A stretch of DNA of 64,000 bases from Oscillatoria sp. FACHB-1407 (lineage in GTDB: Bacteria; Cyanobacteriota; Cyanobacteriia; Elainellales; Elainellaceae): NCBI RefSeq assembly GCF_014697545.1, contig NZ_JACJSA010000011.1, positions 186,001-250,000 on the forward strand, written 5' to 3'. This document shows, piece after piece, positions 1 to 64,000 of this stretch (positions are counted from its first letter, which is position 1; every line of letters begins with the position of its first letter). A program made the position numbers and the translations under genes. A model generated the notes under the pieces. It made no database searches. It was given only the letters and a program-made list of their open reading frames with translations, and was not told the origin of the DNA.

Positions 1-669
1 GCCGGGATGAGCGAGAGATTTAGCAACACCTGATACGACGATGACCTTGTTGTACCTGCCATAAAAGGTTGGTGTCTCATTGCCATTCAGTTCAGCACCC
101 CGATAGATCTCGTCAGCGAGGAGATAAATGTCGTTCTCCTGGGCGATCGCCACCAGTTCTTGCATAACCGCTTCGCTAAAGACCTTTCCTGTCGGGTTGT
201 TGGGATTAGAGAAGGCGATCATTTTGGTTTGAGGTGTAAGCAAACGGCGCAACTCATCGAGGTCAAGTTGCCAACCATTTTCCTCCTGTAACGCGATCGT
301 CTTGACAGCGACACCCAGCGATCGCGCCAGTCCCCACAACTGCATAAAGTTAGGGATGACGAAAATCAGTTCATCCCCAGGCGATAAGAGGCTCCAGGCA
401 GCAACCAGGTTTGCTTCTGAAGAACCATGGGTAATGAGAATGTTATCGGGGCTAGACCCTGGATACCACTGGCTAACCGCTTGTCGCAGTTGCGGGCTCC
501 CTTCGGTGTACCCGTAGCCCAATGGCGTATCCAATAACTGGGCGATCGCCTCATCATCCAATAGTTCGCGTAGTGTGCAGGGATGAACTCCACTTTCGGT
601 CAGGTTATATTCCACCTGATTTTCATACAGCGATTGATTGCGCTCAAGTTGAAATATATCAAAGTCCAT
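1..669 (-). CDS. Class I/II PLP-dependent aminotransferase (3' end outside window)
   Basis: The first 223 residues of an aminotransferase read from an ATG at 669 and run off the window edge. Fold-type-I hallmarks are visible: NPNNPTGK near residues 155-162, DEIYRGAE shortly after, and a VVSGVAKS segment whose Lys217 is the probable Schiff-base lysine. It lies 12 bp downstream of the ornithine-cyclodeaminase-like gene on the same strand, so it should be the next gene of the amino-acid operon. It probably transaminates an amino acid imported by the neighbouring ABC transporter; the substrate cannot be read from sequence. The C-terminal small domain is not visible. Confidence 0.85.
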   Translation of the reverse strand, partial: MDFDIFQLERNQSLYENQVEYNLTESGVHPCTLRELLDDEAIAQLLDTPLGYGYTEGSPQLRQAVSQWYPGSSPDNILITHGSSEANLVAAWSLLSPGDELIFVIPNFMQLWGLARSLGVAVKTIALQEENGWQLDLDELRRLLTPQTKMIAFSNPNNPTGKVFSEAVMQELVAIAQENDIYLLADEIYRGAELNGNETPTFYGRYNKVIVVSGVAKSLAHPG

Positions 670-681
670 GGCTATAACCTA

Positions 682-1638
682 TCAACTGTGACCCATCGCC
701 GCTTGAAAGACGGCTTTCGCAATTTGAATATCCTGCACAGCAACTCCTGTCAGATCAACAACGGTAATCTGCGTGTCAGAGTTGCGGTGTAGTGTCGGAT
801 CGACAATGACTTGTCCCAGTTCTACCACCTGTGTTTCGTCAATGACTCCTGCGGCTAAGGCGTGATGCAGTTCCCCCCGTTCTCGGCATTGGCTGAGGCT
901 ATCTACGACAACCTGATCTGCTTTTTGCAACACATCGGGAGCTAGCTCATTCTTCTCTGGTGTATCTGATCCCATCGCTGTAATGTGGGTGCCCGGACGA
1001 ATCTGGGCGGCAGATAGAAGCGGTTGGCTGCTGGGCGTTGTGGTAATGATGAGATGACAAAGGGCAGCTACTTCGGCTGGATCACTTGTCGTTCTGACAA
1101 CATAGCCTCTCATCTCCATATCTGCTTTGTAAGCATCAAGTCGGGATGGAGTGCGTCCCCAGACGACTATATTGCGACACGAGATATGAGGTTGCAGATA
1201 CTGCACCTGCATTCTTGCCTGAATGCCCGTCCCTAAAACGCCGATCGCCTCTACCTGACGAGGTGCGAGATACTTAGCAGCGATCGCCCCAGCCATTGCT
1301 GTTCTGACGTTTGTTAAATATCCTTCATCCAACAAAATGCTTTTCAGAGTTCCTGTTTTTTGATCAAACAGCAACATTAAACCAGAGTTAGCAGGTAAAC
1401 CCTGATCAACATTTTCATAAAAACCAGATGCAACTTTAATGACGTAATAATCATCTCCAATGAGATAACCATATTTAATATGCACATCACCCGGAGGATG
1501 ATCGAATAGCAGTTCTCCAACCGGAGGAACGACAGCTTTTCCCTGAGAATAGGCAACGAAGCCATCTTCGATTAAACTCACCGGATCAAGCGTTTCGAGT
1601 ATTTGCTTAATGGTTGATAATTCGATAATTTTAGTCAA
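682..1638 (-). CDS. Ornithine cyclodeaminase / mu-crystallin family enzyme
   Basis: 318 residues, the usual length for this NAD(P)-dependent family, which includes ornithine cyclodeaminase, ketimine reductase, alanine dehydrogenase and EutC of hydroxyectoine utilisation. The Rossmann glycine motif GVLGTGIQARMQ is preceded by the conserved TAMAGAIAAKYLA segment. The gene sits between the permease pair and the aminotransferase in a same-strand operon. Pairing with a threonine-dehydratase-like gene and a polar-amino-acid ABC transporter resembles the eutB-eutC-ehu arrangement known from ectoine users, but no ectoine hydrolase (DoeA-type) or deacetylase is in view. A cyclodeaminase or imino-acid reductase role is equally possible. 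Confidence 0.85.
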   Translation of the reverse strand: MTKIIELSTIKQILETLDPVSLIEDGFVAYSQGKAVVPPVGELLFDHPPGDVHIKYGYLIGDDYYVIKVASGFYENVDQGLPANSGLMLLFDQKTGTLKSILLDEGYLTNVRTAMAGAIAAKYLAPRQVEAIGVLGTGIQARMQVQYLQPHISCRNIVVWGRTPSRLDAYKADMEMRGYVVRTTSDPAEVAALCHLIITTTPSSQPLLSAAQIRPGTHITAMGSDTPEKNELAPDVLQKADQVVVDSLSQCRERGELHHALAAGVIDETQVVELGQVIVDPTLHRNSDTQITVVDLTGVAVQDIQIAKAVFQAAMGHS

Positions 1639-1690
1639 CGTTCATGCTCCTTCGATGTCGTTATTTCAAGCAGGTTTTAAAGACTTAATG

Positions 1691-2371
1691 TTAAATATTG
1701 GGATAACGAAAGACACGGGATTCGATCAGAGTTGATACGTGGGTGATGACAGAAATGAGTAACAAGTACAGTAATCCAGCGGTCACAAGGGGCACAAATG
1801 GATCAAAGGTTTCTTTATAAATAATGTCTGCCGTTCCCAGCAAATCGAGAATAGTAATTGTACTCACAATAGAAGTTGTCTTGGTTAGAAATATCAGTTC
1901 CGTTGTGTAGGCTGGGAGAACAAGTCGGAGAGCGATCGGCATCCGAATGAGCCACAGAGTCTTGAGGGGACGTAGACCCAGGGCTGCACTCGCTTGTAGA
2001 TAATCTTGAGGAACAGCCCTTAACGCCCCACACAATAATTCTGCGGTAAACGCACCATGGTTGATGCTCAATGCTAACCAGGCACACCAATGGGCTTGTT
2101 TAAAGACCACCCACAGCAAGCTCGATCGCACTATCTCTAATTGAGCGATGCCGTAGTAGATGAAGTACAACACGACTAACCCTGGAATGCTACGAAAAAT
2201 AGCTCGATACGACTCAGAAATAGAGCGTAAAAGACGGCAATCGGCTATACCAGCTAATGCCATTGCAGCACCAACACACACTCCTCCCAGTGCAGATAAA
2301 ACGAGTAATTCAATCGTTACCCAAAAACCAGCTAACAAGCGTGGCAAGAGGTGAAACAAGGTATCAAGCAT
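1691..2371 (-). CDS. Polar amino acid ABC transporter permease (HisM/GlnP family), second subunit
   Basis: 226 residues with several hydrophobic helices and the EAA-like loop near SAALGLRPLKTLWLIRMP, typical of inner-membrane permeases of the His/Gln/Arg family. The ATG lies inside the end of the preceding permease gene (8-bp overlap), which implies translational coupling and a heterodimeric channel. The substrate-binding lipoprotein is encoded two genes upstream. No ATPase subunit is visible in the operon; it may lie beyond the window start or be shared. Confidence 0.87.
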   Translation of the reverse strand: MLDTLFHLLPRLLAGFWVTIELLVLSALGGVCVGAAMALAGIADCRLLRSISESYRAIFRSIPGLVVLYFIYYGIAQLEIVRSSLLWVVFKQAHWCAWLALSINHGAFTAELLCGALRAVPQDYLQASAALGLRPLKTLWLIRMPIALRLVLPAYTTELIFLTKTTSIVSTITILDLLGTADIIYKETFDPFVPLVTAGLLYLLLISVITHVSTLIESRVFRYPNI

Positions 2372-3119
2372 GATGAACTAGGTTTCTTTTGGAATTACGG
2401 AACTGGCTCTGTTCACTCAAAACTCCGCGATCGACCCAGCGACGAATCAGTTTCATTCCATAACTGGAGAGTACTTTCAGTCCGAGGTAAGCCATCGCCA
2501 CAAATCCGTAAAACAACGTGGACTGCTGGCTGGATGCACCTGCTAAGCCTGCCACTCGAACGAGATCGTCTAACCCCAGCACGGACACCAGAGCCGTTGA
2601 CTGTAAGTTGCCGACCCACAAGTTGTCTAGACCAGGAAGTGCCAGTCGTAAGGCTTGGGGCAGAATAACGACAGGAAACACCGTTCGTTGAGAAAATCCT
2701 AACGCTCTAGCCGCTTCCCATTGCCCCGTGGGAACCGCTTGAATTGCCCCACGAATAACATCGATCGCGTAGGCTCCTGTCACCAATCCCAATGCGATCA
2801 CACCGGATGTGAATGCATTAAATTCAACGTATCTTTTGAACCCAAAGGGTGAAAGAATCAATCGAATGAATTGCGACCCTCCAAAGAAGATCAATGTAAT
2901 GACTAATAAGTCCGGGAATGAGCAGAAAATCAATCGATAGAATTTAACACCCGCTACCAGGACTCGATTACGGGATAGACGGGCGATCGCCCCCCCTAAA
3001 CCAATTGCAATTCCCAGTAGGTAAGACAGAACGGCAAGTTGGCAAGTCACACCAATTCCCCGCACCAATTCATCTCCCCATCCCGTATCGCCCCAGGCAA
3101 ACAGTTCCAAATTCAACAT
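2364..3119 (-). CDS. Polar amino acid ABC transporter permease (HisM/GlnP family), first subunit
   Basis: 251 residues from the ATG at 3119; a longer frame would need a TTG at 3125. It carries the conserved cytoplasmic EAA-type loop (WEAARALGFSQRTVFPVVI) and multiple membrane helices. It overlaps the second permease by 8 bp, and the stop of the upstream threonine-dehydratase-like gene is 29 bp away. Together with the second permease and the lipoprotein at 4166-4981 it forms an incomplete amino-acid importer, missing an ATPase within the window. Confidence 0.87.
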   Translation of the reverse strand: MLNLELFAWGDTGWGDELVRGIGVTCQLAVLSYLLGIAIGLGGAIARLSRNRVLVAGVKFYRLIFCSFPDLLVITLIFFGGSQFIRLILSPFGFKRYVEFNAFTSGVIALGLVTGAYAIDVIRGAIQAVPTGQWEAARALGFSQRTVFPVVILPQALRLALPGLDNLWVGNLQSTALVSVLGLDDLVRVAGLAGASSQQSTLFYGFVAMAYLGLKVLSSYGMKLIRRWVDRGVLSEQSQFRNSKRNLVHHA

Positions 3120-3148
3120 AGTCAAAGAATCCAGGGTTGGAGAATGGA

Positions 3149-4102
3149 TTACAAAATTCCTTTCAGTTTTGCCAGATCAATATTTGCACCGCACAAGACG
3201 ACTGCAACGGTTTGATGCTGAAATGCCTCGCTCGCTTGCAGTAGAGCCGCTATTGCTACAGCCGCTGCCCCTTCAATGAGTTGATGATGAGTTTCCATAA
3301 ACAATCGCATCGCTGCGCTAATTTCTGCTTCTGTCACTAGCACAAATTGATCGACCAGTGTTCGACAAAACTCAAAGGTAATCGCTCCTGGCTCAATCCC
3401 ACCTGCTGTTCCATCCGATAAGGTTGGCAGCACGGGTAAATCGAGAATTTGGTTAGCTTTGACAGATTCCGCCATAACAGGGGAGTTTTGCGGCAGACAG
3501 CCGATGATCTGGATACGAGGAGACATGGCTTTGAGAAAACCGGCTATCCCTGAAATTAATCCACCTCCACCCACTGAAACGAATACAGCATCCATTTGCT
3601 CTAACTGGTTTATGAGCTCAACGGCGATCGTGCCCTGACCTGCAATGACCTGCAAATCGTTATAAGGAGAGATATAAACCATGCCATTTTGGTCGGCATA
3701 CTCGCGTGCATATCCCTCGGTTAGTGCAGCATCGTCACCCTGAAATCGGACTTCTGCTCCTAACCGACGGATGGCTTCAACCTTGGTTGGAGATGCCGTT
3801 TGTGGAACAAAAACGATGCCACTACCTTGAACTTGACGTAAGGCAAATGCGGTTGCTGCACCATGATTGCCAGAAGACGCAACAACAATGCCTTGCGATC
3901 GCTGCTCGGCTGACAACGAAAGCAATTTATTCGTTGCTCCGCGTACCTTAAATGATCCTGTGTACTGCAAATTTTCGAGTTTGAAAAACACAGAACAGTT
4001 TGTCATCTGCGAGAAGATGGGAGACTGTTCTAGGAACGTTTGACGCACATAGGGTCGGATTCGCTGCTCCGCCAGCAAAATCTCTGTCTTCAAGTCAGTC
4101 AT
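3149..4102 (-). CDS. Threonine/serine dehydratase-like PLP enzyme (fold type II)
   Basis: 317 residues, the size of catabolic threonine dehydratase, serine racemase or EutB rather than of biosynthetic IlvA, whose regulatory ACT-like C-terminus is absent. The PLP-lysine motif is YTGSFKVRGA near residue 50, followed by SSGNHGAA for substrate carboxylate binding and the phosphate-binding loop SVGGGGLISG. The expected reaction is deamination or racemisation of a hydroxy-amino acid, or hydroxyectoine breakdown if EutB-like. It lies between the binding-protein gene and the permease genes of the transporter, which ties it to the imported amino acid. Confidence 0.87.
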   Translation of the reverse strand: MTDLKTEILLAEQRIRPYVRQTFLEQSPIFSQMTNCSVFFKLENLQYTGSFKVRGATNKLLSLSAEQRSQGIVVASSGNHGAATAFALRQVQGSGIVFVPQTASPTKVEAIRRLGAEVRFQGDDAALTEGYAREYADQNGMVYISPYNDLQVIAGQGTIAVELINQLEQMDAVFVSVGGGGLISGIAGFLKAMSPRIQIIGCLPQNSPVMAESVKANQILDLPVLPTLSDGTAGGIEPGAITFEFCRTLVDQFVLVTEAEISAAMRLFMETHHQLIEGAAAVAIAALLQASEAFQHQTVAVVLCGANIDLAKLKGIL

Positions 4103-4165
4103 AGTTTAGGGTGTTTTGTTGAACTATAGCGATTTCAAACTATTTGTAAGGAGCTGAAATACGCA

Positions 4166-4981
4166 CTATTTTGCACCAATGTAGAAGGGAAAATACTTGT
4201 TGTTAATTTCTTGAAAGGTGCCATCGGTATAGAGTTCATCAATAGCCTGATTGAGGCGATCGGCTAGGGCTTGATCGTCTTTGCGAACGGCAATTCCAGC
4301 CCCCTCACCAAAGATGGGTTCTTTCAATTCTTCGCCGACAAAGTGATAATCTTCACCACCCTCCGCATCCAGGATGCCTTGCATGGATAACTTCGTGTCA
4401 AAAGCGGCATCACAGCGTCCGGCAAAAAAGTCAGTCCTCAAGGTCTGCGTGTCGTCATATTGCAACAGTTGTGCCTGTGGAGAAGTTTGCTCAATCCACG
4501 GATTGCCAATCGAGTTCTTAAACACACAGATGGTTTTATCGGCTAGCCCTGCTTCTGTTAACTCAAACGTGACATCTTTGGGCGCAATGAAGGCATAGCC
4601 CGATTTATAGTAGGGCTGTGTAAACAGGACTTGTTGCCTGCGCTCGTCGTTGATGGACATGGAGGAGATGATCACATCGTACTTACCCGCGTTGAGACTG
4701 GGAATAATCGTAGGCCATTCATTAACGACGAACTCGCACTTCACCTGCATCTTCTCACACAGGGCATTGGCGATATCAATGTCAAACCCGCTCAACGTTC
4801 CATCGGGATTCTGCTGGCTAAAGGGTGGATAATCACCTTCGCTCCCCACTCGTAGCACTTCGGATGGCTCACTTGTAGCTTCAGTCGGTGTTTCGGTCGT
4901 TGCTTGTGGCGTGCTAGCACAGCCTAACAAAGTGGCGATCGCCAATGAAGCTGAAAAACCAACAACAATTCGTCTTTTCAT
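4166..4981 (-). CDS. Amino acid ABC transporter substrate-binding lipoprotein (family 3)
   Basis: 271 residues. The N-terminal signal peptide ends in a lipobox (TLLGC, Cys about residue 21), so the mature protein should be a lipid-anchored periplasmic receptor. The family-3 solute-binding pattern is clear: LRVGSEGDYPPFS, GFDIDIANALCEKM, and IISSMSINDERRQQVLFTQPY. The ATG at 4981 has a strong AGGAGA ribosome-binding site about 8 bp upstream. Its partners are the permeases at 1691-3119. Binding proteins of this type recognise His, Arg, Orn, Gln, cystine or ectoine; the ligand here is unknown. Confidence 0.9.
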   Translation of the reverse strand: MKRRIVVGFSASLAIATLLGCASTPQATTETPTEATSEPSEVLRVGSEGDYPPFSQQNPDGTLSGFDIDIANALCEKMQVKCEFVVNEWPTIIPSLNAGKYDVIISSMSINDERRQQVLFTQPYYKSGYAFIAPKDVTFELTEAGLADKTICVFKNSIGNPWIEQTSPQAQLLQYDDTQTLRTDFFAGRCDAAFDTKLSMQGILDAEGGEDYHFVGEELKEPIFGEGAGIAVRKDDQALADRLNQAIDELYTDGTFQEINNKYFPFYIGAK

Positions 4982-5035
4982 GGTTTGATCTCCTGTGAAA
5001 ATGATTTGAATTGGACAAAAACTCTAAAAACCAGG

Positions 5036-6511
5036 TCAGTCACCTAAACCTGCATACTGACAAACAAGCTCTACTGATTTAACGAGAGCTTTGACGGCTA
5101 ACCGCGCATACTCTTCAATCAATTCACCTTGCCGGTTGAGCAAGCCCAACCCAGGACCGAGAAACATATTGCCGCTGTAAATCGTGGCAGGTGAAACGCC
5201 CATGGCAGAGATGGCGAGATCGATCGCATTGGTGTTGGCGTACAAGTCTTCGATGGTGAAGAGGGGAATGCCAAACTCGCCTTCATCCCAGGTTTGCTCA
5301 TAGTTTAATTCTGTGCCACCCATATGATAGGACTTTGTGATGATTAACTTATCCCGAAAGCGAGTCGGCTTCATCTCAGCGAATTCCTCCACAATGATCT
5401 GGTGATAGCGATCGATGGGATCTGTGACTCGTTCTGGGGTGTCTCGCAGCGTTTTAAGAAAAGCAGTCAAGCCCACCACCGCATCTCGTCCTGGATCTGC
5501 GATCGAATAAACCGCTTTGCTATGGGAGGACACTTCCCCAAAGCGATGTCCTCCTAGTCCCAGAGCTTTGCGGATAGTGACCATGGATTCCTCAGTGCCA
5601 ACAATTAACCCGGCAATGGGCGATCGCCCCGCTTTGTCCATGCTCCACATCATCACATCAGCATTGATTTGCTCCGGAGACAACCCGATCCCCGGTAGAC
5701 AACTGGCAGCATCCACGATAAATGGCACGTCATACGACCGAGCGAGTTTACCCATTTCTTTAAACAAAACGGGAACTCCATTGGCATCGTGGGTTCCGTG
5801 CCCATAACCCGGTGTGTCGTAGCCGACGATGTGAAAGCCTGTCAACATTGAAACGTGGCGATCGCAAGCAATGCGGATATTCTCTAACGTTCCGTCTACA
5901 TCAGTGCGTGTCATCAATGGGATCACATTTTGCTTAACGCCGTGCACTTCGTACGTTGTTCCGGCATAGCGAACAAAGACAGAATCTAAGTTGTTCAAAC
6001 TCTTGCCTTCGACGCCCAGTTCGCCCCCGGTCACGGTGCGATCGATCGACAGGTTTTTGTACCGCGGTGGAAACGCCCGCCCGTAGCCTGCGCCCCATTC
6101 GTAGTCTTCACCGTAGGGGCAAATCACTCGCCCCCGATAGGCATCTCCTTTTCGCATCATGGGAGGCGCACAAAGCGTGTCAAACGCAACTCGCAGGCTC
6201 GCTTCACAGGTATTGGTAACGGCTGCATCGTAAGCGTCGCCATACATATCTTTCACCACTTCCCGCAGTTCATCCTCTACTTTGCGAAGCGGCAGAATGG
6301 GTTTGTGGTTTGCCTCAACGATCGCGTCTAACACATAGTCGGGCAAGTTGGCTGGACAGGATGATGCACCGGAATACAACCCTAATTGACCTTGCAACTT
6401 AGGTAAGCCTAATGCTTCTCCAATTTGGACAGCATCGCTGAGAATAGCTGGAATTTTCTCGTAGATGTCTTGATACCACTGATATTTATACTTTTTCCGA
6501 GTGAGGTTCAT
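5036..6511 (-). CDS. Fold-type-I PLP-dependent enzyme of unknown reaction
   Basis: About 491 residues from the ATG at 6511 (the frame extends to a TTG at 6529). It looks like a cysteine-desulfurase/SelA-type fold-I enzyme: FIVDAASCLPG supplies the Asp that contacts the PLP ring nitrogen, and WSMDKAGRSP supplies the probable Schiff-base lysine, followed by a GLIVG turn. The N-terminal LYSGASSCPANLP segment and the very long C-terminal part do not match any aminotransferase I can name. It is the first gene of the amino-acid operon and diverges from the YheO-type regulator, so it probably catalyses the signature step of the pathway. Confidence 0.75.
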   Translation of the reverse strand: MNLTRKKYKYQWYQDIYEKIPAILSDAVQIGEALGLPKLQGQLGLYSGASSCPANLPDYVLDAIVEANHKPILPLRKVEDELREVVKDMYGDAYDAAVTNTCEASLRVAFDTLCAPPMMRKGDAYRGRVICPYGEDYEWGAGYGRAFPPRYKNLSIDRTVTGGELGVEGKSLNNLDSVFVRYAGTTYEVHGVKQNVIPLMTRTDVDGTLENIRIACDRHVSMLTGFHIVGYDTPGYGHGTHDANGVPVLFKEMGKLARSYDVPFIVDAASCLPGIGLSPEQINADVMMWSMDKAGRSPIAGLIVGTEESMVTIRKALGLGGHRFGEVSSHSKAVYSIADPGRDAVVGLTAFLKTLRDTPERVTDPIDRYHQIIVEEFAEMKPTRFRDKLIITKSYHMGGTELNYEQTWDEGEFGIPLFTIEDLYANTNAIDLAISAMGVSPATIYSGNMFLGPGLGLLNRQGELIEEYARLAVKALVKSVELVCQYAGLGD

Positions 6512-6688
6512 TGTTTTCTGAGTTCTCAAGTGGGGTTGAATGCGTGTCGTCCGATCTCACCTGAACATCGCCATCTCATCGCAGTTGTCCAGCGATCGCC
6601 TGTTGGTGGAGGTGTCGCAATCAGGTAGCCATAGGGCTAGTGGTAGTCGTGACTATCGTTAAAACCCATGGATTAAAGCAAGCTGAAG

Positions 6689-6709
6689 ATTTGGAATATC
6701 AGTCCAAAT
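6689..6709. promoter_or_regulatory. Inverted repeat in divergent promoter region (candidate operator)
   Basis: A perfect 7-bp inverted repeat with a 7-bp spacer (ATTTGGA-N7-TCCAAAT). It lies between the operon start at 6511 and the regulator start at 6892. The dyad suits a dimeric HTH regulator; the YheO/DauR-type protein encoded alongside is the obvious candidate. This assignment is inference. Confidence 0.4.
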
Positions 6710-6808
6710 TTAGACTTCCAGTTTAATCTAAACTACACTAACTGCTTTAGCAACGCAAGCCCAAAATAGTTAAAAATCAATACAGATAGCCGTTATACTG
6801 ATATAGAT

Positions 6809-6827
6809 TCTAGATACACAATCTAGA
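6809..6827. promoter_or_regulatory. Second inverted repeat upstream of the regulator gene
   Basis: A perfect 7-bp inverted repeat with a 5-bp spacer (TCTAGAT-N5-ATCTAGA) starts 83 bp before the regulator start, close to AT-rich TATACT and TATAGAT hexamers that could serve as -10 elements. It may be an autoregulatory operator or a start-site-proximal dyad. The 362-bp gap 6530-6891 holds nothing else I can identify. Confidence 0.35.
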
Positions 6828-6891
6828 TTTATAGTCTGTTATTGGATTTACCGTTTATACTTACTTCAACCAGGACGCTTAAACTCAGATT

Positions 6892-7542
6892 GTGTTTGAG
6901 GAACATCAACTCCCCCAAGTATTTGCTCTACTCGCCCGAATCGCGAAGGCTGTTGTTTCCACCGTTGGGTCTAATTGTGAGGTCGTGATCCACGATTTGC
7001 GCCATCCTGAACACAGTGTTGTTGCCATCAGTGGAAATTTAACGGGGCGATCGATTGGTGCCCCGGTGCCTGACCCAGAACTACTTCCGGAAAATGTCGT
7101 GCGGTTTAGCGATGATGATCTGTGCTACAACACCCGCACACCAAACGGAAAACAGTTCTTCTCTTCAACGGTTTGGGTGCGAGATGCAACCGGGCAGATC
7201 GTTGGGGCACTCTGCATCAACATGGACTTTAGCAATATTCAACAAGCCAGAGATTTACTCAATCGCCTGTTAGCCAGTTCTGAGGTGTCCTCCCCTCAGC
7301 GAGAGTTAGAAACCTTTGCCACATCACCGGAAGATTTTATCTTGATTGCCCTGCGGGATGCTGTCAAAGAACTGGGAAAACCAATTCACCATCTGGAGCG
7401 GCAAGATAAGGTAGGTCTGGTTCAAACGCTCGATAAAGCTGGGGTTTTTAGTTTTCGACAAGCCGTAGATATCATTTCACAAGAGCTAGGAATATCTCGT
7501 TCCAGCCTCTATAACTATCTCAAGGATGTCCGTAGTAGTTGA
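6892..7542 (+). CDS. YheO/DauR-type transcriptional regulator (PAS-like domain plus HTH)
   Basis: 216 residues starting at a GTG. The N-terminal part (about 10-120) carries the YheO-like PAS pattern: GSNCEVVIHDLRHPEHSVVAI, then LTGRSIGAPVPDP, and GALCINMDFS at the end of the sensor domain. The C-terminal part (about 150-216) is an HTH of the same family, with GVFSFRQAVDIISQELGISR and SSLYNYLKDV. Studied relatives include DauR, which controls D-arginine catabolism in Pseudomonas. Divergent placement against the amino-acid operon suggests it senses the imported amino acid or a derivative. Confidence 0.85.
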   Translation: MFEEHQLPQVFALLARIAKAVVSTVGSNCEVVIHDLRHPEHSVVAISGNLTGRSIGAPVPDPELLPENVVRFSDDDLCYNTRTPNGKQFFSSTVWVRDATGQIVGALCINMDFSNIQQARDLLNRLLASSEVSSPQRELETFATSPEDFILIALRDAVKELGKPIHHLERQDKVGLVQTLDKAGVFSFRQAVDIISQELGISRSSLYNYLKDVRSS

Positions 7543-7576
7543 AGGGGTGCTTATAAGAGTGCGACTGGAGGGGCGA

Positions 7577-8629
7577 ATGGTTGACCTGAAGCAACGGTTG
7601 CTTGAAATACTCTATCGTTTGGGCAACGAGGGCGATTATGTAGGGGTTGCGATCGCGATAAATCCAGATACCTCACCAGCAGCAGTTTGGCTTCCGTCCT
7701 GGCAGCCCAGCGAACCCATCTTCCTCGCCTACAGCATTACCAAGACGTTTACAGCGGCTCTGCTGCTCCTGCTGCAAGAAGAGGGGCGGTTGTCTCTGCA
7801 CGATCCCTTAGCACGCTGGCTCCCGGCGATTACTCAAAGCGATCGCATTTCTCTGACGCAACTCCTGAACCACACATCCGGTATCCCGGATTACGGTGCA
7901 TTGCAGACCTATCAGGATGGCGTGCGCTCCTCTCCATCAATTCCCTGGTCATTTGAACAGTTTGCGGCTGCCACGTTTGATCAGGGTCTGAGTTTTGCCC
8001 CCGGAACCCGTTGGGCTTACTCCAATCCCGGCTATATGCTCCTCAAACACATTGCCGAAGCAGTTACTGGCGAATCCTACGCTCAACTCATTGCCGATCG
8101 CATTGCGCAACCGTTGGGGTTACACCAAACATTTGTCCCGCAGTCTGTGGCAGACTTATCCTCCCTCGCACCTGCCCTATCGTATGACCTGACGAGCGAT
8201 CGCCATCCTAAGGATGTCCGTCACGCTTATCACCCTGGTTGGGTGTCTCATGGTGTCGTAGCCTCCACACCTTCTGACATTGTGCTGTTTCTCCATCAGT
8301 TGTTTGGTGGTCGTCTGCTTCCCCAGCAGTGTTTGGAGGAAATGACGGCTCTTGTACCAGTACCGCTACCTCGTCCCACCCAATCACCCGCATCAGCCCC
8401 GCCACGCTGGGTGCAACCGGGTTATGGGTTGGGGCTTATGGGCGATTCAGCATCCCCCTGGGGACTTATATTAGGGCACAACGGTGGAGGTCCAGGATAC
8501 AGTACCAGTGTTTTTCACGCTCCAGAATTGGGTGGAATATCGGTTTGTGCGATGGGGGCGATCGAGGCAAGATTTCAGGCTGAGGAGGTCGTGTTTGCGG
8601 TTTTCGACTCCCTTAAAGCTGATTCATAA
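7577..8629 (+). CDS. Serine beta-lactamase-fold hydrolase (class C / D-aminopeptidase-like)
   Basis: 350 residues from the ATG at 7577, which has a GGAGG ribosome-binding site 5-9 bp upstream. An in-frame ATG at 7526 overlaps the regulator gene but lacks a spaced site. The three active-site motifs of the penicillin-recognising fold are present: S53-x-x-K56 (SITK), Y148-S-N, and H301-N-G in place of KTG. No signal peptide is visible, so it may act in the cytoplasm, as D-aminopeptidases and esterases of this family can. It is co-oriented with the regulator, suggesting hydrolysis of a peptide or amide that feeds the operon. A true beta-lactamase role is unlikely without an export signal. Confidence 0.82.
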   Translation: MVDLKQRLLEILYRLGNEGDYVGVAIAINPDTSPAAVWLPSWQPSEPIFLAYSITKTFTAALLLLLQEEGRLSLHDPLARWLPAITQSDRISLTQLLNHTSGIPDYGALQTYQDGVRSSPSIPWSFEQFAAATFDQGLSFAPGTRWAYSNPGYMLLKHIAEAVTGESYAQLIADRIAQPLGLHQTFVPQSVADLSSLAPALSYDLTSDRHPKDVRHAYHPGWVSHGVVASTPSDIVLFLHQLFGGRLLPQQCLEEMTALVPVPLPRPTQSPASAPPRWVQPGYGLGLMGDSASPWGLILGHNGGGPGYSTSVFHAPELGGISVCAMGAIEARFQAEEVVFAVFDSLKADS

Positions 8630-8734
8630 AATCATTCACCCCATCTTAAACGTGAATTTGCATAAAACTGAGGGTTTGTCGCTGAGATATCAATAGAGGT
8701 TTGCATCAATTTTTGAAACCCTGTAGAGTTCCAC

Positions 8735-8986
8735 ATGAATCAAACAGGATTAGATGAATTCGATGAAAAGCTACGGCAACTCGCAGTTTCGGCACAACAA
8801 CATCCTCCCCTGACGGCAGGACGGCAAGTGGCACTGCGATCGCTCGTGCAAGAAGTTCTCTGCTCTGGTCGGCTATGCCATCCACAGCGAGGCAAGTTTT
8901 CAGGGTCTTATCAAGATATTTATGATGAGGCACTTCAGGAACACTCGATGGAGCGGAGGCGAGTCAGGAAGCTTCCCCAGCATTAG
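8735..8986 (+). pseudogene. Truncated sigma-70-family sigma factor, N-terminal fragment
   Basis: The first 70 or so residues (MNQTGLDEFDEKLRQLA through SGRLCHPQRGKFSGSYQDIY) match my recollection of the conserved N-terminus of a cyanobacterial sigma-70-family protein. The frame then leaves homology exactly where a dispersed repeat begins at 8947, adds RRRVRKLPQH and stops. All of the sigma2 and sigma4 DNA-contact regions are gone, so no working sigma factor can be made. The product would be an 83-residue stub. Confidence in the family assignment is moderate because only the N-terminus remains. Confidence 0.6.
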
Positions 8987-9033
8987 GGTTTGAGCCATTT
9001 CCTTTGCCTTAAGCTTTCTGACCAAAGCTATAT
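8947..9033. repeat. Dispersed imperfect-palindrome repeat, copy 1
   Basis: About 87 bp, strongly similar to 43029-43115. Both copies begin GATGGRGCGGAGGCGAGTCAG and end TTTCTRACCAAAGCTAT. The two ends pair imperfectly (GTCAGRAAGCT against AAGCTTTCTRAC), so the element could fold as a hairpin. This copy fuses to, and truncates, the sigma-factor fragment. Confidence 0.7.
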
Positions 9034-9109
9034 CTACAACTCCAGTTGTAAACACGAAAGTTAGAACAGAATTCAAGCATGAAATAAGAATAGAGCGTAA
9101 GGAGTCTGA

Positions 9110-9499
9110 GTGATGTGCCCTCAAGAAGGCTCATGCTGTCGAGTACCGACACAGCGTAGAGTTTCAGTCAACTTATTTCTAAAAGTTTCAAGTAGTGCTT
9201 GCGCAGTTATTGGAGGAGTCTTGCTAGCGTCTAAACTAGTACAGCAAAAAATAAGTTTTGAAAGGGGTGAAGGGGTGAAACCCCTTCTTGGGGGCGAAGC
9301 CCCCAAACCCCCTACATTGCAGAACTTTGTGTTCGCAACACTAGAAGCGAGTGGATATGGATTTGTGTTTTTAGCAATGAGTTCTAGTCAGCTTCTCATT
9401 GTTAGTATTCGAGAACAAGAACTCAGTATGATGATCTATGCAGGTTCTATTTTTCTATTTGTTGATTGCTTGGGTATATATCGATGGTTAATTGCATAA
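9110..9499 (+). CDS. Small hypothetical membrane protein carrying an in-frame repeat insertion
   Basis: 129 residues from a GTG preceded by AAGGAG. I recognise no family. Three hydrophobic stretches (around residues 20-43, 72-95 and 105-129) suggest a membrane protein. Between the first two, the GC-rich dispersed repeat at 9232-9315 is read through in frame and contributes FERGEGVKPLLGGEAPKPP. Either the repeat inserted into an existing gene without breaking it, or the open frame is fortuitous. There is no operon context. Confidence 0.4.
   Translation: MMCPQEGSCCRVPTQRRVSVNLFLKVSSSACAVIGGVLLASKLVQQKISFERGEGVKPLLGGEAPKPPTLQNFVFATLEASGYGFVFLAMSSSQLLIVSIREQELSMMIYAGSIFLFVDCLGIYRWLIA
9232..9315 (+). 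repeat. GC-rich hairpin repeat (family R1), copy inside a coding frame
   Basis: The core pairs AGGGGTGAAACCCCT and then GGGGGCGAAGCCCCC, giving two stacked stem-loops. The left flank (TAAACTAGTACAGCAAAAAA) reappears on the other strand at 32361-32480 with the same core. Confidence 0.75.
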
Positions 9500-9524
9500 T
9501 CAGTAAAGTAGAGCGATAAATGTA

Positions 9525-9620
9525 TAGCCATAACCACTTGGGTTAGGACGGGGTGCAGGGGTGGAACCCCTGGATTGGGACGCAGTCCCCAAACCCCCTC
9601 TATCCTAAATGAAGTGGCGA
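9525..9620 (+). repeat. GC-rich hairpin repeat (family R1), subtype with terminal inverted repeats
   Basis: The same two-stem core (AGGGGTGGAACCCCT, then GGGACGCAGTCCCC) is bounded by CCACTTGGGTTAGGAC and ATCCTAAATGAAGTGG, which are imperfect inverted repeats. The 229-bp gap 9500-9728 otherwise holds only a 27-codon open frame near 9659 that I would not call a gene. Confidence 0.7.
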
Positions 9621-9728
9621 TAGATGTAGTAGGGAAAGTGCGCGAGCGATCTATAAATATGAAACCGAAATTTATAGAGATGGCGTTGTACGGATTTTCT
9701 TCATTTCTAGCGTTAATTTTCTGTCGAT

Positions 9729-9995
9729 TTAAGTCGAATTAGAGTTCTTTTTTGCTCTAAAGATCAAGTAAGAAGAACACACAAAAACACCTGTTGAGGC
9801 TGTCGCCAACCCCAAACTAGCCACAATGATTCCATCTATTAACTCAGCATTGCGAACATAATCTTCCTGCTGTTCCTTCGGCATCTGGTTAAAGTCCTGA
9901 AATGGAATTGAGAATGGATTGCTGACCAGTGCAAACAGTAATATTACGAGGCTCAATACCATGAGAAAGAAGGATGTAATTTGTACCTTAATCAT
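9729..9995 (-). CDS. Small hypothetical membrane protein, two TM segments
   Basis: 88 residues from an internal ATG at 9995 (MIKVQITSFFLMVLSLVI). The frame is open to 10094, but that extension overlaps the TetR gene and looks unnatural. Two hydrophobic segments flank a polar loop (PFQDFNQMPKEQQEDYVRNA), consistent with a hairpin membrane protein. I do not recognise a family. It follows the TetR gene on the same strand. Confidence 0.5.
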   Translation of the reverse strand: MIKVQITSFFLMVLSLVILLFALVSNPFSIPFQDFNQMPKEQQEDYVRNAELIDGIIVASLGLATASTGVFVCSSYLIFRAKKNSNST

Positions 9996-10066
9996 TGCTT
10001 TAGTTGAGTTGTTGGGCTGATTGCTGATAAGTCCTTTGGGCTTGACGATTGAGAACAAGGCTGGGG

Positions 10067-10849
10067 CTACTGAGCCACAAATTGCTTTCCACAAGCCTTA
10101 CAGAGATAACACTGCTTGCCCCGGCGATGTCCATTTTTTGATAGTTGGTTAGATTGGCAGTGAGGGCATATCATTACTTTCATTACAATTCCTGACAGGC
10201 GATCGCCCACATACGGCTCTAAATACGACACCATCAAGTCTTCAATCTGCTGCGCTAAGCGTTGGCGATGTTCGGGGTCAGGTGTGCGGAGTGCTGCCAG
10301 GATCAGAGCATTGCTACTATGCACACAAACCTCCGCCAGCAAATAGTGCTGTTCCTCTGGAAGGGCAGGGTTACGATGTCTGAGAATACTTGCCATGAAG
10401 GCGATCGCATCCTGGGTCATACTCTCATCAATGGATTGAAAGATCTGACGCGCCAAATAAAATTGCACAAACACGACTCGTGATATGGGTTGTTCGAGGA
10501 TCTCTGACACAGATTCTACTAAAAGGTGAATCATCTGACGTAGAGGAAGTTGTACCAAAGCTGGAATATCGACCTGCGCCCAGAAGCCTTTGACTCGCTC
10601 GGCGTGACGTAACTCCATTGCCTTAAAAATGGCTGCTTTGTCAGGAAAGAACTGATAGAGCGAACCAACTGCCGTTCCTGCTTTAGCAGCGATCATATGA
10701 GTTGTTGCAGCGTCGTAACCCACCTCATCAAACACTGCTGCTGCTGCATTGAGAATTTTCTCAACTCGTTCTTTGCCCCGTCGTTGTTTGGGCTGACGAC
10801 GTAAATTATTGGCAACTGAGAGACTTGACGAACGTGAAAGTTCTGTCAT
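10067..10849 (-). CDS. TetR-family regulator with an IS-derived zinc-ribbon tail
   Basis: 260 residues. Residues 20-70 form the TetR HTH (VEKILNAAAAVFDEVGYDAA, then VGSLYQFFPDKAAIF), and 75-222 a helical ligand domain. From about residue 225 it continues into MICPHCQSNQLSKNGHRRGK and CKACGKQF, a four-cysteine ribbon typical of the N-terminus of IS1-type InsA proteins, then stops. TetR proteins normally end near residue 200-220, so the tail looks like a remnant IS end read through in frame. It diverges from the Rieske oxygenase gene 62 bp away and probably represses it. Confidence 0.85.
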   Translation of the reverse strand: MTELSRSSSLSVANNLRRQPKQRRGKERVEKILNAAAAVFDEVGYDAATTHMIAAKAGTAVGSLYQFFPDKAAIFKAMELRHAERVKGFWAQVDIPALVQLPLRQMIHLLVESVSEILEQPISRVVFVQFYLARQIFQSIDESMTQDAIAFMASILRHRNPALPEEQHYLLAEVCVHSSNALILAALRTPDPEHRQRLAQQIEDLMVSYLEPYVGDRLSGIVMKVMICPHCQSNQLSKNGHRRGKQCYLCKACGKQFVAQ

Positions 10850-10873
10850 ATTTTGGATGTTATCGGTTAAAAC

Positions 10874-10889
10874 GTGACAGTTTTTTCAC
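10874..10889. promoter_or_regulatory. Dyad in the TetR-Rieske divergent promoter region
   Basis: GTGA-N8-TCAC lies in the 62-bp gap between the two divergent start codons. TetR dimers bind such dyads, so this is a plausible operator controlling both genes. It is short, and a chance occurrence is possible. Confidence 0.35.
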
Positions 10890-10911
10890 AATTCTATCAA
10901 TGGAGGCTACT

Positions 10912-11904
10912 ATGCGCTCAATGCTTCCCGGTGCGCCTTGGTTGTTGGCGCATAAATCCATGCTGAAGGTCAACCAACCGTGCAGGGTTTCGCTATACGG
11001 TGTTGACTATGTGATGTGGAAGGATTCGTTGGGGGAAGTCCATGCCTTGCCTAACGCCTGTCCACACATGGGAGCTATGCTGTCAGAGGGATGGTGTGAA
11101 ACGCGAAAGGATGGTCAAAGTGTGGTTGTCTGTCCATTTCATGCGTTGCCCTTTGATGCCACTGGGTGTACCGTTCTACCCGGTTCAGGCAAAAAGACAT
11201 CACCTCAATTACAACCCTTAGAACTCGTGATTCAAGGGGATTTCATCTGGTCGTATGGCGGATACGAACCCAAAATGGCAATTCCCACAGTGCTCAATGA
11301 GATTGTGAAGGAGTACTATTTTGTAGGGCATACAGGCGATCGCAGTGTCGCAACTGATCTGCTGACCATGCTATTAAATATGCATGATTACAATCATCAG
11401 AATGGCACCCATCGCGACTTATTTCGCATTACCGACGTCCATTTCCATAAGTTCATCGACAACGGGTATCACTCCCAGGCTTTCTATGAGATGCCCACGG
11501 CACCCTATCATCTGATCGAAAAACTCAGGAAACCTGACTTATTTCTACTCCCCACCACGATCAAAGCACACCTTGAGAATTACTTCCCATGCCTGGTGCT
11601 TTTGTATGGCGAAATGCCTTTAGGTAAAGCGGTGCAATGCCATTTCTTTGTGCCAGAAGCCGAAAACCGAACGCGAACATATATCCTGCTCTTTGGTCAG
11701 CCGAAACATCCTGTCTTCAAAGTATTTGGCAAAACGTATCTCAAATTTGGGCAGGTTGTCGTTGATCAAGACGCTGATATTTTGAGCAAAATTTATCCGA
11801 ACACTCCACAAAAAATTAAGCTCAATAACGAGGTTGGCATGGATTGGGTACGCCGCAACTTTAAGAGCTTTCCTGATGCTGTAACCCCTAAGCTCTCTAG
11901 ATAA
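10912..11904 (+). CDS. Rieske [2Fe-2S] non-haem iron oxygenase, alpha-subunit-like
   Basis: 330 residues from the ATG at 10912, which has GGAGG five bases upstream; longer frames would run into the divergent TetR gene. The Rieske cluster ligands are visible as CPHMGAMLSEGW and VVCPFHALPFDATG (CxH and CxxH). The C-terminal domain has NMHDYNHQNGTHRD, whose histidines and aspartate are candidates for the mononuclear iron site. It should hydroxylate or demethylate a hydrophobic substrate using electrons from a separate reductase. The divergent TetR gene suggests induction by substrate. Confidence 0.85.
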   Translation: MRSMLPGAPWLLAHKSMLKVNQPCRVSLYGVDYVMWKDSLGEVHALPNACPHMGAMLSEGWCETRKDGQSVVVCPFHALPFDATGCTVLPGSGKKTSPQLQPLELVIQGDFIWSYGGYEPKMAIPTVLNEIVKEYYFVGHTGDRSVATDLLTMLLNMHDYNHQNGTHRDLFRITDVHFHKFIDNGYHSQAFYEMPTAPYHLIEKLRKPDLFLLPTTIKAHLENYFPCLVLLYGEMPLGKAVQCHFFVPEAENRTRTYILLFGQPKHPVFKVFGKTYLKFGQVVVDQDADILSKIYPNTPQKIKLNNEVGMDWVRRNFKSFPDAVTPKLSR

Positions 11905-11927
11905 CGACTCACTTGTTTTTAGAGTTT

Positions 11928-12410
11928 TTAGAGACTACTTAGTTTTTGCTCTCCTGCAACTGCATTCCAACCAAAACAGCCCACGGCTAACAGTGCTAAT
12001 CCTGTTCTTACCCAGTGCCAGATTGACCAGGTTGAGAGTTTAGTTGCTACTTGAGACAACTCAATGGATTGAGTAACAAATTCTGTATTGGCATCCGCAA
12101 AATAAACCGGAAAGGTGAGTGTGCAGATCAGGATTAGAAACACTCCAAAACTTAATATCAAACGTTGATTGGGGAAGGGTTTCCAGGAAACAGCTAAAGC
12201 TGCGATCGCCAACAGTAGGGAAACCATGTTTAATGGCACCATCAGCTTGGGTAGAAAGAACAGATCATTTGTCATCCAATCCAGAAAACGTTGGGGTTCC
12301 AGCGATTGCCAAAACTTCACCATCACAAGTGCAATAAACAAAAAAGCACCTGAAAATGCACTTAAGGCAATCAGGGCAGAAACCTGTAGGGATGTTGCTA
12401 ATCTTTGCAT
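11928..12410 (-). CDS. DUF1772-family membrane protein
   Basis: 160 residues with four hydrophobic helices (starting SALIALSAFSGAFLFIALVM) and the family-like FLDWMTNDLFFLPKLMVPLN stretch. DUF1772 proteins are small integral membrane proteins; some fungal relatives are anthrone oxygenases, but the bacterial function is unknown. It is transcribed convergently with the Rieske gene, whose stop lies 23 bp away. No clear terminator is visible in that gap. Confidence 0.7.
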   Translation of the reverse strand: MQRLATSLQVSALIALSAFSGAFLFIALVMVKFWQSLEPQRFLDWMTNDLFFLPKLMVPLNMVSLLLAIAALAVSWKPFPNQRLILSFGVFLILICTLTFPVYFADANTEFVTQSIELSQVATKLSTWSIWHWVRTGLALLAVGCFGWNAVAGEQKLSSL

Positions 12411-12594
12411 TATCTCATCTCATGCATGAGCTTTTTCTTCGTCTTGAGTTGAGCTCAATTTACTCGTTGCGACGTTCGATATCTCATCTATTCTTGTGTA
12501 TCCTGGTTCACTCTTGCGATCGATAGTCACGTTGAGACGGTTGAGGCAAAGGGGGTGTGGCTGTGTCCTCAGTCAGAGACTTCAACCGCACAAG

Positions 12595-13926
12595 TCAACG
12601 TTGTGACCACAATTGCTGCATTGGAGCGAGGAGCAAGCCTCCCAGCCCAACGAGGATTAGAGCGATTGAGGTCATGATGTAGAGAAGGGCTGTACCTGCC
12701 CCTGCACCCGTTCCTGTGATGAAACTCAAGAGCGGAATAAGGCTTCCATATTGTTGAAGGGCAGGCTCAAAGATCCGATCGCTCAATGGTCCGGCAATCA
12801 GAAGCGCGATCGCACTCACTCCTTGAATCACTAATGCATTGGCAGCAAAAACCCGTCCCTGTAGAGCAGGTGGCACGTTTGTCATCCAAATTGCCGTCTC
12901 GGAACTGCCTAACAATGGAAAATTGAGCGACGAACAAAATTGAGCCGGAAGCCAGACCTGGGGCGATCGCCCCAGACCAAATACGGTTTTGCTGACTCCT
13001 GCGCCGATGAATCCTAAGAGCATTCCATGAGTGTGACGTTTTGGACCACCCCAGGTACTGATAATTAAGGCTCCGACCACACCTCCAATGCCTGCGGCTG
13101 ATGCCGTGCCGCCTAAAATCGTGGCATTGCCATTCGTTCGCGCCAGAATCATGGGGTCGTAGACGGCACCGCCTAGGTCGTGGGCAAACCAAAAGAGCGC
13201 GGTTGTGACCAGTAATGCTCGTAAACCTGGATTGCTCCAGATGACATGGAAGCCAAGCCCTAGCTGTTGTTTGATGGAGGCTGGAGGCTGGTTGCTGTTG
13301 TTGTTTTGGATTCTGGGAATCTGAATTGAGAGTAAGGTCGCGATCGCCACTGCAAAGGTAACGCCATCGATCAGCAACAGTCCCAGCAATCCAATTGTGG
13401 GATATAGAATGCCTGCCAACGCAGGAGCGGCGATCGCAGAGCCATAATGCACCATCGACCCCATGCTGTTGGCGCGAGTGTAGTGCTGTTCTGGGACAAT
13501 CAGCGAAATAGAGGTCGAGTAGGCGAGTTGTTGGATTTGGGCGAAACTTCCTGTGACGGCACTGGTCACGTAGAGGTGCCAGAGTTGCAGATGATGGGTG
13601 AGAAACAGAAAGGCGATCGCCCCAGTTGCCAACGCTGCAACGGTGTCTCCCAATATCATCAAGAATTTGCGGTTAAGGCGATCGACAATAATTCCGGCAA
13701 ACAGGTTGACGACGAGTTTGGGCAGTTGGGCAGAAAAACCCACTAATGCCAGGGGAGTTGCCTGTCCGGTCAGTTCCCATGCCCACAGGGTCAGAGCAAA
13801 CTCCGTCATGTAGCTACCCATCGTGGACACCAGTTGACCCAACCAGATCATGGTAAATGTACGCACAGGTTTAGAAATGGAAATTAAATAAGTTCGATAT
13901 TTGGCAGGGGTGGGTTTTGTCGTCAA
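12595..13926 (-). CDS. MFS transporter, EntS-like siderophore/drug efflux family
   Basis: Up to 443 residues with about 12 helices. Family features include IWLGQLVSTMGSYMTEFALTLWAWELTG and GIIVDRLNRKFLMILGD. The first 14 codons, starting at TTG 13926, lie inside a dispersed repeat (13889-13986). The next methionine, residue 26, is at the family's conserved start but has no ribosome-binding site, so the native 5' end may have been replaced. It follows the binding-protein gene on the same strand and may move a siderophore across the inner membrane. Confidence 0.82.
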   Translation of the reverse strand: MTTKPTPAKYRTYLISISKPVRTFTMIWLGQLVSTMGSYMTEFALTLWAWELTGQATPLALVGFSAQLPKLVVNLFAGIIVDRLNRKFLMILGDTVAALATGAIAFLFLTHHLQLWHLYVTSAVTGSFAQIQQLAYSTSISLIVPEQHYTRANSMGSMVHYGSAIAAPALAGILYPTIGLLGLLLIDGVTFAVAIATLLSIQIPRIQNNNSNQPPASIKQQLGLGFHVIWSNPGLRALLVTTALFWFAHDLGGAVYDPMILARTNGNATILGGTASAAGIGGVVGALIISTWGGPKRHTHGMLLGFIGAGVSKTVFGLGRSPQVWLPAQFCSSLNFPLLGSSETAIWMTNVPPALQGRVFAANALVIQGVSAIALLIAGPLSDRIFEPALQQYGSLIPLLSFITGTGAGAGTALLYIMTSIALILVGLGGLLLAPMQQLWSQR

Positions 13927-13986
13927 ATCCCCTACAAAGTGCCGATTGATCTGCTAAACCCGCCCGTACAGTTTACGGATTTATTA
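13889..13986. repeat. Dispersed repeat R3, copy 1 (overlaps the MFS start)
   Basis: Shares ATAAGTTCGATATT, GGGTTTTGYCGTCAAATCC, a GGCTAAA/TGCTAAA segment and GCCCGTACAG with 42918-43013. It supplies the putative TTG start and first codons of the MFS gene. Confidence 0.65.
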
Positions 13987-14005
13987 AATCCACGATTCTT
14001 TTAGT

Positions 14006-14105
14006 ACTGCTATTCATGGATAGGGTTTGGAAATAAAACCAGGGGGTGTGGGGGCTGCGCCCCAGCCAGGGGTTCCACCCCTGCACCCCAAATTCCCACC
14101 CTTAT
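14006..14105 (-). repeat. GC-rich hairpin repeat (family R1)
   Basis: Begins TACTGCTATTCATGGATAGG and runs through GGTTTGGAAATAAAACCAGG before the two-stem GC core. The first 40 or so bases are nearly identical to 32364-32404. It fills most of the gap between the MFS and binding-protein genes. Confidence 0.75.
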
Positions 14106-14151
14106 TTACGACGAGTTGTACTTAGTTAAGACAGGTCAAAGTTAAGACAGG

Positions 14152-15192
14152 TCAAAGTAAAGGCAGAAGCATCTCAGGCAGTTTGTTGAGAATCAGTTCG
14201 TCAGTAATGGGACCACGAGTGACACTGCCCCAAAGTTGGTAATCTACAAAGAAAATTCGATTGGCTTGGGAGGCTGACATCGTTTGTAGAACCGGGTTTT
14301 GATTCCATTTGGCTTTCAGTTCCTCCTTGGGATTGTAGGGATCGGACGAATCCCAGGCAATCACCAAAATAATGTCGGATTGTAGGGAGGGTAATAGTTC
14401 CAGGGATGTTTGTAGCCATCGCGTTTCTCCGGGTGGAACGGGTTCAGGATAGACCAGATGAAAGCCAATCTCCTCTAACAAGCGACCTGCGGTACTGTCA
14501 GCGGCGATCGCCACATCATTCATTAGCGTGTTAACTGCCAAAATCAACACATCTGGATAAGCGGTGACTACCGGGGCTAATTGCGATCGCACGGTTGCCA
14601 ATTGCTGTTCGTGAGCGGCTAACAACTGCTCTGCTTCTGGTTCTCGATCAAGGGCTTTGGCGATCGCTTGAATATCATGAAACCAGACTTGTTCATTACC
14701 CTTCGTATCGGAGAACAATAGGGTTGGCGCAATTTGATTGAGTAATTGGTAGTGAGCCTGGGTTGTCCAATCCTCAGCCAAAATCAGATCAGGGTTGACC
14801 AGAGCCAATTTCTCCAATGATGGATTTTTGCGATCGCCCACGTTGATTGGCTGGGTTGTGACGCGATCGCCCAGATAAGGGATCTGCGCCTTGGGATTGT
14901 CAAATGTTTCCAGGTTGAGTGCGGTTACTTCTGCATAGGCAATCGGTTGTACTCCCAACGCCAAAATGGAATCGAGAATATGAGGGCTGAGTGCTGCGAC
15001 CCGTTGCGGTTGTCCACAGACTTCCGTTTCGCCCATTTCATGCGCCACCAGTCGGCATTCACCGGATTGGGCAGGAGACTGACTCCTGAAACGTGAATGG
15101 TCGAATGTAGAACTCTGACAGGCGGTAACCCACAGCCAGGTAAGCAAGAGCAGGAGCGATCGCTTCAGCCATTGCCATCGTTGACGTTTCAC
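14152..15192 (-). CDS. Iron-siderophore ABC transporter substrate-binding lipoprotein (FecB/FepB type)
   Basis: 346 residues starting at GTG 15192, with AGGAG eight bases upstream. The signal peptide ends in a VTAC lipobox. Type-III binding-protein features are RVAALSPHILDSILALGVQP, PSLEKLALVNPDLILAED and a long connecting helix. It should capture ferric siderophore in the periplasm and pass it to the FecCD permease at 19866-20912. It lies 15 bp downstream of the TonB receptor gene, in the same operon direction. Confidence 0.9.
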   Translation of the reverse strand: MKRQRWQWLKRSLLLLLTWLWVTACQSSTFDHSRFRSQSPAQSGECRLVAHEMGETEVCGQPQRVAALSPHILDSILALGVQPIAYAEVTALNLETFDNPKAQIPYLGDRVTTQPINVGDRKNPSLEKLALVNPDLILAEDWTTQAHYQLLNQIAPTLLFSDTKGNEQVWFHDIQAIAKALDREPEAEQLLAAHEQQLATVRSQLAPVVTAYPDVLILAVNTLMNDVAIAADSTAGRLLEEIGFHLVYPEPVPPGETRWLQTSLELLPSLQSDIILVIAWDSSDPYNPKEELKAKWNQNPVLQTMSASQANRIFFVDYQLWGSVTRGPITDELILNKLPEMLLPLL

Positions 15193-15207
15193 GGCTCTTG
15201 CTCCTGC

Positions 15208-17811
15208 TTAGAAAGTGTAAGAAATGCTGGCTCTGACATTGAATGGCGCACCTGGGTAGACAATATCTGAGCCTTGATGAGTTTCGTAATATTCCACATC
15301 AAACAGGTTTTCTACATTCAGTTGTGCTCTCCAATTGTCGCGACGGTAGTAAACAGCAGCATCAGCCCGAACAAAGCTAGGCAACTCAAACTCTGGGGGG
15401 TCAAATCCGGCATAACCTGGGCGATCGTCCACAAAAAACAGCCCAAAGCCAAAGCCCAATCCTTGCAGGTTGCCTTCCTGAATCTCATAGGTTGTCCATA
15501 CACTGGCGGTATGTTCTGCAACGTTGGCTAACCGACTCCCTTCTGGAAGCGTATTGTCTTCAGTAATCTCGGCATCGGTGTAGGCATAGGAAGCAATCAC
15601 ATTCCAACCCGGTAAAATTTCACCGATCGCATTAAACTCGATACCCTGACTGCGCTGTTCTCCCACTTGAATCGAGAAGTCCGGATCATCTGGATCGTTG
15701 GTTAACACGTTGGTTTTAGTCAGGTGATAGGCTGCTAGTGTGAAGGAGATATTCTCATTGATGTCTGCCCTGACTCCTACCTCATATTGTGTGCCCCGTT
15801 CTGGGTCAAACGCCTCTCCGCTTGCAGAACGCCCCACGACAGGCAGGAATGAGCGACTGAAGCTGGCATACAACGATAACGGTTCAATCGGTTGGTAAAC
15901 AATTCCAAGTCGGGGACTAAAGGCTGTGTCGGATTGCTCAGAAATCGTGCCAGCAAAATTTTGAAATTGGTCGGCAAAATCCAACCGTCCCCCCACTAAA
16001 AGATGCAAGTTATCCAGCAGATCAATTTGGTCTTGCACATAAATGCCGAAATCATTGGTCAACGTGGTTTGATAATAGCGAAGCTGCAAATCTGTGGGAA
16101 TCGGAATGTCATAATTGGGGTTAAAAATATCAAGCGGTGTTAGATCGGCTGAAAAGGAGTTATAGGAATTGGTAAAACGGCTGAAATCAACTCCAATCAA
16201 AAGCTGATGTGCGATCGCCCCCGTGTTAAATTCACCAATGACTTCCGCTTGAATGCCGTAATTCTCCCAACGCGATGCATCATCGCGTAGCTCTCGCTGC
16301 ATGAAGCGATCGTCCAACAATCCACCGTTGTTATCGGCTCGTCTACCGCCCTGCCACACAGAGAAGATAGAACCCGCATTGCGAAACCGCCAGTTTTCAT
16401 TGAACTCGTGCTCAAAGCGATAGCCAATGCGGTACTGCTCTGCAAAGAATTCATCGAGTTGGGGATAGCCCAAAAAGCGGTCGATGGGTAACACGAGAGA
16501 ACCGTCACTTAAAGCAGTCAGACCGCGATCGAACACCGGATTGTCGTAGAGATATTCCCCTTCCAGTGTTAGAGAGGTGGCATCGCTCAAATTCCATTGC
16601 AAAACAGGGGCAATAAAAAACCGTTCGTCGTTGACGAAATCGCGGAAGCTACCTGAGTTTTGGTATGCCAGGTTGAGCCGATACAGCAGATCTTCATCCT
16701 CGGTGAGGGGTCCAGAAATATCAATCTCTGGTCGGTAAAAGCTAAACTGCCCGCCTGTGAATTCCACTGAATAGTAGGGATCGGGCAACGGTTGCTCAGT
16801 GACAATATTGACGATGCCACCGGGCTGGGTCAGCCCATAGAGAATCGAGGCTGGACCTCGCAGGACCTCAATTTGCTGAATATTGGCGGTTTCAGCAATG
16901 GAGTAGAAGTTGTTGTTGCGGAATCCATTTCTAAAGTTAGTATCTTGCGAAAAACCGCGAATAATGATCGATCCGGCATCTGTACCGCCATACTGCCCAT
17001 CTAAGGTAATGCCACCGATGTTTTCCAGTGCATCTCGATATTCCACAATTCCCTGATCTTCCAGTACCTGTTGTGGAATCACTTGAATGGATGCCGGAAT
17101 ATCTCGCAACGGCGTATCTGTGCGGGTTGCAGTGCTTGCTTCTGGTGTGTAATATCGGTTGTTTTGCTCACCTGTGGCGGTGATTTGTAATCCCTCCTGG
17201 GTTTGTGTAGTGGTTGCTGCTCCAGTGCTAACACTCAGAAGGAGCGATCGCCCATCGGTTCTCACGTCAGCTACCGGAGGAGCATTTGTTCCCGTGATGA
17301 CAATCCGCACTCCGTCGCTTCTAGAACTAATCGCAACAGCCGCAATCCCTTCCGCAGGAGCAATTTCTTGAAATTCGCTCCCCTCTGGCAGACTTAACAC
17401 TGCGTTGGGAATATCTGCAATCAGCGCATTGCCCACTACAGATGTACTGACAGGGGGCAATTCCCCACCTGCCGTCGTCAAGACAAGTTCTAACCCTGAC
17501 TCGGTTGGATTCAGCTCTACTCCGGTAATCTCAATCTGAAGCTGAGCAATCCATTCCGCCACTGTGCTCGCTGGATGGTCGATCTCGCTAAGGCGGTTAA
17601 TTGCCTCTTCCGGAACAAGATAAGCTGAGTTTTCTTGTTGAGACTGACTGGCAACTGCCTCACCTGCAATAACCCCTTGTGAATCCTGTGCTTTAGCGGG
17701 CTGGATTCCGGTTATGGCAGTACCAATGACACATCCGACTATTAAACTTTGCGATGCAAAGCCTTTTCTTTTAGGGAATAGTTGCCCTTTTTGTCCACGC
17801 TGTGAACCCAT
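15208..17811 (-). CDS. TonB-dependent siderophore receptor with N-terminal AMIN domain (A)
   Basis: 867 residues from ATG 17811, chosen because AGGAG lies eight bases upstream. After a signal peptide, an AMIN-type domain spans about residues 80-205 (ITGVELNPTESGLELVLTTA, VRIVITGTNAPPVADVR). Next comes the plug with TRTDTPLRDIPASIQVIPQQ and SIIIRGF, then a 22-strand-type barrel ending in the C-terminal aromatic SISYTF. The AMIN-receptor fusion is a cyanobacterial trait and may anchor the receptor to peptidoglycan. It imports a ferric siderophore using TonB-ExbBD energy. Confidence 0.92.
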   Translation of the reverse strand: MGSQRGQKGQLFPKRKGFASQSLIVGCVIGTAITGIQPAKAQDSQGVIAGEAVASQSQQENSAYLVPEEAINRLSEIDHPASTVAEWIAQLQIEITGVELNPTESGLELVLTTAGGELPPVSTSVVGNALIADIPNAVLSLPEGSEFQEIAPAEGIAAVAISSRSDGVRIVITGTNAPPVADVRTDGRSLLLSVSTGAATTTQTQEGLQITATGEQNNRYYTPEASTATRTDTPLRDIPASIQVIPQQVLEDQGIVEYRDALENIGGITLDGQYGGTDAGSIIIRGFSQDTNFRNGFRNNNFYSIAETANIQQIEVLRGPASILYGLTQPGGIVNIVTEQPLPDPYYSVEFTGGQFSFYRPEIDISGPLTEDEDLLYRLNLAYQNSGSFRDFVNDERFFIAPVLQWNLSDATSLTLEGEYLYDNPVFDRGLTALSDGSLVLPIDRFLGYPQLDEFFAEQYRIGYRFEHEFNENWRFRNAGSIFSVWQGGRRADNNGGLLDDRFMQRELRDDASRWENYGIQAEVIGEFNTGAIAHQLLIGVDFSRFTNSYNSFSADLTPLDIFNPNYDIPIPTDLQLRYYQTTLTNDFGIYVQDQIDLLDNLHLLVGGRLDFADQFQNFAGTISEQSDTAFSPRLGIVYQPIEPLSLYASFSRSFLPVVGRSASGEAFDPERGTQYEVGVRADINENISFTLAAYHLTKTNVLTNDPDDPDFSIQVGEQRSQGIEFNAIGEILPGWNVIASYAYTDAEITEDNTLPEGSRLANVAEHTASVWTTYEIQEGNLQGLGFGFGLFFVDDRPGYAGFDPPEFELPSFVRADAAVYYRRDNWRAQLNVENLFDVEYYETHQGSDIVYPGAPFNVRASISYTF

Positions 17812-17925
17812 CTCAATCACTCCTCACATGACACCTTCTAGCTCTGGCGTTATGCAACACCCTGTTCTAGATAGGAATTACTCTCAATAGTGACGAGAAT
17901 AAAGGATTCAGGCGATCGCCATTTG

Positions 17926-17959
17926 TCCCAAACGGATCTTTTTTTGCCCGATCGGGATC
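17926..17959. promoter_or_regulatory. Direct-repeat boxes upstream of receptor A (candidate PchR/AraC site)
   Basis: Two similar half-sites, TCCCAAACGGATCTTTT and GCCCGATCGGGATCTTTT, are spaced 20-21 bp, two helical turns. They sit about 120 bp upstream of the receptor start and just past the AraC gene. The core TCCCAAACGG closely matches the pair upstream of receptor B. Confidence 0.45.
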
Positions 17960-17968
17960 TTTTATGAT

Positions 17969-18985
17969 TTAGATGCTGGTGCGATAGGCGATCGGCGTGA
18001 TCCCAAAGCGTTGCTTAAAGGCATGACAAAAGCGGCTTTGGCTGGCGTATCCCACAGTGTGGGCGATCGCTGCAATACTCAACTGCCGTTCCGCTAACAG
18101 TTGTTTGGCGTGTTCCATGCGATGTGTTTGCAGATAGCCAAAGACAGTCGTACCAAAAATTTGACGAAATCCGTGTTTGAGTTTGTAGTCGTTGATCCCG
18201 GCTTGTCGAGCTAAATCCATCAGCGACGGTGGATTTTGAATATCGCGAATTAGGATATCTCGCGCCTGGTACAGTCTTTCAACATCATCGGCATGAAGGG
18301 AACGAGTGTGTGTGGATTGTTGATGTTGTTCAAGCCACTGATGAAGCTGTAGAGCCAGTAATTCCAGTGCTTTGCTTTCTAAGCAAATACGCTTTGTAAT
18401 CCCGGAATAGGGACAATGAATAATACTTTTCAAAGCAGTTTGCATAGCAAAGCTTAGTGCTCCGGTAGAACGATGAAAGCGTTGGATCGAGTGATCTTGT
18501 AATAACTGCTGTAATTCGACCGGAAGTGGCTCAGAAGTTGAATGAAACGAACGGAAATAAGGTAGATCGAGCGAAATTTTGACGAGTTGTAGTCGTTGTC
18601 CAGCTGGAAAAATCTCTGTTTCTTGTATGTCAGGTAGAAAAAACAGATAACTTTGACCTGCCTTTTCTTCGTATTCGCTCTTGACTCCCGGAACGTTGGG
18701 CGTCAGTACGCGATGGTGCCCAGACACGTAGAATTTGCACACCAATGGCATTGACTCATCATGCTCTGTGAGAACGCTTAAAGACTCGTGAACGTGATCA
18801 TCAATGAATTCAAGACAAAATCCAGGACGCAGTTCAATTTGCCAGTAGTAATCCTGGCTGTAGCGATGTTTGCAGCGGACGACGCGATCGAATCCGTCTT
18901 CACCACAGGCGATCGCCCCATTTCCTGACTGAAGACTTTCCTCCCACTCTTCTAAATATTCTGCGCTAGTGATGCTCTGACTCAT
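17969..18985 (-). CDS. AraC-family regulator, PchR-like (A)
   Basis: 338 residues from ATG 18985 (GTG 18991 is possible). The N-terminal two thirds is a ligand or iron-siderophore sensing domain. The C-terminal double HTH reads LMDLARQAGINDYKLKHGFR and IAAIAHTVGYASQSRFCHAF. It lies four bases after the ATPase gene and just upstream of receptor A. PchR-type regulators activate receptor genes when their siderophore is bound; the paired boxes at 17926-17959 fit this role. Confidence 0.9.
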   Translation of the reverse strand: MSQSITSAEYLEEWEESLQSGNGAIACGEDGFDRVVRCKHRYSQDYYWQIELRPGFCLEFIDDHVHESLSVLTEHDESMPLVCKFYVSGHHRVLTPNVPGVKSEYEEKAGQSYLFFLPDIQETEIFPAGQRLQLVKISLDLPYFRSFHSTSEPLPVELQQLLQDHSIQRFHRSTGALSFAMQTALKSIIHCPYSGITKRICLESKALELLALQLHQWLEQHQQSTHTRSLHADDVERLYQARDILIRDIQNPPSLMDLARQAGINDYKLKHGFRQIFGTTVFGYLQTHRMEHAKQLLAERQLSIAAIAHTVGYASQSRFCHAFKQRFGITPIAYRTSI

Positions 18986-18995
18986 AAACACGATT

Positions 18996-19802
18996 TCAAC
19001 GGAACTTATGCAATGGAACTTTTTTGCTAATCGGAATACACATCGGCGTACCTGTTACCGGATCTCGGACAATCCGGCTCTCTAACCCAAACACGTCTTG
19101 CACCAAACTTTCGGTCATCACTTCAGCAGGATTGCCCTGAGCGTAAATATGTCCCTGCCGCATGGCTACCAAGTAATCGGCATAGCGACAGGCTTGATTT
19201 AAATCGTGTAACACCATGACGATCGTGCGTCCCTGTGTCTGGTTCAGGTCATACAACAGATCCAGCACTTCGATCTGGTGCGCTAAATCTAAAAATGTAG
19301 TGGGTTCATCCAGTAACAGAATTTCTGTATTTTGGGCGAGTGCCATGGCAATCCAGGCGCGTTGTCGTTGCCCTCCAGACAAACTATCGAGGGGGCGATC
19401 GCCCATCTCAGTCATCCCCGTAATCGTCAAAGCCTGTTCTGTAAACTGCTCATCCTCCTGTGACCACTGTTGGAGCCAACTCTGATGGGGATAGCGTCCC
19501 TGTGCGACCAGTTCTCGCACCGTCAATCCTTCGGGAGCCGTTGGGCTTTGCGGCAACAATCCTAACTGCTTCGCAATCTCCTTGGTAGAACGTTTGGCGA
19601 TTGCCACTCCATCCAGGTATACCGTTCCACTCTGAGGTTTCAGTAACCGTGCCAATCCCTTCAGCAGTGTGGACTTGCCGCAACCATTAGAACCCACGAG
19701 AGCCGTGATTTGACGTGCGGGGATATCGACATTGAGATTTTGGATAATCGTGGTGCGATCGTATGCCAGCGTCAGGTTACGAGTGGTGAGGGTTGCTTCC
19801 AT
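18996..19802 (-). CDS. Ferric-siderophore ABC transporter ATPase (FecE/FepC type)
   Basis: 268 residues. Walker A is GSNGCGKST, the signature is [17 protein letters not shown], Walker B is [12 protein letters not shown], and the switch histidine is in MVLHDLNQ. It is the only siderophore-type ATPase in the window, although two FecCD permeases are present, so it may serve both clusters. Only 63 bp separate it from the permease gene; that gap contains a short GC-rich repeat. Confidence 0.93.
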
Positions 19803-19835
19803 TGTTTTTTAGGAATTGCGATTTTGATAGAAGGA

Positions 19836-19862
19836 TGGGGTGTAGGGGTGAAACCCCTTGTC
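19836..19862. repeat. Partial GC-rich hairpin repeat (family R1)
   Basis: GGATGGGGTGTAGGGGTGAA then ACCCCTT, the first stem only, between the permease stop and the ATPase start. It may modulate expression within the operon. Confidence 0.5.
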
Positions 19863-19865
19863 TTT

Positions 19866-20912
19866 TCACATATTGCGATTGCGATACAGCAAATAAAGAA
19901 AATAGGGAGCACCGACAGCAGCGGTAATGACGCCACAGGGAAGCTCAATGGGGGCAAACAGCGATCGCCCCAGCAAATCCGCCAATGCCACAATGAGTCC
20001 TCCTAACAGAGCAGAGGTTGGGATCAAGCCTTCGTGGGCTGCACCAACGAGTTGCCGCGCCAAATGGGGAGCCATCAAACCGACAAAGCCAATTGTTCCT
20101 GCGGTTGCCACACTCGTTCCTGAAAGCGCAACCGCAATGAGCAACAGGAAGCCACGTTGCCATTCGACTGCACTGCCCAATCCACGCGCCACACTATCGC
20201 CTAGATGCAGCGTATTTAACTCACGCGCATAAAGAAGGGATAACGGAATCAACACCATTAACCAGGGAAGTAATGCTCGAACATGATCCCAGGTGCGTCC
20301 ATAGACACTTCCGGCTAACCACACCAAGGCTTGACTGACATCGTAAATGTTGCCAAAGGTGATCATTAAACTCGTCAATGCCCCAGCGATCGCCCCAACT
20401 CCTACTCCCACCAAAATCAACCGAATCGGAGAACTACTACTAATCCACGACAGCCAATACACCAGCAGAGCAGCAATCAATGCTCCTACAAAAGCTGCGA
20501 TCGACAGCAGCGATACTGGCATTGTGGGAAACAACACAATTAATGCAACAGCTGCTAACCCTGCACCTGCTTCTACCCCAATCACTTCAGGAGCCGCTAA
20601 AGGATTGCGCGTCAACCCTTGCAGGAGTGTTCCGGCGATCGCCAATGCCATCCCCACCAGAAATGCGGTGATCACTCGCGGCAACCGCAGCGTATAGATC
20701 ACAAAATCGTAATCAGGATTGTTGGTATTGAAACCCAGGAGGGTTTTGATGACAGCGATGGGGGTAATGGGATATTCGCCATAGCCAACGCTCAGAACCA
20801 GAACCGCTAGACTGGCGATCGCCAGAACAAGCAGCATCAGTGGTACCCGTCGATCGAGCCGAACGGACAATGGAAAGCGGTAGGAGCGGATGGTTAACCA
20901 GCTTCTAGTCAC
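19866..20912 (-). CDS. FecCD-family ferric-siderophore permease (A)
   Basis: 348 residues with about ten helices, starting at a GTG. Family motifs include LPRVITAFLVGMALAIAGTLLQGLTRNPLA, split here around the helix, and GTIGFVGLMAPHLAR with the ATPase-coupling loop. Such transporters normally need two permeases or a homodimer; only one permease gene is found in this cluster. It is the first gene of cluster A. Confidence 0.92.
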   Translation of the reverse strand: MTRSWLTIRSYRFPLSVRLDRRVPLMLLVLAIASLAVLVLSVGYGEYPITPIAVIKTLLGFNTNNPDYDFVIYTLRLPRVITAFLVGMALAIAGTLLQGLTRNPLAAPEVIGVEAGAGLAAVALIVLFPTMPVSLLSIAAFVGALIAALLVYWLSWISSSSPIRLILVGVGVGAIAGALTSLMITFGNIYDVSQALVWLAGSVYGRTWDHVRALLPWLMVLIPLSLLYARELNTLHLGDSVARGLGSAVEWQRGFLLLIAVALSGTSVATAGTIGFVGLMAPHLARQLVGAAHEGLIPTSALLGGLIVALADLLGRSLFAPIELPCGVITAAVGAPYFLYLLYRNRNM

Positions 20913-20977
20913 AAATCAGGTCACAAATAAGGGTTAGCGAGAAAGCACTTTTAAGAGTACTACGTTGCTAGCACTAT

Positions 20978-20992
20978 TGCAAATAATTCTCA
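20978..20992. promoter_or_regulatory. Fur-box-like site upstream of siderophore cluster A
   Basis: A 15-mer, TGCAAATAATTCTCA, agrees with the 7-1-7 Fur consensus (TGATAATnATTATCA) at 11 of 14 positions. It lies 66 bp before the GTG of the first gene of the cluster. Iron repression is expected for these genes. The rest of the gap 20913-21307 holds only the 39-codon frame at 21051. Confidence 0.4.
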
Positions 20993-21050
20993 TATAGACT
21001 TTCTAAACCATCCAAACTAAACCTGTATAAGCATCTATCGCTAACGTAGG

Positions 21051-21170
21051 ATGGTAATTTCTCTCGAAAGTGACGCTCAAGCACTTAACCTGATAGACCT
21101 ACAGATGCTTTGTGACGAAGCAGAAAAACGGGGCGAAGTTATTTATCAGCACACTCATTCTGGAAGATGA
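21051..21170 (+). CDS. Possible 39-residue protein (unrecognised)
   Basis: ATG frame encoding MVISLESDAQALNLIDLQML and then CDEAEKRGEVIYQHTHSGR. Composition and the charged DEAEKRGE helix look protein-like and vaguely antitoxin-like, but there is no toxin gene next to it. It may be a relic. Low confidence. Confidence 0.25.
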   Translation: MVISLESDAQALNLIDLQMLCDEAEKRGEVIYQHTHSGR

Positions 21171-21307
21171 TTCTGATCCAACCCGATTACCTACAGGAAT
21201 TTAATCAGGACTGTGCCTGTCTCCCCCAAACGTAACGTATACCTCCGCGGTTACACAACAGCTCCTATGCTAGATTGAAACTGTTGCCATGCTGGAGAGC
21301 GGTGAAC

Positions 21308-21988
21308 ATGACAAGCGCAACCCATCCAAATGCCGACATCGACTATCCCGAATCGGATGGTAAGCCTATGGCTGAGAGTGACTACCAGCGTCCTTACATC
21401 GCTTATGGCACGGAGATCCTCAACATCTTTTTCGCGGATCAGCCTCAAGTCTACGTTTCCGGCAATATTCTCATCTACTACGAAGAGGGCAACCCAAAAG
21501 CTTGTGTATCTCCAGACGTGTTTGTTGTTTTGAATCGTCCTAAAGGCAAGCGCACGTCCTACAAAGTTTGGCAGGAAAACAACCAGTATCCCAACTTTGT
21601 CTTAGAAATTACATCTAAATCGACTGTTAGTGAAGATCAAGGGACTAAGCGGGGTCTATATGCGTTCTGGGGTGTATCTGAATATTTTCAGTATGATCCC
21701 AGTGCCGATTACCTGGAACCCCCTCTCCAGGGCTACCAACTGATTGACGGAAATTACTTTCTGTTACCTGCAACAACTTTACCGAATGGGGATTTGTCAA
21801 TTACGAGTGCTGTATTGGGATTAGAGCTACATCTAGAACAAGGGGAACTGCGCTTTTACAACCCGGCAACAGCGGAGAAATTGTTGAGCCATGCCGAAGC
21901 AGAAGCCGCTCGAAAAACCGCACAAGATAAAGCCGAACGACTGGCAACCCGATTGCGAGAACTGGGCATTGACCCCGATTCGATATAA
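21308..21988 (+). CDS. Uma2-family (DUF820) putative restriction-endonuclease-fold protein
   Basis: 226 residues from ATG 21308; the longer frame from 21275 adds an unconserved leader. PD-(D/E)xK-like features are PDVFVVLNR and NFVLEITSKST. The C-terminal tail is a charged helix (AEAEAARKTAQDKAERLATR). Cyanobacteria carry dozens of these genes, of unknown role. It stands alone between the two siderophore clusters. Confidence 0.85.
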   Translation: MTSATHPNADIDYPESDGKPMAESDYQRPYIAYGTEILNIFFADQPQVYVSGNILIYYEEGNPKACVSPDVFVVLNRPKGKRTSYKVWQENNQYPNFVLEITSKSTVSEDQGTKRGLYAFWGVSEYFQYDPSADYLEPPLQGYQLIDGNYFLLPATTLPNGDLSITSAVLGLELHLEQGELRFYNPATAEKLLSHAEAEAARKTAQDKAERLATRLRELGIDPDSI

Positions 21989-22196
21989 CCAGCAGTCTGT
22001 ACTCCGTTTAAGATAAACCCCGCTCCATCTGGGATAAGACGGCGATCGCGAAATCCCTCACTATTTGATCTGTATTTATTAGGAATGATTCCTAACTGTA
22101 GGAGTGTGGGGCGATCGCGTGAATAGGCTGAGAAGAAGTGGGTGGTATTCCAAACCTGTTGATAGCCTCCGTAAGAACCGCCTGTAGTCTCCCTTA

Positions 22197-22394
22197 TCAA
22201 GGGGGACGGCGACAGCCGGGGATCAATAGCAACAGATCTGAAACACTATCAACAGGTTCCGACCAGGGTAAATTACGGGTTGTTCCTAATGCGGCTGAAT
22301 CAACAACAGGAAGGTCGGTTGCAGCGTTGACCGACACAGCACTCACCGCCAAAATGGCTAACGATCCTAAACCAATTAATTTGCGCCAAACCAT
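22197..22394 (-). CDS. Small putative exported protein, possibly truncated
   Basis: 65 residues from ATG 22394 with AAGAAG upstream. A clear signal peptide (MVWRKLIGLGSLAILAVSA, cleavage near VNA) is followed by about 40 residues with no recognised domain. The C-terminus reads into a repeat-like GC-rich stretch, so the native 3' end may be lost. Confidence is limited. Confidence 0.4.
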   Translation of the reverse strand: MVWRKLIGLGSLAILAVSAVSVNAATDLPVVDSAALGTTRNLPWSEPVDSVSDLLLLIPGCRRPP

Positions 22395-22575
22395 AATACT
22401 TCTTAGAGTAAGAGGCTTTGTCTTGACGATAGAACAAGGATTTGGAGGTTAACAGGAGTTATGGGGGCGATCGCATCACAGCTCTAAATCGCTTGCATAA
22501 TGCTTGCCGGAGTATGAGTTTAGAGTGTTTGACAAGATAGTGACAATGGCAAAATGCTACAGGTTTGTGATGGCA

Positions 22576-22827
22576 GAGTGTGATTCAAGTCACTTTGAGT
22601 GCCTTCGTTGTCGCTCAAAGACTCTTCGTTGCTATTCGGAGTGTGATTCAAGTCACTTTGAGTGTCTTCGTTGTCATTTAGAGACTCTCTGTTACCACTT
22701 TGAGTGTGATTCAAGTCACTCAGAACCCCTTCGTTGCCTCTAAAAGTGTATTCATTGCCACTTCGAGTGTGATTCAAGTCACTCAGAGTATCTTCATTGC
22801 CTCTAAAAGACCCTTCGTTGGGTTTCT
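22576..22827. repeat. 63-bp tandem repeat built from 21-bp units
   Basis: GAGTGTGATTCAAGTCACT recurs at 22576, 22639, 22702 and 22765, an exact 63-bp period. Each period splits into three diverged 21-bp units. The period is a multiple of three, so both strands stay open. The minus frame 22520-22906 gives heptads such as SGNEYTF, RGNEGVL and SDLNHTQ. A real protein is unproven. Confidence 0.85.
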
Positions 22828-22913
22828 TTTGCTTTTCATACCATCTCAAAGTGAGTTCGTTGGGTTTCGTTGACTCTTTGAAGCGATTGCTTCTCCCAAA
22901 ATCCACGGAGAGA

Positions 22914-23010
22914 CTATAGCAATCCTATTTGATTTGTGAAAAAAGCTGTTTGTGAAAGTGCCCGCCCTTTGGGCGGGCACTTTCACAAACGATTTAGGAT
23001 CGCTATATCT
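22914..23010. repeat. Palindromic element with a perfect 20-bp stem
   Basis: Arms 22948-22967 and 22971-22990 are perfect complements (GTTTGTGAAAGTGCCCGCCC) around a 3-base loop. Outer arms TATAGCAATCCTATTTGATT and GATTTAGGATCGCTATA also pair imperfectly. This looks like a MITE-type or REP-like element; a bidirectional terminator is an alternative. The stretch 22395-23068 otherwise holds only the tandem repeat. Confidence 0.8.
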
Positions 23011-23068
23011 CATTTGTCTATGTGTTTGGGTAATTTCTGGTGCTGAGTATTTTTGTTGCGATCGCCTT

Positions 23069-23452
23069 TTACTCATTACTTGAATGATCAGCCGCTGGAA
23101 TTTTAGCGACACTGGCAGATTGCAATAGTTCAGGGAATTGTTTCCAGGGAATATCACCTGTGCTGCTATCGAGATAGCGTTTGCCAAACTGAAGTAAGGC
23201 AGAAGCCGTTTCATCCGTTGGTAAATTGGTGAGTAAATAAGTGGGCTTGTGAGGAGCAGAAAAAGCAACGGTGCAGGGGCGATCGCATGTCCAGAGGCAA
23301 CTGATAGGTTGAATTTCAAACGCATCAGACGGTTTGGTAGATAGCGTATTGAGTTGCTCTAACAAGCGGGTGCCATCAGCAGGTTGATTGTTAGGACGCT
23401 CCTCAGAGGAATAATGGCAGGATTTACAGACGAACAGGATATGTTTGGACAT
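23069..23452 (-). CDS. DUF1636-family putative metal-binding protein
   Basis: 127 residues from ATG 23452 (MSKHILFVCKSC). Cysteines in CKSCHYSS and ISCLWTCDRPC are those of this thioredoxin-like, possibly [2Fe-2S] or metal-binding family, which in cyanobacteria accompanies siderophore and cobalamin-type uptake genes. It begins just after the stop of the binding-protein gene and is the last gene of cluster B. Its exact role is unknown. Confidence 0.75.
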   Translation of the reverse strand: MSKHILFVCKSCHYSSEERPNNQPADGTRLLEQLNTLSTKPSDAFEIQPISCLWTCDRPCTVAFSAPHKPTYLLTNLPTDETASALLQFGKRYLDSSTGDIPWKQFPELLQSASVAKIPAADHSSNE

Positions 23453-23456
23453 GGGG

Positions 23457-24425
23457 TTAGGATTTATTGACCAGGTACTTGAATAAGTCATCAATCACAG
23501 CGTCAGCCGCAAGTAAATTTCCTCCATTCCAGGTCAATGTATTGACTGAATACACACGATTATGTTGAGTGGCTTTGAGCGTTTTTCCTAAGGGAGATTG
23601 CAGAATTTTGTCGAACGCTTCTTTTTCATCAGCTTCAAACGTTAAGACGAAGAGAACATCCCCATCCATCATTGCCAATTCTTCTACAGAGTTCAAAATG
23701 ACGTAACCGTGTGATGTATCCACATCTTGTACCGTGGGACGCTTTAATCCGATGTCGTCAAATACAGAACCTACAAACGAATTTTTGGCTTGAAGGAAGT
23801 ATCCCCAATGCATTGAAGGGGCAACAACCGATATTTCCTGGTCTTGATACCGATTTCCCAGAGCCTTTTTTAGCTCATCAACGCGCTGATAGTAGTGCTC
23901 CCAGGCTTGTCGGGCTTCCTGCTGTTTGCCTAGTACATCAGCAACAAAATTAAAATATTCGCGCCACGATACTGGTCCATCCCAAGATCCCAATGCTGTA
24001 GGACTAATCTGGCTTAGCAGAGGATAAGTCGATTGAATCCGATCCCAACCCAGAATCAAATCAGGCTTTGCCAATGCTATTTTCTCTAAGTTTGGCTCAT
24101 TCTGAGATCCTAACGGTTTTACTCCCTGAAGTTTGTCCATCAAGTACTCAGGAAAGGGATGCTGTAGATTAATAATCGTGCTGGCGATCGGCTTGACCCC
24201 TAAGGTAAGAGCATGTCCTAACGTGACATGAAAGATCGTTGCGAGACGCTCAGGATTGACGGGTACACAGGTTGCGCCCAAAACGTGCTGTACCTTTCGG
24301 CAATTTTCTGTGGGCGACGCTGAGGAGGTCGTCTTTTGACCCATCCGACCAAACGCTGAAACGAGCAGAAATGTCAGAATTCCCAACACCAGCAGATAGA
24401 TGAAACGATACAGAAGTTTCTTCAT
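23457..24425 (-). CDS. Iron-siderophore ABC transporter substrate-binding protein (B)
   Basis: 322 residues. The N-terminus has a hydrophobic signal or anchor (LLYRFIYLLVLGILTFLLVS) without an obvious lipobox cysteine. The type-III binding fold is shown by NPERLATIFHVTLGHALTLGV, NLEKIALAKPDLILGWD and the long helix region. It lies 11 bp after receptor B and feeds the permease at 28197-29225. Confidence 0.88.
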   Translation of the reverse strand: MKKLLYRFIYLLVLGILTFLLVSAFGRMGQKTTSSASPTENCRKVQHVLGATCVPVNPERLATIFHVTLGHALTLGVKPIASTIINLQHPFPEYLMDKLQGVKPLGSQNEPNLEKIALAKPDLILGWDRIQSTYPLLSQISPTALGSWDGPVSWREYFNFVADVLGKQQEARQAWEHYYQRVDELKKALGNRYQDQEISVVAPSMHWGYFLQAKNSFVGSVFDDIGLKRPTVQDVDTSHGYVILNSVEELAMMDGDVLFVLTFEADEKEAFDKILQSPLGKTLKATQHNRVYSVNTLTWNGGNLLAADAVIDDLFKYLVNKS

Positions 24426-24436
24426 AAAAACTGGAT

Positions 24437-27067
24437 TTAAAACCTCCAGGAAACAGTCCCTTGCACTTCAAATGGGGCACCCGGAAACACACGATTGATG
24501 TTGAATGCGCTCTCATAGTATTCAATATCAAACAGATTTCTGAAGTTGATTGCTGCCCTCAAGCGATCGCGCTCATAAAAGATGGCAGCGTCCGTGCGAA
24601 GATAGCTGGGCAATTCAAAGGTGTTGGCTAAATCGCCTTCGCGATCGCCCTGGTAGAACAAGCCAATCCCTAACCCCAACCCCCTTAAGCTGCCCTCCTG
24701 GATTTGATAGGTTGTCCACAAATTAAAACTATGCTGTGGGACACCATTAATGAGATTTCCGATTGCAAAATCATTATCTTCCGTAATTTGGGCATCGGTA
24801 TAGGCATAACCACCAATAACGTTCCAACCGGGTAAAATTTCGCCGGAGAAGCTAAGTTCAACACCCTGGCTATTCTGCTCACCCACCTGAATTGTTCGCA
24901 ATGGATCATTAGGATCAGACGTTAGAATATTGCTGCGAGTCTGGTCATATAGTGCCAGTGTTGCTGCAAGGCGATCGCTGATATCAGCTTTGACCCCAAC
25001 TTCAAACAATCTTCCCCGTTCAGGTTCCGCCAGAGTTTCACTATTGAACACGTTGGCTTCGGGTCTGAATGAACGACTAAAAGCAGCATACAGAGAAATT
25101 GGTGGAATGGGTTGATATACGATTCCTACTCTGGGGCTAAACACTTCCTGTGCAGAGAAGGAATCCGTAGGAAAGCTATTGTTAATCTCTTGATTTGCAA
25201 TATCCAAGCGTCCGCTCAACAGTACGATGAGATTATCGGTGAGTGAAATTTGATCTTGAACATAAAACCCATAAGTATTAGAACTGGCTTCTCCCTCAAA
25301 CGGTTCGCCAAATCGTGAACCGATTGGTTGATTGTATTCAGGATCAAAAATATCAATAGGAGCTAGATTGAAACGAGAGTCAGACGGTTCAACACTGTCC
25401 TGATCAGTGCGAGTGTAGTTCACTCCAACTAACAACTGATGTTCAATACGACCTGTTGAAAATTCACCAACAACGTAGTTGTCAATTGTAAAGTTTCGAG
25501 AATCAGTTACGCCTCGTGTGACTCCACGTTGGAGCGTCCGATTATCAGCATCTAAACTGCGGGGAAACACAATCACTCGATCCTGTTCTAACCAGGCTGC
25601 TTCAAAGATACTGCGGAACTGCCAGTTTTCATTGAGGCGATGTTCAAGGTTGTATCCAATCCGAAATAGCTCAACATCATCCCGATCAAAGGGTTCACTG
25701 AGATTGCGATCGAGCGGAATTTCGCCATTAGGATTTGGCAAAATCGTTCCCCTTGCAGGCAAACCCATCTGTCCGTAAGACCCGTCAATGTTTAAGTATT
25801 CGGCTGATAGTCTTAAGTTGGTGCGATCGCCTATTCGCAACGATACAACCGGAGCAATGACATACTGGTTGCGCTCAAAATTTTCTACAAAACTGCCAGT
25901 CGTTCTCGCCAGCAAATTTAACCGATACAAAACTGTTTCACCATCATTCAGCGGTCCTGATAGATCGATCGCACCCCGATAGAAATCAAAGCTTCCTGCC
26001 CCTGCTTCTACGGAGTAAAACGGTTCAGAGAGGGGTTGTTCACTAATGATATTGATGATTCCACCCAATGAACCCTGACCATACAACACAGAAGCAGGTC
26101 CTCGCAGTACTTCAATGCGCTCAATGGTTGCCGGATCAAAGCTAGAAATCGTACTGTACGGCAGACGAATGCCATCTCTCAACACATCGTACTCACCTGC
26201 TTCAAACCCTCGAATAATCGGATCTTCATAAATAGATGTGGATGCCTGTCGGGCTTGAGAGATCCCAGGTACGCTGCGAAGAGCATCAATTAAATTTGTG
26301 GGCTGTCGATCCTCCAGTACCTGTTGAGGAATGACCTGAATTGACTGCGGGATATCGCGCAAAGGCGTATCTGTGCGAGTTGCAGTAGTTGCGTCAGGAA
26401 CATAGTAATCATCTTCCTGATCGCCTGTTGCCACGACTTGAATGGCGTCTTCTTCTGTTCCAGCGATCGCCTCTCCCAGAGTCACCGCCAATACGAAGTT
26501 TGGTTCCTGCGACCGGGCATCGCTGCCCGCATCCCCACGGGGTCGCACTTCTGCTACGGGTGGCGCATCGGTTCCCGTAATCACCACCCGCACTCTGTCA
26601 CCCGGTAAGCTTGTCACACTCACCAACGCAATCCCTGCGATCGGATCTGCTTGAGAAAATTCCTCTGCAAGCGTGGCATTGGCAATGTCCACAATCAACG
26701 CATTTCCGACGGATCGGGTTTCGGATGGGGCGATCGCACCTTCTGTTGCCAGTACAATCTGCAAGCCTGTGTCGGTCTCCTCAAGGCTTACTCCAGTAAT
26801 CTGCACTAACGATGCCTCAATCTGAGCGACCCACGCTTCAACGGTTGTTGCAGGTTGTCTTAATTCATCTAGCTGAGATCGAGAGTCATTAGCTAGATGC
26901 GGCTGATTATCACGAATCGGGTTCTCAGATTCCTGCAATGACACCTGACCGACGACAAATGACGGTTCTTCTGCCGCTTGTGCCCCGGCAGGCAACGCTG
27001 CACCCATCAAGCAGCCTGCCACACCCAGCATTAAGCCTAACCGAACTTGCACCAACTCCATGCTCAT
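24437..27067 (-). CDS. TonB-dependent siderophore receptor with N-terminal AMIN domain (B)
   Basis: 876 residues from ATG 27067, five bases after AGGAG. Signal peptide; AMIN-type region about 90-215 (ITGVSLEETDTGLQIVLATE, VRVVITGTDAPPVAEVRP); plug with DTPLRDIPQSIQVIPQQ and a proline-rich lead; barrel ending in TVSWRF. It is a paralogue of receptor A with the same architecture but diverged extracellular loops, so it probably recognises another ferric siderophore. Paired AraC boxes lie about 100 bp upstream. Confidence 0.92.
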   Translation of the reverse strand: MSMELVQVRLGLMLGVAGCLMGAALPAGAQAAEEPSFVVGQVSLQESENPIRDNQPHLANDSRSQLDELRQPATTVEAWVAQIEASLVQITGVSLEETDTGLQIVLATEGAIAPSETRSVGNALIVDIANATLAEEFSQADPIAGIALVSVTSLPGDRVRVVITGTDAPPVAEVRPRGDAGSDARSQEPNFVLAVTLGEAIAGTEEDAIQVVATGDQEDDYYVPDATTATRTDTPLRDIPQSIQVIPQQVLEDRQPTNLIDALRSVPGISQARQASTSIYEDPIIRGFEAGEYDVLRDGIRLPYSTISSFDPATIERIEVLRGPASVLYGQGSLGGIINIISEQPLSEPFYSVEAGAGSFDFYRGAIDLSGPLNDGETVLYRLNLLARTTGSFVENFERNQYVIAPVVSLRIGDRTNLRLSAEYLNIDGSYGQMGLPARGTILPNPNGEIPLDRNLSEPFDRDDVELFRIGYNLEHRLNENWQFRSIFEAAWLEQDRVIVFPRSLDADNRTLQRGVTRGVTDSRNFTIDNYVVGEFSTGRIEHQLLVGVNYTRTDQDSVEPSDSRFNLAPIDIFDPEYNQPIGSRFGEPFEGEASSNTYGFYVQDQISLTDNLIVLLSGRLDIANQEINNSFPTDSFSAQEVFSPRVGIVYQPIPPISLYAAFSRSFRPEANVFNSETLAEPERGRLFEVGVKADISDRLAATLALYDQTRSNILTSDPNDPLRTIQVGEQNSQGVELSFSGEILPGWNVIGGYAYTDAQITEDNDFAIGNLINGVPQHSFNLWTTYQIQEGSLRGLGLGIGLFYQGDREGDLANTFELPSYLRTDAAIFYERDRLRAAINFRNLFDIEYYESAFNINRVFPGAPFEVQGTVSWRF

Positions 27068-27159
27068 CAACACTCCTCACAACGGGCATTTGCCCTTATT
27101 GAAAACCCTTCTTAATAAGAGATGAAATGTAGTGTAGAGAAGCCAGTCAAGCCATGTCT

Positions 27160-27192
27160 ATCCCAAAACGGCATTCTATGATCCCAAAACGG
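27160..27192. promoter_or_regulatory. Paired direct repeats upstream of receptor B (candidate AraC/PchR boxes)
   Basis: ATCCCAAAACGG occurs perfectly twice, at 27160-27171 and 27181-27192, exactly 21 bp apart. The second copy overlaps the last codons of the AraC B gene. Two sites two helical turns apart fit binding by one double-HTH AraC protein or two subunits. Confidence 0.55.
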
Positions 27193-28177
27193 ACAATTGC
27201 CCTGCTAAACACTCCCTTGGGGTGATGCCAAACTGACGCTTGAATGCAGCGGCAAAATGCCCTAGATGAGCATAACCAACGCGATTGGCGACTTCTGCAA
27301 CCGTGCAGTTGCCTGCTCTCAATAGTTGTTCTGCCTGTTGCATCCGTTGTTGCGTCAGATAGCCAACGACCGTAGTCCCAAACAATTCTTGAAATCCCCG
27401 ACGCAGGGTGCGATCGCTCACCCCAACTTGTTGAGCAAGTTCTAACAACGACGGTGGATGTTCTAATTGCTGCGTCAGAATTTCCTTAGCGTGATGAATG
27501 CGGGCGATCGTGTCTGATTTGAACCCGGTGAACAAGGACGATGGCTGCTTCACAGAAATGCGATCAAGCTGTAACCCCAACAACTCAAACACTTTGGCTT
27601 GCAGATAGAGCCGTCGCACGACTCCTTTTAATGGAGTCTTGAGAATCTGTTGCACGACTCGTTGCATTGGCAGGGTGACATCGGGAAAGAAAGATGTTTT
27701 CCACTCATGGTCGCGAAGCAACAGTGATTTCAAAGCCAATGTATGAGCTGACCCATCCAACAAAAAGGGTTCCAGCAACTCTGGTGACAGATGAATACTA
27801 ACACCGAGCAACCGTTGCGATCGCTCGTATTGAGCCACATAGCCAGGAGAAATCCCACTGCCTGAAAGATAGCTGCAAGTACCTCCTATTGTGGGATACA
27901 CATCCTCATGATGAATCAGTCCATTCAGCAACAGCGAACACTGTACCAGATGGTCATGAACAGGTACTTTAAGGAATAAATCATCTTGATATTCAAAATT
28001 CAGAATATCCAACCAAACTCCCGGCACAAGCTCCATACTCTGAATATGCCCCTTGCCAAGACAGGTAGGCATCTCCTCCCACACTTCAAATTCATCAATC
28101 GGTGTATGAATCAGAGCGATCTCAGAATGGTGTTGCCATAGTTCAGAATACTCAGCCGATGAGAGAGCGAGAACCAT
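27176..28177 (-). CDS. AraC-family regulator, PchR-like (B)
   Basis: 333 residues. The N-terminal sensor domain resembles that of regulator A. The C-terminal HTH pair is LLELAQQVGVSDRTLRRGFQ and VAEVANRVGYAHLGHFAAAF followed by FGITPRE. It lies between permease B and receptor B, as regulator A lies between ATPase and receptor A. It probably activates receptor B through the 21-bp-spaced boxes and responds to iron-loaded siderophore. Confidence 0.9.
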   Translation of the reverse strand: MVLALSSAEYSELWQHHSEIALIHTPIDEFEVWEEMPTCLGKGHIQSMELVPGVWLDILNFEYQDDLFLKVPVHDHLVQCSLLLNGLIHHEDVYPTIGGTCSYLSGSGISPGYVAQYERSQRLLGVSIHLSPELLEPFLLDGSAHTLALKSLLLRDHEWKTSFFPDVTLPMQRVVQQILKTPLKGVVRRLYLQAKVFELLGLQLDRISVKQPSSLFTGFKSDTIARIHHAKEILTQQLEHPPSLLELAQQVGVSDRTLRRGFQELFGTTVVGYLTQQRMQQAEQLLRAGNCTVAEVANRVGYAHLGHFAAAFKRQFGITPRECLAGQLSVLGS

Positions 28178-28196
28178 AATTGTGTTCTAATCCGTT

Positions 28197-29225
28197 CTAT
28201 TGTTTCACCTTCGATCGCGCCAGGTAGATAAAAAATGGCGCACCAATGAGAGCCATCATGATTCCCACGGGTAATTCCTGGGGTTTGATGACCAACCGGG
28301 CTGCCAGGTCAGCGATCGCCAGCAGGATTGCACCCCAAACCGCCGCATAGGGCAGAATCCATCGGTAATCGACTCCCACCCAAACGCGGACGATGTGGGG
28401 AATGACGAGTCCAATAAAGCCAATGGGTCCCGCCAAGGCAACGGCACTCCCAGCTAATAAAACAACGACCAAAGCTGCGATCGCCTTCACCCATCCCGTT
28501 CGCAATCCCAATCCTTGAGCCACTTCTTCACCTAGGGTTAGGGCAGTGATTTGTTTGCCCATGCTAAATGCAGTAATTAAGCCAATCCCAACATAGGGGA
28601 GAATGGGCAACAACACGTCGAGGTCGCGTCCAGCAACAGATCCGGCTAACCAAAAGCGAATGTCATCTAAGGTGCGTTGATTGAGGATGAGAATTCCAGT
28701 CGTTAAAGAAGATAAGAGATACGTGAGAACGGCTCCTGCCAGGATGAGTTTTAAGGGAGTAATGCCGCTTCGTCCGATTGAGCCAAGGGTGTAGACCACA
28801 ATTGCTGCGATCGCACCCCCAGCAAATGCCACCCAGGTCAGCACTTGAATCGGCACCGTACCCAAGAAAAACGTTGTTGTGACTACGGCTAACGCGGCTC
28901 CAGCACTAATCCCCAAAATACCTGGATCTGCCAATGGATTGCGGGTTAATCCTTGCATCAATGATCCGGCAACGGCTAACGCGGCTCCAACAACCAGCGT
29001 CACCAAGACTCTGGGCAATCGTACTGTTGTAATGATGAGGTGATTGGTGGAACCGTCAAACGCGATGAGCGATCGCCAAACTGTCTCTAAATCAATATCC
29101 GCTGCACCAAGAGTGACGCTCAAGACCAGACACAGACAGAGTAGCAGAAAACTGATGGCTAAACCGATAAGTCGAGTTAGGTGCGATCGCTGAGACGATA
29201 AAGTGAGAGCCTTGATTGGAGTCAT
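28197..29225 (-). CDS. FecCD-family ferric-siderophore permease (B)
   Basis: 342 residues, about ten helices. Motifs: RLPRVLVTLVVGAALAVAG, QGLTRNPLADPGILG and LAGPIGFIGLVIPHIVR. No ATPase gene accompanies it; FecE-like 18996-19802 is the nearest candidate. It could pair with permease A or form a homodimer. It is 19 bp upstream of the AraC B gene. Confidence 0.92.
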   Translation of the reverse strand: MTPIKALTLSSQRSHLTRLIGLAISFLLLCLCLVLSVTLGAADIDLETVWRSLIAFDGSTNHLIITTVRLPRVLVTLVVGAALAVAGSLMQGLTRNPLADPGILGISAGAALAVVTTTFFLGTVPIQVLTWVAFAGGAIAAIVVYTLGSIGRSGITPLKLILAGAVLTYLLSSLTTGILILNQRTLDDIRFWLAGSVAGRDLDVLLPILPYVGIGLITAFSMGKQITALTLGEEVAQGLGLRTGWVKAIAALVVVLLAGSAVALAGPIGFIGLVIPHIVRVWVGVDYRWILPYAAVWGAILLAIADLAARLVIKPQELPVGIMMALIGAPFFIYLARSKVKQ

Positions 29226-29251
29226 ATCAATGAATCGCAGATGAACAGGGG

Positions 29252-29485
29252 TTAACCCAACTCAACCAGGGCTAAGCGGTAGATATCCCGTAGGATTGGC
29301 AGGGAAAACAGAAATCGATCGAGTCTGGAAAATCGTCGGTAATGTTTGAGTGGTACTTTTCTCGGCAGATCATGAAACGTGCAGATTTCTTTGATGTGGT
29401 AACGGGAGTCCCACGCTTCAATTTGATGAATGTTAGCGATCGCCCAATCAAATGTTGCAGAGGTATGTTTGACGGCTTGATAAGG
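29252..29485 (-). pseudogene. 3' remnant of a SAM-dependent methyltransferase gene
   Basis: A 77-codon frame with no start begins immediately after the ExbD stop and encodes ATFDWAIANIHQIEAWDSRY, then KEICTFHDLPRK and LFSLPILRDIYRLALVELG. It reads as the C-terminus of a class I (PPM1/LCMT-like) methyltransferase of the type often found near cyanobacterial siderophore genes. The rest of the gene is missing, apparently replaced by the exbD end. Family assignment is from memory. Confidence 0.5.
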
Positions 29486-29486
29486 T

Positions 29487-29885
29487 TTACGGACGTTGTG
29501 CCGAGATGCCGAGCTTGACCCCTTCTAGCGATCGCAACTGATCCATGACGGCAACTACACGACCATGTTCCACTTTTTCATCGGCGTTAATCACCACAAG
29601 GTGTTCTTGATCACCGATGATTGTTTTCACTTGCGCTGCTACATCCTCAACCTGGATAGGTTGGCGATCGAGAAATACATTTCCTTGCTCGTCGATGGTG
29701 ACAGTGAGCTTGCTCTGTTGTTGGGATTGAGCGGTTTGCGCCTGAGGCAGATTCACAGGTAAGCCTTCAGAACGGCTAAGAAATAGTGATGCCATGATAA
29801 AAAACGTCAAAATGGCAAAGATGACATCAATCATCGGCACAATATTAATTTGGGGTGAATCCTCTAAATCGTCTGGAATGTTCAT
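29487..29885 (-). CDS. exbD: ExbD/TolR-family biopolymer transport protein
   Basis: 132 residues, standard length. A single N-terminal membrane helix contains the proton-path aspartate in NIVPMIDVIFAILTFFIMAS, followed by a periplasmic domain (VTIDEQGNVFLDRQPIQVED). It starts two bases after the exbB stop. With ExbB it converts proton-motive force into TonB movement for the receptors of clusters A and B. Confidence 0.93.
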   Translation of the reverse strand: MNIPDDLEDSPQINIVPMIDVIFAILTFFIMASLFLSRSEGLPVNLPQAQTAQSQQQSKLTVTIDEQGNVFLDRQPIQVEDVAAQVKTIIGDQEHLVVINADEKVEHGRVVAVMDQLRSLEGVKLGISAQRP

Positions 29886-29887
29886 TG

Positions 29888-30544
29888 TTAATCCACAGCT
29901 GTTAATGTTTTGAATTCTGCAAAGCCCTCATGTTGACCCAGATGTAGCACTTCGAGTTGACTGCCATACTCCCGAATGGCTGCAATCTGCCGTCGATAAA
30001 ATCCGCGAAACACATTGGCAAACAGCAAAGTAAACACTGCCACGATCAGTCCTGCTGCTGTAGAGACTAACGCTTCGCTGATGCCGCCTGTTACCTGCAC
30101 GGCACTTTCACTGCCGACACTGCCTAAATTCAGCGAGGCAAACGACCGAATTAACCCAATTACCGTTCCCAACAATCCCAGTAGGGGAGACAGGGTTACA
30201 ATCGTGTCAAAGATCGTGTTAAACCGCCGCAGAGCAGGCAGTTCAGCCTGGGTTGCTCCTTCTAAAGTCAAGCGAAAAGCATGGGGTGGAAAGTGATTGA
30301 CCTCTAGAGCCTCTAGAAAAATGCGAGCGATCGGCAAGTCGGCATTTTGCTTGAGCTTGAGCATCGCTGTATCAAAATCATGCGAGTAGGCTCGCAAGAC
30401 ATCCCGCACGACTCGCTTTTGACGACGGTTGATCCGCACCCAAAAGACAACCCGTTCAATGATCAGGGCGATCGCTACGATCGAAAACGCCAGAAGGGGA
30501 AACATGACAATTCCCCCGGCTAAAAATAGTTCAATAATCAGCAT
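29888..30544 (-). CDS. exbB: ExbB/TolQ/MotA-family proton channel protein
   Basis: 218 residues from ATG 30544; a TTG at 30571 would add nine. The family core is TLSPLLGLLGTVIGLIRSF in the second helix and GGISEALVSTAAGLIVAVF in the third. It forms the pentameric channel around ExbD. It is divergent from tonB, with Fur-like sequences in the shared upstream region, so iron repression of both is likely. Confidence 0.93.
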   Translation of the reverse strand: MLIIELFLAGGIVMFPLLAFSIVAIALIIERVVFWVRINRRQKRVVRDVLRAYSHDFDTAMLKLKQNADLPIARIFLEALEVNHFPPHAFRLTLEGATQAELPALRRFNTIFDTIVTLSPLLGLLGTVIGLIRSFASLNLGSVGSESAVQVTGGISEALVSTAAGLIVAVFTLLFANVFRGFYRRQIAAIREYGSQLEVLHLGQHEGFAEFKTLTAVD

Positions 30545-30606
30545 TTCAGATATCCAGAGCAATAGAACCAATCTTCAAATCGGCAAGGCAGACTTGAATT
30601 CGTTAT

Positions 30607-30621
30607 TGATAACTCTTCTCA
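30607..30621. promoter_or_regulatory. Fur-box-like site between exbB and tonB
   Basis: TGATAACTCTTCTCA agrees with the 7-1-7 Fur consensus at 11 of 14 positions. A second TGATAACTCT lies about 95 bp downstream (near 30704). It is placed to act on both divergent genes. Confidence 0.35.
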
Positions 30622-30794
30622 AAAAGAGAGTATTTTCTTATGAGGATGATGTCAACCCCTCTCATTTCTAAGGTAAATTCTTTTGCCGCATCAAGGAATA
30701 ACCTGATAACTCTATTTCCTACTTGATCCCCAAGGCTTTATAGATCAAAGGTTCTAGTGATGTATGAAAAAACAACATTACAGAAAAGAATGTG

Positions 30795-30823
30795 TTGACA
30801 GCACCAGCGTTGAATTTTAGGAT
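30795..30823 (+). promoter_or_regulatory. Sigma-70-type promoter for tonB
   Basis: TTGACA at 30795-30800 and TAGGAT at 30818-30823 are separated by exactly 17 bp, with the start codon 44 bp further on. This is a good match to the housekeeping consensus. Confidence 0.5.
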
Positions 30824-30867
30824 GAACAGGTTATACAAAGATTCTCAATAACAAGTAGGTGGGGCGA

Positions 30868-32268
30868 ATGACGTTTTCAGATACAGTCGCTCAACAACGA
30901 GAAAAGCAAGCCACGGCTCTCAAGCGATTTGTCATGGCTAGTCTGGCAGGATCGGTCGTGTTACACAGTGGTGGGTTGTTTCTCAAAGTCAGTCATCTCT
31001 GGCAAGCAGATGAGCCAGCATCCGAAGAAATTACGATTGTGGTGACACCAGAAGAGGAAGGGGTGACACCCACAGATGCAACAGAAATGGCAGTAGCTCC
31101 TGAAACACCAGGTGAGCCAACTACCACAGCTGAGTTTTCATCTCCAACGATAGAAACCTTCAGCGAACCAACTGTGGTGCAGGAGTCTACAGTTGCCCCA
31201 GTTGAATCCACTCCAGAAGACCCTGTCGCTGAGGAACCACCTTTACAAGAGCCACTGACTGAAGAAGAGCCAACCCCGATTGCTGAGGACGTCACCCCCA
31301 CAGAAACTGCAACAGAATCAACGGAGGATAACTCGGACGAGCCTTCACAAACCGCTTTGCCAGAATCGGATACTCGTAACTTAAGCGATCTTCTAGCAGA
31401 ACTCCGACGAGCGCGACAACAGGGCAACTCATCTCCATCAGGAACATCTCAGCAGACCGGCATCTCCGGCAATCCTACTTCCGAAAATACGGGTGGTGTT
31501 GGGAATGGAACTGCCACTGCTGCGGCACCCACGTCCAGTATTACTCCCCCCGCAAGTACCCCGACCAGACAAGGTAGGCGATCGCGTGAAATTACGTGTA
31601 CTGGCTGTGAGTTTGATTATCCAGAAGCCGCCGATGGTGCAGAAGGAACGGCTCAAGTCATCGTCGAGACGGACGATCAAGGACGAGTGATCTCCGTTAT
31701 GTTGTCTCGGTCGAGTGGCAACGCCGCACTCGATCGTGCTGCATTAGAGCAAGCCCGACGACGAGTTCGCTTGAGCAATGCCAGAGCAGGCGAAAGTTAT
31801 CCGATTGATATTGACTTTGTACAGCCCAATTCAGAAGCGGCACAACGGGTTAGAGAACGGGGCGATCGCCGCAGTATTACTGTTGATGATCCTGAACCTA
31901 CGGCTGAAACCCCCACGTCTGAACCCCCCGCTTCGGCAGCAGTCACGACGCCATCCCCAACACCGGAGTCCACCATAACGGAGGAAGGATCACCCACTCC
32001 AGAGCCATCCTCAATTCCAGACGCCTCTCCAGCAGGATCAACGAGCCAGGAACCCGCAACCCCAGCCATTTCAGAGCCACGTCCTGTGAGCACACCTGTT
32101 ACTCCGCAACCCAGCACCAGTCGCGACGTACCGGAACCCCGTACATCAGAACCCGCGCCAGAATCGCGTACACCAGAACCTGCACCAGAACCGCGTGCAT
32201 CGGAGCCTGTTGTAGAACCGGATACCCCGCCAATGCCGCCTTCTAGTCCTCCGCCACCCGGTTCATAA
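30868..32268 (+). CDS. tonB: TonB-family energy transducer with long C-terminal tail
   Basis: 466 residues from ATG 30868 (a GTG three codons earlier is possible). One N-terminal helix (MASLAGSVVLHSGGLFLKVS) anchors it, then a Glu/Pro/Thr-rich spacer. The TonB C-terminal fold lies at about 241-325: CEFDYPEAADGAEGTAQVIV, VISVMLSRSSGNAALDRAAL. It is followed by about 140 more Pro/Ser/Thr/Glu-rich residues with SEPAPE-type repeats, unlike enteric TonB, where the fold ends the protein. It probably energises the AMIN receptors with ExbB and ExbD. Confidence 0.88.
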   Translation: MTFSDTVAQQREKQATALKRFVMASLAGSVVLHSGGLFLKVSHLWQADEPASEEITIVVTPEEEGVTPTDATEMAVAPETPGEPTTTAEFSSPTIETFSEPTVVQESTVAPVESTPEDPVAEEPPLQEPLTEEEPTPIAEDVTPTETATESTEDNSDEPSQTALPESDTRNLSDLLAELRRARQQGNSSPSGTSQQTGISGNPTSENTGGVGNGTATAAAPTSSITPPASTPTRQGRRSREITCTGCEFDYPEAADGAEGTAQVIVETDDQGRVISVMLSRSSGNAALDRAALEQARRRVRLSNARAGESYPIDIDFVQPNSEAAQRVRERGDRRSITVDDPEPTAETPTSEPPASAAVTTPSPTPESTITEEGSPTPEPSSIPDASPAGSTSQEPATPAISEPRPVSTPVTPQPSTSRDVPEPRTSEPAPESRTPEPAPEPRASEPVVEPDTPPMPPSSPPPPGS

Positions 32269-32360
32269 CCCTCTTCTGTCACTCTCTTCGTAAACAAATC
32301 TCATACAGACCTCATTTCAAAGCAAGCTTTACTCAACCCTCATCCCCAATCCCTTCTCCT

Positions 32361-32480
32361 AAGTACTGCTATTCATGGATAGGGTTTGGAAATAAAACCA
32401 GGGGGGTTTGGGGCTTCGCCTCCAAGAAGGGGTTCCACCCCTTCACCCCTTTCAAAACTTATTTTTTGCTGTACTAGCTA
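32361..32480 (-). repeat. GC-rich hairpin repeat (family R1), long copy
   Basis: It combines the TACTGCTATTCATGGATAGG flank of 14006-14105 with the ACAGCAAAAAATAAGTTTTG flank (reverse strand) of 9232-9315, around the two-stem GC core. It occupies much of the 347-bp gap between tonB and the TIR-CHASE2 gene, so it may separate their transcription. Confidence 0.8.
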
Positions 32481-32615
32481 GAAGCTAGAAGAGACAGTTG
32501 CACTACCTGTTTTGAAATATAGAGCTTTTCTGTAGAAAGATATTGATATCAAAATCGGTATTGCAAAATATTGGGGTGTCTTATCTTTAACCTCGATTGC
32601 TGATGAGATAGAAGG

Positions 32616-35600
32616 ATGGTTGCTGCTGTGGGGGATTTTTTAGATGCCTTTATTTCCTACGGACGGGTAGATAGCAAAGTTTTTGCTACGAAACTCCATC
32701 AGCAATTGACAGAAAAGGGTTATAAGATTTGGTTTGATCAGAACGACATTCCCTTAGGGGTAGACTTTCAAGATCAGATTAATGACGGCATCGAAAAATC
32801 CAACAATTTTATTTTTATCATTGCGCCTCATGCCGTTCACTCCCTTTACTGCACCAGAGAGATTGAACTCGCAGTCAAGCTCAACAAACGTATCATTCCC
32901 ATTTTGCATATTGAGCAGATTACGCAGGAGGTGTGGCAACAACGGTATCCTAACGCTTTAAGCTCTGAATGGGATGAGTTTACTGCAAAAGGGCTGCATT
33001 CTAGTCTGGCGGATTTGCATCCTGCGATCGCTAAGATCAACTGGATTTTCTGCCGAGATGGGGTGGATGACTTTGATACCGCCTTTACAGGGCTAATCAA
33101 TGTCATGCAGCGACATCAAGAATATGTGCAACACCATACCTATTGGTTAACCAAAGCTCTGGAATGGGAGCGGCAACACAGACAAACGCGCTATTTATTA
33201 ATGGGTGCAGAGCGACAGCAAGCTGAAACCTGGTTAAAAACTCGGTTTTATGGAGAACAACCTCCCTGCATCCCTACGGATCTTCATTGTGAGTACATTG
33301 TAGAGAGCCGCAAGAACGCCAATAATTTGATGACAGACGTATTTCTGTCTCATGCCGAAGAAGATGACGTAGTGACAACCCTGATCTCTAAAAGTCTGAT
33401 TCGACAGGGATTGACAGTGTGGTGGAGTAAGACAGATATTCAAACTGGAGTAGAATTTCAAGAGGCGATCGCTCATGGGATTGAAGAAGCCGATAACATT
33501 CTTTATCTCATTTCTCCTGCGTCACTCCAGTCAAAATATTGTCAGTGGGAAATTGACTACGCACTTTCCTTAAACAAACGAATTATTCCCTTACTGATTA
33601 AGCAAACCGAACTTGAGCAGATCCCTGAAAATTTGCGATCGCTCCAATACATTGATCTGACTGACAATGTTTTAGACACGGACTATCAGCAAGATGAGAG
33701 TAAATTATTTCGGATTCTGCGACATGATGCAGACTATTACGAACAGCACAAACTGCTGTTGGCAAAAGCCTTGAAATGGCAGCGGCAGCAGCGGAATCCC
33801 AGTCTGTTGCTACGAGGAAATAACCTGCGTTATGCAGAAGCCTGGTTAAAAGTTGCCCATCGCAACAGTCAGCATCCACCCACAGCATTACAGGCAGAAT
33901 TCATCACAGCAAGTTTGCAACAACCTGACGAAGCGGCATTGGACGTATTTATCTCCTATTCGCGGGCTGACTCAGATTTTGCTCGCAAGCTGAACGATGC
34001 TTTGCAAAACCAGGGAAAGAAAACATGGTTTGACCAGGAGAATATTGCCTCTGGAACTGATTTTCAGAAAGAGATTTTTGCAGGGATTGAAATCTCGAAT
34101 CACTTTTTGTTTGTGATTTCTCCCAGTTCAGTCAATTCTCCCTATTGTGTAGAAGAAGTTGAATATGCCAGAAAACTCAACAAGCGGATCGTCACAGTTT
34201 TATATCAACCTGTGAATCCGGCTGATTTGCCAACTGCCCTGGCATCGGTGCAATGGATTGATTTTTACAGGCGACAGGACGATTTTTATATCAACCTGGG
34301 AGAACTGGTGCGCACGCTGGATAGCGATCAGGAACACAAGCGATCGCACACTCGCTTACTCCTGAAAGCGATCGAGTGGGAACGAGAGGGCTACGACTCT
34401 AGCTATCTGCTGTATGGCAAAGATCTGCTGGCATCTGAGCGGTGGCTAAAGCAATCCAGTGGTAAAATTCCTGCCCCGTCTCCCTTGCAGTTGAGGTACA
34501 TTGAGACGAGCCGCAGATCACCCTTTCCACAGGCGAAGACCAGTACGGTGGTGATTTCAACGGTAGTGACTACTTTTCTACTGATCATGATGCGATCGCT
34601 GGGAGTCTTGCAATCCTGGGAGCTTCAGGCCTTTGATCATCTGGTCAAACTCCGTCCTAATGAACCACCAGATTCGCGGATTCTTATTGTCGAAGTGACG
34701 GAAGATGACATTATCAACCGGGTGCAGCGACGCGAAAAGGGCATGGGAACCCTGTCAGATGAAGGATTAACCCGCTTGCTCGAAAAACTAGAGCAATACG
34801 AACCTCGTGTGATTGGGCTGGACTTCTACCGTGACTTTACTGTTGATCCAGAAGTACCTGTGTTAGTTCAGCAGTTGCAACAGAGCGATCGCCTGGTCAG
34901 CATTTGCAAGTTACCAACGATTGGCGAGAATGGGTCAGTGGAACAGCGTGGAGTGGCACCCCCACCGGAAGTACCCCCTGAAACCGTTAGCTTTAATGAT
35001 GTTCTATTAGATGATGACGAGGTGGTGCGCCGCTTTTTGATTCGTGCGATCCCACCAGACGATGCTCTGTGTCAGGCAGGATGGGCGTTTGGCTTTCAGG
35101 TGGCACAACAATATTTGGCATTAGAGCCTGGAGGGGCGATCGCCACTCAAGATCCAGTAACCTCACCAGAGGGTGTGCTGCAAGTAGGAGACGTGGTGTT
35201 TCAGCGGTTGCAGAGCTATTCCAACGGCTATCAGGGCATTGACGCATCCGGCTTTCAAATGCTGGCGAATTATCGTGCTCCTGATGGCGATCCAGAAAAC
35301 ATCGCTGAGCGGGTGACGATTGGGCAAATTTTGAATGATGAAGTTCCTGAATCCGTGACGCGCACCTGGAAAGATCGCATCATTCTCATCGGCGTCACCT
35401 CGGAAAATAACGTCAGAGACATCCTGACAACTCCCCATCGCACCATTCCAGGGGTCATGGTGCAAGCACAAATTACTAGCCAGATCATTAGTGCAGTTTT
35501 AGACAATCGACTCTTGCTGTGGGTCATGCCAACCGGGTTAGAAGCTCTGTGGATTACTGTCTGGTGTGCGGTTGGGGGCGGTATTGTTTATGTCTTTCGA

Positions 35601-35792
35601 TCGCCTCTGCGATTGTGGTTGGCAGCATTTGGGGCGATCGCTTTACTCTATGGTGTGTGTTTCCTTAGCTTAATTCTTGCCGGACTCTGGCTACCGCTGA
35701 TCCCTGCCGTCTTGGCCGGAATTTTATCTGCGTCTGGTATATTCATCGTTACCGCTCGTTTGTCTAACCAAACACCCTCACACCGTCACTGA
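32616..35792 (+). CDS. Membrane receptor with three TIR domains and a CHASE2 sensor
   Basis: 1058 residues. Three TIR domains start near residues 9, 241 and 443: DAFISYGRVDSKVFATKL, DVFLSHAEEDD, DVFISYSRADSDFARKL. Each keeps the CxxE pair with the candidate NADase glutamate (C79/E82, C309/E312, C511/E514). After each comes a helical segment of similar pattern (KALEWERQ...LLMG...AETWLK). A helix at about 643-662 leads into CHASE2 (ILIVEVTEDDI, PRVIGLDFYRDF, KDRIILIGVTSE) up to about 960, then three helices. Topology predicts cytoplasmic TIRs and an external CHASE2. It is followed 10 bp later by the DUF928 gene. Confidence 0.88.
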   Translation: MVAAVGDFLDAFISYGRVDSKVFATKLHQQLTEKGYKIWFDQNDIPLGVDFQDQINDGIEKSNNFIFIIAPHAVHSLYCTREIELAVKLNKRIIPILHIEQITQEVWQQRYPNALSSEWDEFTAKGLHSSLADLHPAIAKINWIFCRDGVDDFDTAFTGLINVMQRHQEYVQHHTYWLTKALEWERQHRQTRYLLMGAERQQAETWLKTRFYGEQPPCIPTDLHCEYIVESRKNANNLMTDVFLSHAEEDDVVTTLISKSLIRQGLTVWWSKTDIQTGVEFQEAIAHGIEEADNILYLISPASLQSKYCQWEIDYALSLNKRIIPLLIKQTELEQIPENLRSLQYIDLTDNVLDTDYQQDESKLFRILRHDADYYEQHKLLLAKALKWQRQQRNPSLLLRGNNLRYAEAWLKVAHRNSQHPPTALQAEFITASLQQPDEAALDVFISYSRADSDFARKLNDALQNQGKKTWFDQENIASGTDFQKEIFAGIEISNHFLFVISPSSVNSPYCVEEVEYARKLNKRIVTVLYQPVNPADLPTALASVQWIDFYRRQDDFYINLGELVRTLDSDQEHKRSHTRLLLKAIEWEREGYDSSYLLYGKDLLASERWLKQSSGKIPAPSPLQLRYIETSRRSPFPQAKTSTVVISTVVTTFLLIMMRSLGVLQSWELQAFDHLVKLRPNEPPDSRILIVEVTEDDIINRVQRREKGMGTLSDEGLTRLLEKLEQYEPRVIGLDFYRDFTVDPEVPVLVQQLQQSDRLVSICKLPTIGENGSVEQRGVAPPPEVPPETVSFNDVLLDDDEVVRRFLIRAIPPDDALCQAGWAFGFQVAQQYLALEPGGAIATQDPVTSPEGVLQVGDVVFQRLQSYSNGYQGIDASGFQMLANYRAPDGDPENIAERVTIGQILNDEVPESVTRTWKDRIILIGVTSENNVRDILTTPHRTIPGVMVQAQITSQIISAVLDNRLLLWVMPTGLEALWITVWCAVGGGIVYVFRSPLRLWLAAFGAIALLYGVCFLSLILAGLWLPLIPAVLAGILSASGIFIVTARLSNQTPSHRH

Positions 35793-35802
35793 GGCTCATA
35801 TC

Positions 35803-36630
35803 ATGATTGGGTTTGACCAATTGCGTTATTTGACGCATCTCCTGAAAACAGCTAAGTATTCCTTGAAAGCAGGAGGGCTTGCCTGGTTTCTAGCCGTTTT
35901 ACTCATTGCTCCCTCCGTGTTGGCGCAGATAGAGCTACCGACCCTGATCGCATCGGGATGGGGCGTTCCCAGTGGCAATCGCAGAGGGGGTGGGCAGCGG
36001 GCGGGCAGTTGCCCTAATGTCAATATTCCGTTGACAGCCCTCGTGCCACTTCAAGATGATAACGGCACTCTGGTTGCTCAAGGCTCAACTGCCTCTGATC
36101 ATCCCACCCTGTGGTTTTATGTCCCTTACACTATTGGGGATGCGATGACCGCTTCACTCTGGCTTGAGGAACCTGAACCGGGCAGCGACCCCTCCGCCGA
36201 TCGCATCTACTACACTCAACGCGAGATTCTGTCCCTGCCTCCAACCCCCCCTGGAATTGTCAGCATTCAACTCCCCAGAAGTGAACCCGCTCTCACCGTC
36301 GGCAACACCTATCGTTGGCTGTTAGTGGTGACATGCGATGCGAGTGATGCTTCCAGCAACAAAGTAGCAGAAGTTGAGCTATCACGGATTGCATCTGATT
36401 CAACCGTGTCAGTTGGTAATACTGCTTCCTTGGAAAGCCGACTGAATGCCTACCGACAGGCAAGGCTCTGGAGCGAATTCATTACCGCTTTGGGAACAGC
36501 GTATTGTCAATCCTCCAGCAGACCACTAAATACTAACAGTGTGGTTGCCACGGAATGGAGTCAAACCTTGCAAGAGATTGGACTGGAGGCGATCGCCACA
36601 CAGTCCGATGTGACCTGCTCTGCTCGGTAG
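35803..36630 (+). CDS. DUF928-family exported protein
   Basis: 275 residues. A hydrophobic segment (LAWFLAVLLIAPSVLAQ) near residue 30-45 serves as signal peptide after a long N-region. The mature part shows the family pattern: GGGQRAGSCP, LTALVPLQDD, HPTLWFYVPY and TYRWLLVVTCD. DUF928 genes in cyanobacteria recur beside CHASE2 and FHA-CHAT genes; the function is unknown. It starts 10 bp after the TIR-CHASE2 stop, so the two are probably cotranscribed. Confidence 0.85.
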   Translation: MIGFDQLRYLTHLLKTAKYSLKAGGLAWFLAVLLIAPSVLAQIELPTLIASGWGVPSGNRRGGGQRAGSCPNVNIPLTALVPLQDDNGTLVAQGSTASDHPTLWFYVPYTIGDAMTASLWLEEPEPGSDPSADRIYYTQREILSLPPTPPGIVSIQLPRSEPALTVGNTYRWLLVVTCDASDASSNKVAEVELSRIASDSTVSVGNTASLESRLNAYRQARLWSEFITALGTAYCQSSSRPLNTNSVVATEWSQTLQEIGLEAIATQSDVTCSAR

Positions 36631-36653
36631 GGGTTGATGAGGGGAAGGGGTGG

Positions 36654-36708
36654 TGGTCAATGGTCAATGGTCAAGGGTCAATGGTCAATGGTCAATGGTC
36701 AAGGGTCA
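36654..36708. repeat. Heptanucleotide tandem repeat (STRR), short array
   Basis: Repeats of TGGTCAA with single-base variants (TGGTCAA, GGGTCAA). It is the reverse complement of the CCATTGA/CCATTAA array at 47934-48138. It lies in the 189-bp gap between the DUF928 and FHA-CHAT genes. Confidence 0.85.
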
Positions 36709-36819
36709 GAGGGTGGGGGTCAAAGGAAAGTCAGTTTGATGTTTCTCCCATACCAGAAGACCAGGGTGGGGAAGTTCAAGGTTAGGTAGTGTGTTTCTCG
36801 CTAAATACTGAAGGTGCTT

Positions 36820-39800
36820 ATGTCTGCGATCGCCTCTCGTCTATGGTTCCTCGGTCTTATCTCCTGCGGAGTGTTGCCACTGCTCGCTTCAGTTCCAGTG
36901 CAAGCGCAGTCGATCAGGGCCGAACCGAACAGTGCCGGAACGGTGGTTGACCAGAATGGCAATCGCTTTACCATCACCGGGGGAACGCAATCTGGCAGCA
37001 ATTTATTTCACAGCTTTGAACAGTTTGGCTTGAGTGCCGCAGAAATTGCTTCCTTTGTTTCCCGTCCTGACATTCAAAACATCTTGGGACGGGTTACCGG
37101 AGGGCAAGCCTCACTCATTGATGGTTTGCTGGAAGTCACCGGGGGCAACTCTAATCTGTATCTCCTAAATCCCGCAGGCATTCTATTTGGAGCTAATGCT
37201 CGGCTGGATTTACCTGCTTCCTTTTATGCCACCACTGCGACTGGCATCGGCTTTGGCAACAACACGTTTAACGCGGTTGGTTCTAACAACTACGCGGCAC
37301 TGATCGGTAATCCTGATAGTTTTGCTTTTACCCTGAGTCAAGCGGGAGCCATTGTCAATGCAGGCAACCTGGTTGTGAATCCTGGTGAAAGTGTCGGTCT
37401 TATTGGTGGAACGGTCGTCAACACAGGCACTATTTCCGCACCGGGAGGAACGATTACCTTAGCGGCGATTCCCGGAGCAAATCGAGTCCGAGTGAGTCAG
37501 ATAGGGAGTCTGCTCAGTTTAGAACTAGAGCCACCGGACGGCAGTTGGGATGGCATCAATCCGCTGCCCTTTACGCCCCTCTCTCTGCCAGAACTGCTAA
37601 CCGGAGGAGACATTGCCACGGCAACGGGTCTAGTCACCAATCCCGATGGCACAATTCGACTGAGTAGCACTTCCGTTCCCATTCAACCCGGAACAGCAAT
37701 CACCTCTGGAACCCTCAATACCGCTACAGACGCGACCATCAGTACAGACGCGATGAATCGCGTCTCTGCGGTTCCCCAGATTAATGTTCTGGGCGATCGC
37801 GTGGCTTTGTTGGCAGCTAATCTGAATGCCTCGGCAACTAACGGGGGCGGCACGGTTCGGATTGGTGGCGACTATCAGGGACAGGGAAGCGTGTTCAATG
37901 CCTCCCGCACCTTTGTCAGTCAAGATTCTACGATCACCGCAGATGCGTTAGAGAGTGGCAATGGCGGACGGGCGATCGTCTGGGCAGATGAAACCACTCG
38001 CTTTTTAGGCACGATTTCCGCCCAAGGGGGACAAACCGCTGGAGATGGCGGTTTTGTCGAAGTGTCAGGGGCACAAAACCTGCTGTTTGAGGGCTTGGTG
38101 AATGTAGGAGCTACTAACGGTCAATTGGGAACGCTATTACTCGATCCCACGAACATCACGATCTGGGATAGCACTGATAGTCCAGGTGTGACAGCAGCAC
38201 TTCCTGATATTTTTGCGGCTGACTTGCCAGGGGATGTTTTTATTAACAGCACAACATTAGCAGGTCAAACCGGAAATATTATTCTGGAAGCGACCAATGA
38301 CATCACGATTCGGAATGTAGCGGGTGGGGGGATTGCGCTAAACTTTGTGCCCGGTGGTTCCATTACGTTTACGGCTGATTCAGATGGATCTGGGGCTGGC
38401 GATTTCATCATGAATGCGGGCAGTTCTATCGATACAGCCGGACGTAATATTACAATTTCTGGAACCAATCTGACCCTGACTAACCTAGAGACAGGATCAA
38501 ATGGTGGAAATGCGCCAGGGGGAGTGATCACCCTCACCGCAACTGAGGACATTACTGTAGACGGTCTGTCCTCGGCTAACTTTCCAATTACAGGAGATGC
38601 GGGCGATGGAGGAGCCATCACGCTCAATGCAGGCGGCGACATTACTATATCGCCAGTGATAGGAGTAAGATCATTCTCCCAAACCAATGTTGCCAATGCA
38701 GGAGATGGAGGAGCGATTTCATTTACGGCGGGTGGCGATATTACAGTGGGGAACATTTTAGATTCCACTTCCTCAGGCGGCTTAAACTCAGGCGATGGAG
38801 GAGCCATCACCCTCACCTCAACAGCAGGCAGTATTACGACCGGAGGTGTAAGTGCCTCTTCATCTTCAAACTCTGGAACAGCGGGAACTGGGGGTGCTGT
38901 TACGTTTACTGCAACAGCAGGCAGTATTACGACCGGAAGTGTAAGCACCTTTTCATCTATAACTTCTGGAACGGAAGGAACTGGAGGTGCGATCGCCCTC
39001 ACTGCAAGAGATAGTGTCACCGCTACTTCCCTTTTGAGTGACAATACCGACATTACCCTGACCGGAAATGAGATTGACTTTGATGGTTTCTCTGGGCAAG
39101 ACAATAACATTACCCTTCAACCTTTTAGCCCTGATCGGGCGATCGCCATTAATGGTGTCACAGACAGTGGCACTGCAACGTTAGATCTCTTAAGCAGCGA
39201 AATTAGCTTGCTCTTCTCGATTAGGACGATCACGATTGGTAGAGAGGGAGGGAGTGGCACAGTCACCGTTAATACTGGCTCTTATATTGGTCCCTCCAAC
39301 CTACGAGGAGCTTCTACTTTAATCAGCGTTGGCGATGCAATCTGGCGCATTGATGGAACGAATAGTGGAACGCTTGATAATCTTTCTTTTACCTCCGTGC
39401 CAAATCTGCGTGGAGGTGACGGTAATGATACATTTACTCTCTTCAGTGGAGGGAGCCTCACGGGAACCATATCGGGAGGGGGTGGAACCAATACCTTAAG
39501 GGGGGGCAGTGCTTCTCCTGGTTCTGGTGATAATAACTGGGTGATTACAGGTTCAAATGCTGGCTCTCTCAATGGCACTGCCTTTACCGAGTTTCAGTCT
39601 TTAGAGGGTTCATCAGGAGCCGACTCTTTTGAATTTAGAAGCAACACACAATTTACAGGCAACATCAATGACAATGGTGGCGTATTGCGACTAACAGGCG
39701 ATACGGTAAATTTGACAGGCAATATCACTGCCTTTAATAGCCCTCTAACAATTGAAGCGAGCCAGGGCAACATTAATGTAAGAAATATCACGACTGGTAG

Positions 39801-41718
39801 CAGCACGGGTGGGTCAATCACGCTTACCGCTCGCAGCGGCGCAATTACAACAGGTAACTTAAGCACAGCCGCTAGTACCAGTGGTGGCGCGATTACTATT
39901 ATTGCCAGAGATGCCATCACCATAAGCACGATTGATACAAGCGGCAACAGTGGCAATGGGGGAAATGTTACCCTTGACCCCAGTGGCGATATTCAAGTCA
40001 CTTCCATCAATGCGGATGGTGGCACCAGCGGCAGAGGGGGAACGGTCGATATCACGACAGGGAGGTTTTTCCGGGCAACAGGTTCGTTTACGAATCGCAA
40101 TGGTTTACTATCAAGCATTTCTGCGGCTGGGGGAACTGGTAATGGAACGGTGATCATTCGCCATGGGGGCAATGGGGCAACACCGTTTGTCATTGGTGCA
40201 AACTTTAGAGGCAGCGATCTGACTGGAATTAATGGCACAGCTGCTGCGATTACCAATGGAACTGATACTTTTAGCGTTGGAGAGTCGTTTAACAGCAGCA
40301 TCACACGCGGCAATCTGCAACTGATCACAGGAGGTGACGGCTCAGGGGGAGATGACCCAGATGAGTGCGACTTCATCGATTGCGGGGATGATGATGATTA
40401 CGATGACGAGGAGTATGACTACGAAGAGGAAGAGGAATATTACATTGAGGAACCGCTAGCCCGCGAAAGCCTGCTTGCCATTCAACAGCAAACGGGCATT
40501 AGACCGGCTCTGATTTATGTCAGTTTTGTGTCTACTGATGTGCCGATCGCCACTACCTTTGAGCGACAAGAAGCGATCGCCACACAGCAGTTTGCCAGTC
40601 ACCTCGATCGCCCCAACCCAACTCAACCGCCAACCTTGGCGATCGCCCCTCAAGATACCGATGAACTGACGCTTCTTTTAGTCACCCCCGATGGAGAAAA
40701 CATCTATCGTCGAATCCCCGGTGTGACTCGTGCCGAAGTGATTGAAGCCTCTCAACAACTACGAGCCGCCGTGACCAATCCTCGACTAGTCCGGACTCGC
40801 ACCTACTTGCCTGCGGCAAAACAACTCTATGACTGGATGATTGCCCCTCTGCAAGCTGAACTGCAAGCCGAAGAAATTAAAAATATTGGTTTCATTCTGG
40901 ATTCTGGATTGCGAACCATTCCTCTGGCAGCATTGCACGATGGGCAGGGTTTCCTGATTGAAAACTACAGCATTGGATTAATGCCTAGCTTGAATCTGGT
41001 GGATACGCGCTATGAAGACATCCGCGACAGTGCGGTGTTAGCCGCTGGAACCTCAGACTTTCGGGGGTTTGGGCTTGATCCACTGCCAGCGGTTCCAGCC
41101 GAAATAGAGGCGATTTCTAACCTGTGGGAAGGGCAGACCAGCACCCTAGAAGGCAATCAGTTTACGATCGCTCAGTTACAAGCGGCACGGTTAGAGCGTC
41201 CCTTTGGCATTGTGCATTTAGCAACTCACGGTGAATTTGTTCCCGGCAATCTGGCAAATTCTTACATTCAGTTCAGCGATACTCGCCTACGCCTTGACCA
41301 GATTCGGACGTTAGGCTTTAACGATCCTCCCGTTGAACTCATGGTCTTAAGTGCCTGTCGTATGGCATTGGGGAGTGAGACGGCAGAACTGGGCTTTGCT
41401 GGATTAGCGGTTCAGGCAGGTGTTAAAACGGCTCTTGCAAGCCTCTGGAGTATCAGTGACGAGGGCACCTTAGGGTTGATGACCGAGTTTTATGAAGAGT
41501 TGCGTACTCAACCGATCAAAGCAGAAGCACTCCGTCAAGCCCAACTGGCAATGGCAGAAGGTCGAGTACGGGTTGAAGGCGATCGCCTGGTCTTGAGTAG
41601 CACGGATGGTGAAGAGATCGCTTTGGATCTACCCGAAACCCTGGATGGTCGTGGCGATCGTGATTTTATCCACCCCTATTACTGGGCAGGTTTCACACTA
41701 GTGGGTAGCCCCTGGTAA
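36820..41718 (+). CDS. FHA beta-helix surface protein with C-terminal CHAT protease domain
   Basis: 1632 residues from ATG 36820 with GAAGG five bases upstream. Signal peptide to about 31 (VPVQAQS); two-partner-secretion FHA N-domain about 32-290 (GSNLFHSFEQFGL, NPAGILFGANARLDL); then a long Gly/Thr/Ile-rich beta-helix with GGAITLT and GGDITV repeats. An Asp/Glu/Tyr-rich stretch near 1178-1212 links to a CHAT domain (about 1280-1632) whose dyad is His1470 (HLATHGEF) and Cys1513 (LSACRMALG). It should be a secreted caspase-like protease. No TpsB/FhaC transporter gene is in the window. Confidence 0.9.
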   Translation: MSAIASRLWFLGLISCGVLPLLASVPVQAQSIRAEPNSAGTVVDQNGNRFTITGGTQSGSNLFHSFEQFGLSAAEIASFVSRPDIQNILGRVTGGQASLIDGLLEVTGGNSNLYLLNPAGILFGANARLDLPASFYATTATGIGFGNNTFNAVGSNNYAALIGNPDSFAFTLSQAGAIVNAGNLVVNPGESVGLIGGTVVNTGTISAPGGTITLAAIPGANRVRVSQIGSLLSLELEPPDGSWDGINPLPFTPLSLPELLTGGDIATATGLVTNPDGTIRLSSTSVPIQPGTAITSGTLNTATDATISTDAMNRVSAVPQINVLGDRVALLAANLNASATNGGGTVRIGGDYQGQGSVFNASRTFVSQDSTITADALESGNGGRAIVWADETTRFLGTISAQGGQTAGDGGFVEVSGAQNLLFEGLVNVGATNGQLGTLLLDPTNITIWDSTDSPGVTAALPDIFAADLPGDVFINSTTLAGQTGNIILEATNDITIRNVAGGGIALNFVPGGSITFTADSDGSGAGDFIMNAGSSIDTAGRNITISGTNLTLTNLETGSNGGNAPGGVITLTATEDITVDGLSSANFPITGDAGDGGAITLNAGGDITISPVIGVRSFSQTNVANAGDGGAISFTAGGDITVGNILDSTSSGGLNSGDGGAITLTSTAGSITTGGVSASSSSNSGTAGTGGAVTFTATAGSITTGSVSTFSSITSGTEGTGGAIALTARDSVTATSLLSDNTDITLTGNEIDFDGFSGQDNNITLQPFSPDRAIAINGVTDSGTATLDLLSSEISLLFSIRTITIGREGGSGTVTVNTGSYIGPSNLRGASTLISVGDAIWRIDGTNSGTLDNLSFTSVPNLRGGDGNDTFTLFSGGSLTGTISGGGGTNTLRGGSASPGSGDNNWVITGSNAGSLNGTAFTEFQSLEGSSGADSFEFRSNTQFTGNINDNGGVLRLTGDTVNLTGNITAFNSPLTIEASQGNINVRNITTGSSTGGSITLTARSGAITTGNLSTAASTSGGAITIIARDAITISTIDTSGNSGNGGNVTLDPSGDIQVTSINADGGTSGRGGTVDITTGRFFRATGSFTNRNGLLSSISAAGGTGNGTVIIRHGGNGATPFVIGANFRGSDLTGINGTAAAITNGTDTFSVGESFNSSITRGNLQLITGGDGSGGDDPDECDFIDCGDDDDYDDEEYDYEEEEEYYIEEPLARESLLAIQQQTGIRPALIYVSFVSTDVPIATTFERQEAIATQQFASHLDRPNPTQPPTLAIAPQDTDELTLLLVTPDGENIYRRIPGVTRAEVIEASQQLRAAVTNPRLVRTRTYLPAAKQLYDWMIAPLQAELQAEEIKNIGFILDSGLRTIPLAALHDGQGFLIENYSIGLMPSLNLVDTRYEDIRDSAVLAAGTSDFRGFGLDPLPAVPAEIEAISNLWEGQTSTLEGNQFTIAQLQAARLERPFGIVHLATHGEFVPGNLANSYIQFSDTRLRLDQIRTLGFNDPPVELMVLSACRMALGSETAELGFAGLAVQAGVKTALASLWSISDEGTLGLMTEFYEELRTQPIKAEALRQAQLAMAEGRVRVEGDRLVLSSTDGEEIALDLPETLDGRGDRDFIHPYYWAGFTLVGSPW

Positions 41719-41772
41719 TCTCAAATTGGTATTACTCCAACCTGATTGATGTTGATGAATTTCCTCGATTGC

Positions 41773-41880
41773 TATAGCAGTACTCACTAAGGTTAGAACG
41801 GGGTACAGGGATGGAACCCCTGGCTTGGGGCGCAGCCCCCACACCCCTTATGTCCTAATGCATATGCGTAGGGCTGTACA
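41773..41880 (+). repeat. GC-rich hairpin repeat (family R1)
   Basis: GGTTAGAACGGGGTACAGGG, then the two-stem core (GGGATGGAACCCCT, GGGGCGCAGCCCCC). It fills most of the gap between the FHA-CHAT stop and the AraC start and may act as a terminator-like structure. Confidence 0.7.
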
Positions 41881-41926
41881 AGCAAAAATTCGGCACAATG
41901 GGAATATCTTTTGGCTGTGACAGGTT

Positions 41927-42838
41927 ATGGGGAAACAGAAGCAGGCTGTCAAACAACTGGATTATTGCCAGACGAACGCATCCGATCAGATCGTTCCTAA
42001 CCCTCCTGTTTTAAGGAGTTTGGGCTGGTCAGGGATGCATTTTGAACTGCATCAACAACCGATCTTTGCGACTGATGAACACCACCACACAATGCATGTG
42101 TTAGCTTGTGGGGTGATTGGTTCAGCCCGCCAAAATGCACCGGGGGCGCGATCGCTCGATGGTAAGCGATCGCATGAAAGACGTGGTTCCAGCGACATTG
42201 CTATTATTCCAGCCGAAATCACGCATTCCTGTAGTTGGGATACTCCGGCTCAATTTATGGTGTTGGCAATTGACCCTATCCTTTTGAAACAGGTTGGACA
42301 GGATTGGGTAAACCCTGACCGAATTGAACTACTACCCCGGTTTATGAGTGACTCAGATGCATTCATACACCATATTTTTTCAACCTTGAAAACAGAAGCT
42401 GAGATCGGAGGAATGGGAAGCCGTTTGCTGGTTGATAGTCTTAAAACCGCATTAGCGGTTCATCTCTTGCGGAACTATTGCGCTACTCGCCCTAAACTCT
42501 CCAGTTATGTCAATGGGTTGCCTCAAAATACACTAACTCTTGTAAAAGAGTATATCAATAGCAATCTTCATCAAGATTTGAGATTAGATGAGCTTGCGGC
42601 GATCGCGCAACTCAGTCCCTATCACTTTATCCGATTGTTTAAGCAAAGTTTAGGAATTACACCTTATCAATACATTTTGCAGTGTCGATTGAAGCAAGCA
42701 AAACATCTTTTGCAACACAGCGAGTTAAGCATTATTGAAATTGCTCATCGAACGGGTTTTTGTGATCAAAGTCATTTAACTCGTTACTTTAAACGCATAC
42801 TGGGTGTTACACCTAAACAATTGTTGCAGTCAAGATAG
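41927..42838 (+). CDS. AraC-family transcriptional regulator (C)
   Basis: 303 residues. The N-terminal half is a cupin-like sensing region (ATDEHHHTMHVLACGVIG, HSCSWDTPAQFMVLAIDP). The C-terminal double HTH is LDELAAIAQLSPYHFIRLFK and IIEIAHRTGFCDQSHLTRYF. Unlike the PchR-like pair it stands alone, downstream of the FHA-CHAT gene and upstream of repeats, so its targets are not evident. Confidence 0.88.
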   Translation: MGKQKQAVKQLDYCQTNASDQIVPNPPVLRSLGWSGMHFELHQQPIFATDEHHHTMHVLACGVIGSARQNAPGARSLDGKRSHERRGSSDIAIIPAEITHSCSWDTPAQFMVLAIDPILLKQVGQDWVNPDRIELLPRFMSDSDAFIHHIFSTLKTEAEIGGMGSRLLVDSLKTALAVHLLRNYCATRPKLSSYVNGLPQNTLTLVKEYINSNLHQDLRLDELAAIAQLSPYHFIRLFKQSLGITPYQYILQCRLKQAKHLLQHSELSIIEIAHRTGFCDQSHLTRYFKRILGVTPKQLLQSR

Positions 42839-42917
42839 AAATTTTAGATGGGTGTTTTTTGATGAATTATACGCATCGAGAAGTTTGGCAATCTCTATTT
42901 GGATAGTGCTTCAAAGA

Positions 42918-43013
42918 ATAAGTTCGATATTGGATCGGAGCGGGTTTTGCCGTCAAATCCATCGCAGGATGTAGGTGATTGGCTAAATCTGCCCGTACAG
43001 GTTTGGGATTTAT
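42918..43013. repeat. Dispersed repeat R3, copy 2
   Basis: Matches 13889-13986 along most of its length (ATAAGTTCGATATT to GCCCGTACAG). It is followed 15 bp later by the palindromic repeat at 43029, so the 305-bp gap 42839-43143 consists almost wholly of repeats. Confidence 0.65.
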
Positions 43014-43028
43014 AGCCGTAGCCACATT

Positions 43029-43115
43029 CGATGGGGCGGAGGCGAGTCAGAAAGCTCCTCTAGACTAAGGGATTAAGCCATTGCCGTTGCCTTAAGCTTT
43101 CTAACCAAAGCTATA
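43029..43115. repeat. Dispersed imperfect-palindrome repeat, copy 2
   Basis: The counterpart of 8947-9033, about 87 bp with the same ends. It lies between R3 and the 3' end of the methyltransferase gene. Confidence 0.7.
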
Positions 43116-43143
43116 ACCCTGGATCGCTAAATTGCCTTTTCTG

Positions 43144-43782
43144 CTATACCTGTAAAGACAAATAGAGTTTGATTAGCGGGTGGGGAGCCGTTTCACCTCG
43201 ATAGCGATGTAGCCCAACGCCCATGTCTCCAGTGGCGGTTAGGCGATAAATGATTTCCTCAAAGTTGGCCTCCCGAAAATGTTTGCGAACAATTTCGGGA
43301 TAGGCAATTCCATCCGCGTAGGAACGAGTCCACAACACGAAGGCATCTGGTTTTGCCAAATACTTCAGATTGCCAATTAATCGCTGTAACTCGGCTTCAT
43401 CTGGTAAGTTGCCAAAAACTCCACAGACTAATACAATATCGGCTGGAACAGCCCCAGCATAAGCATTAGAATAAGTCGCGTCTCCATTCACAAAGGTGAT
43501 CTGGTCGCTTAATCCTGTGGTGGCGATCGCCTGTCGCCCTCGTTCCACTAATTGAGGATTGAGGTTAACTAATCGAGCTTGAATATCATGAACGCGAGGA
43601 TGGTTAGGAATTACACCCAACAAATCTCGTCCATCTCCAGCACATACACTCACAATGCGTATAAGACCCGGTGGCGCATTATCTAAGCTGGTTTTGATGT
43701 GCTCCTGCACGATCTCTAAACGTTGTTGTAAGCGTTGATCACTCTGATACAAATCGTGCCACTCAAACCAATCTTTTGGCAT
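43144..43782 (-). CDS. Class I SAM-dependent methyltransferase-like protein
   Basis: 212 residues. The SAM-binding glycine loop is IRIVSVCAGDGRDLLGVI, then an acidic-end strand (ARLVNLNPQLVERG), ITFVNGDATYS for the adenine pocket, and VPADIVLVCGVFGNLPDE. No specific substrate class is evident. It stands alone on the minus strand, and nothing is recognisable in 43783-43965. Confidence 0.8.
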   Translation of the reverse strand: MPKDWFEWHDLYQSDQRLQQRLEIVQEHIKTSLDNAPPGLIRIVSVCAGDGRDLLGVIPNHPRVHDIQARLVNLNPQLVERGRQAIATTGLSDQITFVNGDATYSNAYAGAVPADIVLVCGVFGNLPDEAELQRLIGNLKYLAKPDAFVLWTRSYADGIAYPEIVRKHFREANFEEIIYRLTATGDMGVGLHRYRGETAPHPLIKLYLSLQV

Positions 43783-43967
43783 AATATTTCCTCTCAGAGG
43801 ATTAGGGAAATGATTGTTGAAATTATGTCTTGTTCGTACAGCATCTAAACTGTTCTTCCAAAAGGCGACTCACTATCCTGCTTCAACAAAGTTTGTTTGA
43901 ACCACAGTATCTACGCCTACACGGCGTTGCTGAATGCAGATATGATTCTCAAAAACTGACCACCGCT

Positions 43968-43993
43968 GTAAGGGCGTTTCGCGAAACGCCCCT
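43968..43993. repeat. Short palindromic repeat R4, copy 1
   Basis: AGGGCGTTTCGCGAAACGCCCCT is a nearly perfect palindrome. A diverged relative lies at 46105-46136. Both copies sit next to broken genes of the sulfonate cluster. Confidence 0.6.
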
Positions 43994-44042
43994 CCGAAAT
44001 TCATAGATTGGCTCAGCAACACCTGTATACACCAAGAAAGGA

Positions 44043-44648
44043 TTGGGAGGGGTGCATTTGTTGTGTTCTGGCAAGGATAACGTCAGAGTGGAATGGACTC
44101 AGAGTGCAGGCAGTAACAAAGCCCTGGAATTGCTCAACAGCCGCAGCATCGATTTTGGTTCCACTACAGGAGCCGCTGCACTCATTGGAAAGACGAACGG
44201 CAACCTCATCCAATCTATCTATGTTGATTCCAAGCCGGAATGGACGGCATTATTTAGCGACGCACTGCCCCGGCAGCTATCGGGTGGAATGGCACAACGA
44301 GTTGCGATCGCTCACGCCCTAGTCACGAAGCCCATGACATTATTGTTAGATGAGCCGTTTACCGCGCTGGATGTCTTTACTCGTGCTACGCTTCAGGATC
44401 ATTTGCTGGATATCTGGAATGACGATCGCCCCACGTTGATTTTGGTAACACATGACATCGAAGAGGCACTGGTTCTCAGCGATCATGTTATTCTATTGCG
44501 ACCCAATCCAGGGCAAATTCATCGAGAGTTCACGCTTGATCTGCCCCGTCCACGCAGGCGCACAGACGCTCATCTGCAACGCTGGAAAGAGCGGTTAGTA
44601 GATGAGTTGAATCTGTCGCTAATCGAGCGATCGCTCACTGAAGTCTAA
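44043..44648 (+). pseudogene. In-frame SsuA-SsuB relic from an internal deletion of a sulfonate ABC operon
   Basis: The 201-codon frame joins two unrelated proteins. Residues 14-70 (VRVEWTQSAGSNKALELLNS, SIDFGSTTGAAA, SIYVDSKPEWTAL) belong to an aliphatic-sulfonate-type binding protein. From about residue 71 it is the second half of an SsuB/TauB-type ATPase (LSGGMAQRVAIAHALV, LLLDEPFTALD, LVTHDIEEA). The permease, Walker A and most of the binding protein are missing. It cannot form a transporter; the frame starts at a TTG. Confidence 0.8.
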
Positions 44649-44731
44649 TTTTGGGGATGGTAGTGGCGGTTGAAACCGCTGCTACACAAGCGAAACTTGC
44701 CTTCGCAGGTTACTCAAATGATAGTCTCTGG

Positions 44732-44780
44732 TAGTCCGCGTCGGCGGACTTAGCGCAAATAGCCGCGAATTCATTCGCCA
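44732..44780. repeat. Dispersed repeat R5, copy 1
   Basis: GTAGTCCGCGTCGGCGGACTT, then GCGCAAATAGCCGCGAATTC. The reverse complement resembles 53486-53527 (ATTCGCGGCTA ... AACGCGGACT). The GTCCGC/GCGGAC arms form a small hairpin. Confidence 0.55.
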
Positions 44781-44817
44781 AGCTGAATCAGTCCTAGCTT
44801 TACTCCTACCCATCTCT

Positions 44818-46014
44818 ATGTCTTCTCTCGTCACACCCGTCACTCCATCTCACTCTACAGCTGACCATTTTGCGATCGCTGATGAACTCGTGCAGGAATT
44901 TGCGGCTACAGCCGTACAGCGCGATCGCCAGGGAGGAACAGCCCAGGCAGAGCGCGATCGCATCCGCCAGAGCGGGTTGCTGAAGCTGATCATTCCTCAA
45001 CCGTATGGTGGTTGGGGTGAAACCTGGGAGACAGCCCTGCATATTACACGTCGCTTTGCCACGGTTGATAGTTCGATCGCCCACTTGTTTTCCTACCATC
45101 ATTTGGGAGTGGTTGCCCCGCATGTGTTTGGTAATCCAGAACAGGCACAGCGATATTACACGTTAACCGCTGAACGCAACTGGTTTTGGTGCAACGGGTT
45201 TAATCCGCTTGATCGACGAGTTGTGCTCACTCCGGATGGAGATGGCTTTCGTTTGAATGGAACGAAGAGTTTTTGTTCGGGTTCGGTTGACTCTGATTTG
45301 ATCCCCGTGAGTGCGGTGCAGGAAGGGTTCACGACATTCCGTATTGTGATTGTGCCGACGCAGCGTGAAGGCGTTCTGGTCCATGGGGATTGGGATAACA
45401 TGGGACAGCGACAGACCGATAGCGGTAGCATTAGTTTCTCGAATGTGCGAATTGAGGCAGACGAGATTTTGTCACCCATTCCAGAGGGAGAAGTCTTCAA
45501 AACATTTCGCTCTTGCCTAACGCAGGTCACATTCACCAATATCTATTTGGGCATTACTCAAGGTGCCTTTGAAGCCGCAAAACAGTACACTCAAACCCAG
45601 ACTCGTCCGTGGCTCACCTCAGGAGTGGAGTCTGCTACGCAAGATCCCTACATTTTGCTCCATTATGGAGAGATGGCGATCGCCCTGGAAGCCGCTACCC
45701 TCCTGGCGGATCGTGCCACTCAACTGGTGCAGACCGCTTGGGACAAAGGCTATGATTTAACACCAGAAGAACGGGGTGAGTGTGCGCTGGCGATCGCTAA
45801 AGCGAAAGCGTTTGTAACTAAAACGGGACTCGATATCACCAGCAAAATCTTTGAGGTGATGGGCACTCGCGCTACGGCTGCGAGTTACGGATTTGACCGC
45901 TACTGGCGCAATCTCCGCACATTTACGCTCCATGATCCAGTGGATTACAAGATTCGGGCAGTGGGTAACTGGGCACTCAATCATGAGTTGCCGAAGCCCG
46001 ATTTCTACTCCTGA
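44818..46014 (+). CDS. Acyl-CoA-dehydrogenase-fold flavin monooxygenase (SfnB/DszC-like)
   Basis: 398 residues with the acyl-CoA dehydrogenase three-domain layout: N-terminal helices (DELVQEFAATAVQRDRQG), LLKLIIPQPYGGWGETWE, a middle beta domain (GFRLNGTKSFCSGSVDSD) and C-terminal helices. The catalytic glutamate region is unlike true acyl-CoA dehydrogenases and resembles the sulfur-acquisition SfnB and desulfurising DszC enzymes. Its place after a sulfonate-transporter relic supports FMNH2-dependent organosulfur oxidation. The gene itself looks intact. Confidence 0.82.
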   Translation: MSSLVTPVTPSHSTADHFAIADELVQEFAATAVQRDRQGGTAQAERDRIRQSGLLKLIIPQPYGGWGETWETALHITRRFATVDSSIAHLFSYHHLGVVAPHVFGNPEQAQRYYTLTAERNWFWCNGFNPLDRRVVLTPDGDGFRLNGTKSFCSGSVDSDLIPVSAVQEGFTTFRIVIVPTQREGVLVHGDWDNMGQRQTDSGSISFSNVRIEADEILSPIPEGEVFKTFRSCLTQVTFTNIYLGITQGAFEAAKQYTQTQTRPWLTSGVESATQDPYILLHYGEMAIALEAATLLADRATQLVQTAWDKGYDLTPEERGECALAIAKAKAFVTKTGLDITSKIFEVMGTRATAASYGFDRYWRNLRTFTLHDPVDYKIRAVGNWALNHELPKPDFYS

Positions 46015-46017
46015 TCC

Positions 46018-46110
46018 ATGCCGACGATTACCCTTCGCGATATTCGCCTGTATGACGAGGTTCATGGGGCGGGCGAACCGCTCCTACTGATTCATGGGTT
46101 GGGGGACTAA
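46018..46110 (+). pseudogene. Alpha/beta-hydrolase gene reduced to its N-terminal stub
   Basis: A 30-residue frame (MPTITLRDIRLYDEVHGAGE, then PLLLIHGLGD) with the oxyanion-loop HG motif of alpha/beta hydrolases. It stops where repeat R4 begins at 46105. It starts three bases after the monooxygenase stop, so it was once the next gene of that operon. Confidence 0.7.
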
Positions 46111-46136
46111 GGGTGTTTTGTGGAACGCCCCTAGTC
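46105..46136. repeat. Short palindromic repeat R4, copy 2
   Basis: GACTAAGGGTGTT and AACGCCCCTAGTC form an imperfect inverted repeat. The stop codon of the hydrolase stub is inside it. Confidence 0.6.
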
Positions 46137-46157
46137 ATTGCTTTCTACTGGTCAGTT

Positions 46158-47111
46158 CTACGGCTCGGCAAGATGCAAAACGGCTTTCCCTAAGAAACGG
46201 CGATCGAGCAATTGTTGTGCCAGATCAGCAATTTGTGTCCAGGGAGCCTCTACAGAGATGTGGGGTTTGAGTTGCTCTGCGGCTACTAATCGCAGTAATC
46301 GCTGCAACCCAACCGATGCAGATTCACGCTTTAACTCATGGAACAGAATGAGACCATACAAACTCGCACCACTGCTCAATCCATAAAAGCGTTGAGCGTT
46401 AAATGTCACCTCATTGCCACCAGAGGTTCCAAACAACACAACCGTTCCATCAGATGCGATCGATCCCAACGCAGCACTGAGAGTTTTGCCACCCACCGAC
46501 TCAACAACCAGATCATAGGGAGCGTATCCGCTATCGAGTGGTAAGTCTTCTGCAACCACAGTGAACTGTGCGCCTGCTTCTTTGACCAGTGCCTGCTGAT
46601 CTGACTTACGAATGTGAGCGACTACCGTTGCCCCTGACAAGCGTGCCAGTTGAATCGCAAAGTTACCCACGCCCCCCGTTGCCCCTGTAATCAGGACAGA
46701 TTTACCGAGGAGCAAACCACCCTGTTTCAGCGCATGATAGGCGGTGAGTCCTGCCACAGGTAGGGTAGAGGCTTGAGCAAAGGAAACCTGATCTGGCAGA
46801 GGAGCGATCGCATGGGTAGGGACTGCCACCAACTCACTCCAGGCACCTGATGACACAAAGCCCACGACTCGTGTCCCTGATGGGGGACTAGAACCATCTG
46901 CTGCTGGAGTCTCTATCACTCCTGCTAAATCCCAACCGGGTTGCCACCCTGCTTGAGCCGTGAGCGATCGCCTCACTTCTCCACGATTGAGAGAGACGGC
47001 TACAACTCGAACCAGAGCTTCATTGGGGGCAGGAATGGGGGCATCGACGTCTCTAAGTACCCACCGTTCCGAAGCATTGGGTTCAACTACAACAGCCCGA
47101 ACTTTACCCAT
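46158..47111 (-). CDS. Zinc-type/quinone oxidoreductase-like MDR dehydrogenase
   Basis: 317 residues of the medium-chain dehydrogenase/reductase superfamily. Domain 1 has VRVVAVSLNRGEVRR and GWDLAGVIE. The NADPH-binding loop is SVLITGATGGVGNFAIQLAR. No zinc-ligand cysteine set is visible, so it is probably a quinone-oxidoreductase-type NADPH enzyme. It is transcribed against its neighbours and has no operon partners. Confidence 0.85.
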   Translation of the reverse strand: MGKVRAVVVEPNASERWVLRDVDAPIPAPNEALVRVVAVSLNRGEVRRSLTAQAGWQPGWDLAGVIETPAADGSSPPSGTRVVGFVSSGAWSELVAVPTHAIAPLPDQVSFAQASTLPVAGLTAYHALKQGGLLLGKSVLITGATGGVGNFAIQLARLSGATVVAHIRKSDQQALVKEAGAQFTVVAEDLPLDSGYAPYDLVVESVGGKTLSAALGSIASDGTVVLFGTSGGNEVTFNAQRFYGLSSGASLYGLILFHELKRESASVGLQRLLRLVAAEQLKPHISVEAPWTQIADLAQQLLDRRFLGKAVLHLAEP

Positions 47112-47209
47112 ACACTTTATCTCCGTTAATGAGGCTAAATCAAATATTAAACGCGCGACTTAAAAGCGGGTCACAACAGGTTTTGCAGAGCCAGTTTCAA
47201 AAAGGATGT

Positions 47210-47506
47210 TTAAGCTGTAACCAGACTACGAGTATAGGTTGCAGAATTTCCTTTAATCGCTTCACTGTGTTTGCCATCGATGCTGACGGACAGATTGCCA
47301 ACAAGGGTGACTCGTTGCACTCGACGGGGTTGCTTACCGTAATCGTCGATCGCATAGTGTTGGGTAGCGCGATCGCTCCTCCACCTCCGCTCCCCTACTT
47401 TCCTACTTCCCTCTTCTTCCCCCCTGCACGCTCCCATGCAACTCTTCTCAGGCAAAAAATCTACTGAAGAATCCGATCGCCCCCAACGCATCAACCCCAA
47501 CCGCAT
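47210..47506 (-). other. Unrecognised open frame, possible gene remnant
   Basis: 98 codons. The C-terminal half (RRVQRVTLVGNLSVSIDGKH, SEAIKGNSATYTRS) looks more protein-like than random sequence. The N-terminal half overlaps the DUF202 gene antisense. I recognise no family. It is the only notable content of 47112-47435. Confidence 0.25.
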
Positions 47507-47863
47507 TCGCGATCACCTCTCCATCAGCGCACCTACCTTGCCTGGATGCGAAGTGCGATCGCCTTGATGGGGTTTGGAGTACTGATTGTCCGTTTGCGAA
47601 TTTTGCGCCCACCGCTTGCCCCTCAGCCTCCTGTCAATGGTTGGAAACTGGGTCTGGCATTTGCGATCGTGGGCTTGCCCATGGTGCTGCTCTCGACTCA
47701 ACATTACTTTGGGGTGCGAAATGACATTAAGCAGGACACCTACGAACCGCCCGATCGCCGGGTTATCCTTTCCAGGATCACATTTTTAATATTGGGACTG
47801 GGAGTTGTCTATTACGTTTTTTCTGCTCCTTTAGACGCGCTCAACACCATCATCTTGGAATAG
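47436..47863 (+). pseudogene. DUF202-family (YidH) membrane protein gene with a frameshift
   Basis: The first frame from ATG 47436 reads MQLFSGKKSTEESDRPQRIN and NPNRIRDHLS. The family continuation QRTYLAWMRSAIALMGFGVL is in another frame starting about 47524. One base appears to be missing in the TCCATCAG stretch around 47519-47526. Three helices are present downstream, as expected for DUF202. Either the gene is broken or the assembly has an error here. Without correction only a 105-residue C-terminal frame (from 47546) can be made. Confidence 0.75.
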
Positions 47864-47933
47864 TCATTCGTCATTTGTTAATTGTCAATGGTTCATCTAG
47901 CCCATTGGCTACTGACTATTCACAATCGGCTAC

Positions 47934-48138
47934 TGACCACTGACCACTCACCATTGACTATTAACCATTGACCATTAACCACTCACCACTGACCATTAAC
48001 CATTAACCATTGACCATTGACCATTAACCATTAACCATTAACCATTAACCATTAACCATTAACCATTAACCATTAACCACTCACCATTGACCATTAACCA
48101 TTAACCATTAACCACTCACCATTAACCACTCACCATTG
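47934..48138. repeat. Heptanucleotide tandem repeat (STRR), long array
   Basis: About 200 bp of CCATTAA, CCATTGA and CCACTCA heptamers. These are the short tandemly repeated repetitive sequences known from cyanobacteria. It fills most of the gap between the DUF202 and TauE genes. Confidence 0.92.
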
Positions 48139-48221
48139 CAATTATTAAAGAGTGTTATTTCAGATACCAATTTTGTTTGCTGTTCCACACAATAAAGTGA
48201 TACACAGCCAGGAGTAAGTGT

Positions 48222-49055
48222 CTGAACGTCTTAGAATTTTCTTTATTAGTATGGGTTGGCTCGTTCCTGGCAGGGTTCCTCGGAGCGTTAACTGGCTTGG
48301 GCGGCGGGGTAGTCATTGTGCCATTGCTGACCTCAGTTTTTGGAGTGGATATCCGCTATGCGATCGGCGCATCCCTCGTTTCTGTCATTGCGACCTCTTG
48401 TGCGGCGGCATCCACTTATATTCGGCAGGGCTACGCCAACTTAAGACTGGGAATGTTTTTGGAAGTGGCAACCACGATCGGGGCTATTATTGGCGCATTG
48501 TTAGCAACCCTGATCTCGATCAAGCTATTGACGGTGGTGTTGTCGATCGTCCTTTTGTATTCTGCATACCTGGCGCAACAACCCCGCTGCGAGGAGGCAA
48601 CCGATGTTGTAGAGGAACCTCTAACTCAACAATTACAACTACACGGCACTTACCCTACACCGGATGGGTTAATGAGCTATCAGGCTTACTCAGTGCCATT
48701 GGGGTTTAGTTTGATGGCGATCGCAGGTGTATTGTCCGGCTTACTAGGAATTGGTTCTGGTGCGTTGAAGGTGCTGGCGATGGATCAGGTAATGCGGTTG
48801 CCATTTAAAGTATCAACCACTACGAGCAGTTTCACCATTGGCGTAACAGCTGCCGTCTCGGCAGGAGTCTATCTGGCACGGGGGTACATCGATCCCGGAT
48901 TGTCGATGCCCGTTATGTTGGGGGTGTTTCCGGGGGCTTTGCTGGGGGCAAAAGCGTTAATGGGCACAAAAGTGAGTGTCTTGCGAATTGTGTTTAGTGT
49001 CGTGCTGGTTGTGATGTCATTCAAGATGGTTTATAACGCTTTTGGGGGGGTGTAG
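48222..49055 (+). CDS. TauE/SafE-family permease with a probable CTG start
   Basis: 277 residues if translation begins at CTG 48222, which has AGGAG seven bases upstream and gives the family-typical NVLEFSLLVWVGSFLAGFLG. The first conventional start (TTG 48297) would remove a conserved helix. About seven helices with glycine-rich ALTGLGGGVVIVPLL and SGLLGIGSGALKVLAMD motifs. The family exports sulfite or other organic anions. The DUF1634 gene follows immediately, its usual partner. Confidence 0.85.
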   Translation: MNVLEFSLLVWVGSFLAGFLGALTGLGGGVVIVPLLTSVFGVDIRYAIGASLVSVIATSCAAASTYIRQGYANLRLGMFLEVATTIGAIIGALLATLISIKLLTVVLSIVLLYSAYLAQQPRCEEATDVVEEPLTQQLQLHGTYPTPDGLMSYQAYSVPLGFSLMAIAGVLSGLLGIGSGALKVLAMDQVMRLPFKVSTTTSSFTIGVTAAVSAGVYLARGYIDPGLSMPVMLGVFPGALLGAKALMGTKVSVLRIVFSVVLVVMSFKMVYNAFGGV

Positions 49056-49056
49056 G

Positions 49057-49581
49057 ATGTCGTCAGAGTCAGAATTTCAAAGCATAACAGCTCAAACCTT
49101 GTCGATCGCCCTTGAGCATCCCTCAGAGTTAGTAGTGGATCTGTCGGTTAGCTGTCAGGACTATCCCAAATATCGAGTTGATCAGCAATCCTTCGGAGCT
49201 TGGCAAAGCCAATCGTCTGACTATCGATTGGGGATGATCCTCAGTAATTTGCTGAAGTATGGCGTCTGGGTTGCCACAGCCACGGTTTTAATAGGTGGCA
49301 TTCTATATCTCGTCTGTCATGGCGCAGAACCAGCCAACTATCACATCTTTCAGGGTGAACCCGATATCTTTCGATCGCCTGCTGGAGTGATCGATGCCGT
49401 ATGTTCTGGCCGTCGCCGGGGCATCGTTCAATTAGGATTATTGTTCCTCATTGCAACTCCTGTGTTGCGTGTTTTAGTGTCTCTCATTTTCTTCATCAAG
49501 CAACGCGATAAGTACTACATCGTAATCACAGGATTAGTGATCAGTGGATTGCTCTACAGTTTGTTGGGGGCTTACTTCTAA
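49057..49581 (+). CDS. DUF1634-family membrane protein
   Basis: 174 residues from ATG 49057, two bases from the TauE stop; the longer frame from 49042 overlaps TauE. Three helices (YGVWVATATVLIGGILYLVC, GIVQLGLLFLIATPVLRVLV, YIVITGLVISGLLYSLLGAY) with the family FRSPAGVID stretch between. DUF1634 proteins are often linked to TauE permeases and are probably an accessory subunit. Its last 48 bp overlap the convergent PAP2 gene. Confidence 0.8.
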   Translation: MSSESEFQSITAQTLSIALEHPSELVVDLSVSCQDYPKYRVDQQSFGAWQSQSSDYRLGMILSNLLKYGVWVATATVLIGGILYLVCHGAEPANYHIFQGEPDIFRSPAGVIDAVCSGRRRGIVQLGLLFLIATPVLRVLVSLIFFIKQRDKYYIVITGLVISGLLYSLLGAYF

Positions 49582-50274
49582 AACAGGGTTGGGCGTTGAC
49601 TCTGTTGTAGCCACTAAATGCGGTTTCACCACAATACTCATGCCAATTGCCCAAGCGATCGCCAACATCCATCCAGCTAAGATGTCGCTGGGGTAATGTA
49701 CACCCAGGTACAGACGTGTCCAACCGATCGCAACTACATACACGGTGCCCAGCGGTAGTGCTAACCAGATCCAGCGGCTACCCCACGTCAAAAGAACGAA
49801 GGTTGCTGCAAACGCCATACTCGTCATGGCGTGACCACTGGGAAATGAAAAATCCTGCGGGGTTAAATACCCATCCCACAAGTGCGGGCGAACCCGATGC
49901 CAAAAGCCCTTTGCTGCTAGATTAATAGCCACGCATCCAACTAATGTTGTCAGCAAATAGATCAGCGATCGCCATCGTTTTTGTCGAAAAAAAGCAAACG
50001 CAATCGGGATGACGATGAGGGCAACCCGTTTCGCTGACCCAAGCGTTGTCAGTAACTCTGCTGTGCGATCGATAGTTGCAGTTGCCATGTCGTGGATCGC
50101 CATCATCAATGGCACTTCCCAAGTTAAACCACCCTCTAGTTTCCAGATCTGCAACGCTAGAATGGCAAACGCCTGAAGCGGAAGATACACGCCCAATGTT
50201 AATAAGAGAAGCGATCGCCAGTGGGTTTCAAACCAGGCTGTCAGGAATTTGGGGAACGGAGCAGAACGACTCAT
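49534..50274 (-). CDS. PAP2-family membrane phosphatase
   Basis: 246 residues from ATG 50274 (ATGA overlap with the TauE-like relic). The three phosphatase motifs are KGFWHRVRP, FPSGHAM and TRLYLGVHYPSD, with His and Asp of the third intact. About six membrane helices. It probably dephosphorylates undecaprenyl pyrophosphate, phosphatidate or a similar lipid phosphate at the outer face of the inner membrane. The 3' end overlaps the DUF1634 gene tail to tail. Confidence 0.88.
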   Translation of the reverse strand: MSRSAPFPKFLTAWFETHWRSLLLLTLGVYLPLQAFAILALQIWKLEGGLTWEVPLMMAIHDMATATIDRTAELLTTLGSAKRVALIVIPIAFAFFRQKRWRSLIYLLTTLVGCVAINLAAKGFWHRVRPHLWDGYLTPQDFSFPSGHAMTSMAFAATFVLLTWGSRWIWLALPLGTVYVVAIGWTRLYLGVHYPSDILAGWMLAIAWAIGMSIVVKPHLVATTESTPNPVLEVSPQQTVEQSTDH

Positions 50275-50741
50275 GCGAAATGGGCTAACTTCCAACTCAC
50301 CATTACTAGAATGACGTAAACTGCAAATCGCAGCACCCTCTGAGGAGCGATTTTACACAGTTTTGCGCCCAACAATACACCAGGAATTGAACCCAACCAG
50401 ATGGGAATGACTAACCCCCAATCAACCGTTCCCAGGGTTAAATGACTCAGTGAGGTGACACTTAAGAGCATGGCTGCCTGAGTTAGATCCGTGCCGACGC
50501 GTTTCTTCACATCTAATTGAAACAACGCAATCAACACCAGAGCAAACATTGAACCGGATGAAACACTGGTCATCCCAACAATGCATCCCAAAACGGCACT
50601 GATGGCGATCGCAATTCCTCGTCCGGTGAACGTGTCGAGATCTAACTTTGGGAGAGACGTCAACTGGAGGGAGGGAGCCACCATCATTAACAGGAGTTGC
50701 AGTAAAATAATCAGCGTGATGCATAGAATTGCAATGCCCAA
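50271..50741 (-). pseudogene. 5'-truncated TauE/SafE-family gene (C-terminal half)
   Basis: 156 codons from a TTG, covering only the second half of a TauE permease (AIAISAVLGCIVGMTSVSSG, VDWGLVIPIWLGSIPGVLLG). The N-terminal helices are missing. The reading frame runs upstream a little into the start of the oxygenase relic, which marks a junction around 50740-50775. It overlaps PAP2 by ATGA. Confidence 0.7.
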
Positions 50742-51669
50742 CAGCGGTAGCGCAGCAAATTGGGAAAGCCTGCCGAGAGAGTGGCTTTTTCTACATCACG
50801 GGGCATGGAATTGATGAAGGATTGCAACAGCAATTGGAGCAACTCAGCCGTGATTTTTTTGCTCAAGCTGTCGATAGCAAGTTGGCGATCGCCATGGAGC
50901 ACGGAGGCAGAGCATGGCGCGGCTATTTCCCAGTTGGGGGTGAGTTGACCTCCGGTAAACCTGATATCAAAGAGGGGATTTATTTTGGTGCAGAGCTAGA
51001 CGATAAGCATCCCCTTGTCCAGGCAGGGGTGCCGATGCACGGACAAAATCTGTTTCCAACAAACGATCCGGCTTGGCGTGAAACTGTGTTGCGCTATCTG
51101 GAGGCTATGATCACATCTTGATGGCGGGTATTGCGCTCAGCCTGGGGTTAGAAGCGAGCTACTTCCGCGATCGCTACACCAATGATCCCTTAATTTTGTT
51201 TCGCATCTTCAACTATCCTCCGACCCCACTTCAGCAGGAACCGACCTGGGGCGTGGGCGAACACACCGACTATGGACTGTTAACCATCTTGAAACAGGAT
51301 GAATCTGGTGGGTTGCAGGTCAAGTCAAAATCACGTTGGGTTGAGGCTCCCCCGATTGCCAATACTTTTGTCTGCAACATTGGCGATATGCTCGATCGCA
51401 TGACGGGTGGGTTGTATCGCTCGACTCCCCATCGTGTCAAAAATACTTCAGGGCGCGATCGCCTCTCTTTTCCTTTCTTTTTTGACCCTAATTTCAACGT
51501 TGAGGTGCAACCGATTGAATTGGTAGCTGCACTTGCGCCAGATGATCGGCACAAGCGATGGGATCAAGCCAGTGTCCATGAGTTTCAAGGAACCTATGGT
51601 GATTATGTGTTGAGTAAGGTGTCGAAAGTATTTCCTCAGTTGCGTCAATCTGTTTCTGGGCGTTGCTGA
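50729..51669 (+). pseudogene. Isopenicillin-N-synthase-like 2OG-Fe(II) oxygenase, truncated and frameshifted
   Basis: The first frame (50729-51121, TTG) lacks the usual first 15-20 residues and starts at VAQQIGKACRESGFFYITGH. It stops in LEAMITS at 51121. The family continues in another frame from 51118 ([19 protein letters not shown]), where a few codons seem deleted. Iron ligands are in GEHTDYGLL and STPHRV, and the 2OG arginine in RDRLSFPFF. Two independent lesions make a functional enzyme unlikely. Confidence 0.78.
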
Positions 51670-51981
51670 TTGAGGATATGAAATCGCGAGCAAGATGCTC
51701 GCACTCCCTTGTGATGATCCCGATAGGGTGAGCGTCTCGCTCACGTTGGGAATTTACGTATCATTTGTCATTTCAGCAACGCCTGTTTCTGAAGCTTTTT
51801 CAAGGGAATCTACAGCGCGATCGCTTTGAGTCGCACCTGATTTAACATCAATTCGGCTAAAGGGTCTGGCGAATGAAGCCTGCGGATTTGACAGCTCAAT
51901 TCTTATCCCGAACTGCGAATCGGGCTGAGTGGCATTTTGAATGAAGTAGTACAGTGGGAATATGGAGTTCAGATAGGATCA

Positions 51982-53451
51982 ATGGGCGATATTGTCATTG
52001 GGCTTGATTTAGGAACGGGGGGTGTGCGGGCGATCGCCGTTGATCTGCAAGGAACCCTAATCGCTCAAGCTGTCGAGAATTATCCCCTGTTAACGCCCAA
52101 ACCGGGATGGACTGAACAATCCCCTTCTGATTGGATAAACGCTAGTTTTAGTGCCCTGTCAACACTGGCTCAGCAGGTGAGTCGTGATCGGGTGATTGCG
52201 CTGGGGCTATCAGGACAAATGCACGGCATGGTGCCCCTGGATGCGGAGGGGCAGGTTATTCGTCCCGCTATCTTGTGGAATGATCAGCGGACGGGTAGTG
52301 CAGTAGCGGCGATCGAGGCGATCATTCCCCGTTCAGATTTGATTCAGCGCACGGGAAATCCTGCGATTACGGGGTTTCAACTGCCTAAATTAGTATGGCT
52401 TTCTCAGGAGGAACCGCAAGCCTTTGAACGGTTACGCCACGTCCTCCTACCGAAAGATTATTTGGGATACGTGTTGACGGGCGATCGCGCCACAGAGCCA
52501 TCGGATGCATCGGGCACAGGGTGTTTGAACCTTGCCAGTCGCCAGTGGGATGCCGATATTCTTCAAGGATTAAACTTGAGCGCAGAGTGGTTTCCGATGG
52601 TAATCGAATCAACCGCGATTGCTGGACGATTAAAACCTGAGATTGCTGAGCGGTTGGGGCTTCTGGCAGGGTTGCCCGTGATTGCAGGTGGGGGTGACAA
52701 TGCAGCGGCGGCGATTGGCTTGGGAATCTCCTCTAATAACTTGAATCAGGGGAGTTTGAGCATTGGCACATCGGGGGTGATTTTTGTACCGTGCGATCGC
52801 CCCATACCCGATCCACAGGGGCGAGTGCATCTGTTTTGTCATGCCGATGGTGGCTACCATCTTTTGGGTGTAACACTAGCCGCTGGTGGAGCATTGCGCT
52901 GGTATCGCGATACTTTAGCAACCGGGATAGCGTTTGAGGACTTGATGCTGTTGGCGGAGCAGTCTCCTGCGGGGGCACATGGGGTTCTGTTTTTGCCACA
53001 TCTTGCCGGAGAACGTAGCCCCTATCTCGACCCAGATGCTCGTGGAGCTTGGGTTAACCTGTCTCTTGCCCATACACAGGCAGATATGGTGCGGGCGGTG
53101 CTAGAAGGGGTGGCGTTTGGGCTGCGGGAGGCGTTAGATGTAGTTAACGGGATTGCTCCAGTTCAACAACTCACGGCGACAGGTGGTGGGGCGCGATCGC
53201 CTCTCTGGTTGCAAATTCTCTCCGATGTGTTGCAGACCAAATTAGTCGCACCGAAAGCAGAAGAAGGAGCCGCATACGGAGCCGCCATTCTAGCTATGGT
53301 TGGGGTAGGCGCATATCCTGATCTAAATAGCGCATTTGCCATCTTGCCCCAATCGAATCAGATTGTAGAGCCGCAACCAAATTCTACGTATGAAGCTGCG
53401 CTGCTACGGCATAAGTTGCTCTACGAAGCTCTCAAAACCGTTCGTTGTTAA
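51982..53451 (+). CDS. xylB: Xylulokinase (FGGY family)
   Basis: 489 residues from ATG 51982 (AGGA upstream; the frame is open to TTG 51937). The ATP and sugar motifs are [40 protein letters not shown] and [19 protein letters not shown]. Phosphorylates D-xylulose to xylulose-5-phosphate, feeding the pentose-phosphate pathway. It lies upstream of the SorC regulator and polyol importer, as in the mtl clusters of Pseudomonas where a xylulokinase accompanies a polyol dehydrogenase. The gap 51670-51981 contains a GCGAGCAAGATGCTCGC palindrome but no gene I can name. Confidence 0.88.
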
Positions 53452-53485
53452 TATTGGTAGAGATTGGAAATGCCAAGTCTAGACT

Positions 53486-53527
53486 GCATTCGCGGCTATC
53501 AAAGCGAAGTCCACCAACGCGGACTCC
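53486..53527. repeat. Dispersed repeat R5, copy 2
   Basis: GCATTCGCGGCTATCAAAGC, then AACGCGGACT, similar to the reverse complement of 44732-44780. It lies in the short gap after xylulokinase. Confidence 0.5.
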
Positions 53528-53617
53528 GGAAAATGCAGGATTTGACGAACTGATACAGGTCGATTTTGCTCCTATAGCGGTGATTTTAACTGCTAAAATC
53601 CTGATCCCAAATTCACG

Positions 53618-54586
53618 TTATTTAATTTGCGTTTCTAAGATGGCTTGAGCCGCTGCTTCATTCGTAATCAATCCAGTAATCAACTTACCTCTTAACGCGG
53701 CTAAAATCGCATCTGCTTTTTTAACACCACTCGCAACTCCGATCACCAATCTTTGAGCGGGTTGTTCTAAAGGAACACTGGCAACTCGGTTATTAATTCC
53801 CTGCTTTAATAACATACCGTGCTGATCGTATGCCCATCCTGCAATTTCGCCCACGGCTCCTAATTCAATCAGTTCGGTGAGTTCGTTGTCATTGATGAAT
53901 CCGTCACTGTGTAATGGTCCATTCCAGGCGATCTGACCGATGCCGATGTAAGTGACCTTTGCCTGCTCTGCCAGAGTTTTGACGGTGATAAATGATCGCT
54001 GCGTTTGTAGTAATTCTCGTTCTTCCACACTGGTTGCCACAACTGGAGTAGGAACGGGATACACTTGCGATCCAATGCGATCAGCTAAATGAATCACCAC
54101 TTCATACCGTCCCGCTCGCCCATATTGCGACATATTGCCGATGATGGAAACAATTTTGTGTTGCGGTTGTTGCATGGATGGAATTTGATCCACCATTGCT
54201 CGTAGTGTGCGTCCCGATGAAAATGCAATCACCATCGGCGTTTTATTGATCAGGTATGACTCCAAATGGGTTGCCGCACATACTCCTATTCCGACGAGAT
54301 TATCGCCATTAGCAGCATCTGTCGGGACTACCTCACACATTGCCAGTTCAAAGCGATCGCGCAACTGTTCTGCTAAAGCAATACACTCACTCAACGGATG
54401 GTCAAGTCGAAACTTAATTAATTTCTCACTCACGGCTAACGCAACTAATCGCTGTGCTGCTTGTCGTGACACATTTAGCTTTGCAGCAATCTCTTCTTGC
54501 GTATTTCCGGCAATGTAATAGAGCCAAGCTGCATGGGCTGCCAGGTCAAGTTTGCGATCGCGTCGTTCCGCTAGGGGTTCTCTCAT
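53618..54586 (-). CDS. SorC/DeoR-type sugar-binding transcriptional regulator
   Basis: 322 residues. The N-terminal HTH is IAAKLNVSRQAAQRLVALAV. The C-terminal sugar-phosphate-binding domain has ISSG-like VIAFSSGRTLRAMVDQIP and VIGVASGVKKADAILAALRG. It lies between xylulokinase and the SDR gene, at the centre of the polyol regulon. Shared TGAGCAA motifs in the gap upstream of its own start and in the SDR-binding-protein gap suggest it controls both. Confidence 0.88.
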   Translation of the reverse strand: MREPLAERRDRKLDLAAHAAWLYYIAGNTQEEIAAKLNVSRQAAQRLVALAVSEKLIKFRLDHPLSECIALAEQLRDRFELAMCEVVPTDAANGDNLVGIGVCAATHLESYLINKTPMVIAFSSGRTLRAMVDQIPSMQQPQHKIVSIIGNMSQYGRAGRYEVVIHLADRIGSQVYPVPTPVVATSVEERELLQTQRSFITVKTLAEQAKVTYIGIGQIAWNGPLHSDGFINDNELTELIELGAVGEIAGWAYDQHGMLLKQGINNRVASVPLEQPAQRLVIGVASGVKKADAILAALRGKLITGLITNEAAAQAILETQIK

Positions 54587-54729
54587 ATCCAGTGCTTTGG
54601 GAGCAATACCAGGGGTGATGAAATTTTTTCGTCACTATATTATCCATGCACAATCATCTAGGCACAAAAGGGATAGCTGTTCAAACGAGAGCGAAGCAGC
54701 AAACATCTACCTTAGGACTGAAAAATAAA

Positions 54730-54762
54730 TGAGCAATTCATCTTAACTAAAAATTTTGCTCA
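54730..54762. promoter_or_regulatory. TGAGCAA inverted repeat upstream of the SorC gene (candidate operator)
   Basis: TGAGCAA at 54730-54736 and TTGCTCA at 54756-54762 face each other about two and a half turns apart. The same heptamer occurs at 55750-55762. It fits SorC-type operators, which are spaced dyads. The rest of 54587-54850 is AT-rich with no gene. Confidence 0.45.
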
Positions 54763-54850
54763 ATCTATCGTTAGTTAGATGATAAGTCTTAACCCAAAAA
54801 ACTGAGACGTAGAGGAAGATAGCTCTACCCATTTTCCCCACTCCCTATCT

Positions 54851-55666
54851 CTAAATTCCTCCCGTCACCTCCAAATTGAAGCCCGTAATGTAACTTGATT
54901 CGTCGCTCATCAAGAAGGCAACTCCACTCGCAACCTCCTCCAGACGTCCTAGACGACGCAGGGGAACGGAGTTGATCATCTGCTGCTCCACTTTTTTGGG
55001 ATCCGTGTCAAAGTATGGTGACCCAACCCCCGCTTGCAATTCAGTCTGTCGTGTCCACATCATCCCAGGACCAATTAACGCAGGCGACAGGGAATTGACT
55101 CGGATGCCATGAGGAGCCAAATCCTTTGCTGCTGTCTGAGTCATACCCACGACCGCAAACTTGGATGCGCCATACGCCAACATGTTGGGCGGACCTACCA
55201 CTCCGGCATGGCTTGCCATATTGACGATCGCCCCCCCACCCATCTCGCGCATTTGTCTTGCGGCTGTCTTGAGGACGTGAAACACCCCAAGAATGTTGAT
55301 TTCCATCACTTTTTGAAAGTCATCGTCGGGATACTCATCCGTCGTGGCAAACACCCCTTGATAGCCAGCATTGTTAAAAACGTAATCTATGCGGTGGTCT
55401 ACCTGCTGAAGCTGCTTTGTAGCATTGGCAAAGGTTTGAGCAACGTCGCTAGAGCAAGTTACATCACAGCGCAGAGTTACCACTGGAACATGAAAGTGGG
55501 CTAATTCCTGGGCAATCTCCTGCATTTTGGCTTCATTCAGATCAACCAACACGACCCCTGCTCCGTTAGAGGCAAAGCGGTAAGCAGTTGCACGCCCGAT
55601 ATCGCCCGCACCACCCGTGATCAAGATGGCTCTACCAGTAAAGCCATAGGTTGTTTTAATCGTCAT
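54851..55666 (-). CDS. Short-chain dehydrogenase/reductase, probable polyol dehydrogenase
   Basis: 271 residues. Classical SDR motifs: ILITGGAGDIGRATAYRF (TGxxxGxG), VLVDLNE (acidic residue favouring NAD), NNAG, and YGASKFAV for catalytic Tyr and Lys. The C-terminal GFNLEVTGGI matches the family's GG[IV] end. It is divergent from the polyol ABC operon and likely oxidises a sugar alcohol such as xylitol or arabitol to a ketose. Alternative substrates cannot be excluded. Confidence 0.88.
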   Translation of the reverse strand: MTIKTTYGFTGRAILITGGAGDIGRATAYRFASNGAGVVLVDLNEAKMQEIAQELAHFHVPVVTLRCDVTCSSDVAQTFANATKQLQQVDHRIDYVFNNAGYQGVFATTDEYPDDDFQKVMEINILGVFHVLKTAARQMREMGGGAIVNMASHAGVVGPPNMLAYGASKFAVVGMTQTAAKDLAPHGIRVNSLSPALIGPGMMWTRQTELQAGVGSPYFDTDPKKVEQQMINSVPLRRLGRLEEVASGVAFLMSDESSYITGFNLEVTGGI

Positions 55667-55749
55667 TCGCTAAATTCCTTATAAATAAATGTTGCAAATG
55701 TTGCTTTTTTTCTCAGCAATTTTCAAACGACAGGTATGATTTCTATTAT

Positions 55750-55776
55750 TGAGCAATTGCTCTTATTCTGAGCATA
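55750..55776. promoter_or_regulatory. Palindrome GAGCAATTGCTC in the SDR-ABC divergent region (candidate SorC operator)
   Basis: A perfect 12-bp palindrome at 55751-55762, preceded by T to give TGAGCAA, with a further TGAGCAT at about 55769. It lies 84-152 bp from the two divergent start codons. Confidence 0.45.
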
Positions 55777-55902
55777 AAGTCAATCTCTGTAACAAAACCT
55801 TTTCTCACATCTAGCGAATGTTGCCAATCCTCCCCCCATGTGATGGGTAACATTGCATTTTTCAATGATTAGATTTTTCAACCATAAAAAAGGAGTGGTG
55901 CG

Positions 55903-57276
55903 ATGCGTCAATTTCGCTTCGCTAAAATGATCATTGCGTTCTTGGTCGGAGTCTTTCTGGTGCAAATTAATGCCTGTTCACCAGGCTCACAGAATGCAGA
56001 TAATTCCTCCGGTGCGCAGTCTAATGAAAACACAACATTAACGATCGCCACTGTTAATAACAACGACATGGTGATCATGCAGGATCTCTCAACACAGTTT
56101 GAGCAGGATAATCCAAATATCGATTTAAATTGGGTTGTTTTAGAAGAAAACGTGTTGCGCCAGCGAGTTACAAACGACATCGCTAACCGGGGCGGACAGT
56201 TTGATATTCTCACCATTGGCACGTATGAAACACCTATTTGGGCAAAACAGGGTTGGCTGGTGCCATTTGAGAACCTATCTGCTGAGTACGACGTAGATGA
56301 CATTTTGCCACCCGTGCGAGATGCGCTTTCTTACGAGGACAAGTTGTATGCATTGCCTTTCTATGCCGAAAGTTCGATGCTTTACTACCGCAAAGACTTG
56401 TTCGATCAGGCAGGCATTACCGTTCCCGAACAACCAACCTATGAGCAAGTCAGGCAATGGGCAGAACAGGTGCATAATCCTCAAAACGGGGTATACGGCA
56501 TTTGTCTGCGCGGCAAACCGGGGTGGGGTGAGAACACGGCGTTCTTTACGACTCTGGTCAATACCTTTGGTGGCAAGTGGTTTGATACCAATTGGCAGCC
56601 TACGTTAGACAGCCCTCAATGGAAGGAAGCGTTGACCTATTACGTCGATATTCTCGATAAATATGGTCCTCCGGGAGCTAGCTCCAACGGCTTTAACGAA
56701 AACTTAGCTCTGTTCTCAACTGGCAAATGTGGCATGTGGATAGATGCGACGGTGGCAGCCGGTAAACTGGCTGACCCACAGGAATCGCAAGTGGCAGAAA
56801 CGGTTGCCTTTGCGCGTGCGCCTGTCGCCAGCTATCCCAATGGTTCGAACTGGTTGTGGGCATGGTCGCTAGCCGTTCCCTCGTCCACCAAATCTCCTGA
56901 AGCGGCTCAACAATTTATCCAGTGGGCAACCTCTAAAGAGTATGTACGACTCGTCGCTGAAGATCGGGGTTGGGTTGCTGCACCTCCAGGCACTCGTCGA
57001 TCGACCTATGACAGTCCGGAGTACCAGGAAGCAGCTCCCTTTGCCAATATTGTGTTGACTTCGATTGAGTCTGCTGACCCCAGCAAACCTACGGCTGACC
57101 CCGTGCCTTATACAGGTGTGCAATTCGTTGCGATTCCTGAATTTCAGGCACTTGGAACCCAGGTTGGACAAACGCTTGCAGCCGCGTTGACCAAACAAGT
57201 CTCTGTGGATCAGGCGTTGCAGCAAGCTCAAGGTAACGCAGTAGAAACCATGAAACGAGCAGGCTACATCTCGTAA
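55903..57276 (+). CDS. Polyol/sugar ABC transporter substrate-binding lipoprotein (family 1)
   Basis: 457 residues, ATG with AGGAG seven bases upstream. The signal peptide ends in a lipobox (QINAC, Cys about residue 25). Family-1 pattern: LTIATVNNNDMVIMQDLSTQ, DILTIGTYETPIWAKQGWL, PFYAESSMLYYRKDLFDQAG, then a C-terminal helix rich in alanine. It is most like SmoE/MtlE polyol binding proteins. It captures polyols in the periplasm for the downstream permeases. Confidence 0.92.
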   Translation: MRQFRFAKMIIAFLVGVFLVQINACSPGSQNADNSSGAQSNENTTLTIATVNNNDMVIMQDLSTQFEQDNPNIDLNWVVLEENVLRQRVTNDIANRGGQFDILTIGTYETPIWAKQGWLVPFENLSAEYDVDDILPPVRDALSYEDKLYALPFYAESSMLYYRKDLFDQAGITVPEQPTYEQVRQWAEQVHNPQNGVYGICLRGKPGWGENTAFFTTLVNTFGGKWFDTNWQPTLDSPQWKEALTYYVDILDKYGPPGASSNGFNENLALFSTGKCGMWIDATVAAGKLADPQESQVAETVAFARAPVASYPNGSNWLWAWSLAVPSSTKSPEAAQQFIQWATSKEYVRLVAEDRGWVAAPPGTRRSTYDSPEYQEAAPFANIVLTSIESADPSKPTADPVPYTGVQFVAIPEFQALGTQVGQTLAAALTKQVSVDQALQQAQGNAVETMKRAGYIS

Positions 57277-57285
57277 TTCTCCAGA

Positions 57286-57320
57286 TCTGCGACTTCTTTA
57301 ATGCTTTGAGAAGTCGCAGA
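57286..57320 (+). terminator. Stem-loop between binding-protein and permease genes
   Basis: Perfect 12-bp arms TCTGCGACTTCT and AGAAGTCGCAGA around an 11-base loop, nine bases after the stop. No U-run follows, so it is probably a partial terminator or an mRNA-stabilising structure that keeps the binding protein more abundant than the permeases. Confidence 0.55.
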
Positions 57321-57382
57321 TTCTCTCTGATGCCTCCTGAAGGAGGTGAGATTGTTCACTTCATCACTCCCTTACTCTGCCT

Positions 57383-58285
57383 ATGTCCTCTACGTTGGCG
57401 GTTAAGCCTCATAACACAAAGTCAAAACGACAGGTGGCAACCCTTCCGTTAGTTGCGCCATCGGTCACGGTTCTATTGATTTGGATGATCGTACCGTTGT
57501 TGATGACGCTGTGGTTTTCAGTGCAACGGTACAACTTACTCAATCCTGCCAATAGTGGTTTTTCAGGACTAAACAACTATATTTCGCTACTGTCTACCTC
57601 GTCATTGTGGATTTCGATCTTCAACACGTTGGTATTAGTGGGTTCAGTTTTAGTCATTACAATCACGCTTGGTACTCTTCTGGCGGTTCTCTTTAACGAG
57701 GACTTTTGGGGTCGAAGTATTGCTCGCTTGCTAGCGATCGCCCCCTTCTTTGTCATGCCGACGGTGAGTGCGTTGGTCTGGAAAAATATGCTGATGCATC
57801 CGGTCAACGGATTGTTTGCCTATGTGACGCGATCGTTGGGGTTGGGGGCGGTTGATTGGTTTGCTCAGTATCCGATGCTGTCGGTAATTTTGATTGTGTC
57901 GTGGGAGTGGTTACCGTTTGCGTTATTGATTCTGCTGACGGCTATTCAATCGCTGGATCACGAGCAGGTAGAAGCCGCACGAATGGATGGAGCAAAATCA
58001 ACTGCCATTTTTCGCTTTATTACATTGCCTCATTTGGGACGGGCGATCGCTGTTCTGGCAATGATTGAGACGATTTTCTTCCTGACGATTTTTGCTGAAA
58101 TTTTCGTCACAACCTCTGGTGGTCCTGGTTTAGCTACGACTAATCTGGCTTACTTTATCTATCTCAGAGCGTTATTTGAATTTGATGTAGGTGGCGCATC
58201 TGCCGCAGGTCTAATTGCCGTGATTCTGGCAAACATTGTGGCAATCTTCTTAATGCGTCTTGTGGCTCGTAATTTGGACGTTTGA
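57383..58285 (+). CDS. Polyol ABC transporter permease (MalF/SmoF type)
   Basis: 300 residues, six or so helices. The EAA loop is EQVEAARMDGAKSTAIFRFI followed by TLPHLGRA. It probably dimerises with the MalG-type protein encoded 14 bp downstream. Part of a complete importer with genes at 55903, 58300 and 59206. Confidence 0.92.
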   Translation: MSSTLAVKPHNTKSKRQVATLPLVAPSVTVLLIWMIVPLLMTLWFSVQRYNLLNPANSGFSGLNNYISLLSTSSLWISIFNTLVLVGSVLVITITLGTLLAVLFNEDFWGRSIARLLAIAPFFVMPTVSALVWKNMLMHPVNGLFAYVTRSLGLGAVDWFAQYPMLSVILIVSWEWLPFALLILLTAIQSLDHEQVEAARMDGAKSTAIFRFITLPHLGRAIAVLAMIETIFFLTIFAEIFVTTSGGPGLATTNLAYFIYLRALFEFDVGGASAAGLIAVILANIVAIFLMRLVARNLDV

Positions 58286-58299
58286 ACAGGAATTGAATT

Positions 58300-59130
58300 A
58301 TGTCACCTGCAACTTCTAAACTCTACCGTCATTTGTTTGTTACTGCTTTAGGATGGCTAGCGGCTGGACTGTTATTCTTTCCCATTTTTTGGATGGTTTT
58401 AACGAGCTTCAAGACTGAAGTTGAAGCAGTTTCCTTACCGCCTAAACTCTTTTTTCAACCCACATTAGAAAACTACGTTTCAATTCAAGAACGAGCAGAT
58501 TACTTGTCATTTGCGATCAACAGTATTGTGGTATCAGTTGGGTCAACACTACTGGCAATTCTACTGGCGGTTCCTGCTGCCTATGCGATGGCATTCTTCC
58601 CGACGAAACGGACTAAAGGTACGTTGTTGTGGATGCTTTCGACTAAAATGCTGCCTCCCGTTGGGGTATTAGTTCCCATTTACTTATTATTTCGAGATTC
58701 CAATTTACTCGATACGCGCATTGGTTTAACGATTATCTATACCCTGATTAATCTTCCAATTGTGGTGTGGATGATCTATACCTTCTTCAAAGATGTTCCC
58801 AAAGATATTCTCGAAGCTGGACGCATGGATGGAGCATCCCCCAAGCAAGAAGTATTTCATGTGCTGATGCCACTGGCACTACCGGGTATTGCCTCAACGG
58901 CACTCCTCTCCATTATCCTGTCCTGGAATGAGGCATTTTGGAGCTTAAATCTAACGACTACAAATGCGGCTCCGTTAACCACATTTATTGCCTCATTTTC
59001 TAGCCCACAAGGATTGTTCTGGGCGCAGTTATCTGCGGCTTCAACTCTGGCGATCGCCCCCATTTTAATCTTTGGTTGGCTCAGTCAACGGCAACTGGTT
59101 CGCGGCCTGACCTTTGGAGCGGTGAAATAG
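58300..59130 (+). CDS. Polyol ABC transporter permease (MalG/SmoG type)
   Basis: 276 residues. N-terminal helix then FPIFWMVLTSFKTEVEAVS, typical of MalG-like proteins. The EAA loop is ILEAGRMDGASPKQEVFHVL. It follows the MalF-type gene after 14 bp and precedes the ATPase gene by 75 bp. The importer is complete in this window. Confidence 0.92.
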   Translation: MSPATSKLYRHLFVTALGWLAAGLLFFPIFWMVLTSFKTEVEAVSLPPKLFFQPTLENYVSIQERADYLSFAINSIVVSVGSTLLAILLAVPAAYAMAFFPTKRTKGTLLWMLSTKMLPPVGVLVPIYLLFRDSNLLDTRIGLTIIYTLINLPIVVWMIYTFFKDVPKDILEAGRMDGASPKQEVFHVLMPLALPGIASTALLSIILSWNEAFWSLNLTTTNAAPLTTFIASFSSPQGLFWAQLSAASTLAIAPILIFGWLSQRQLVRGLTFGAVK

Positions 59131-59205
59131 AAGTAGAGAAAGATTTTTCTCCGCTCTATTTCCCACTCCCTATCCCCTCTTCAAAACACAATTTAGGAGT
59201 CTTTC

Positions 59206-60312
59206 ATGTCAACTGTTACGTTACGAGATATTCGCAAACGCTACACCGATTTTGATGTGATTAAAGGCATTGATTTAGATATCAACGATCGCGAGTTTGT
59301 TGTGTTTGTTGGCCCTTCCGGGTGTGGTAAATCGACGCTACTGCGAATGATTGCTGGCTTAGAGGAGATCACGTCGGGTGATTTGCTGATTGATGGCGAT
59401 CGCATGAATGATGTGCCTCCCGATAAACGGGGATTGGCGATGGTGTTTCAGACCTACGCTCTTTATCCCCACATGACAGTGGCTGAAAACATGGCATTTA
59501 GCCTGCGTCTGGCAGGTGTTCCCAAAGCTCAACGACATGAACGGGCACGGGAAGTCGCTCGAATTTTGCAGTTAGAATCTCTGCTCGATCGCAAGCCGAG
59601 AGCATTGTCGGGAGGACAACGGCAACGGGTGGCGATCGGTCGGGCGTTGGTACGAAAGCCGAAGGTGTTTTTGTTTGATGAACCTTTATCTAATCTGGAT
59701 GCAGCCTTACGGGTGCAGATGCGAATTGAACTGGCGAGCCTGCATGACAGTTTGCAATCGACGATGATTTACGTGACACACGACCAGGTCGAAGCCATGA
59801 CCCTGGCGGATAAAATTGTGGTGTTGCAGGGTGGTGTTATTGAGCAGGTGGGTTCCCCGTTGGAACTGTATCACCATCCGCGTAATTTATTTGTGGCCGG
59901 GTTCATTGGCTCCCCTCGGATGAACTTCCTGACCGTTACGGTGACGGATATTCAGAACTCTGCAACAACCGTTAAACTCCTCGGTGGCGAAACGGTGTCT
60001 ATCCCCGTGCAGCCCACACACCTGACCGTGGGCGATCGCGTCACATTGGGTATTCGTCCTGAACATTTGCGGTTCGATCGCAGCAATGCTACTGTTCCTG
60101 GAGAAGTCAGAGTCGTTGAGCGATTGGGTGGAGAAACCTTTGCCTATGTGCGGTTAGCAGATGGGGACACGATTGTGGTGCAAACAGATGGAGATAGCCC
60201 GGTGCGGTTGCATGATCAGGTGCCGATTCATATTGATGGCGATCGCTGCCATTTGTTTGACCCACAGGGAATCACAATTCCCAAAGCCGAATTACATCCT
60301 CTAGCGGTGTAA
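59206..60312 (+). CDS. Polyol ABC transporter ATPase (UgpC/MsmK/SmoK type)
   Basis: 368 residues with AGGAG seven bases before the ATG. Walker A GPSGCGKST, Q-loop VFQTYALYPHM, signature [16 protein letters not shown], Walker B VFLFDEPLSNLD, switch VTHDQVEA. A C-terminal OB/TOBE extension from about residue 240 (NFLTVTVTDIQNSATTVKLL) is typical of this subfamily. It energises the MalF/MalG-type pair. Confidence 0.94.
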   Translation: MSTVTLRDIRKRYTDFDVIKGIDLDINDREFVVFVGPSGCGKSTLLRMIAGLEEITSGDLLIDGDRMNDVPPDKRGLAMVFQTYALYPHMTVAENMAFSLRLAGVPKAQRHERAREVARILQLESLLDRKPRALSGGQRQRVAIGRALVRKPKVFLFDEPLSNLDAALRVQMRIELASLHDSLQSTMIYVTHDQVEAMTLADKIVVLQGGVIEQVGSPLELYHHPRNLFVAGFIGSPRMNFLTVTVTDIQNSATTVKLLGGETVSIPVQPTHLTVGDRVTLGIRPEHLRFDRSNATVPGEVRVVERLGGETFAYVRLADGDTIVVQTDGDSPVRLHDQVPIHIDGDRCHLFDPQGITIPKAELHPLAV

Positions 60313-60379
60313 CCATCGAATTGTCGTCGTGGCAAATGTTGCTAGGGGTGGGTTTAGCAGATATGTTTTTGGCTCTACC

Positions 60380-60463
60380 GTTATAGCTACCGCCACTTTA
60401 TTTAGGACAGGGGGTCTGGAACCTCCTGCACTCCGTCCTAACCCAAGTGACTGCGGCTATAAC
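60380..60463. repeat. GC-rich repeat (family R1) with terminal inverted repeats
   Basis: GTTATAGCTACCGCCACTT and AAGTGACTGCGGCTATAAC are imperfect inverted ends enclosing TTTAGGACAGGGGGT and its partner. It resembles the inverted-repeat-bounded subtype at 9525-9620. It lies between the ATPase and dehydrogenase genes. Confidence 0.65.
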
Positions 60464-60510
60464 AACAAAACTCGCCCCTACAGCCCGTTACAAAACAATT
60501 CTTGAATGAC

Positions 60511-61995
60511 ATGAATATGACAAACACAGGTTCAATCATCAAGTTAAATGAGCAATCCTTGCCTCATCTACAAACTAATGTTCAAATTCCTCAATACGAT
60601 CGCCATCGAGTAACGAACGGCATTGTGCATATTGGTGTTGGTGGATTTCATCGAGCACATCAGGCGTTATATCTCGACAACTATTTGCATCACAGCGGTG
60701 ATCACCAGTGGGGCATCTGTGGTGTTGGCTTGCTGGAGTTCGACCAAAAAATGCGCGATGCTCTCCAGTCGCAGGACTGTTTGTATACGCTGGTAGAGCG
60801 TTCACAGGAAGGCGATCGCGCCCGTGTGATCGGTTCCATTACTAAATATCTGTTTGCACCGGATAATCGCAACGCTGTGATTGCAGCACTAGTTGATCCG
60901 CGTTGTCGCATTGTGTCGCTAACAATTACCGAAGCGGGGTATTACTACATTGAGGGAACAGGTGAACTAGATGCCAATCACCCAACTATTCAACATGATG
61001 TGCAACACCCAGATGAACCCATTGGCGTGTTTGGGTTTTTAACAGCTGCATTAAAGGGGCGACTTCAATCAGGTCTAAAACCGTTCACGGTGTTGTCGTG
61101 CGATAACTTGCAAGGTAACGGCAAGATCGCTAAAAAAATGCTGACTGCCTTCGCAGAATTACAAGATCCGGAGTTGTCTAAGTGGATCGCGGGACATGTT
61201 GCATTTCCTAATAACATGGTCGATCGCATTACTCCTGCAACCACTCCATCCGATGTAGACATGGTACGCGATCAATTTGGGATTGAAGATCAATTTCCAG
61301 TGGTGGCAGAACCGTTTTTGCAGTGGGTGATTGAGGATCATTTTTGTGCGGGCAGACCCAACTGGGAAACGGTTGGTGTGCAAATGACAGATGACGTTCA
61401 TCCCTACGAAATGATGAAGATTCGTCTTCTCAATGCCAGTCACCTACTGATCGGGTATTTGGGAACGCTCACCGACTATACCTATGTTCATGACGTGATG
61501 GCTGATCCGCTGATTCGGCAAGCGATCGATCGCCTGATGAATGAGGTCACACCCACGCTGCAACCGATCCCTGGTATTAATTTGGACGACTACAAAAAGA
61601 CTTTGATTGAACGGTTTGCCAATCCTAAAATTCGTGATCAGTTGCCGCGCCTTTGTCTCAACAGTTCTGCCAAAATTCCTAAATTCATTCTAGGGTCACT
61701 CCAGGATGCATTGCGGCAGGAAGGGGCGATCGATTATATGAGTTTGGCGATCGCTGCCTGGTTTCGTTACCTCAAAGGACAGGATGAACAGGGCAAGCCG
61801 ATTGCTATCGATGATCCAATGGCAGAGATTTTGACTCAACGCGCCCATTCTGGAGGAGTTGATCCCACACCACTGCTCAGTCTCACGGAGATCTTTGGTG
61901 ACTTGCTCCACTCATCTCGATTTGTGGACGCTGTTACACACCACTTACGCAGCTTTAATGAGCGCGGAGTCAAAGGAACACTATCTCAACTGTAA
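60511..61995 (+). CDS. Mannitol 2-dehydrogenase-family polyol dehydrogenase
   Basis: 494 residues from ATG 60511 (TTG 60502 or ATG 60517 possible), standard for the long-chain polyol dehydrogenases. The NAD-binding motif is IVHIGVGGFHRAHQALYLDN, then LSCDNLQGNG. The catalytic signature KxxxxNxxH is MKIRLLNASHLLIGYLG. It oxidises D-mannitol to fructose, or D-arabitol to D-xylulose. With xylulokinase and no fructokinase in view, arabitol is the more self-consistent substrate. Its reading direction continues the ABC operon. Confidence 0.9.
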   Translation: MNMTNTGSIIKLNEQSLPHLQTNVQIPQYDRHRVTNGIVHIGVGGFHRAHQALYLDNYLHHSGDHQWGICGVGLLEFDQKMRDALQSQDCLYTLVERSQEGDRARVIGSITKYLFAPDNRNAVIAALVDPRCRIVSLTITEAGYYYIEGTGELDANHPTIQHDVQHPDEPIGVFGFLTAALKGRLQSGLKPFTVLSCDNLQGNGKIAKKMLTAFAELQDPELSKWIAGHVAFPNNMVDRITPATTPSDVDMVRDQFGIEDQFPVVAEPFLQWVIEDHFCAGRPNWETVGVQMTDDVHPYEMMKIRLLNASHLLIGYLGTLTDYTYVHDVMADPLIRQAIDRLMNEVTPTLQPIPGINLDDYKKTLIERFANPKIRDQLPRLCLNSSAKIPKFILGSLQDALRQEGAIDYMSLAIAAWFRYLKGQDEQGKPIAIDDPMAEILTQRAHSGGVDPTPLLSLTEIFGDLLHSSRFVDAVTHHLRSFNERGVKGTLSQL

Positions 61996-62377
61996 GCACA
62001 CAACTGGCAGAGTAGCCTTAATGAAAGGGGGCAATCCAAGTAAGAGTTTGGAGTCCCCCCGTTAAAGCTACCGTGTACACACAAGTCTTCATAACCCCCT
62101 ACATCTCCCAATTCTGGAGGATTTTGAGCCTTTGCCAAGGGGCTTGACCCAACCAGAAGCACCCGTACTTGAAACCGATGCAAAGCATGCCTTTGGGTGA
62201 ACTGAAACACCTTCTGCTGGGGGCTTTCGCTTCGCCAAGCTTAGACCAAGTGGGGAGGCAGTAGCGGTAACTCAAGATGATAGAAATGAGATTAGCCTCT
62301 ACCTTGAGATAGATTCATTGTCCTACTTCAGTCGCGTTTAATGGGGTGAGCCATATGGGCATACGGGTAGTACCTCA
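61996..62377. other. Intergenic region with cyanobacterial repeat-like sequence
   Basis: Contains CTCCCAATTCTGGAGGATTTT and a GGGGGCTTTCGCTTCGCC block similar to short dispersed repeats elsewhere in cyanobacteria. I see no gene, terminator or promoter I can defend. Confidence 0.4.
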
Positions 62378-64000
62378 ATGAAGCGTGATAAAGCAGGCAA
62401 ATTCGCTCAATCCTGGAGCGGGGAATCCAAACAGTCTGTCAAATTGTCTCTGACCCATACGGCATGGCAATTGTTAGAGCGGCAAGCCGGAGAATTAGGC
62501 ATTTCCCGTTCTGAACTGGTTGAGCGATATGCCCGCTCCCACCAGAAACCTTGCTGTCAGGAAAACAGCATGCCGCCAGTGGCAATATCGGAAAGTCTTC
62601 CATCTGAAGCATCACTGGTGGAACAAATTGCTGTGTTGCGGCAACACAATCGACACCTGCAAAATCAGATTGCTGAGTGTCAACAACGAATGGATGAGTT
62701 GCAGTCGCAGGAGCAGCGATTTCAGCGAATGGTGGACGCCATTCCCCATATGGTTTGGGTTTGCCGATCGAACGGTGAGGTGGAGTATTTTAACCAGCAG
62801 AGTTTGGATGCGTTTGGAATTACTCTAGAGCAATTGTTGGCTGAGGGATGGCATCCTCTCGTGCATCCAGATGATTTGCAGCGCACCGTTGATGCTTGGA
62901 GCGCATCGGTGACTACTGGTACTCCCTATCAACTGGAATATCGCCTGAAACTGGCAGATGGTTCCTATCGGTGGTATTTAGCACAGGCATTACCTGATCG
63001 AGATGCGAGTGGGCATATCACTCGTTGGTTTGGCACCTGCACCGAGATTGAAGCGAGCAAACAGTTAGAACAGAAGCTTCAGCAACAAGCAGATGCCCAA
63101 ATGAATGAGCGGCAATGGTTAGAAGCCGTGCTCAATTTGTTGCCAACCCCGTTGATTCTGGTTGATCCAGAGCAGTGCCGCGTGACATTCTCCAATCGGG
63201 CTGCAAACGCGATCGCAGGAGTCGATCTGGTTAAGGATGTTGGCACAACTTACAACGAAGACTATCACTGTAAAGATGCCGCAGGACAGGTGATTCCGCC
63301 GGAGCAGCTTCCGGCAGTACAAGCAGCACAGGGAGAGAAAATTGTTGGTGCAGAGATTAGTTGGCATACTCCCGCTGGGGTCTTTCCGCTGTTGGTACAC
63401 ACAGATTTGTTACCTGCCATGCACGATCGCTCTGCAACCAGTATCGTCGTTTTTCAAAACATTAGCGAACGGAAGCGAATTGAGGAACAACTGAAGGAAA
63501 GTCAGCGGTTTATTAAGCAAGTTGCTGATGCAACTCCTGGAATTCTCTACATCTATGATCTGATCGAACAACACAATGTTTATATCAATCGTCAAATTGG
63601 CGAGGTTTTAGGATACACACCTGATGCAGTCAGGGCAATGGGCAACACTTTGTTCCTGACGCTGATGCATCCTGAAGATTTAGCAAGCTTACCCGCTCAC
63701 ATAGAACGCTTTGACCGTGCTCAGGATGGAGAGGTCATTGAGCGAGAATATCGGATGCGTCATGCTAATGGAGAATGGCGTTGGTTGTGGAGCCGAGATT
63801 TGGTCTTTTCACGCACTGAAACGGGTGTGCCCCGTCAGGTTCTGGGAATTTCTCATGATATTACTGACCGCAAACAGGCTGAACTCGTTAGTACACAGCT
63901 TTATCAGGCAGAGCAAGCTGCACGGACACAGGCAGAAGCCAGTGAGCAACGCTTTCGGTTTCTCGCAGAATCGATTCCCCAAATGGTGTGGGTGGCTCAA
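62378..64000 (+). CDS. Multi-PAS sensory protein (C-terminus outside window)
   Basis: 541 codons visible from ATG 62378 with no stop. Residues 1-50 (KQSVKLSLTHTAWQLLERQA, LGISRSELVERYAR) resemble a ribbon-helix-helix-like segment that precedes PAS domains in some cyanobacterial kinases. A coiled coil at about 75-115 follows. PAS domains start near 118 (MVDAIPHMVWV), about 247 and about 375, and a fourth begins at the edge. PAC-like ends WFGTCTEIEASKQ and LGISHDITDRKQAE are visible. The output domain is probably a histidine kinase or a GGDEF domain, but is not seen. Confidence 0.88.
   Translation, partial: MKRDKAGKFAQSWSGESKQSVKLSLTHTAWQLLERQAGELGISRSELVERYARSHQKPCCQENSMPPVAISESLPSEASLVEQIAVLRQHNRHLQNQIAECQQRMDELQSQEQRFQRMVDAIPHMVWVCRSNGEVEYFNQQSLDAFGITLEQLLAEGWHPLVHPDDLQRTVDAWSASVTTGTPYQLEYRLKLADGSYRWYLAQALPDRDASGHITRWFGTCTEIEASKQLEQKLQQQADAQMNERQWLEAVLNLLPTPLILVDPEQCRVTFSNRAANAIAGVDLVKDVGTTYNEDYHCKDAAGQVIPPEQLPAVQAAQGEKIVGAEISWHTPAGVFPLLVHTDLLPAMHDRSATSIVVFQNISERKRIEEQLKESQRFIKQVADATPGILYIYDLIEQHNVYINRQIGEVLGYTPDAVRAMGNTLFLTLMHPEDLASLPAHIERFDRAQDGEVIEREYRMRHANGEWRWLWSRDLVFSRTETGVPRQVLGISHDITDRKQAELVSTQLYQAEQAARTQAEASEQRFRFLAESIPQMVWVAQ

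What the first reader, a model, noticed from the sequence alone, without database searches (positions are those of the whole stretch)
32616..35792. Transmembrane receptor with three tandem TIR domains and an external CHASE2 sensor
The sequence shows three TIR domains, each with an intact CxxE motif, preceding one membrane helix, a CHASE2 domain and three further helices. Bacterial TIRs are usually NADases or signal generators in soluble immune proteins. A transmembrane arrangement like a plant or animal TIR receptor, with a ligand-sensing CHASE2, is unusual. By inference, CHASE2 may control TIR activity across the membrane.
Basis: partly seen in the sequence, partly recalled or inferred. Interest (0 to 1): 0.8.

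Follow-up and report, generated by a model that had tools for sequence, protein, structure and literature searches.

The report
Membrane receptor with swapped-in TIR effectors
A cyanobacterial membrane protein carries three immune-type TIR domains inside the cell and a sensor outside it, apparently built by exchanging parts with receptors that carry a protease-like domain instead, which suggests that outside signals can switch on cell-death or alarm enzymes in these bacteria.

Summary
In detail: one intact 1058-residue ORF encodes TIR-TIR-TIR, a membrane helix, CHASE2 and three more helices, and all three TIRs keep the putative catalytic Glu (E82, E312, E514). It is not a one-off: a GTDB-wide search kept 77 loci, of which 29, all with cyanobacterial names, encode TIR-CHASE2; 5 of 386 sampled cyanobacterial genomes show the junction. 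The TIRs are unequal: the membrane-distal site is invariant in 46 aligned proteins, while the membrane-proximal TIR lost its Glu in 13 of 30. The neighbourhood follows the sensor: an exported DUF928 protein lies within 5 kb of 15 of 18 TIR-CHASE2 genes but 2 of 23 related TIR genes without CHASE2. The closest other CHASE2 proteins held carry a caspase-like CHAT domain where this one carries TIRs (34 of 36), and TIRs met CHASE2 at least twice. Best reading: an envelope receptor with an interchangeable effector, here a TIR array that probably cleaves NAD+. NADase activity, ligand, topology and phenotype are untested. The same chassis with a metacaspase is in print, so this is a new variant of a known kind. 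DUF928's predicted fold resembles MtxA, whose gene also sits beside a CHASE2 receptor gene.

The parts
32616..35792 (+). TIR x3 - TM - CHASE2 - 3TM receptor, 1058 aa
32649..32921 (+). TIR1 (membrane-distal); putative catalytic Glu E82 at 32859-32861; S14 Y15 G16 R17, W39, D41, D44, C79, E82 identical in 46 of 46 aligned rows
33072..33320 (+). helical linker 1 (residues 153-235)
   Evidence: model; the three linkers are 35-38% identical to one another
33339..33689 (+). TIR2; Glu E312 at 33549-33551; no Arg at the second Arg position of box 1 (E248 here; no Arg in any of 46 rows)
33675..33920 (+). helical linker 2 (residues 354-435)
33945..34283 (+). TIR3 (membrane-proximal); Glu E514 at 34155-34157, kept here, lost in 13 of 30 TIR-CHASE2 proteins counted (window among the 30)
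34275..34517 (+). helical linker 3 (residues 554-634)
34539..34598 (+). transmembrane helix 1 (residues 642-661)
34569..35579 (+). CHASE2 domain (Pfam 652-988), predicted extracytoplasmic
   Evidence: side of the membrane is inference
35532..35768 (+). transmembrane helices 2-4 (residues 973-1051)
35803..36630 (+). DUF928 protein with an N-terminal export signal by eye, starting 11 bases after the receptor gene; probable extracytoplasmic partner
   Evidence: Pfam E 1.5e-35; adjacency; predicted beta sandwich plus helices
36814..41718 (+). TPS-CHAT protein: two-partner-secretion domain at the N-terminus, caspase-like CHAT domain at the C-terminus; probable exported member of the cassette
   Evidence: Pfam TPS E 2.4e-39, CHAT E 2.9e-68; CHAT, TPS or TpsB within 5 kb in 12 of 18 TIR-CHASE2 loci

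Best explanation
It is a membrane receptor of the CHASE2 class whose cytosolic output is a triple TIR array. Shown: the domain order, the recurrence of the family, the DUF928 neighbour kept in most loci, the invariance of TIR1, and a cytosolic domain that differs (TIR or CHAT) on one CHASE2 lineage. Inferred: CHASE2 lies outside the cytoplasm and, together with the exported DUF928 partner and often surface CHAT/TPS proteins, detects a change in the envelope or an outside molecule; the change passes through the four helices and brings the TIR arrays of two or more receptors together; TIR1, the only fully conserved site, cleaves NAD+ (depletion or a signal nucleotide), with TIR2 and TIR3 mainly building the assembly. 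The likely purpose is a conflict, stress or cell-death response, as proposed in print for the metacaspase-CHASE2 protein.
For: Architecture. Recurrence: 29 of 77 kept loci (28 by local HMMs; L128 by Pfam); junction profile matched end to end in 5 of 386 genomes. Site conservation: TIR1 Glu in 30 of 30 TIR-CHASE2 proteins, last-TIR Glu in 17 of 30 against 49 of 52 in relatives without a CHASE2 match; TIR1 site residues identical in 46 of 46 rows. Seven changes of last-TIR Glu on the tree. Cassette: DUF928 within 5 kb in 15 of 18 loci with both flanks held against 2 of 23 controls; CHAT, TPS or TpsB 12 of 18 against 1 of 23. Effector exchange: of 36 distinct other CHASE2 genes held as best matches, 34 have the CHAT-type N-domain by a local HMM, all 34 with the His and Cys of the aligned CHAT columns, and 9 of 9 of them scanned reach Pfam's CHAT cut-off; CHASE2 of TIR and CHAT types form one group, SH-aLRT 99. 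A second fusion in Okeania L128: its CHASE2 is 39% identical (E 1e-79) to a CHAT-CHASE2 protein of the window's genome and hardly aligns with the window's CHASE2, while its TIR block is sister to that of an Okeania TIR-WD40 protein, L133. NADase fold. Mobile form: Kovacikia minuta plasmid with TIR-CHASE2 next to DUF928, transposase genes nearby.
Against: No activity, ligand, topology or phenotype was measured. TIR2 lacks the box-1 Arg and TIR3 often lacks Glu, so a scaffold role for part or all of the array is possible. No known TIR-signal effector was recognised among the nine window ORFs scanned. Nothing links the locus to phage defence: PADLOC matches, led by the undescribed PDC-S66, all have their best stretch in the TIR part, and no NCBIfam cut-off was reached for the receptor. 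The CHASE2 receptor with cyanobacterial genetics that I read about, Dgc2, controls motility and biofilm, not death (PMC10581220, passages). Deleting mtxA, the gene whose product resembles DUF928 in predicted fold, gave no visible phenotype under standard conditions (PMC4439547, section 16). Three of 18 loci lack DUF928 (L128, L115, L125). The Glu-loss contrast is not independent of ancestry: the pair test had only 2 usable pairs.
Confidence: 0.55

Rival explanations
1. The TIRs are not enzymes here but a scaffold, as in animal Toll receptors and MyD88: the activated receptor recruits other TIR proteins of the same cell, and those do the work.
For: Glu loss in the membrane-proximal TIR; no box-1 Arg in TIR2 in 46 rows; 48 TIR_2 matches in the genome as possible partners; best structural matches include TIRs of Toll and MyD88 type (4w8g Z 20.5, 7beq Z 18.1), which are not enzymes (recalled).
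Against: TIR1 keeps Ser-Tyr-Gly-Arg, the Trp and Asp positions, Cys and Glu in 46 of 46 rows, more than a pure scaffold should need; SARM1 and bacterial TIR-APAZ structures match about as well.
Confidence: 0.25
2. The receptor is an ordinary regulator of cell-surface biology (adhesion, secretion, gliding) and the TIR product is a routine second messenger, not a death or immune signal.
For: The cassette contains TPS, TpsB and CHAT proteins; a CHASE2-GGDEF receptor of Leptolyngbya controls motility and biofilm (PMC10581220, passages); the genome uses CHASE2 with kinase, cyclase and GGDEF outputs.
Against: In a quick tree the CHASE2 domains of TIR and CHAT types form a group apart from the kinase, cyclase and GGDEF ones of the window's genome; TIR and caspase-like domains are effector types of conflict systems (PMC8195603, passages).
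Confidence: 0.25
3. It belongs to the iron-uptake genes beside it and senses a siderophore or iron state.
For: A TonB-dependent siderophore receptor, an iron permease, ExbB/ExbD and a TonB-like protein lie just upstream.
Against: In the ORF lists beside four homologues (L054-L057) I recognised no such genes; only some of those ORFs were scanned with Pfam, and no systematic count was made. In the window 347 bases separate the TonB-like ORF from the receptor.
Confidence: 0.05

Closest known systems
Metacaspase-TM-CHASE2-3TM protein of Trichodesmium erythraeum (PMC3501461 and PMC2853523, passages read)
   Same: Cytosolic death-type effector at the N-terminus, one helix, CHASE2, three helices; the authors suggest a membrane protein that exposes the receptor domain outside and leaves the effector in the cytoplasm.
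   Different: Caspase-like protease instead of three TIRs; one sequence; no gene cassette in the passages read.
CHAT-CHASE2 proteins of cyanobacteria (found here; a search for CHASE2 with 'CHAT domain' found no paper)
   Same: Same order, same CHASE2 group; DUF928 beside several of them.
   Different: Caspase-like CHAT domain in the place of the TIRs.
CHASE2 receptors with kinase or GGDEF output, e.g. Dgc2 (PMC10581220) and the Burkholderia biofilm kinase (PMC5192318) (passages)
   Same: CHASE2 sensor with transmembrane helices; an exported LysM/FecR protein is encoded beside the Burkholderia kinase.
   Different: Output follows the last helix and makes phosphate or cyclic-nucleotide signals.
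TIR x3 - helix - WD40 proteins of cyanobacteria (found here)
   Same: Same TIR block and linkers, up to 65% identity; one hydrophobic segment after it.
   Different: WD40 repeats instead of CHASE2 in 13 of 13 scanned, DUF928 beside 2 of 23, last-TIR Glu nearly always kept.
Thoeris ThsB and other bacterial anti-phage TIRs
   Same: TIR_2/ThsB-type domain.
   Different: Known ones are mostly soluble (recalled); no ThsA recognised beside this gene.
Animal Toll-like receptors
   Same: External sensor, membrane, cytosolic TIR; TIR fold matches.
   Different: Opposite order, single TIR, leucine-rich repeats, one helix (PMC7075850, passages). A likeness of plan, not membership.

Membership tests
TIR domain superfamily | TIR fold, sequence above the curated cut-off | tested here: met
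   TIR_2 269 bits against cut-off 28, three stretches; Z up to 20.5 to TIR structures for TIR2 and 18.4 for TIR3
TIR NADases | Glu at the catalytic position | tested here: met
   E82 on the SARM1 WVHKE Glu; E312 and E514 on the corresponding Glu of bacterial and animal TIRs. That this Glu is catalytic is recalled; a SARM1 E642A structure is listed. Side-chain geometry not checked
TIR NADases | NAD+ cleavage | not testable with these tools
   needs an assay
CHASE2 receptors | CHASE2 between one helix and three helices | tested here: met
   Pfam 183.7 bits; helices 642-661, 973-993, 997-1022, 1028-1051
CHASE2 receptors | CHASE2 outside the cytoplasm | not testable with these tools
   inferred from helix count and the cytosolic nature of TIRs
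Effector-CHASE2 receptors (metacaspase- or CHAT-CHASE2) | N-terminal effector on the same chassis and CHASE2 lineage | tested here: met
   order; shared CHASE2 group with CHAT types, SH-aLRT 99 in a quick tree. Kinship to the Trichodesmium protein itself not tested
Effector-CHASE2 receptors (metacaspase- or CHAT-CHASE2) | caspase-like effector in the receptor itself | tested here: not met
   no CHAT or caspase match in P0001
Thoeris | ThsA partner | tested here: inconclusive
   no STALD match in the genome, but the control genomes did not ring either
Thoeris | curated Thoeris TIR model over its cut-off | tested here: not met
   NF058526 107.7 bits against cut-off 220; no other Thoeris model listed for the protein
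Toll-like receptors | LRR ectodomain, one helix, C-terminal TIR | tested here: not met

The most novel reading that the evidence does not exclude
Multicellular cyanobacteria have a class of death or alarm receptors built on one sensor chassis: an outside trigger is read by CHASE2 with a dedicated exported partner (DUF928, with an MtxA-like fold), and any of several effectors, CHAT protease, metacaspase or TIR NADase array, is plugged in on the inside. This protein would be a bacterial TIR enzyme switched on from outside the cell, a functional parallel to Toll and death receptors, reached by effector swapping.
Probability: 0.35. Interest if true: 0.85.

Novelty: new variant of a known kind. Interest (0 to 1): 0.6.

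Why it matters
Most studied bacterial TIRs respond to triggers inside the cell (recalled). A conserved receptor that couples a probable extracytoplasmic sensor to a TIR array makes it directly testable whether bacteria launch NAD+-based responses to outside cues. The natural exchange of CHAT and TIR on one CHASE2 lineage gives a ready comparison of two effectors under one sensor, and the DUF928 partner offers a handle on what CHASE2 senses, which two papers call unknown (passages).

Tried and rejected
Iron sensing: held unlikely because I recognised no siderophore genes in the ORF lists beside four homologues; only some of those ORFs were scanned. Thoeris membership: no ThsA found, but the control did not ring. 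Phage-defence annotation: PADLOC and NCBIfam matches lie in the TIR part and reach no NCBIfam cut-off. A solved structure of CHASE2 by sequence: one chance-level hit, E 0.7. DUF928 to MtxA by sequence profile: MtxA not found at E up to 10, so that link is by predicted fold alone; the mtxA deletion had no visible phenotype. Promoter and terminator scan: 6 promoter-like sites against 4.7 expected and 3 terminator-like against 4.0, nothing to report. Independent-pairs test of Glu loss against CHASE2: too few pairs. No fold is claimed for CHASE2 or missing for it: the structural lists were filled by the TIRs. Paper searches for TIR with CHASE2: 1 and 2 papers, neither describing the fusion in the passages read (passages).
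Full report
What is there. The ORF at 32616-35792 is intact and encodes three TIR_2 domains, each followed by a helical linker (linkers 35-38% identical to each other), a membrane helix, CHASE2 and three further helices.

How common it is. A search of GTDB representative genomes with an alignment of the window protein and four homologues confirmed 172 candidates and kept the best 80, 77 distinct loci, so the following are not totals. Local HMMs found TIR and CHASE2 in one ORF in 28 of the 77, one of them (L101) cut off by its contig end; Pfam added a 29th, Okeania L128, with a divergent CHASE2 that my HMM missed. Three (L085, L090, L092) have the contig lengths of homologues already seen by the genome search and are taken to be the same; counts below use them once. 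Of 14 TIR ORFs scored as without CHASE2 and scanned with Pfam, 13 carry WD40 repeats and the fourteenth is L128; the remaining ones were not scanned. A profile over the TIR-linker-helix-CHASE2 junction, run on 386 cyanobacterial genomes with at most 8 candidates scored in each, matched from end to end in 5, the window's included; no other listed row does (the list was cut; one row, G060:C18, reaches position 159 of 207, and the matching contig, L091, is WD40-type). Divergent fusions such as L128 would be missed, so 5 of 386 is a floor. The fusion is thus rare per genome but recurs in Nostoc, Anabaena, Calothrix, Symploca, Leptolyngbya and others. It also occurs on a Kovacikia minuta plasmid beside DUF928, with transposase genes nearby.

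The TIRs are unequal. In 30 TIR-CHASE2 proteins (window, L054 and 28 loci, L128 not among them) the first TIR has Glu in 30 of 30. In the 22 three-TIR proteins TIR2 has it in 22 and the membrane-proximal TIR in 15 (5 Gln, 2 Asp); in the 7 five-TIR proteins the last TIR has it in 1 (6 Gln). With L128 added and the fragment L101 left out, the last TIR has Glu in 17 of 30 TIR-CHASE2 proteins and in 49 of 52 relatives without a CHASE2 match. On an alignment of 46 proteins (29 CHASE2-type including L128, and 17 of the 52 others; L054 left out) Ser14-Tyr-Gly-Arg17, Trp39, Asp41, Asp44, Cys79 and Glu82 of TIR1 are the same in all 46, while no row has Arg at the box-1 position of TIR2. The tree needs 7 changes for last-TIR Glu. 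A Fisher test's counts (16 of 29 against 47 of 50) gives 7e-5, but rows are related, some nearly identical; the ancestry-aware pair test had 2 usable pairs and decides nothing. The window's own protein keeps all three. I read this as one conserved active site with helpers, which is inference.

The neighbourhood follows the sensor. Among TIR-CHASE2 loci with 5 kb held on both sides, DUF928 lies within 5 kb in 15 of 18 (window included) and CHAT, TPS or TpsB in 12 of 18; among TIR relatives without a CHASE2 match, 2 of 23 and 1 of 23. Some of the 18 served as HMM seeds; the seed DUF928 proteins match Pfam's DUF928 over its cut-off. In the window DUF928 starts 11 bases after the receptor and a TPS-CHAT gene follows. 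In the same genome 8 of 15 CHASE2 genes of various outputs have DUF928 within 5 kb by the local HMM (flanks shorter than 5 kb in many), two have a FecR gene and one a DUF928 match below the cut-off.

The effector was exchanged. Outputs of the 15 CHASE2 proteins in the genome: CHAT 5, cyclase 2, histidine kinase 2, Ser/Thr kinase 2, none recognised 2, GGDEF 1, TIR 1. The other CHASE2 loci held as best matches are 43, or 36 distinct genes; 34 have the CHAT-type N-domain by a local HMM, all with His and Cys in the aligned CHAT columns. Pfam's CHAT reaches its cut-off in 9 of 9 of these scanned; of the other two, L047 is a kinase-CHASE2 and L179 is a short ORF not scanned. In a quick tree of CHASE2 domains (SH-aLRT only), 29 of 30 TIR-type and 20 of 22 CHAT-type rows form one group (99); the kinase, cyclase, GGDEF, histidine-kinase and output-less ones of the window's genome lie outside (L047 was not in the tree). 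The two CHAT proteins outside it (L069, L070) group with Okeania L128; long branches and thin rows make that join unsure in the tree, but direct comparison gives 39% identity over 439 columns, E 1e-79, against E 0.002 to the window. The TIR block of L128 is sister (SH-aLRT 100) to that of the TIR-WD40 protein L133 of another Okeania. So TIRs met CHASE2 at least twice, each time on a lineage that also carries CHAT. Which domain came first is not settled: the trees have no outgroup.

The partner. A model of DUF928 (pLDDT 77.4 overall; 76-94 per block of ten over residues 91-200) is a beta sandwich with C-terminal helices. Its best VIA match is the MtxA C-terminal domain, 4z29_B, Z 9.1, rmsd 3.9 over 150 of 169 residues, the next row being Z 7.0; Foldseek's own top 50 rows did not list it and a sequence profile does not find it. 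MtxA is an exported Magnetospirillum protein with Ig-like and TPR-like parts whose gene is followed by a CHASE2-adenylate cyclase gene; its deletion had no visible phenotype under standard conditions (PMC4439547, abstract, passages and section 16). The paper had turned up in a listing for CHASE2 but was opened only after the fold match. With the FecR/LysM protein beside a Burkholderia CHASE2 kinase (PMC5192318, passages) this suggests that CHASE2 receptors often work with an exported partner. Inference, not shown.

Mechanism and known work. CHASE2 with DUF928 senses outside; clustering of receptors assembles the TIR array; TIR1 cleaves NAD+. The steps after the architecture are inferred. The metacaspase-CHASE2 receptor of Trichodesmium (PMC3501461, passages; PMC2853523, passages) is the closest published design I found, and a review drew CHASE2 as a binding site for death-inducing factors in cyanobacteria (PMC7475262, passages). 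PMC8195603 mentions CHASE2 at the variable end of caspase proteins (passages); PMC5587647 describes a Nostoc cluster with CHASE2 and DUF928 (passage). PMC7159879, PMC10907252, PMC7075850 and PMC13142454 were searched for passages only and described no TIR-CHASE2 protein in those. My ten paper searches cover openly licensed PMC papers, so prior description elsewhere is possible.

Noticed in passing
window 35803-36630: DUF928, a family of unknown function, has a predicted fold closest to the C-terminal domain of magnetobacterial MtxA; both genes lie beside CHASE2 receptor genes.
   Followed up: partly
L115, L142, L149: Leptolyngbya-type loci carry a five-TIR CHASE2 receptor, a TPS-TPS-CHAT gene and a further triple-TIR gene in a row (the last shown to be WD40-type in L115), as if sensor, surface protein and second receptor form one unit.
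   Followed up: partly
L128:9995-13198: Okeania protein in which the triple-TIR block is joined to a different CHASE2 lineage; its TIR block is sister to that of a TIR-WD40 protein from another Okeania (L133).
   Followed up: partly
L151 (Kovacikia minuta plasmid pB): TIR-CHASE2 and DUF928 head to head on a 58 kb plasmid with transposase genes and an integron integrase gene nearby.
   Followed up: no
window 36650-36715: Short tandem repeats of the ATGGTCA type between DUF928 and the TPS-CHAT gene.
   Followed up: no
plasmid NZ_CP147018.1, 468800-470683: A triple-TIR block 45% identical to this one lies on a plasmid of Bernardetia, which is not a cyanobacterium (recalled).
   Followed up: no
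window 36814-41718: A caspase-like CHAT domain fused to a two-partner-secretion domain, implying a CHAT protein at the cell surface.
   Followed up: partly
window 24437-32268: TonB-dependent siderophore receptor, AraC regulator, iron permease, ExbD, ExbB and a TonB-like protein: an iron-uptake cluster.
   Followed up: no
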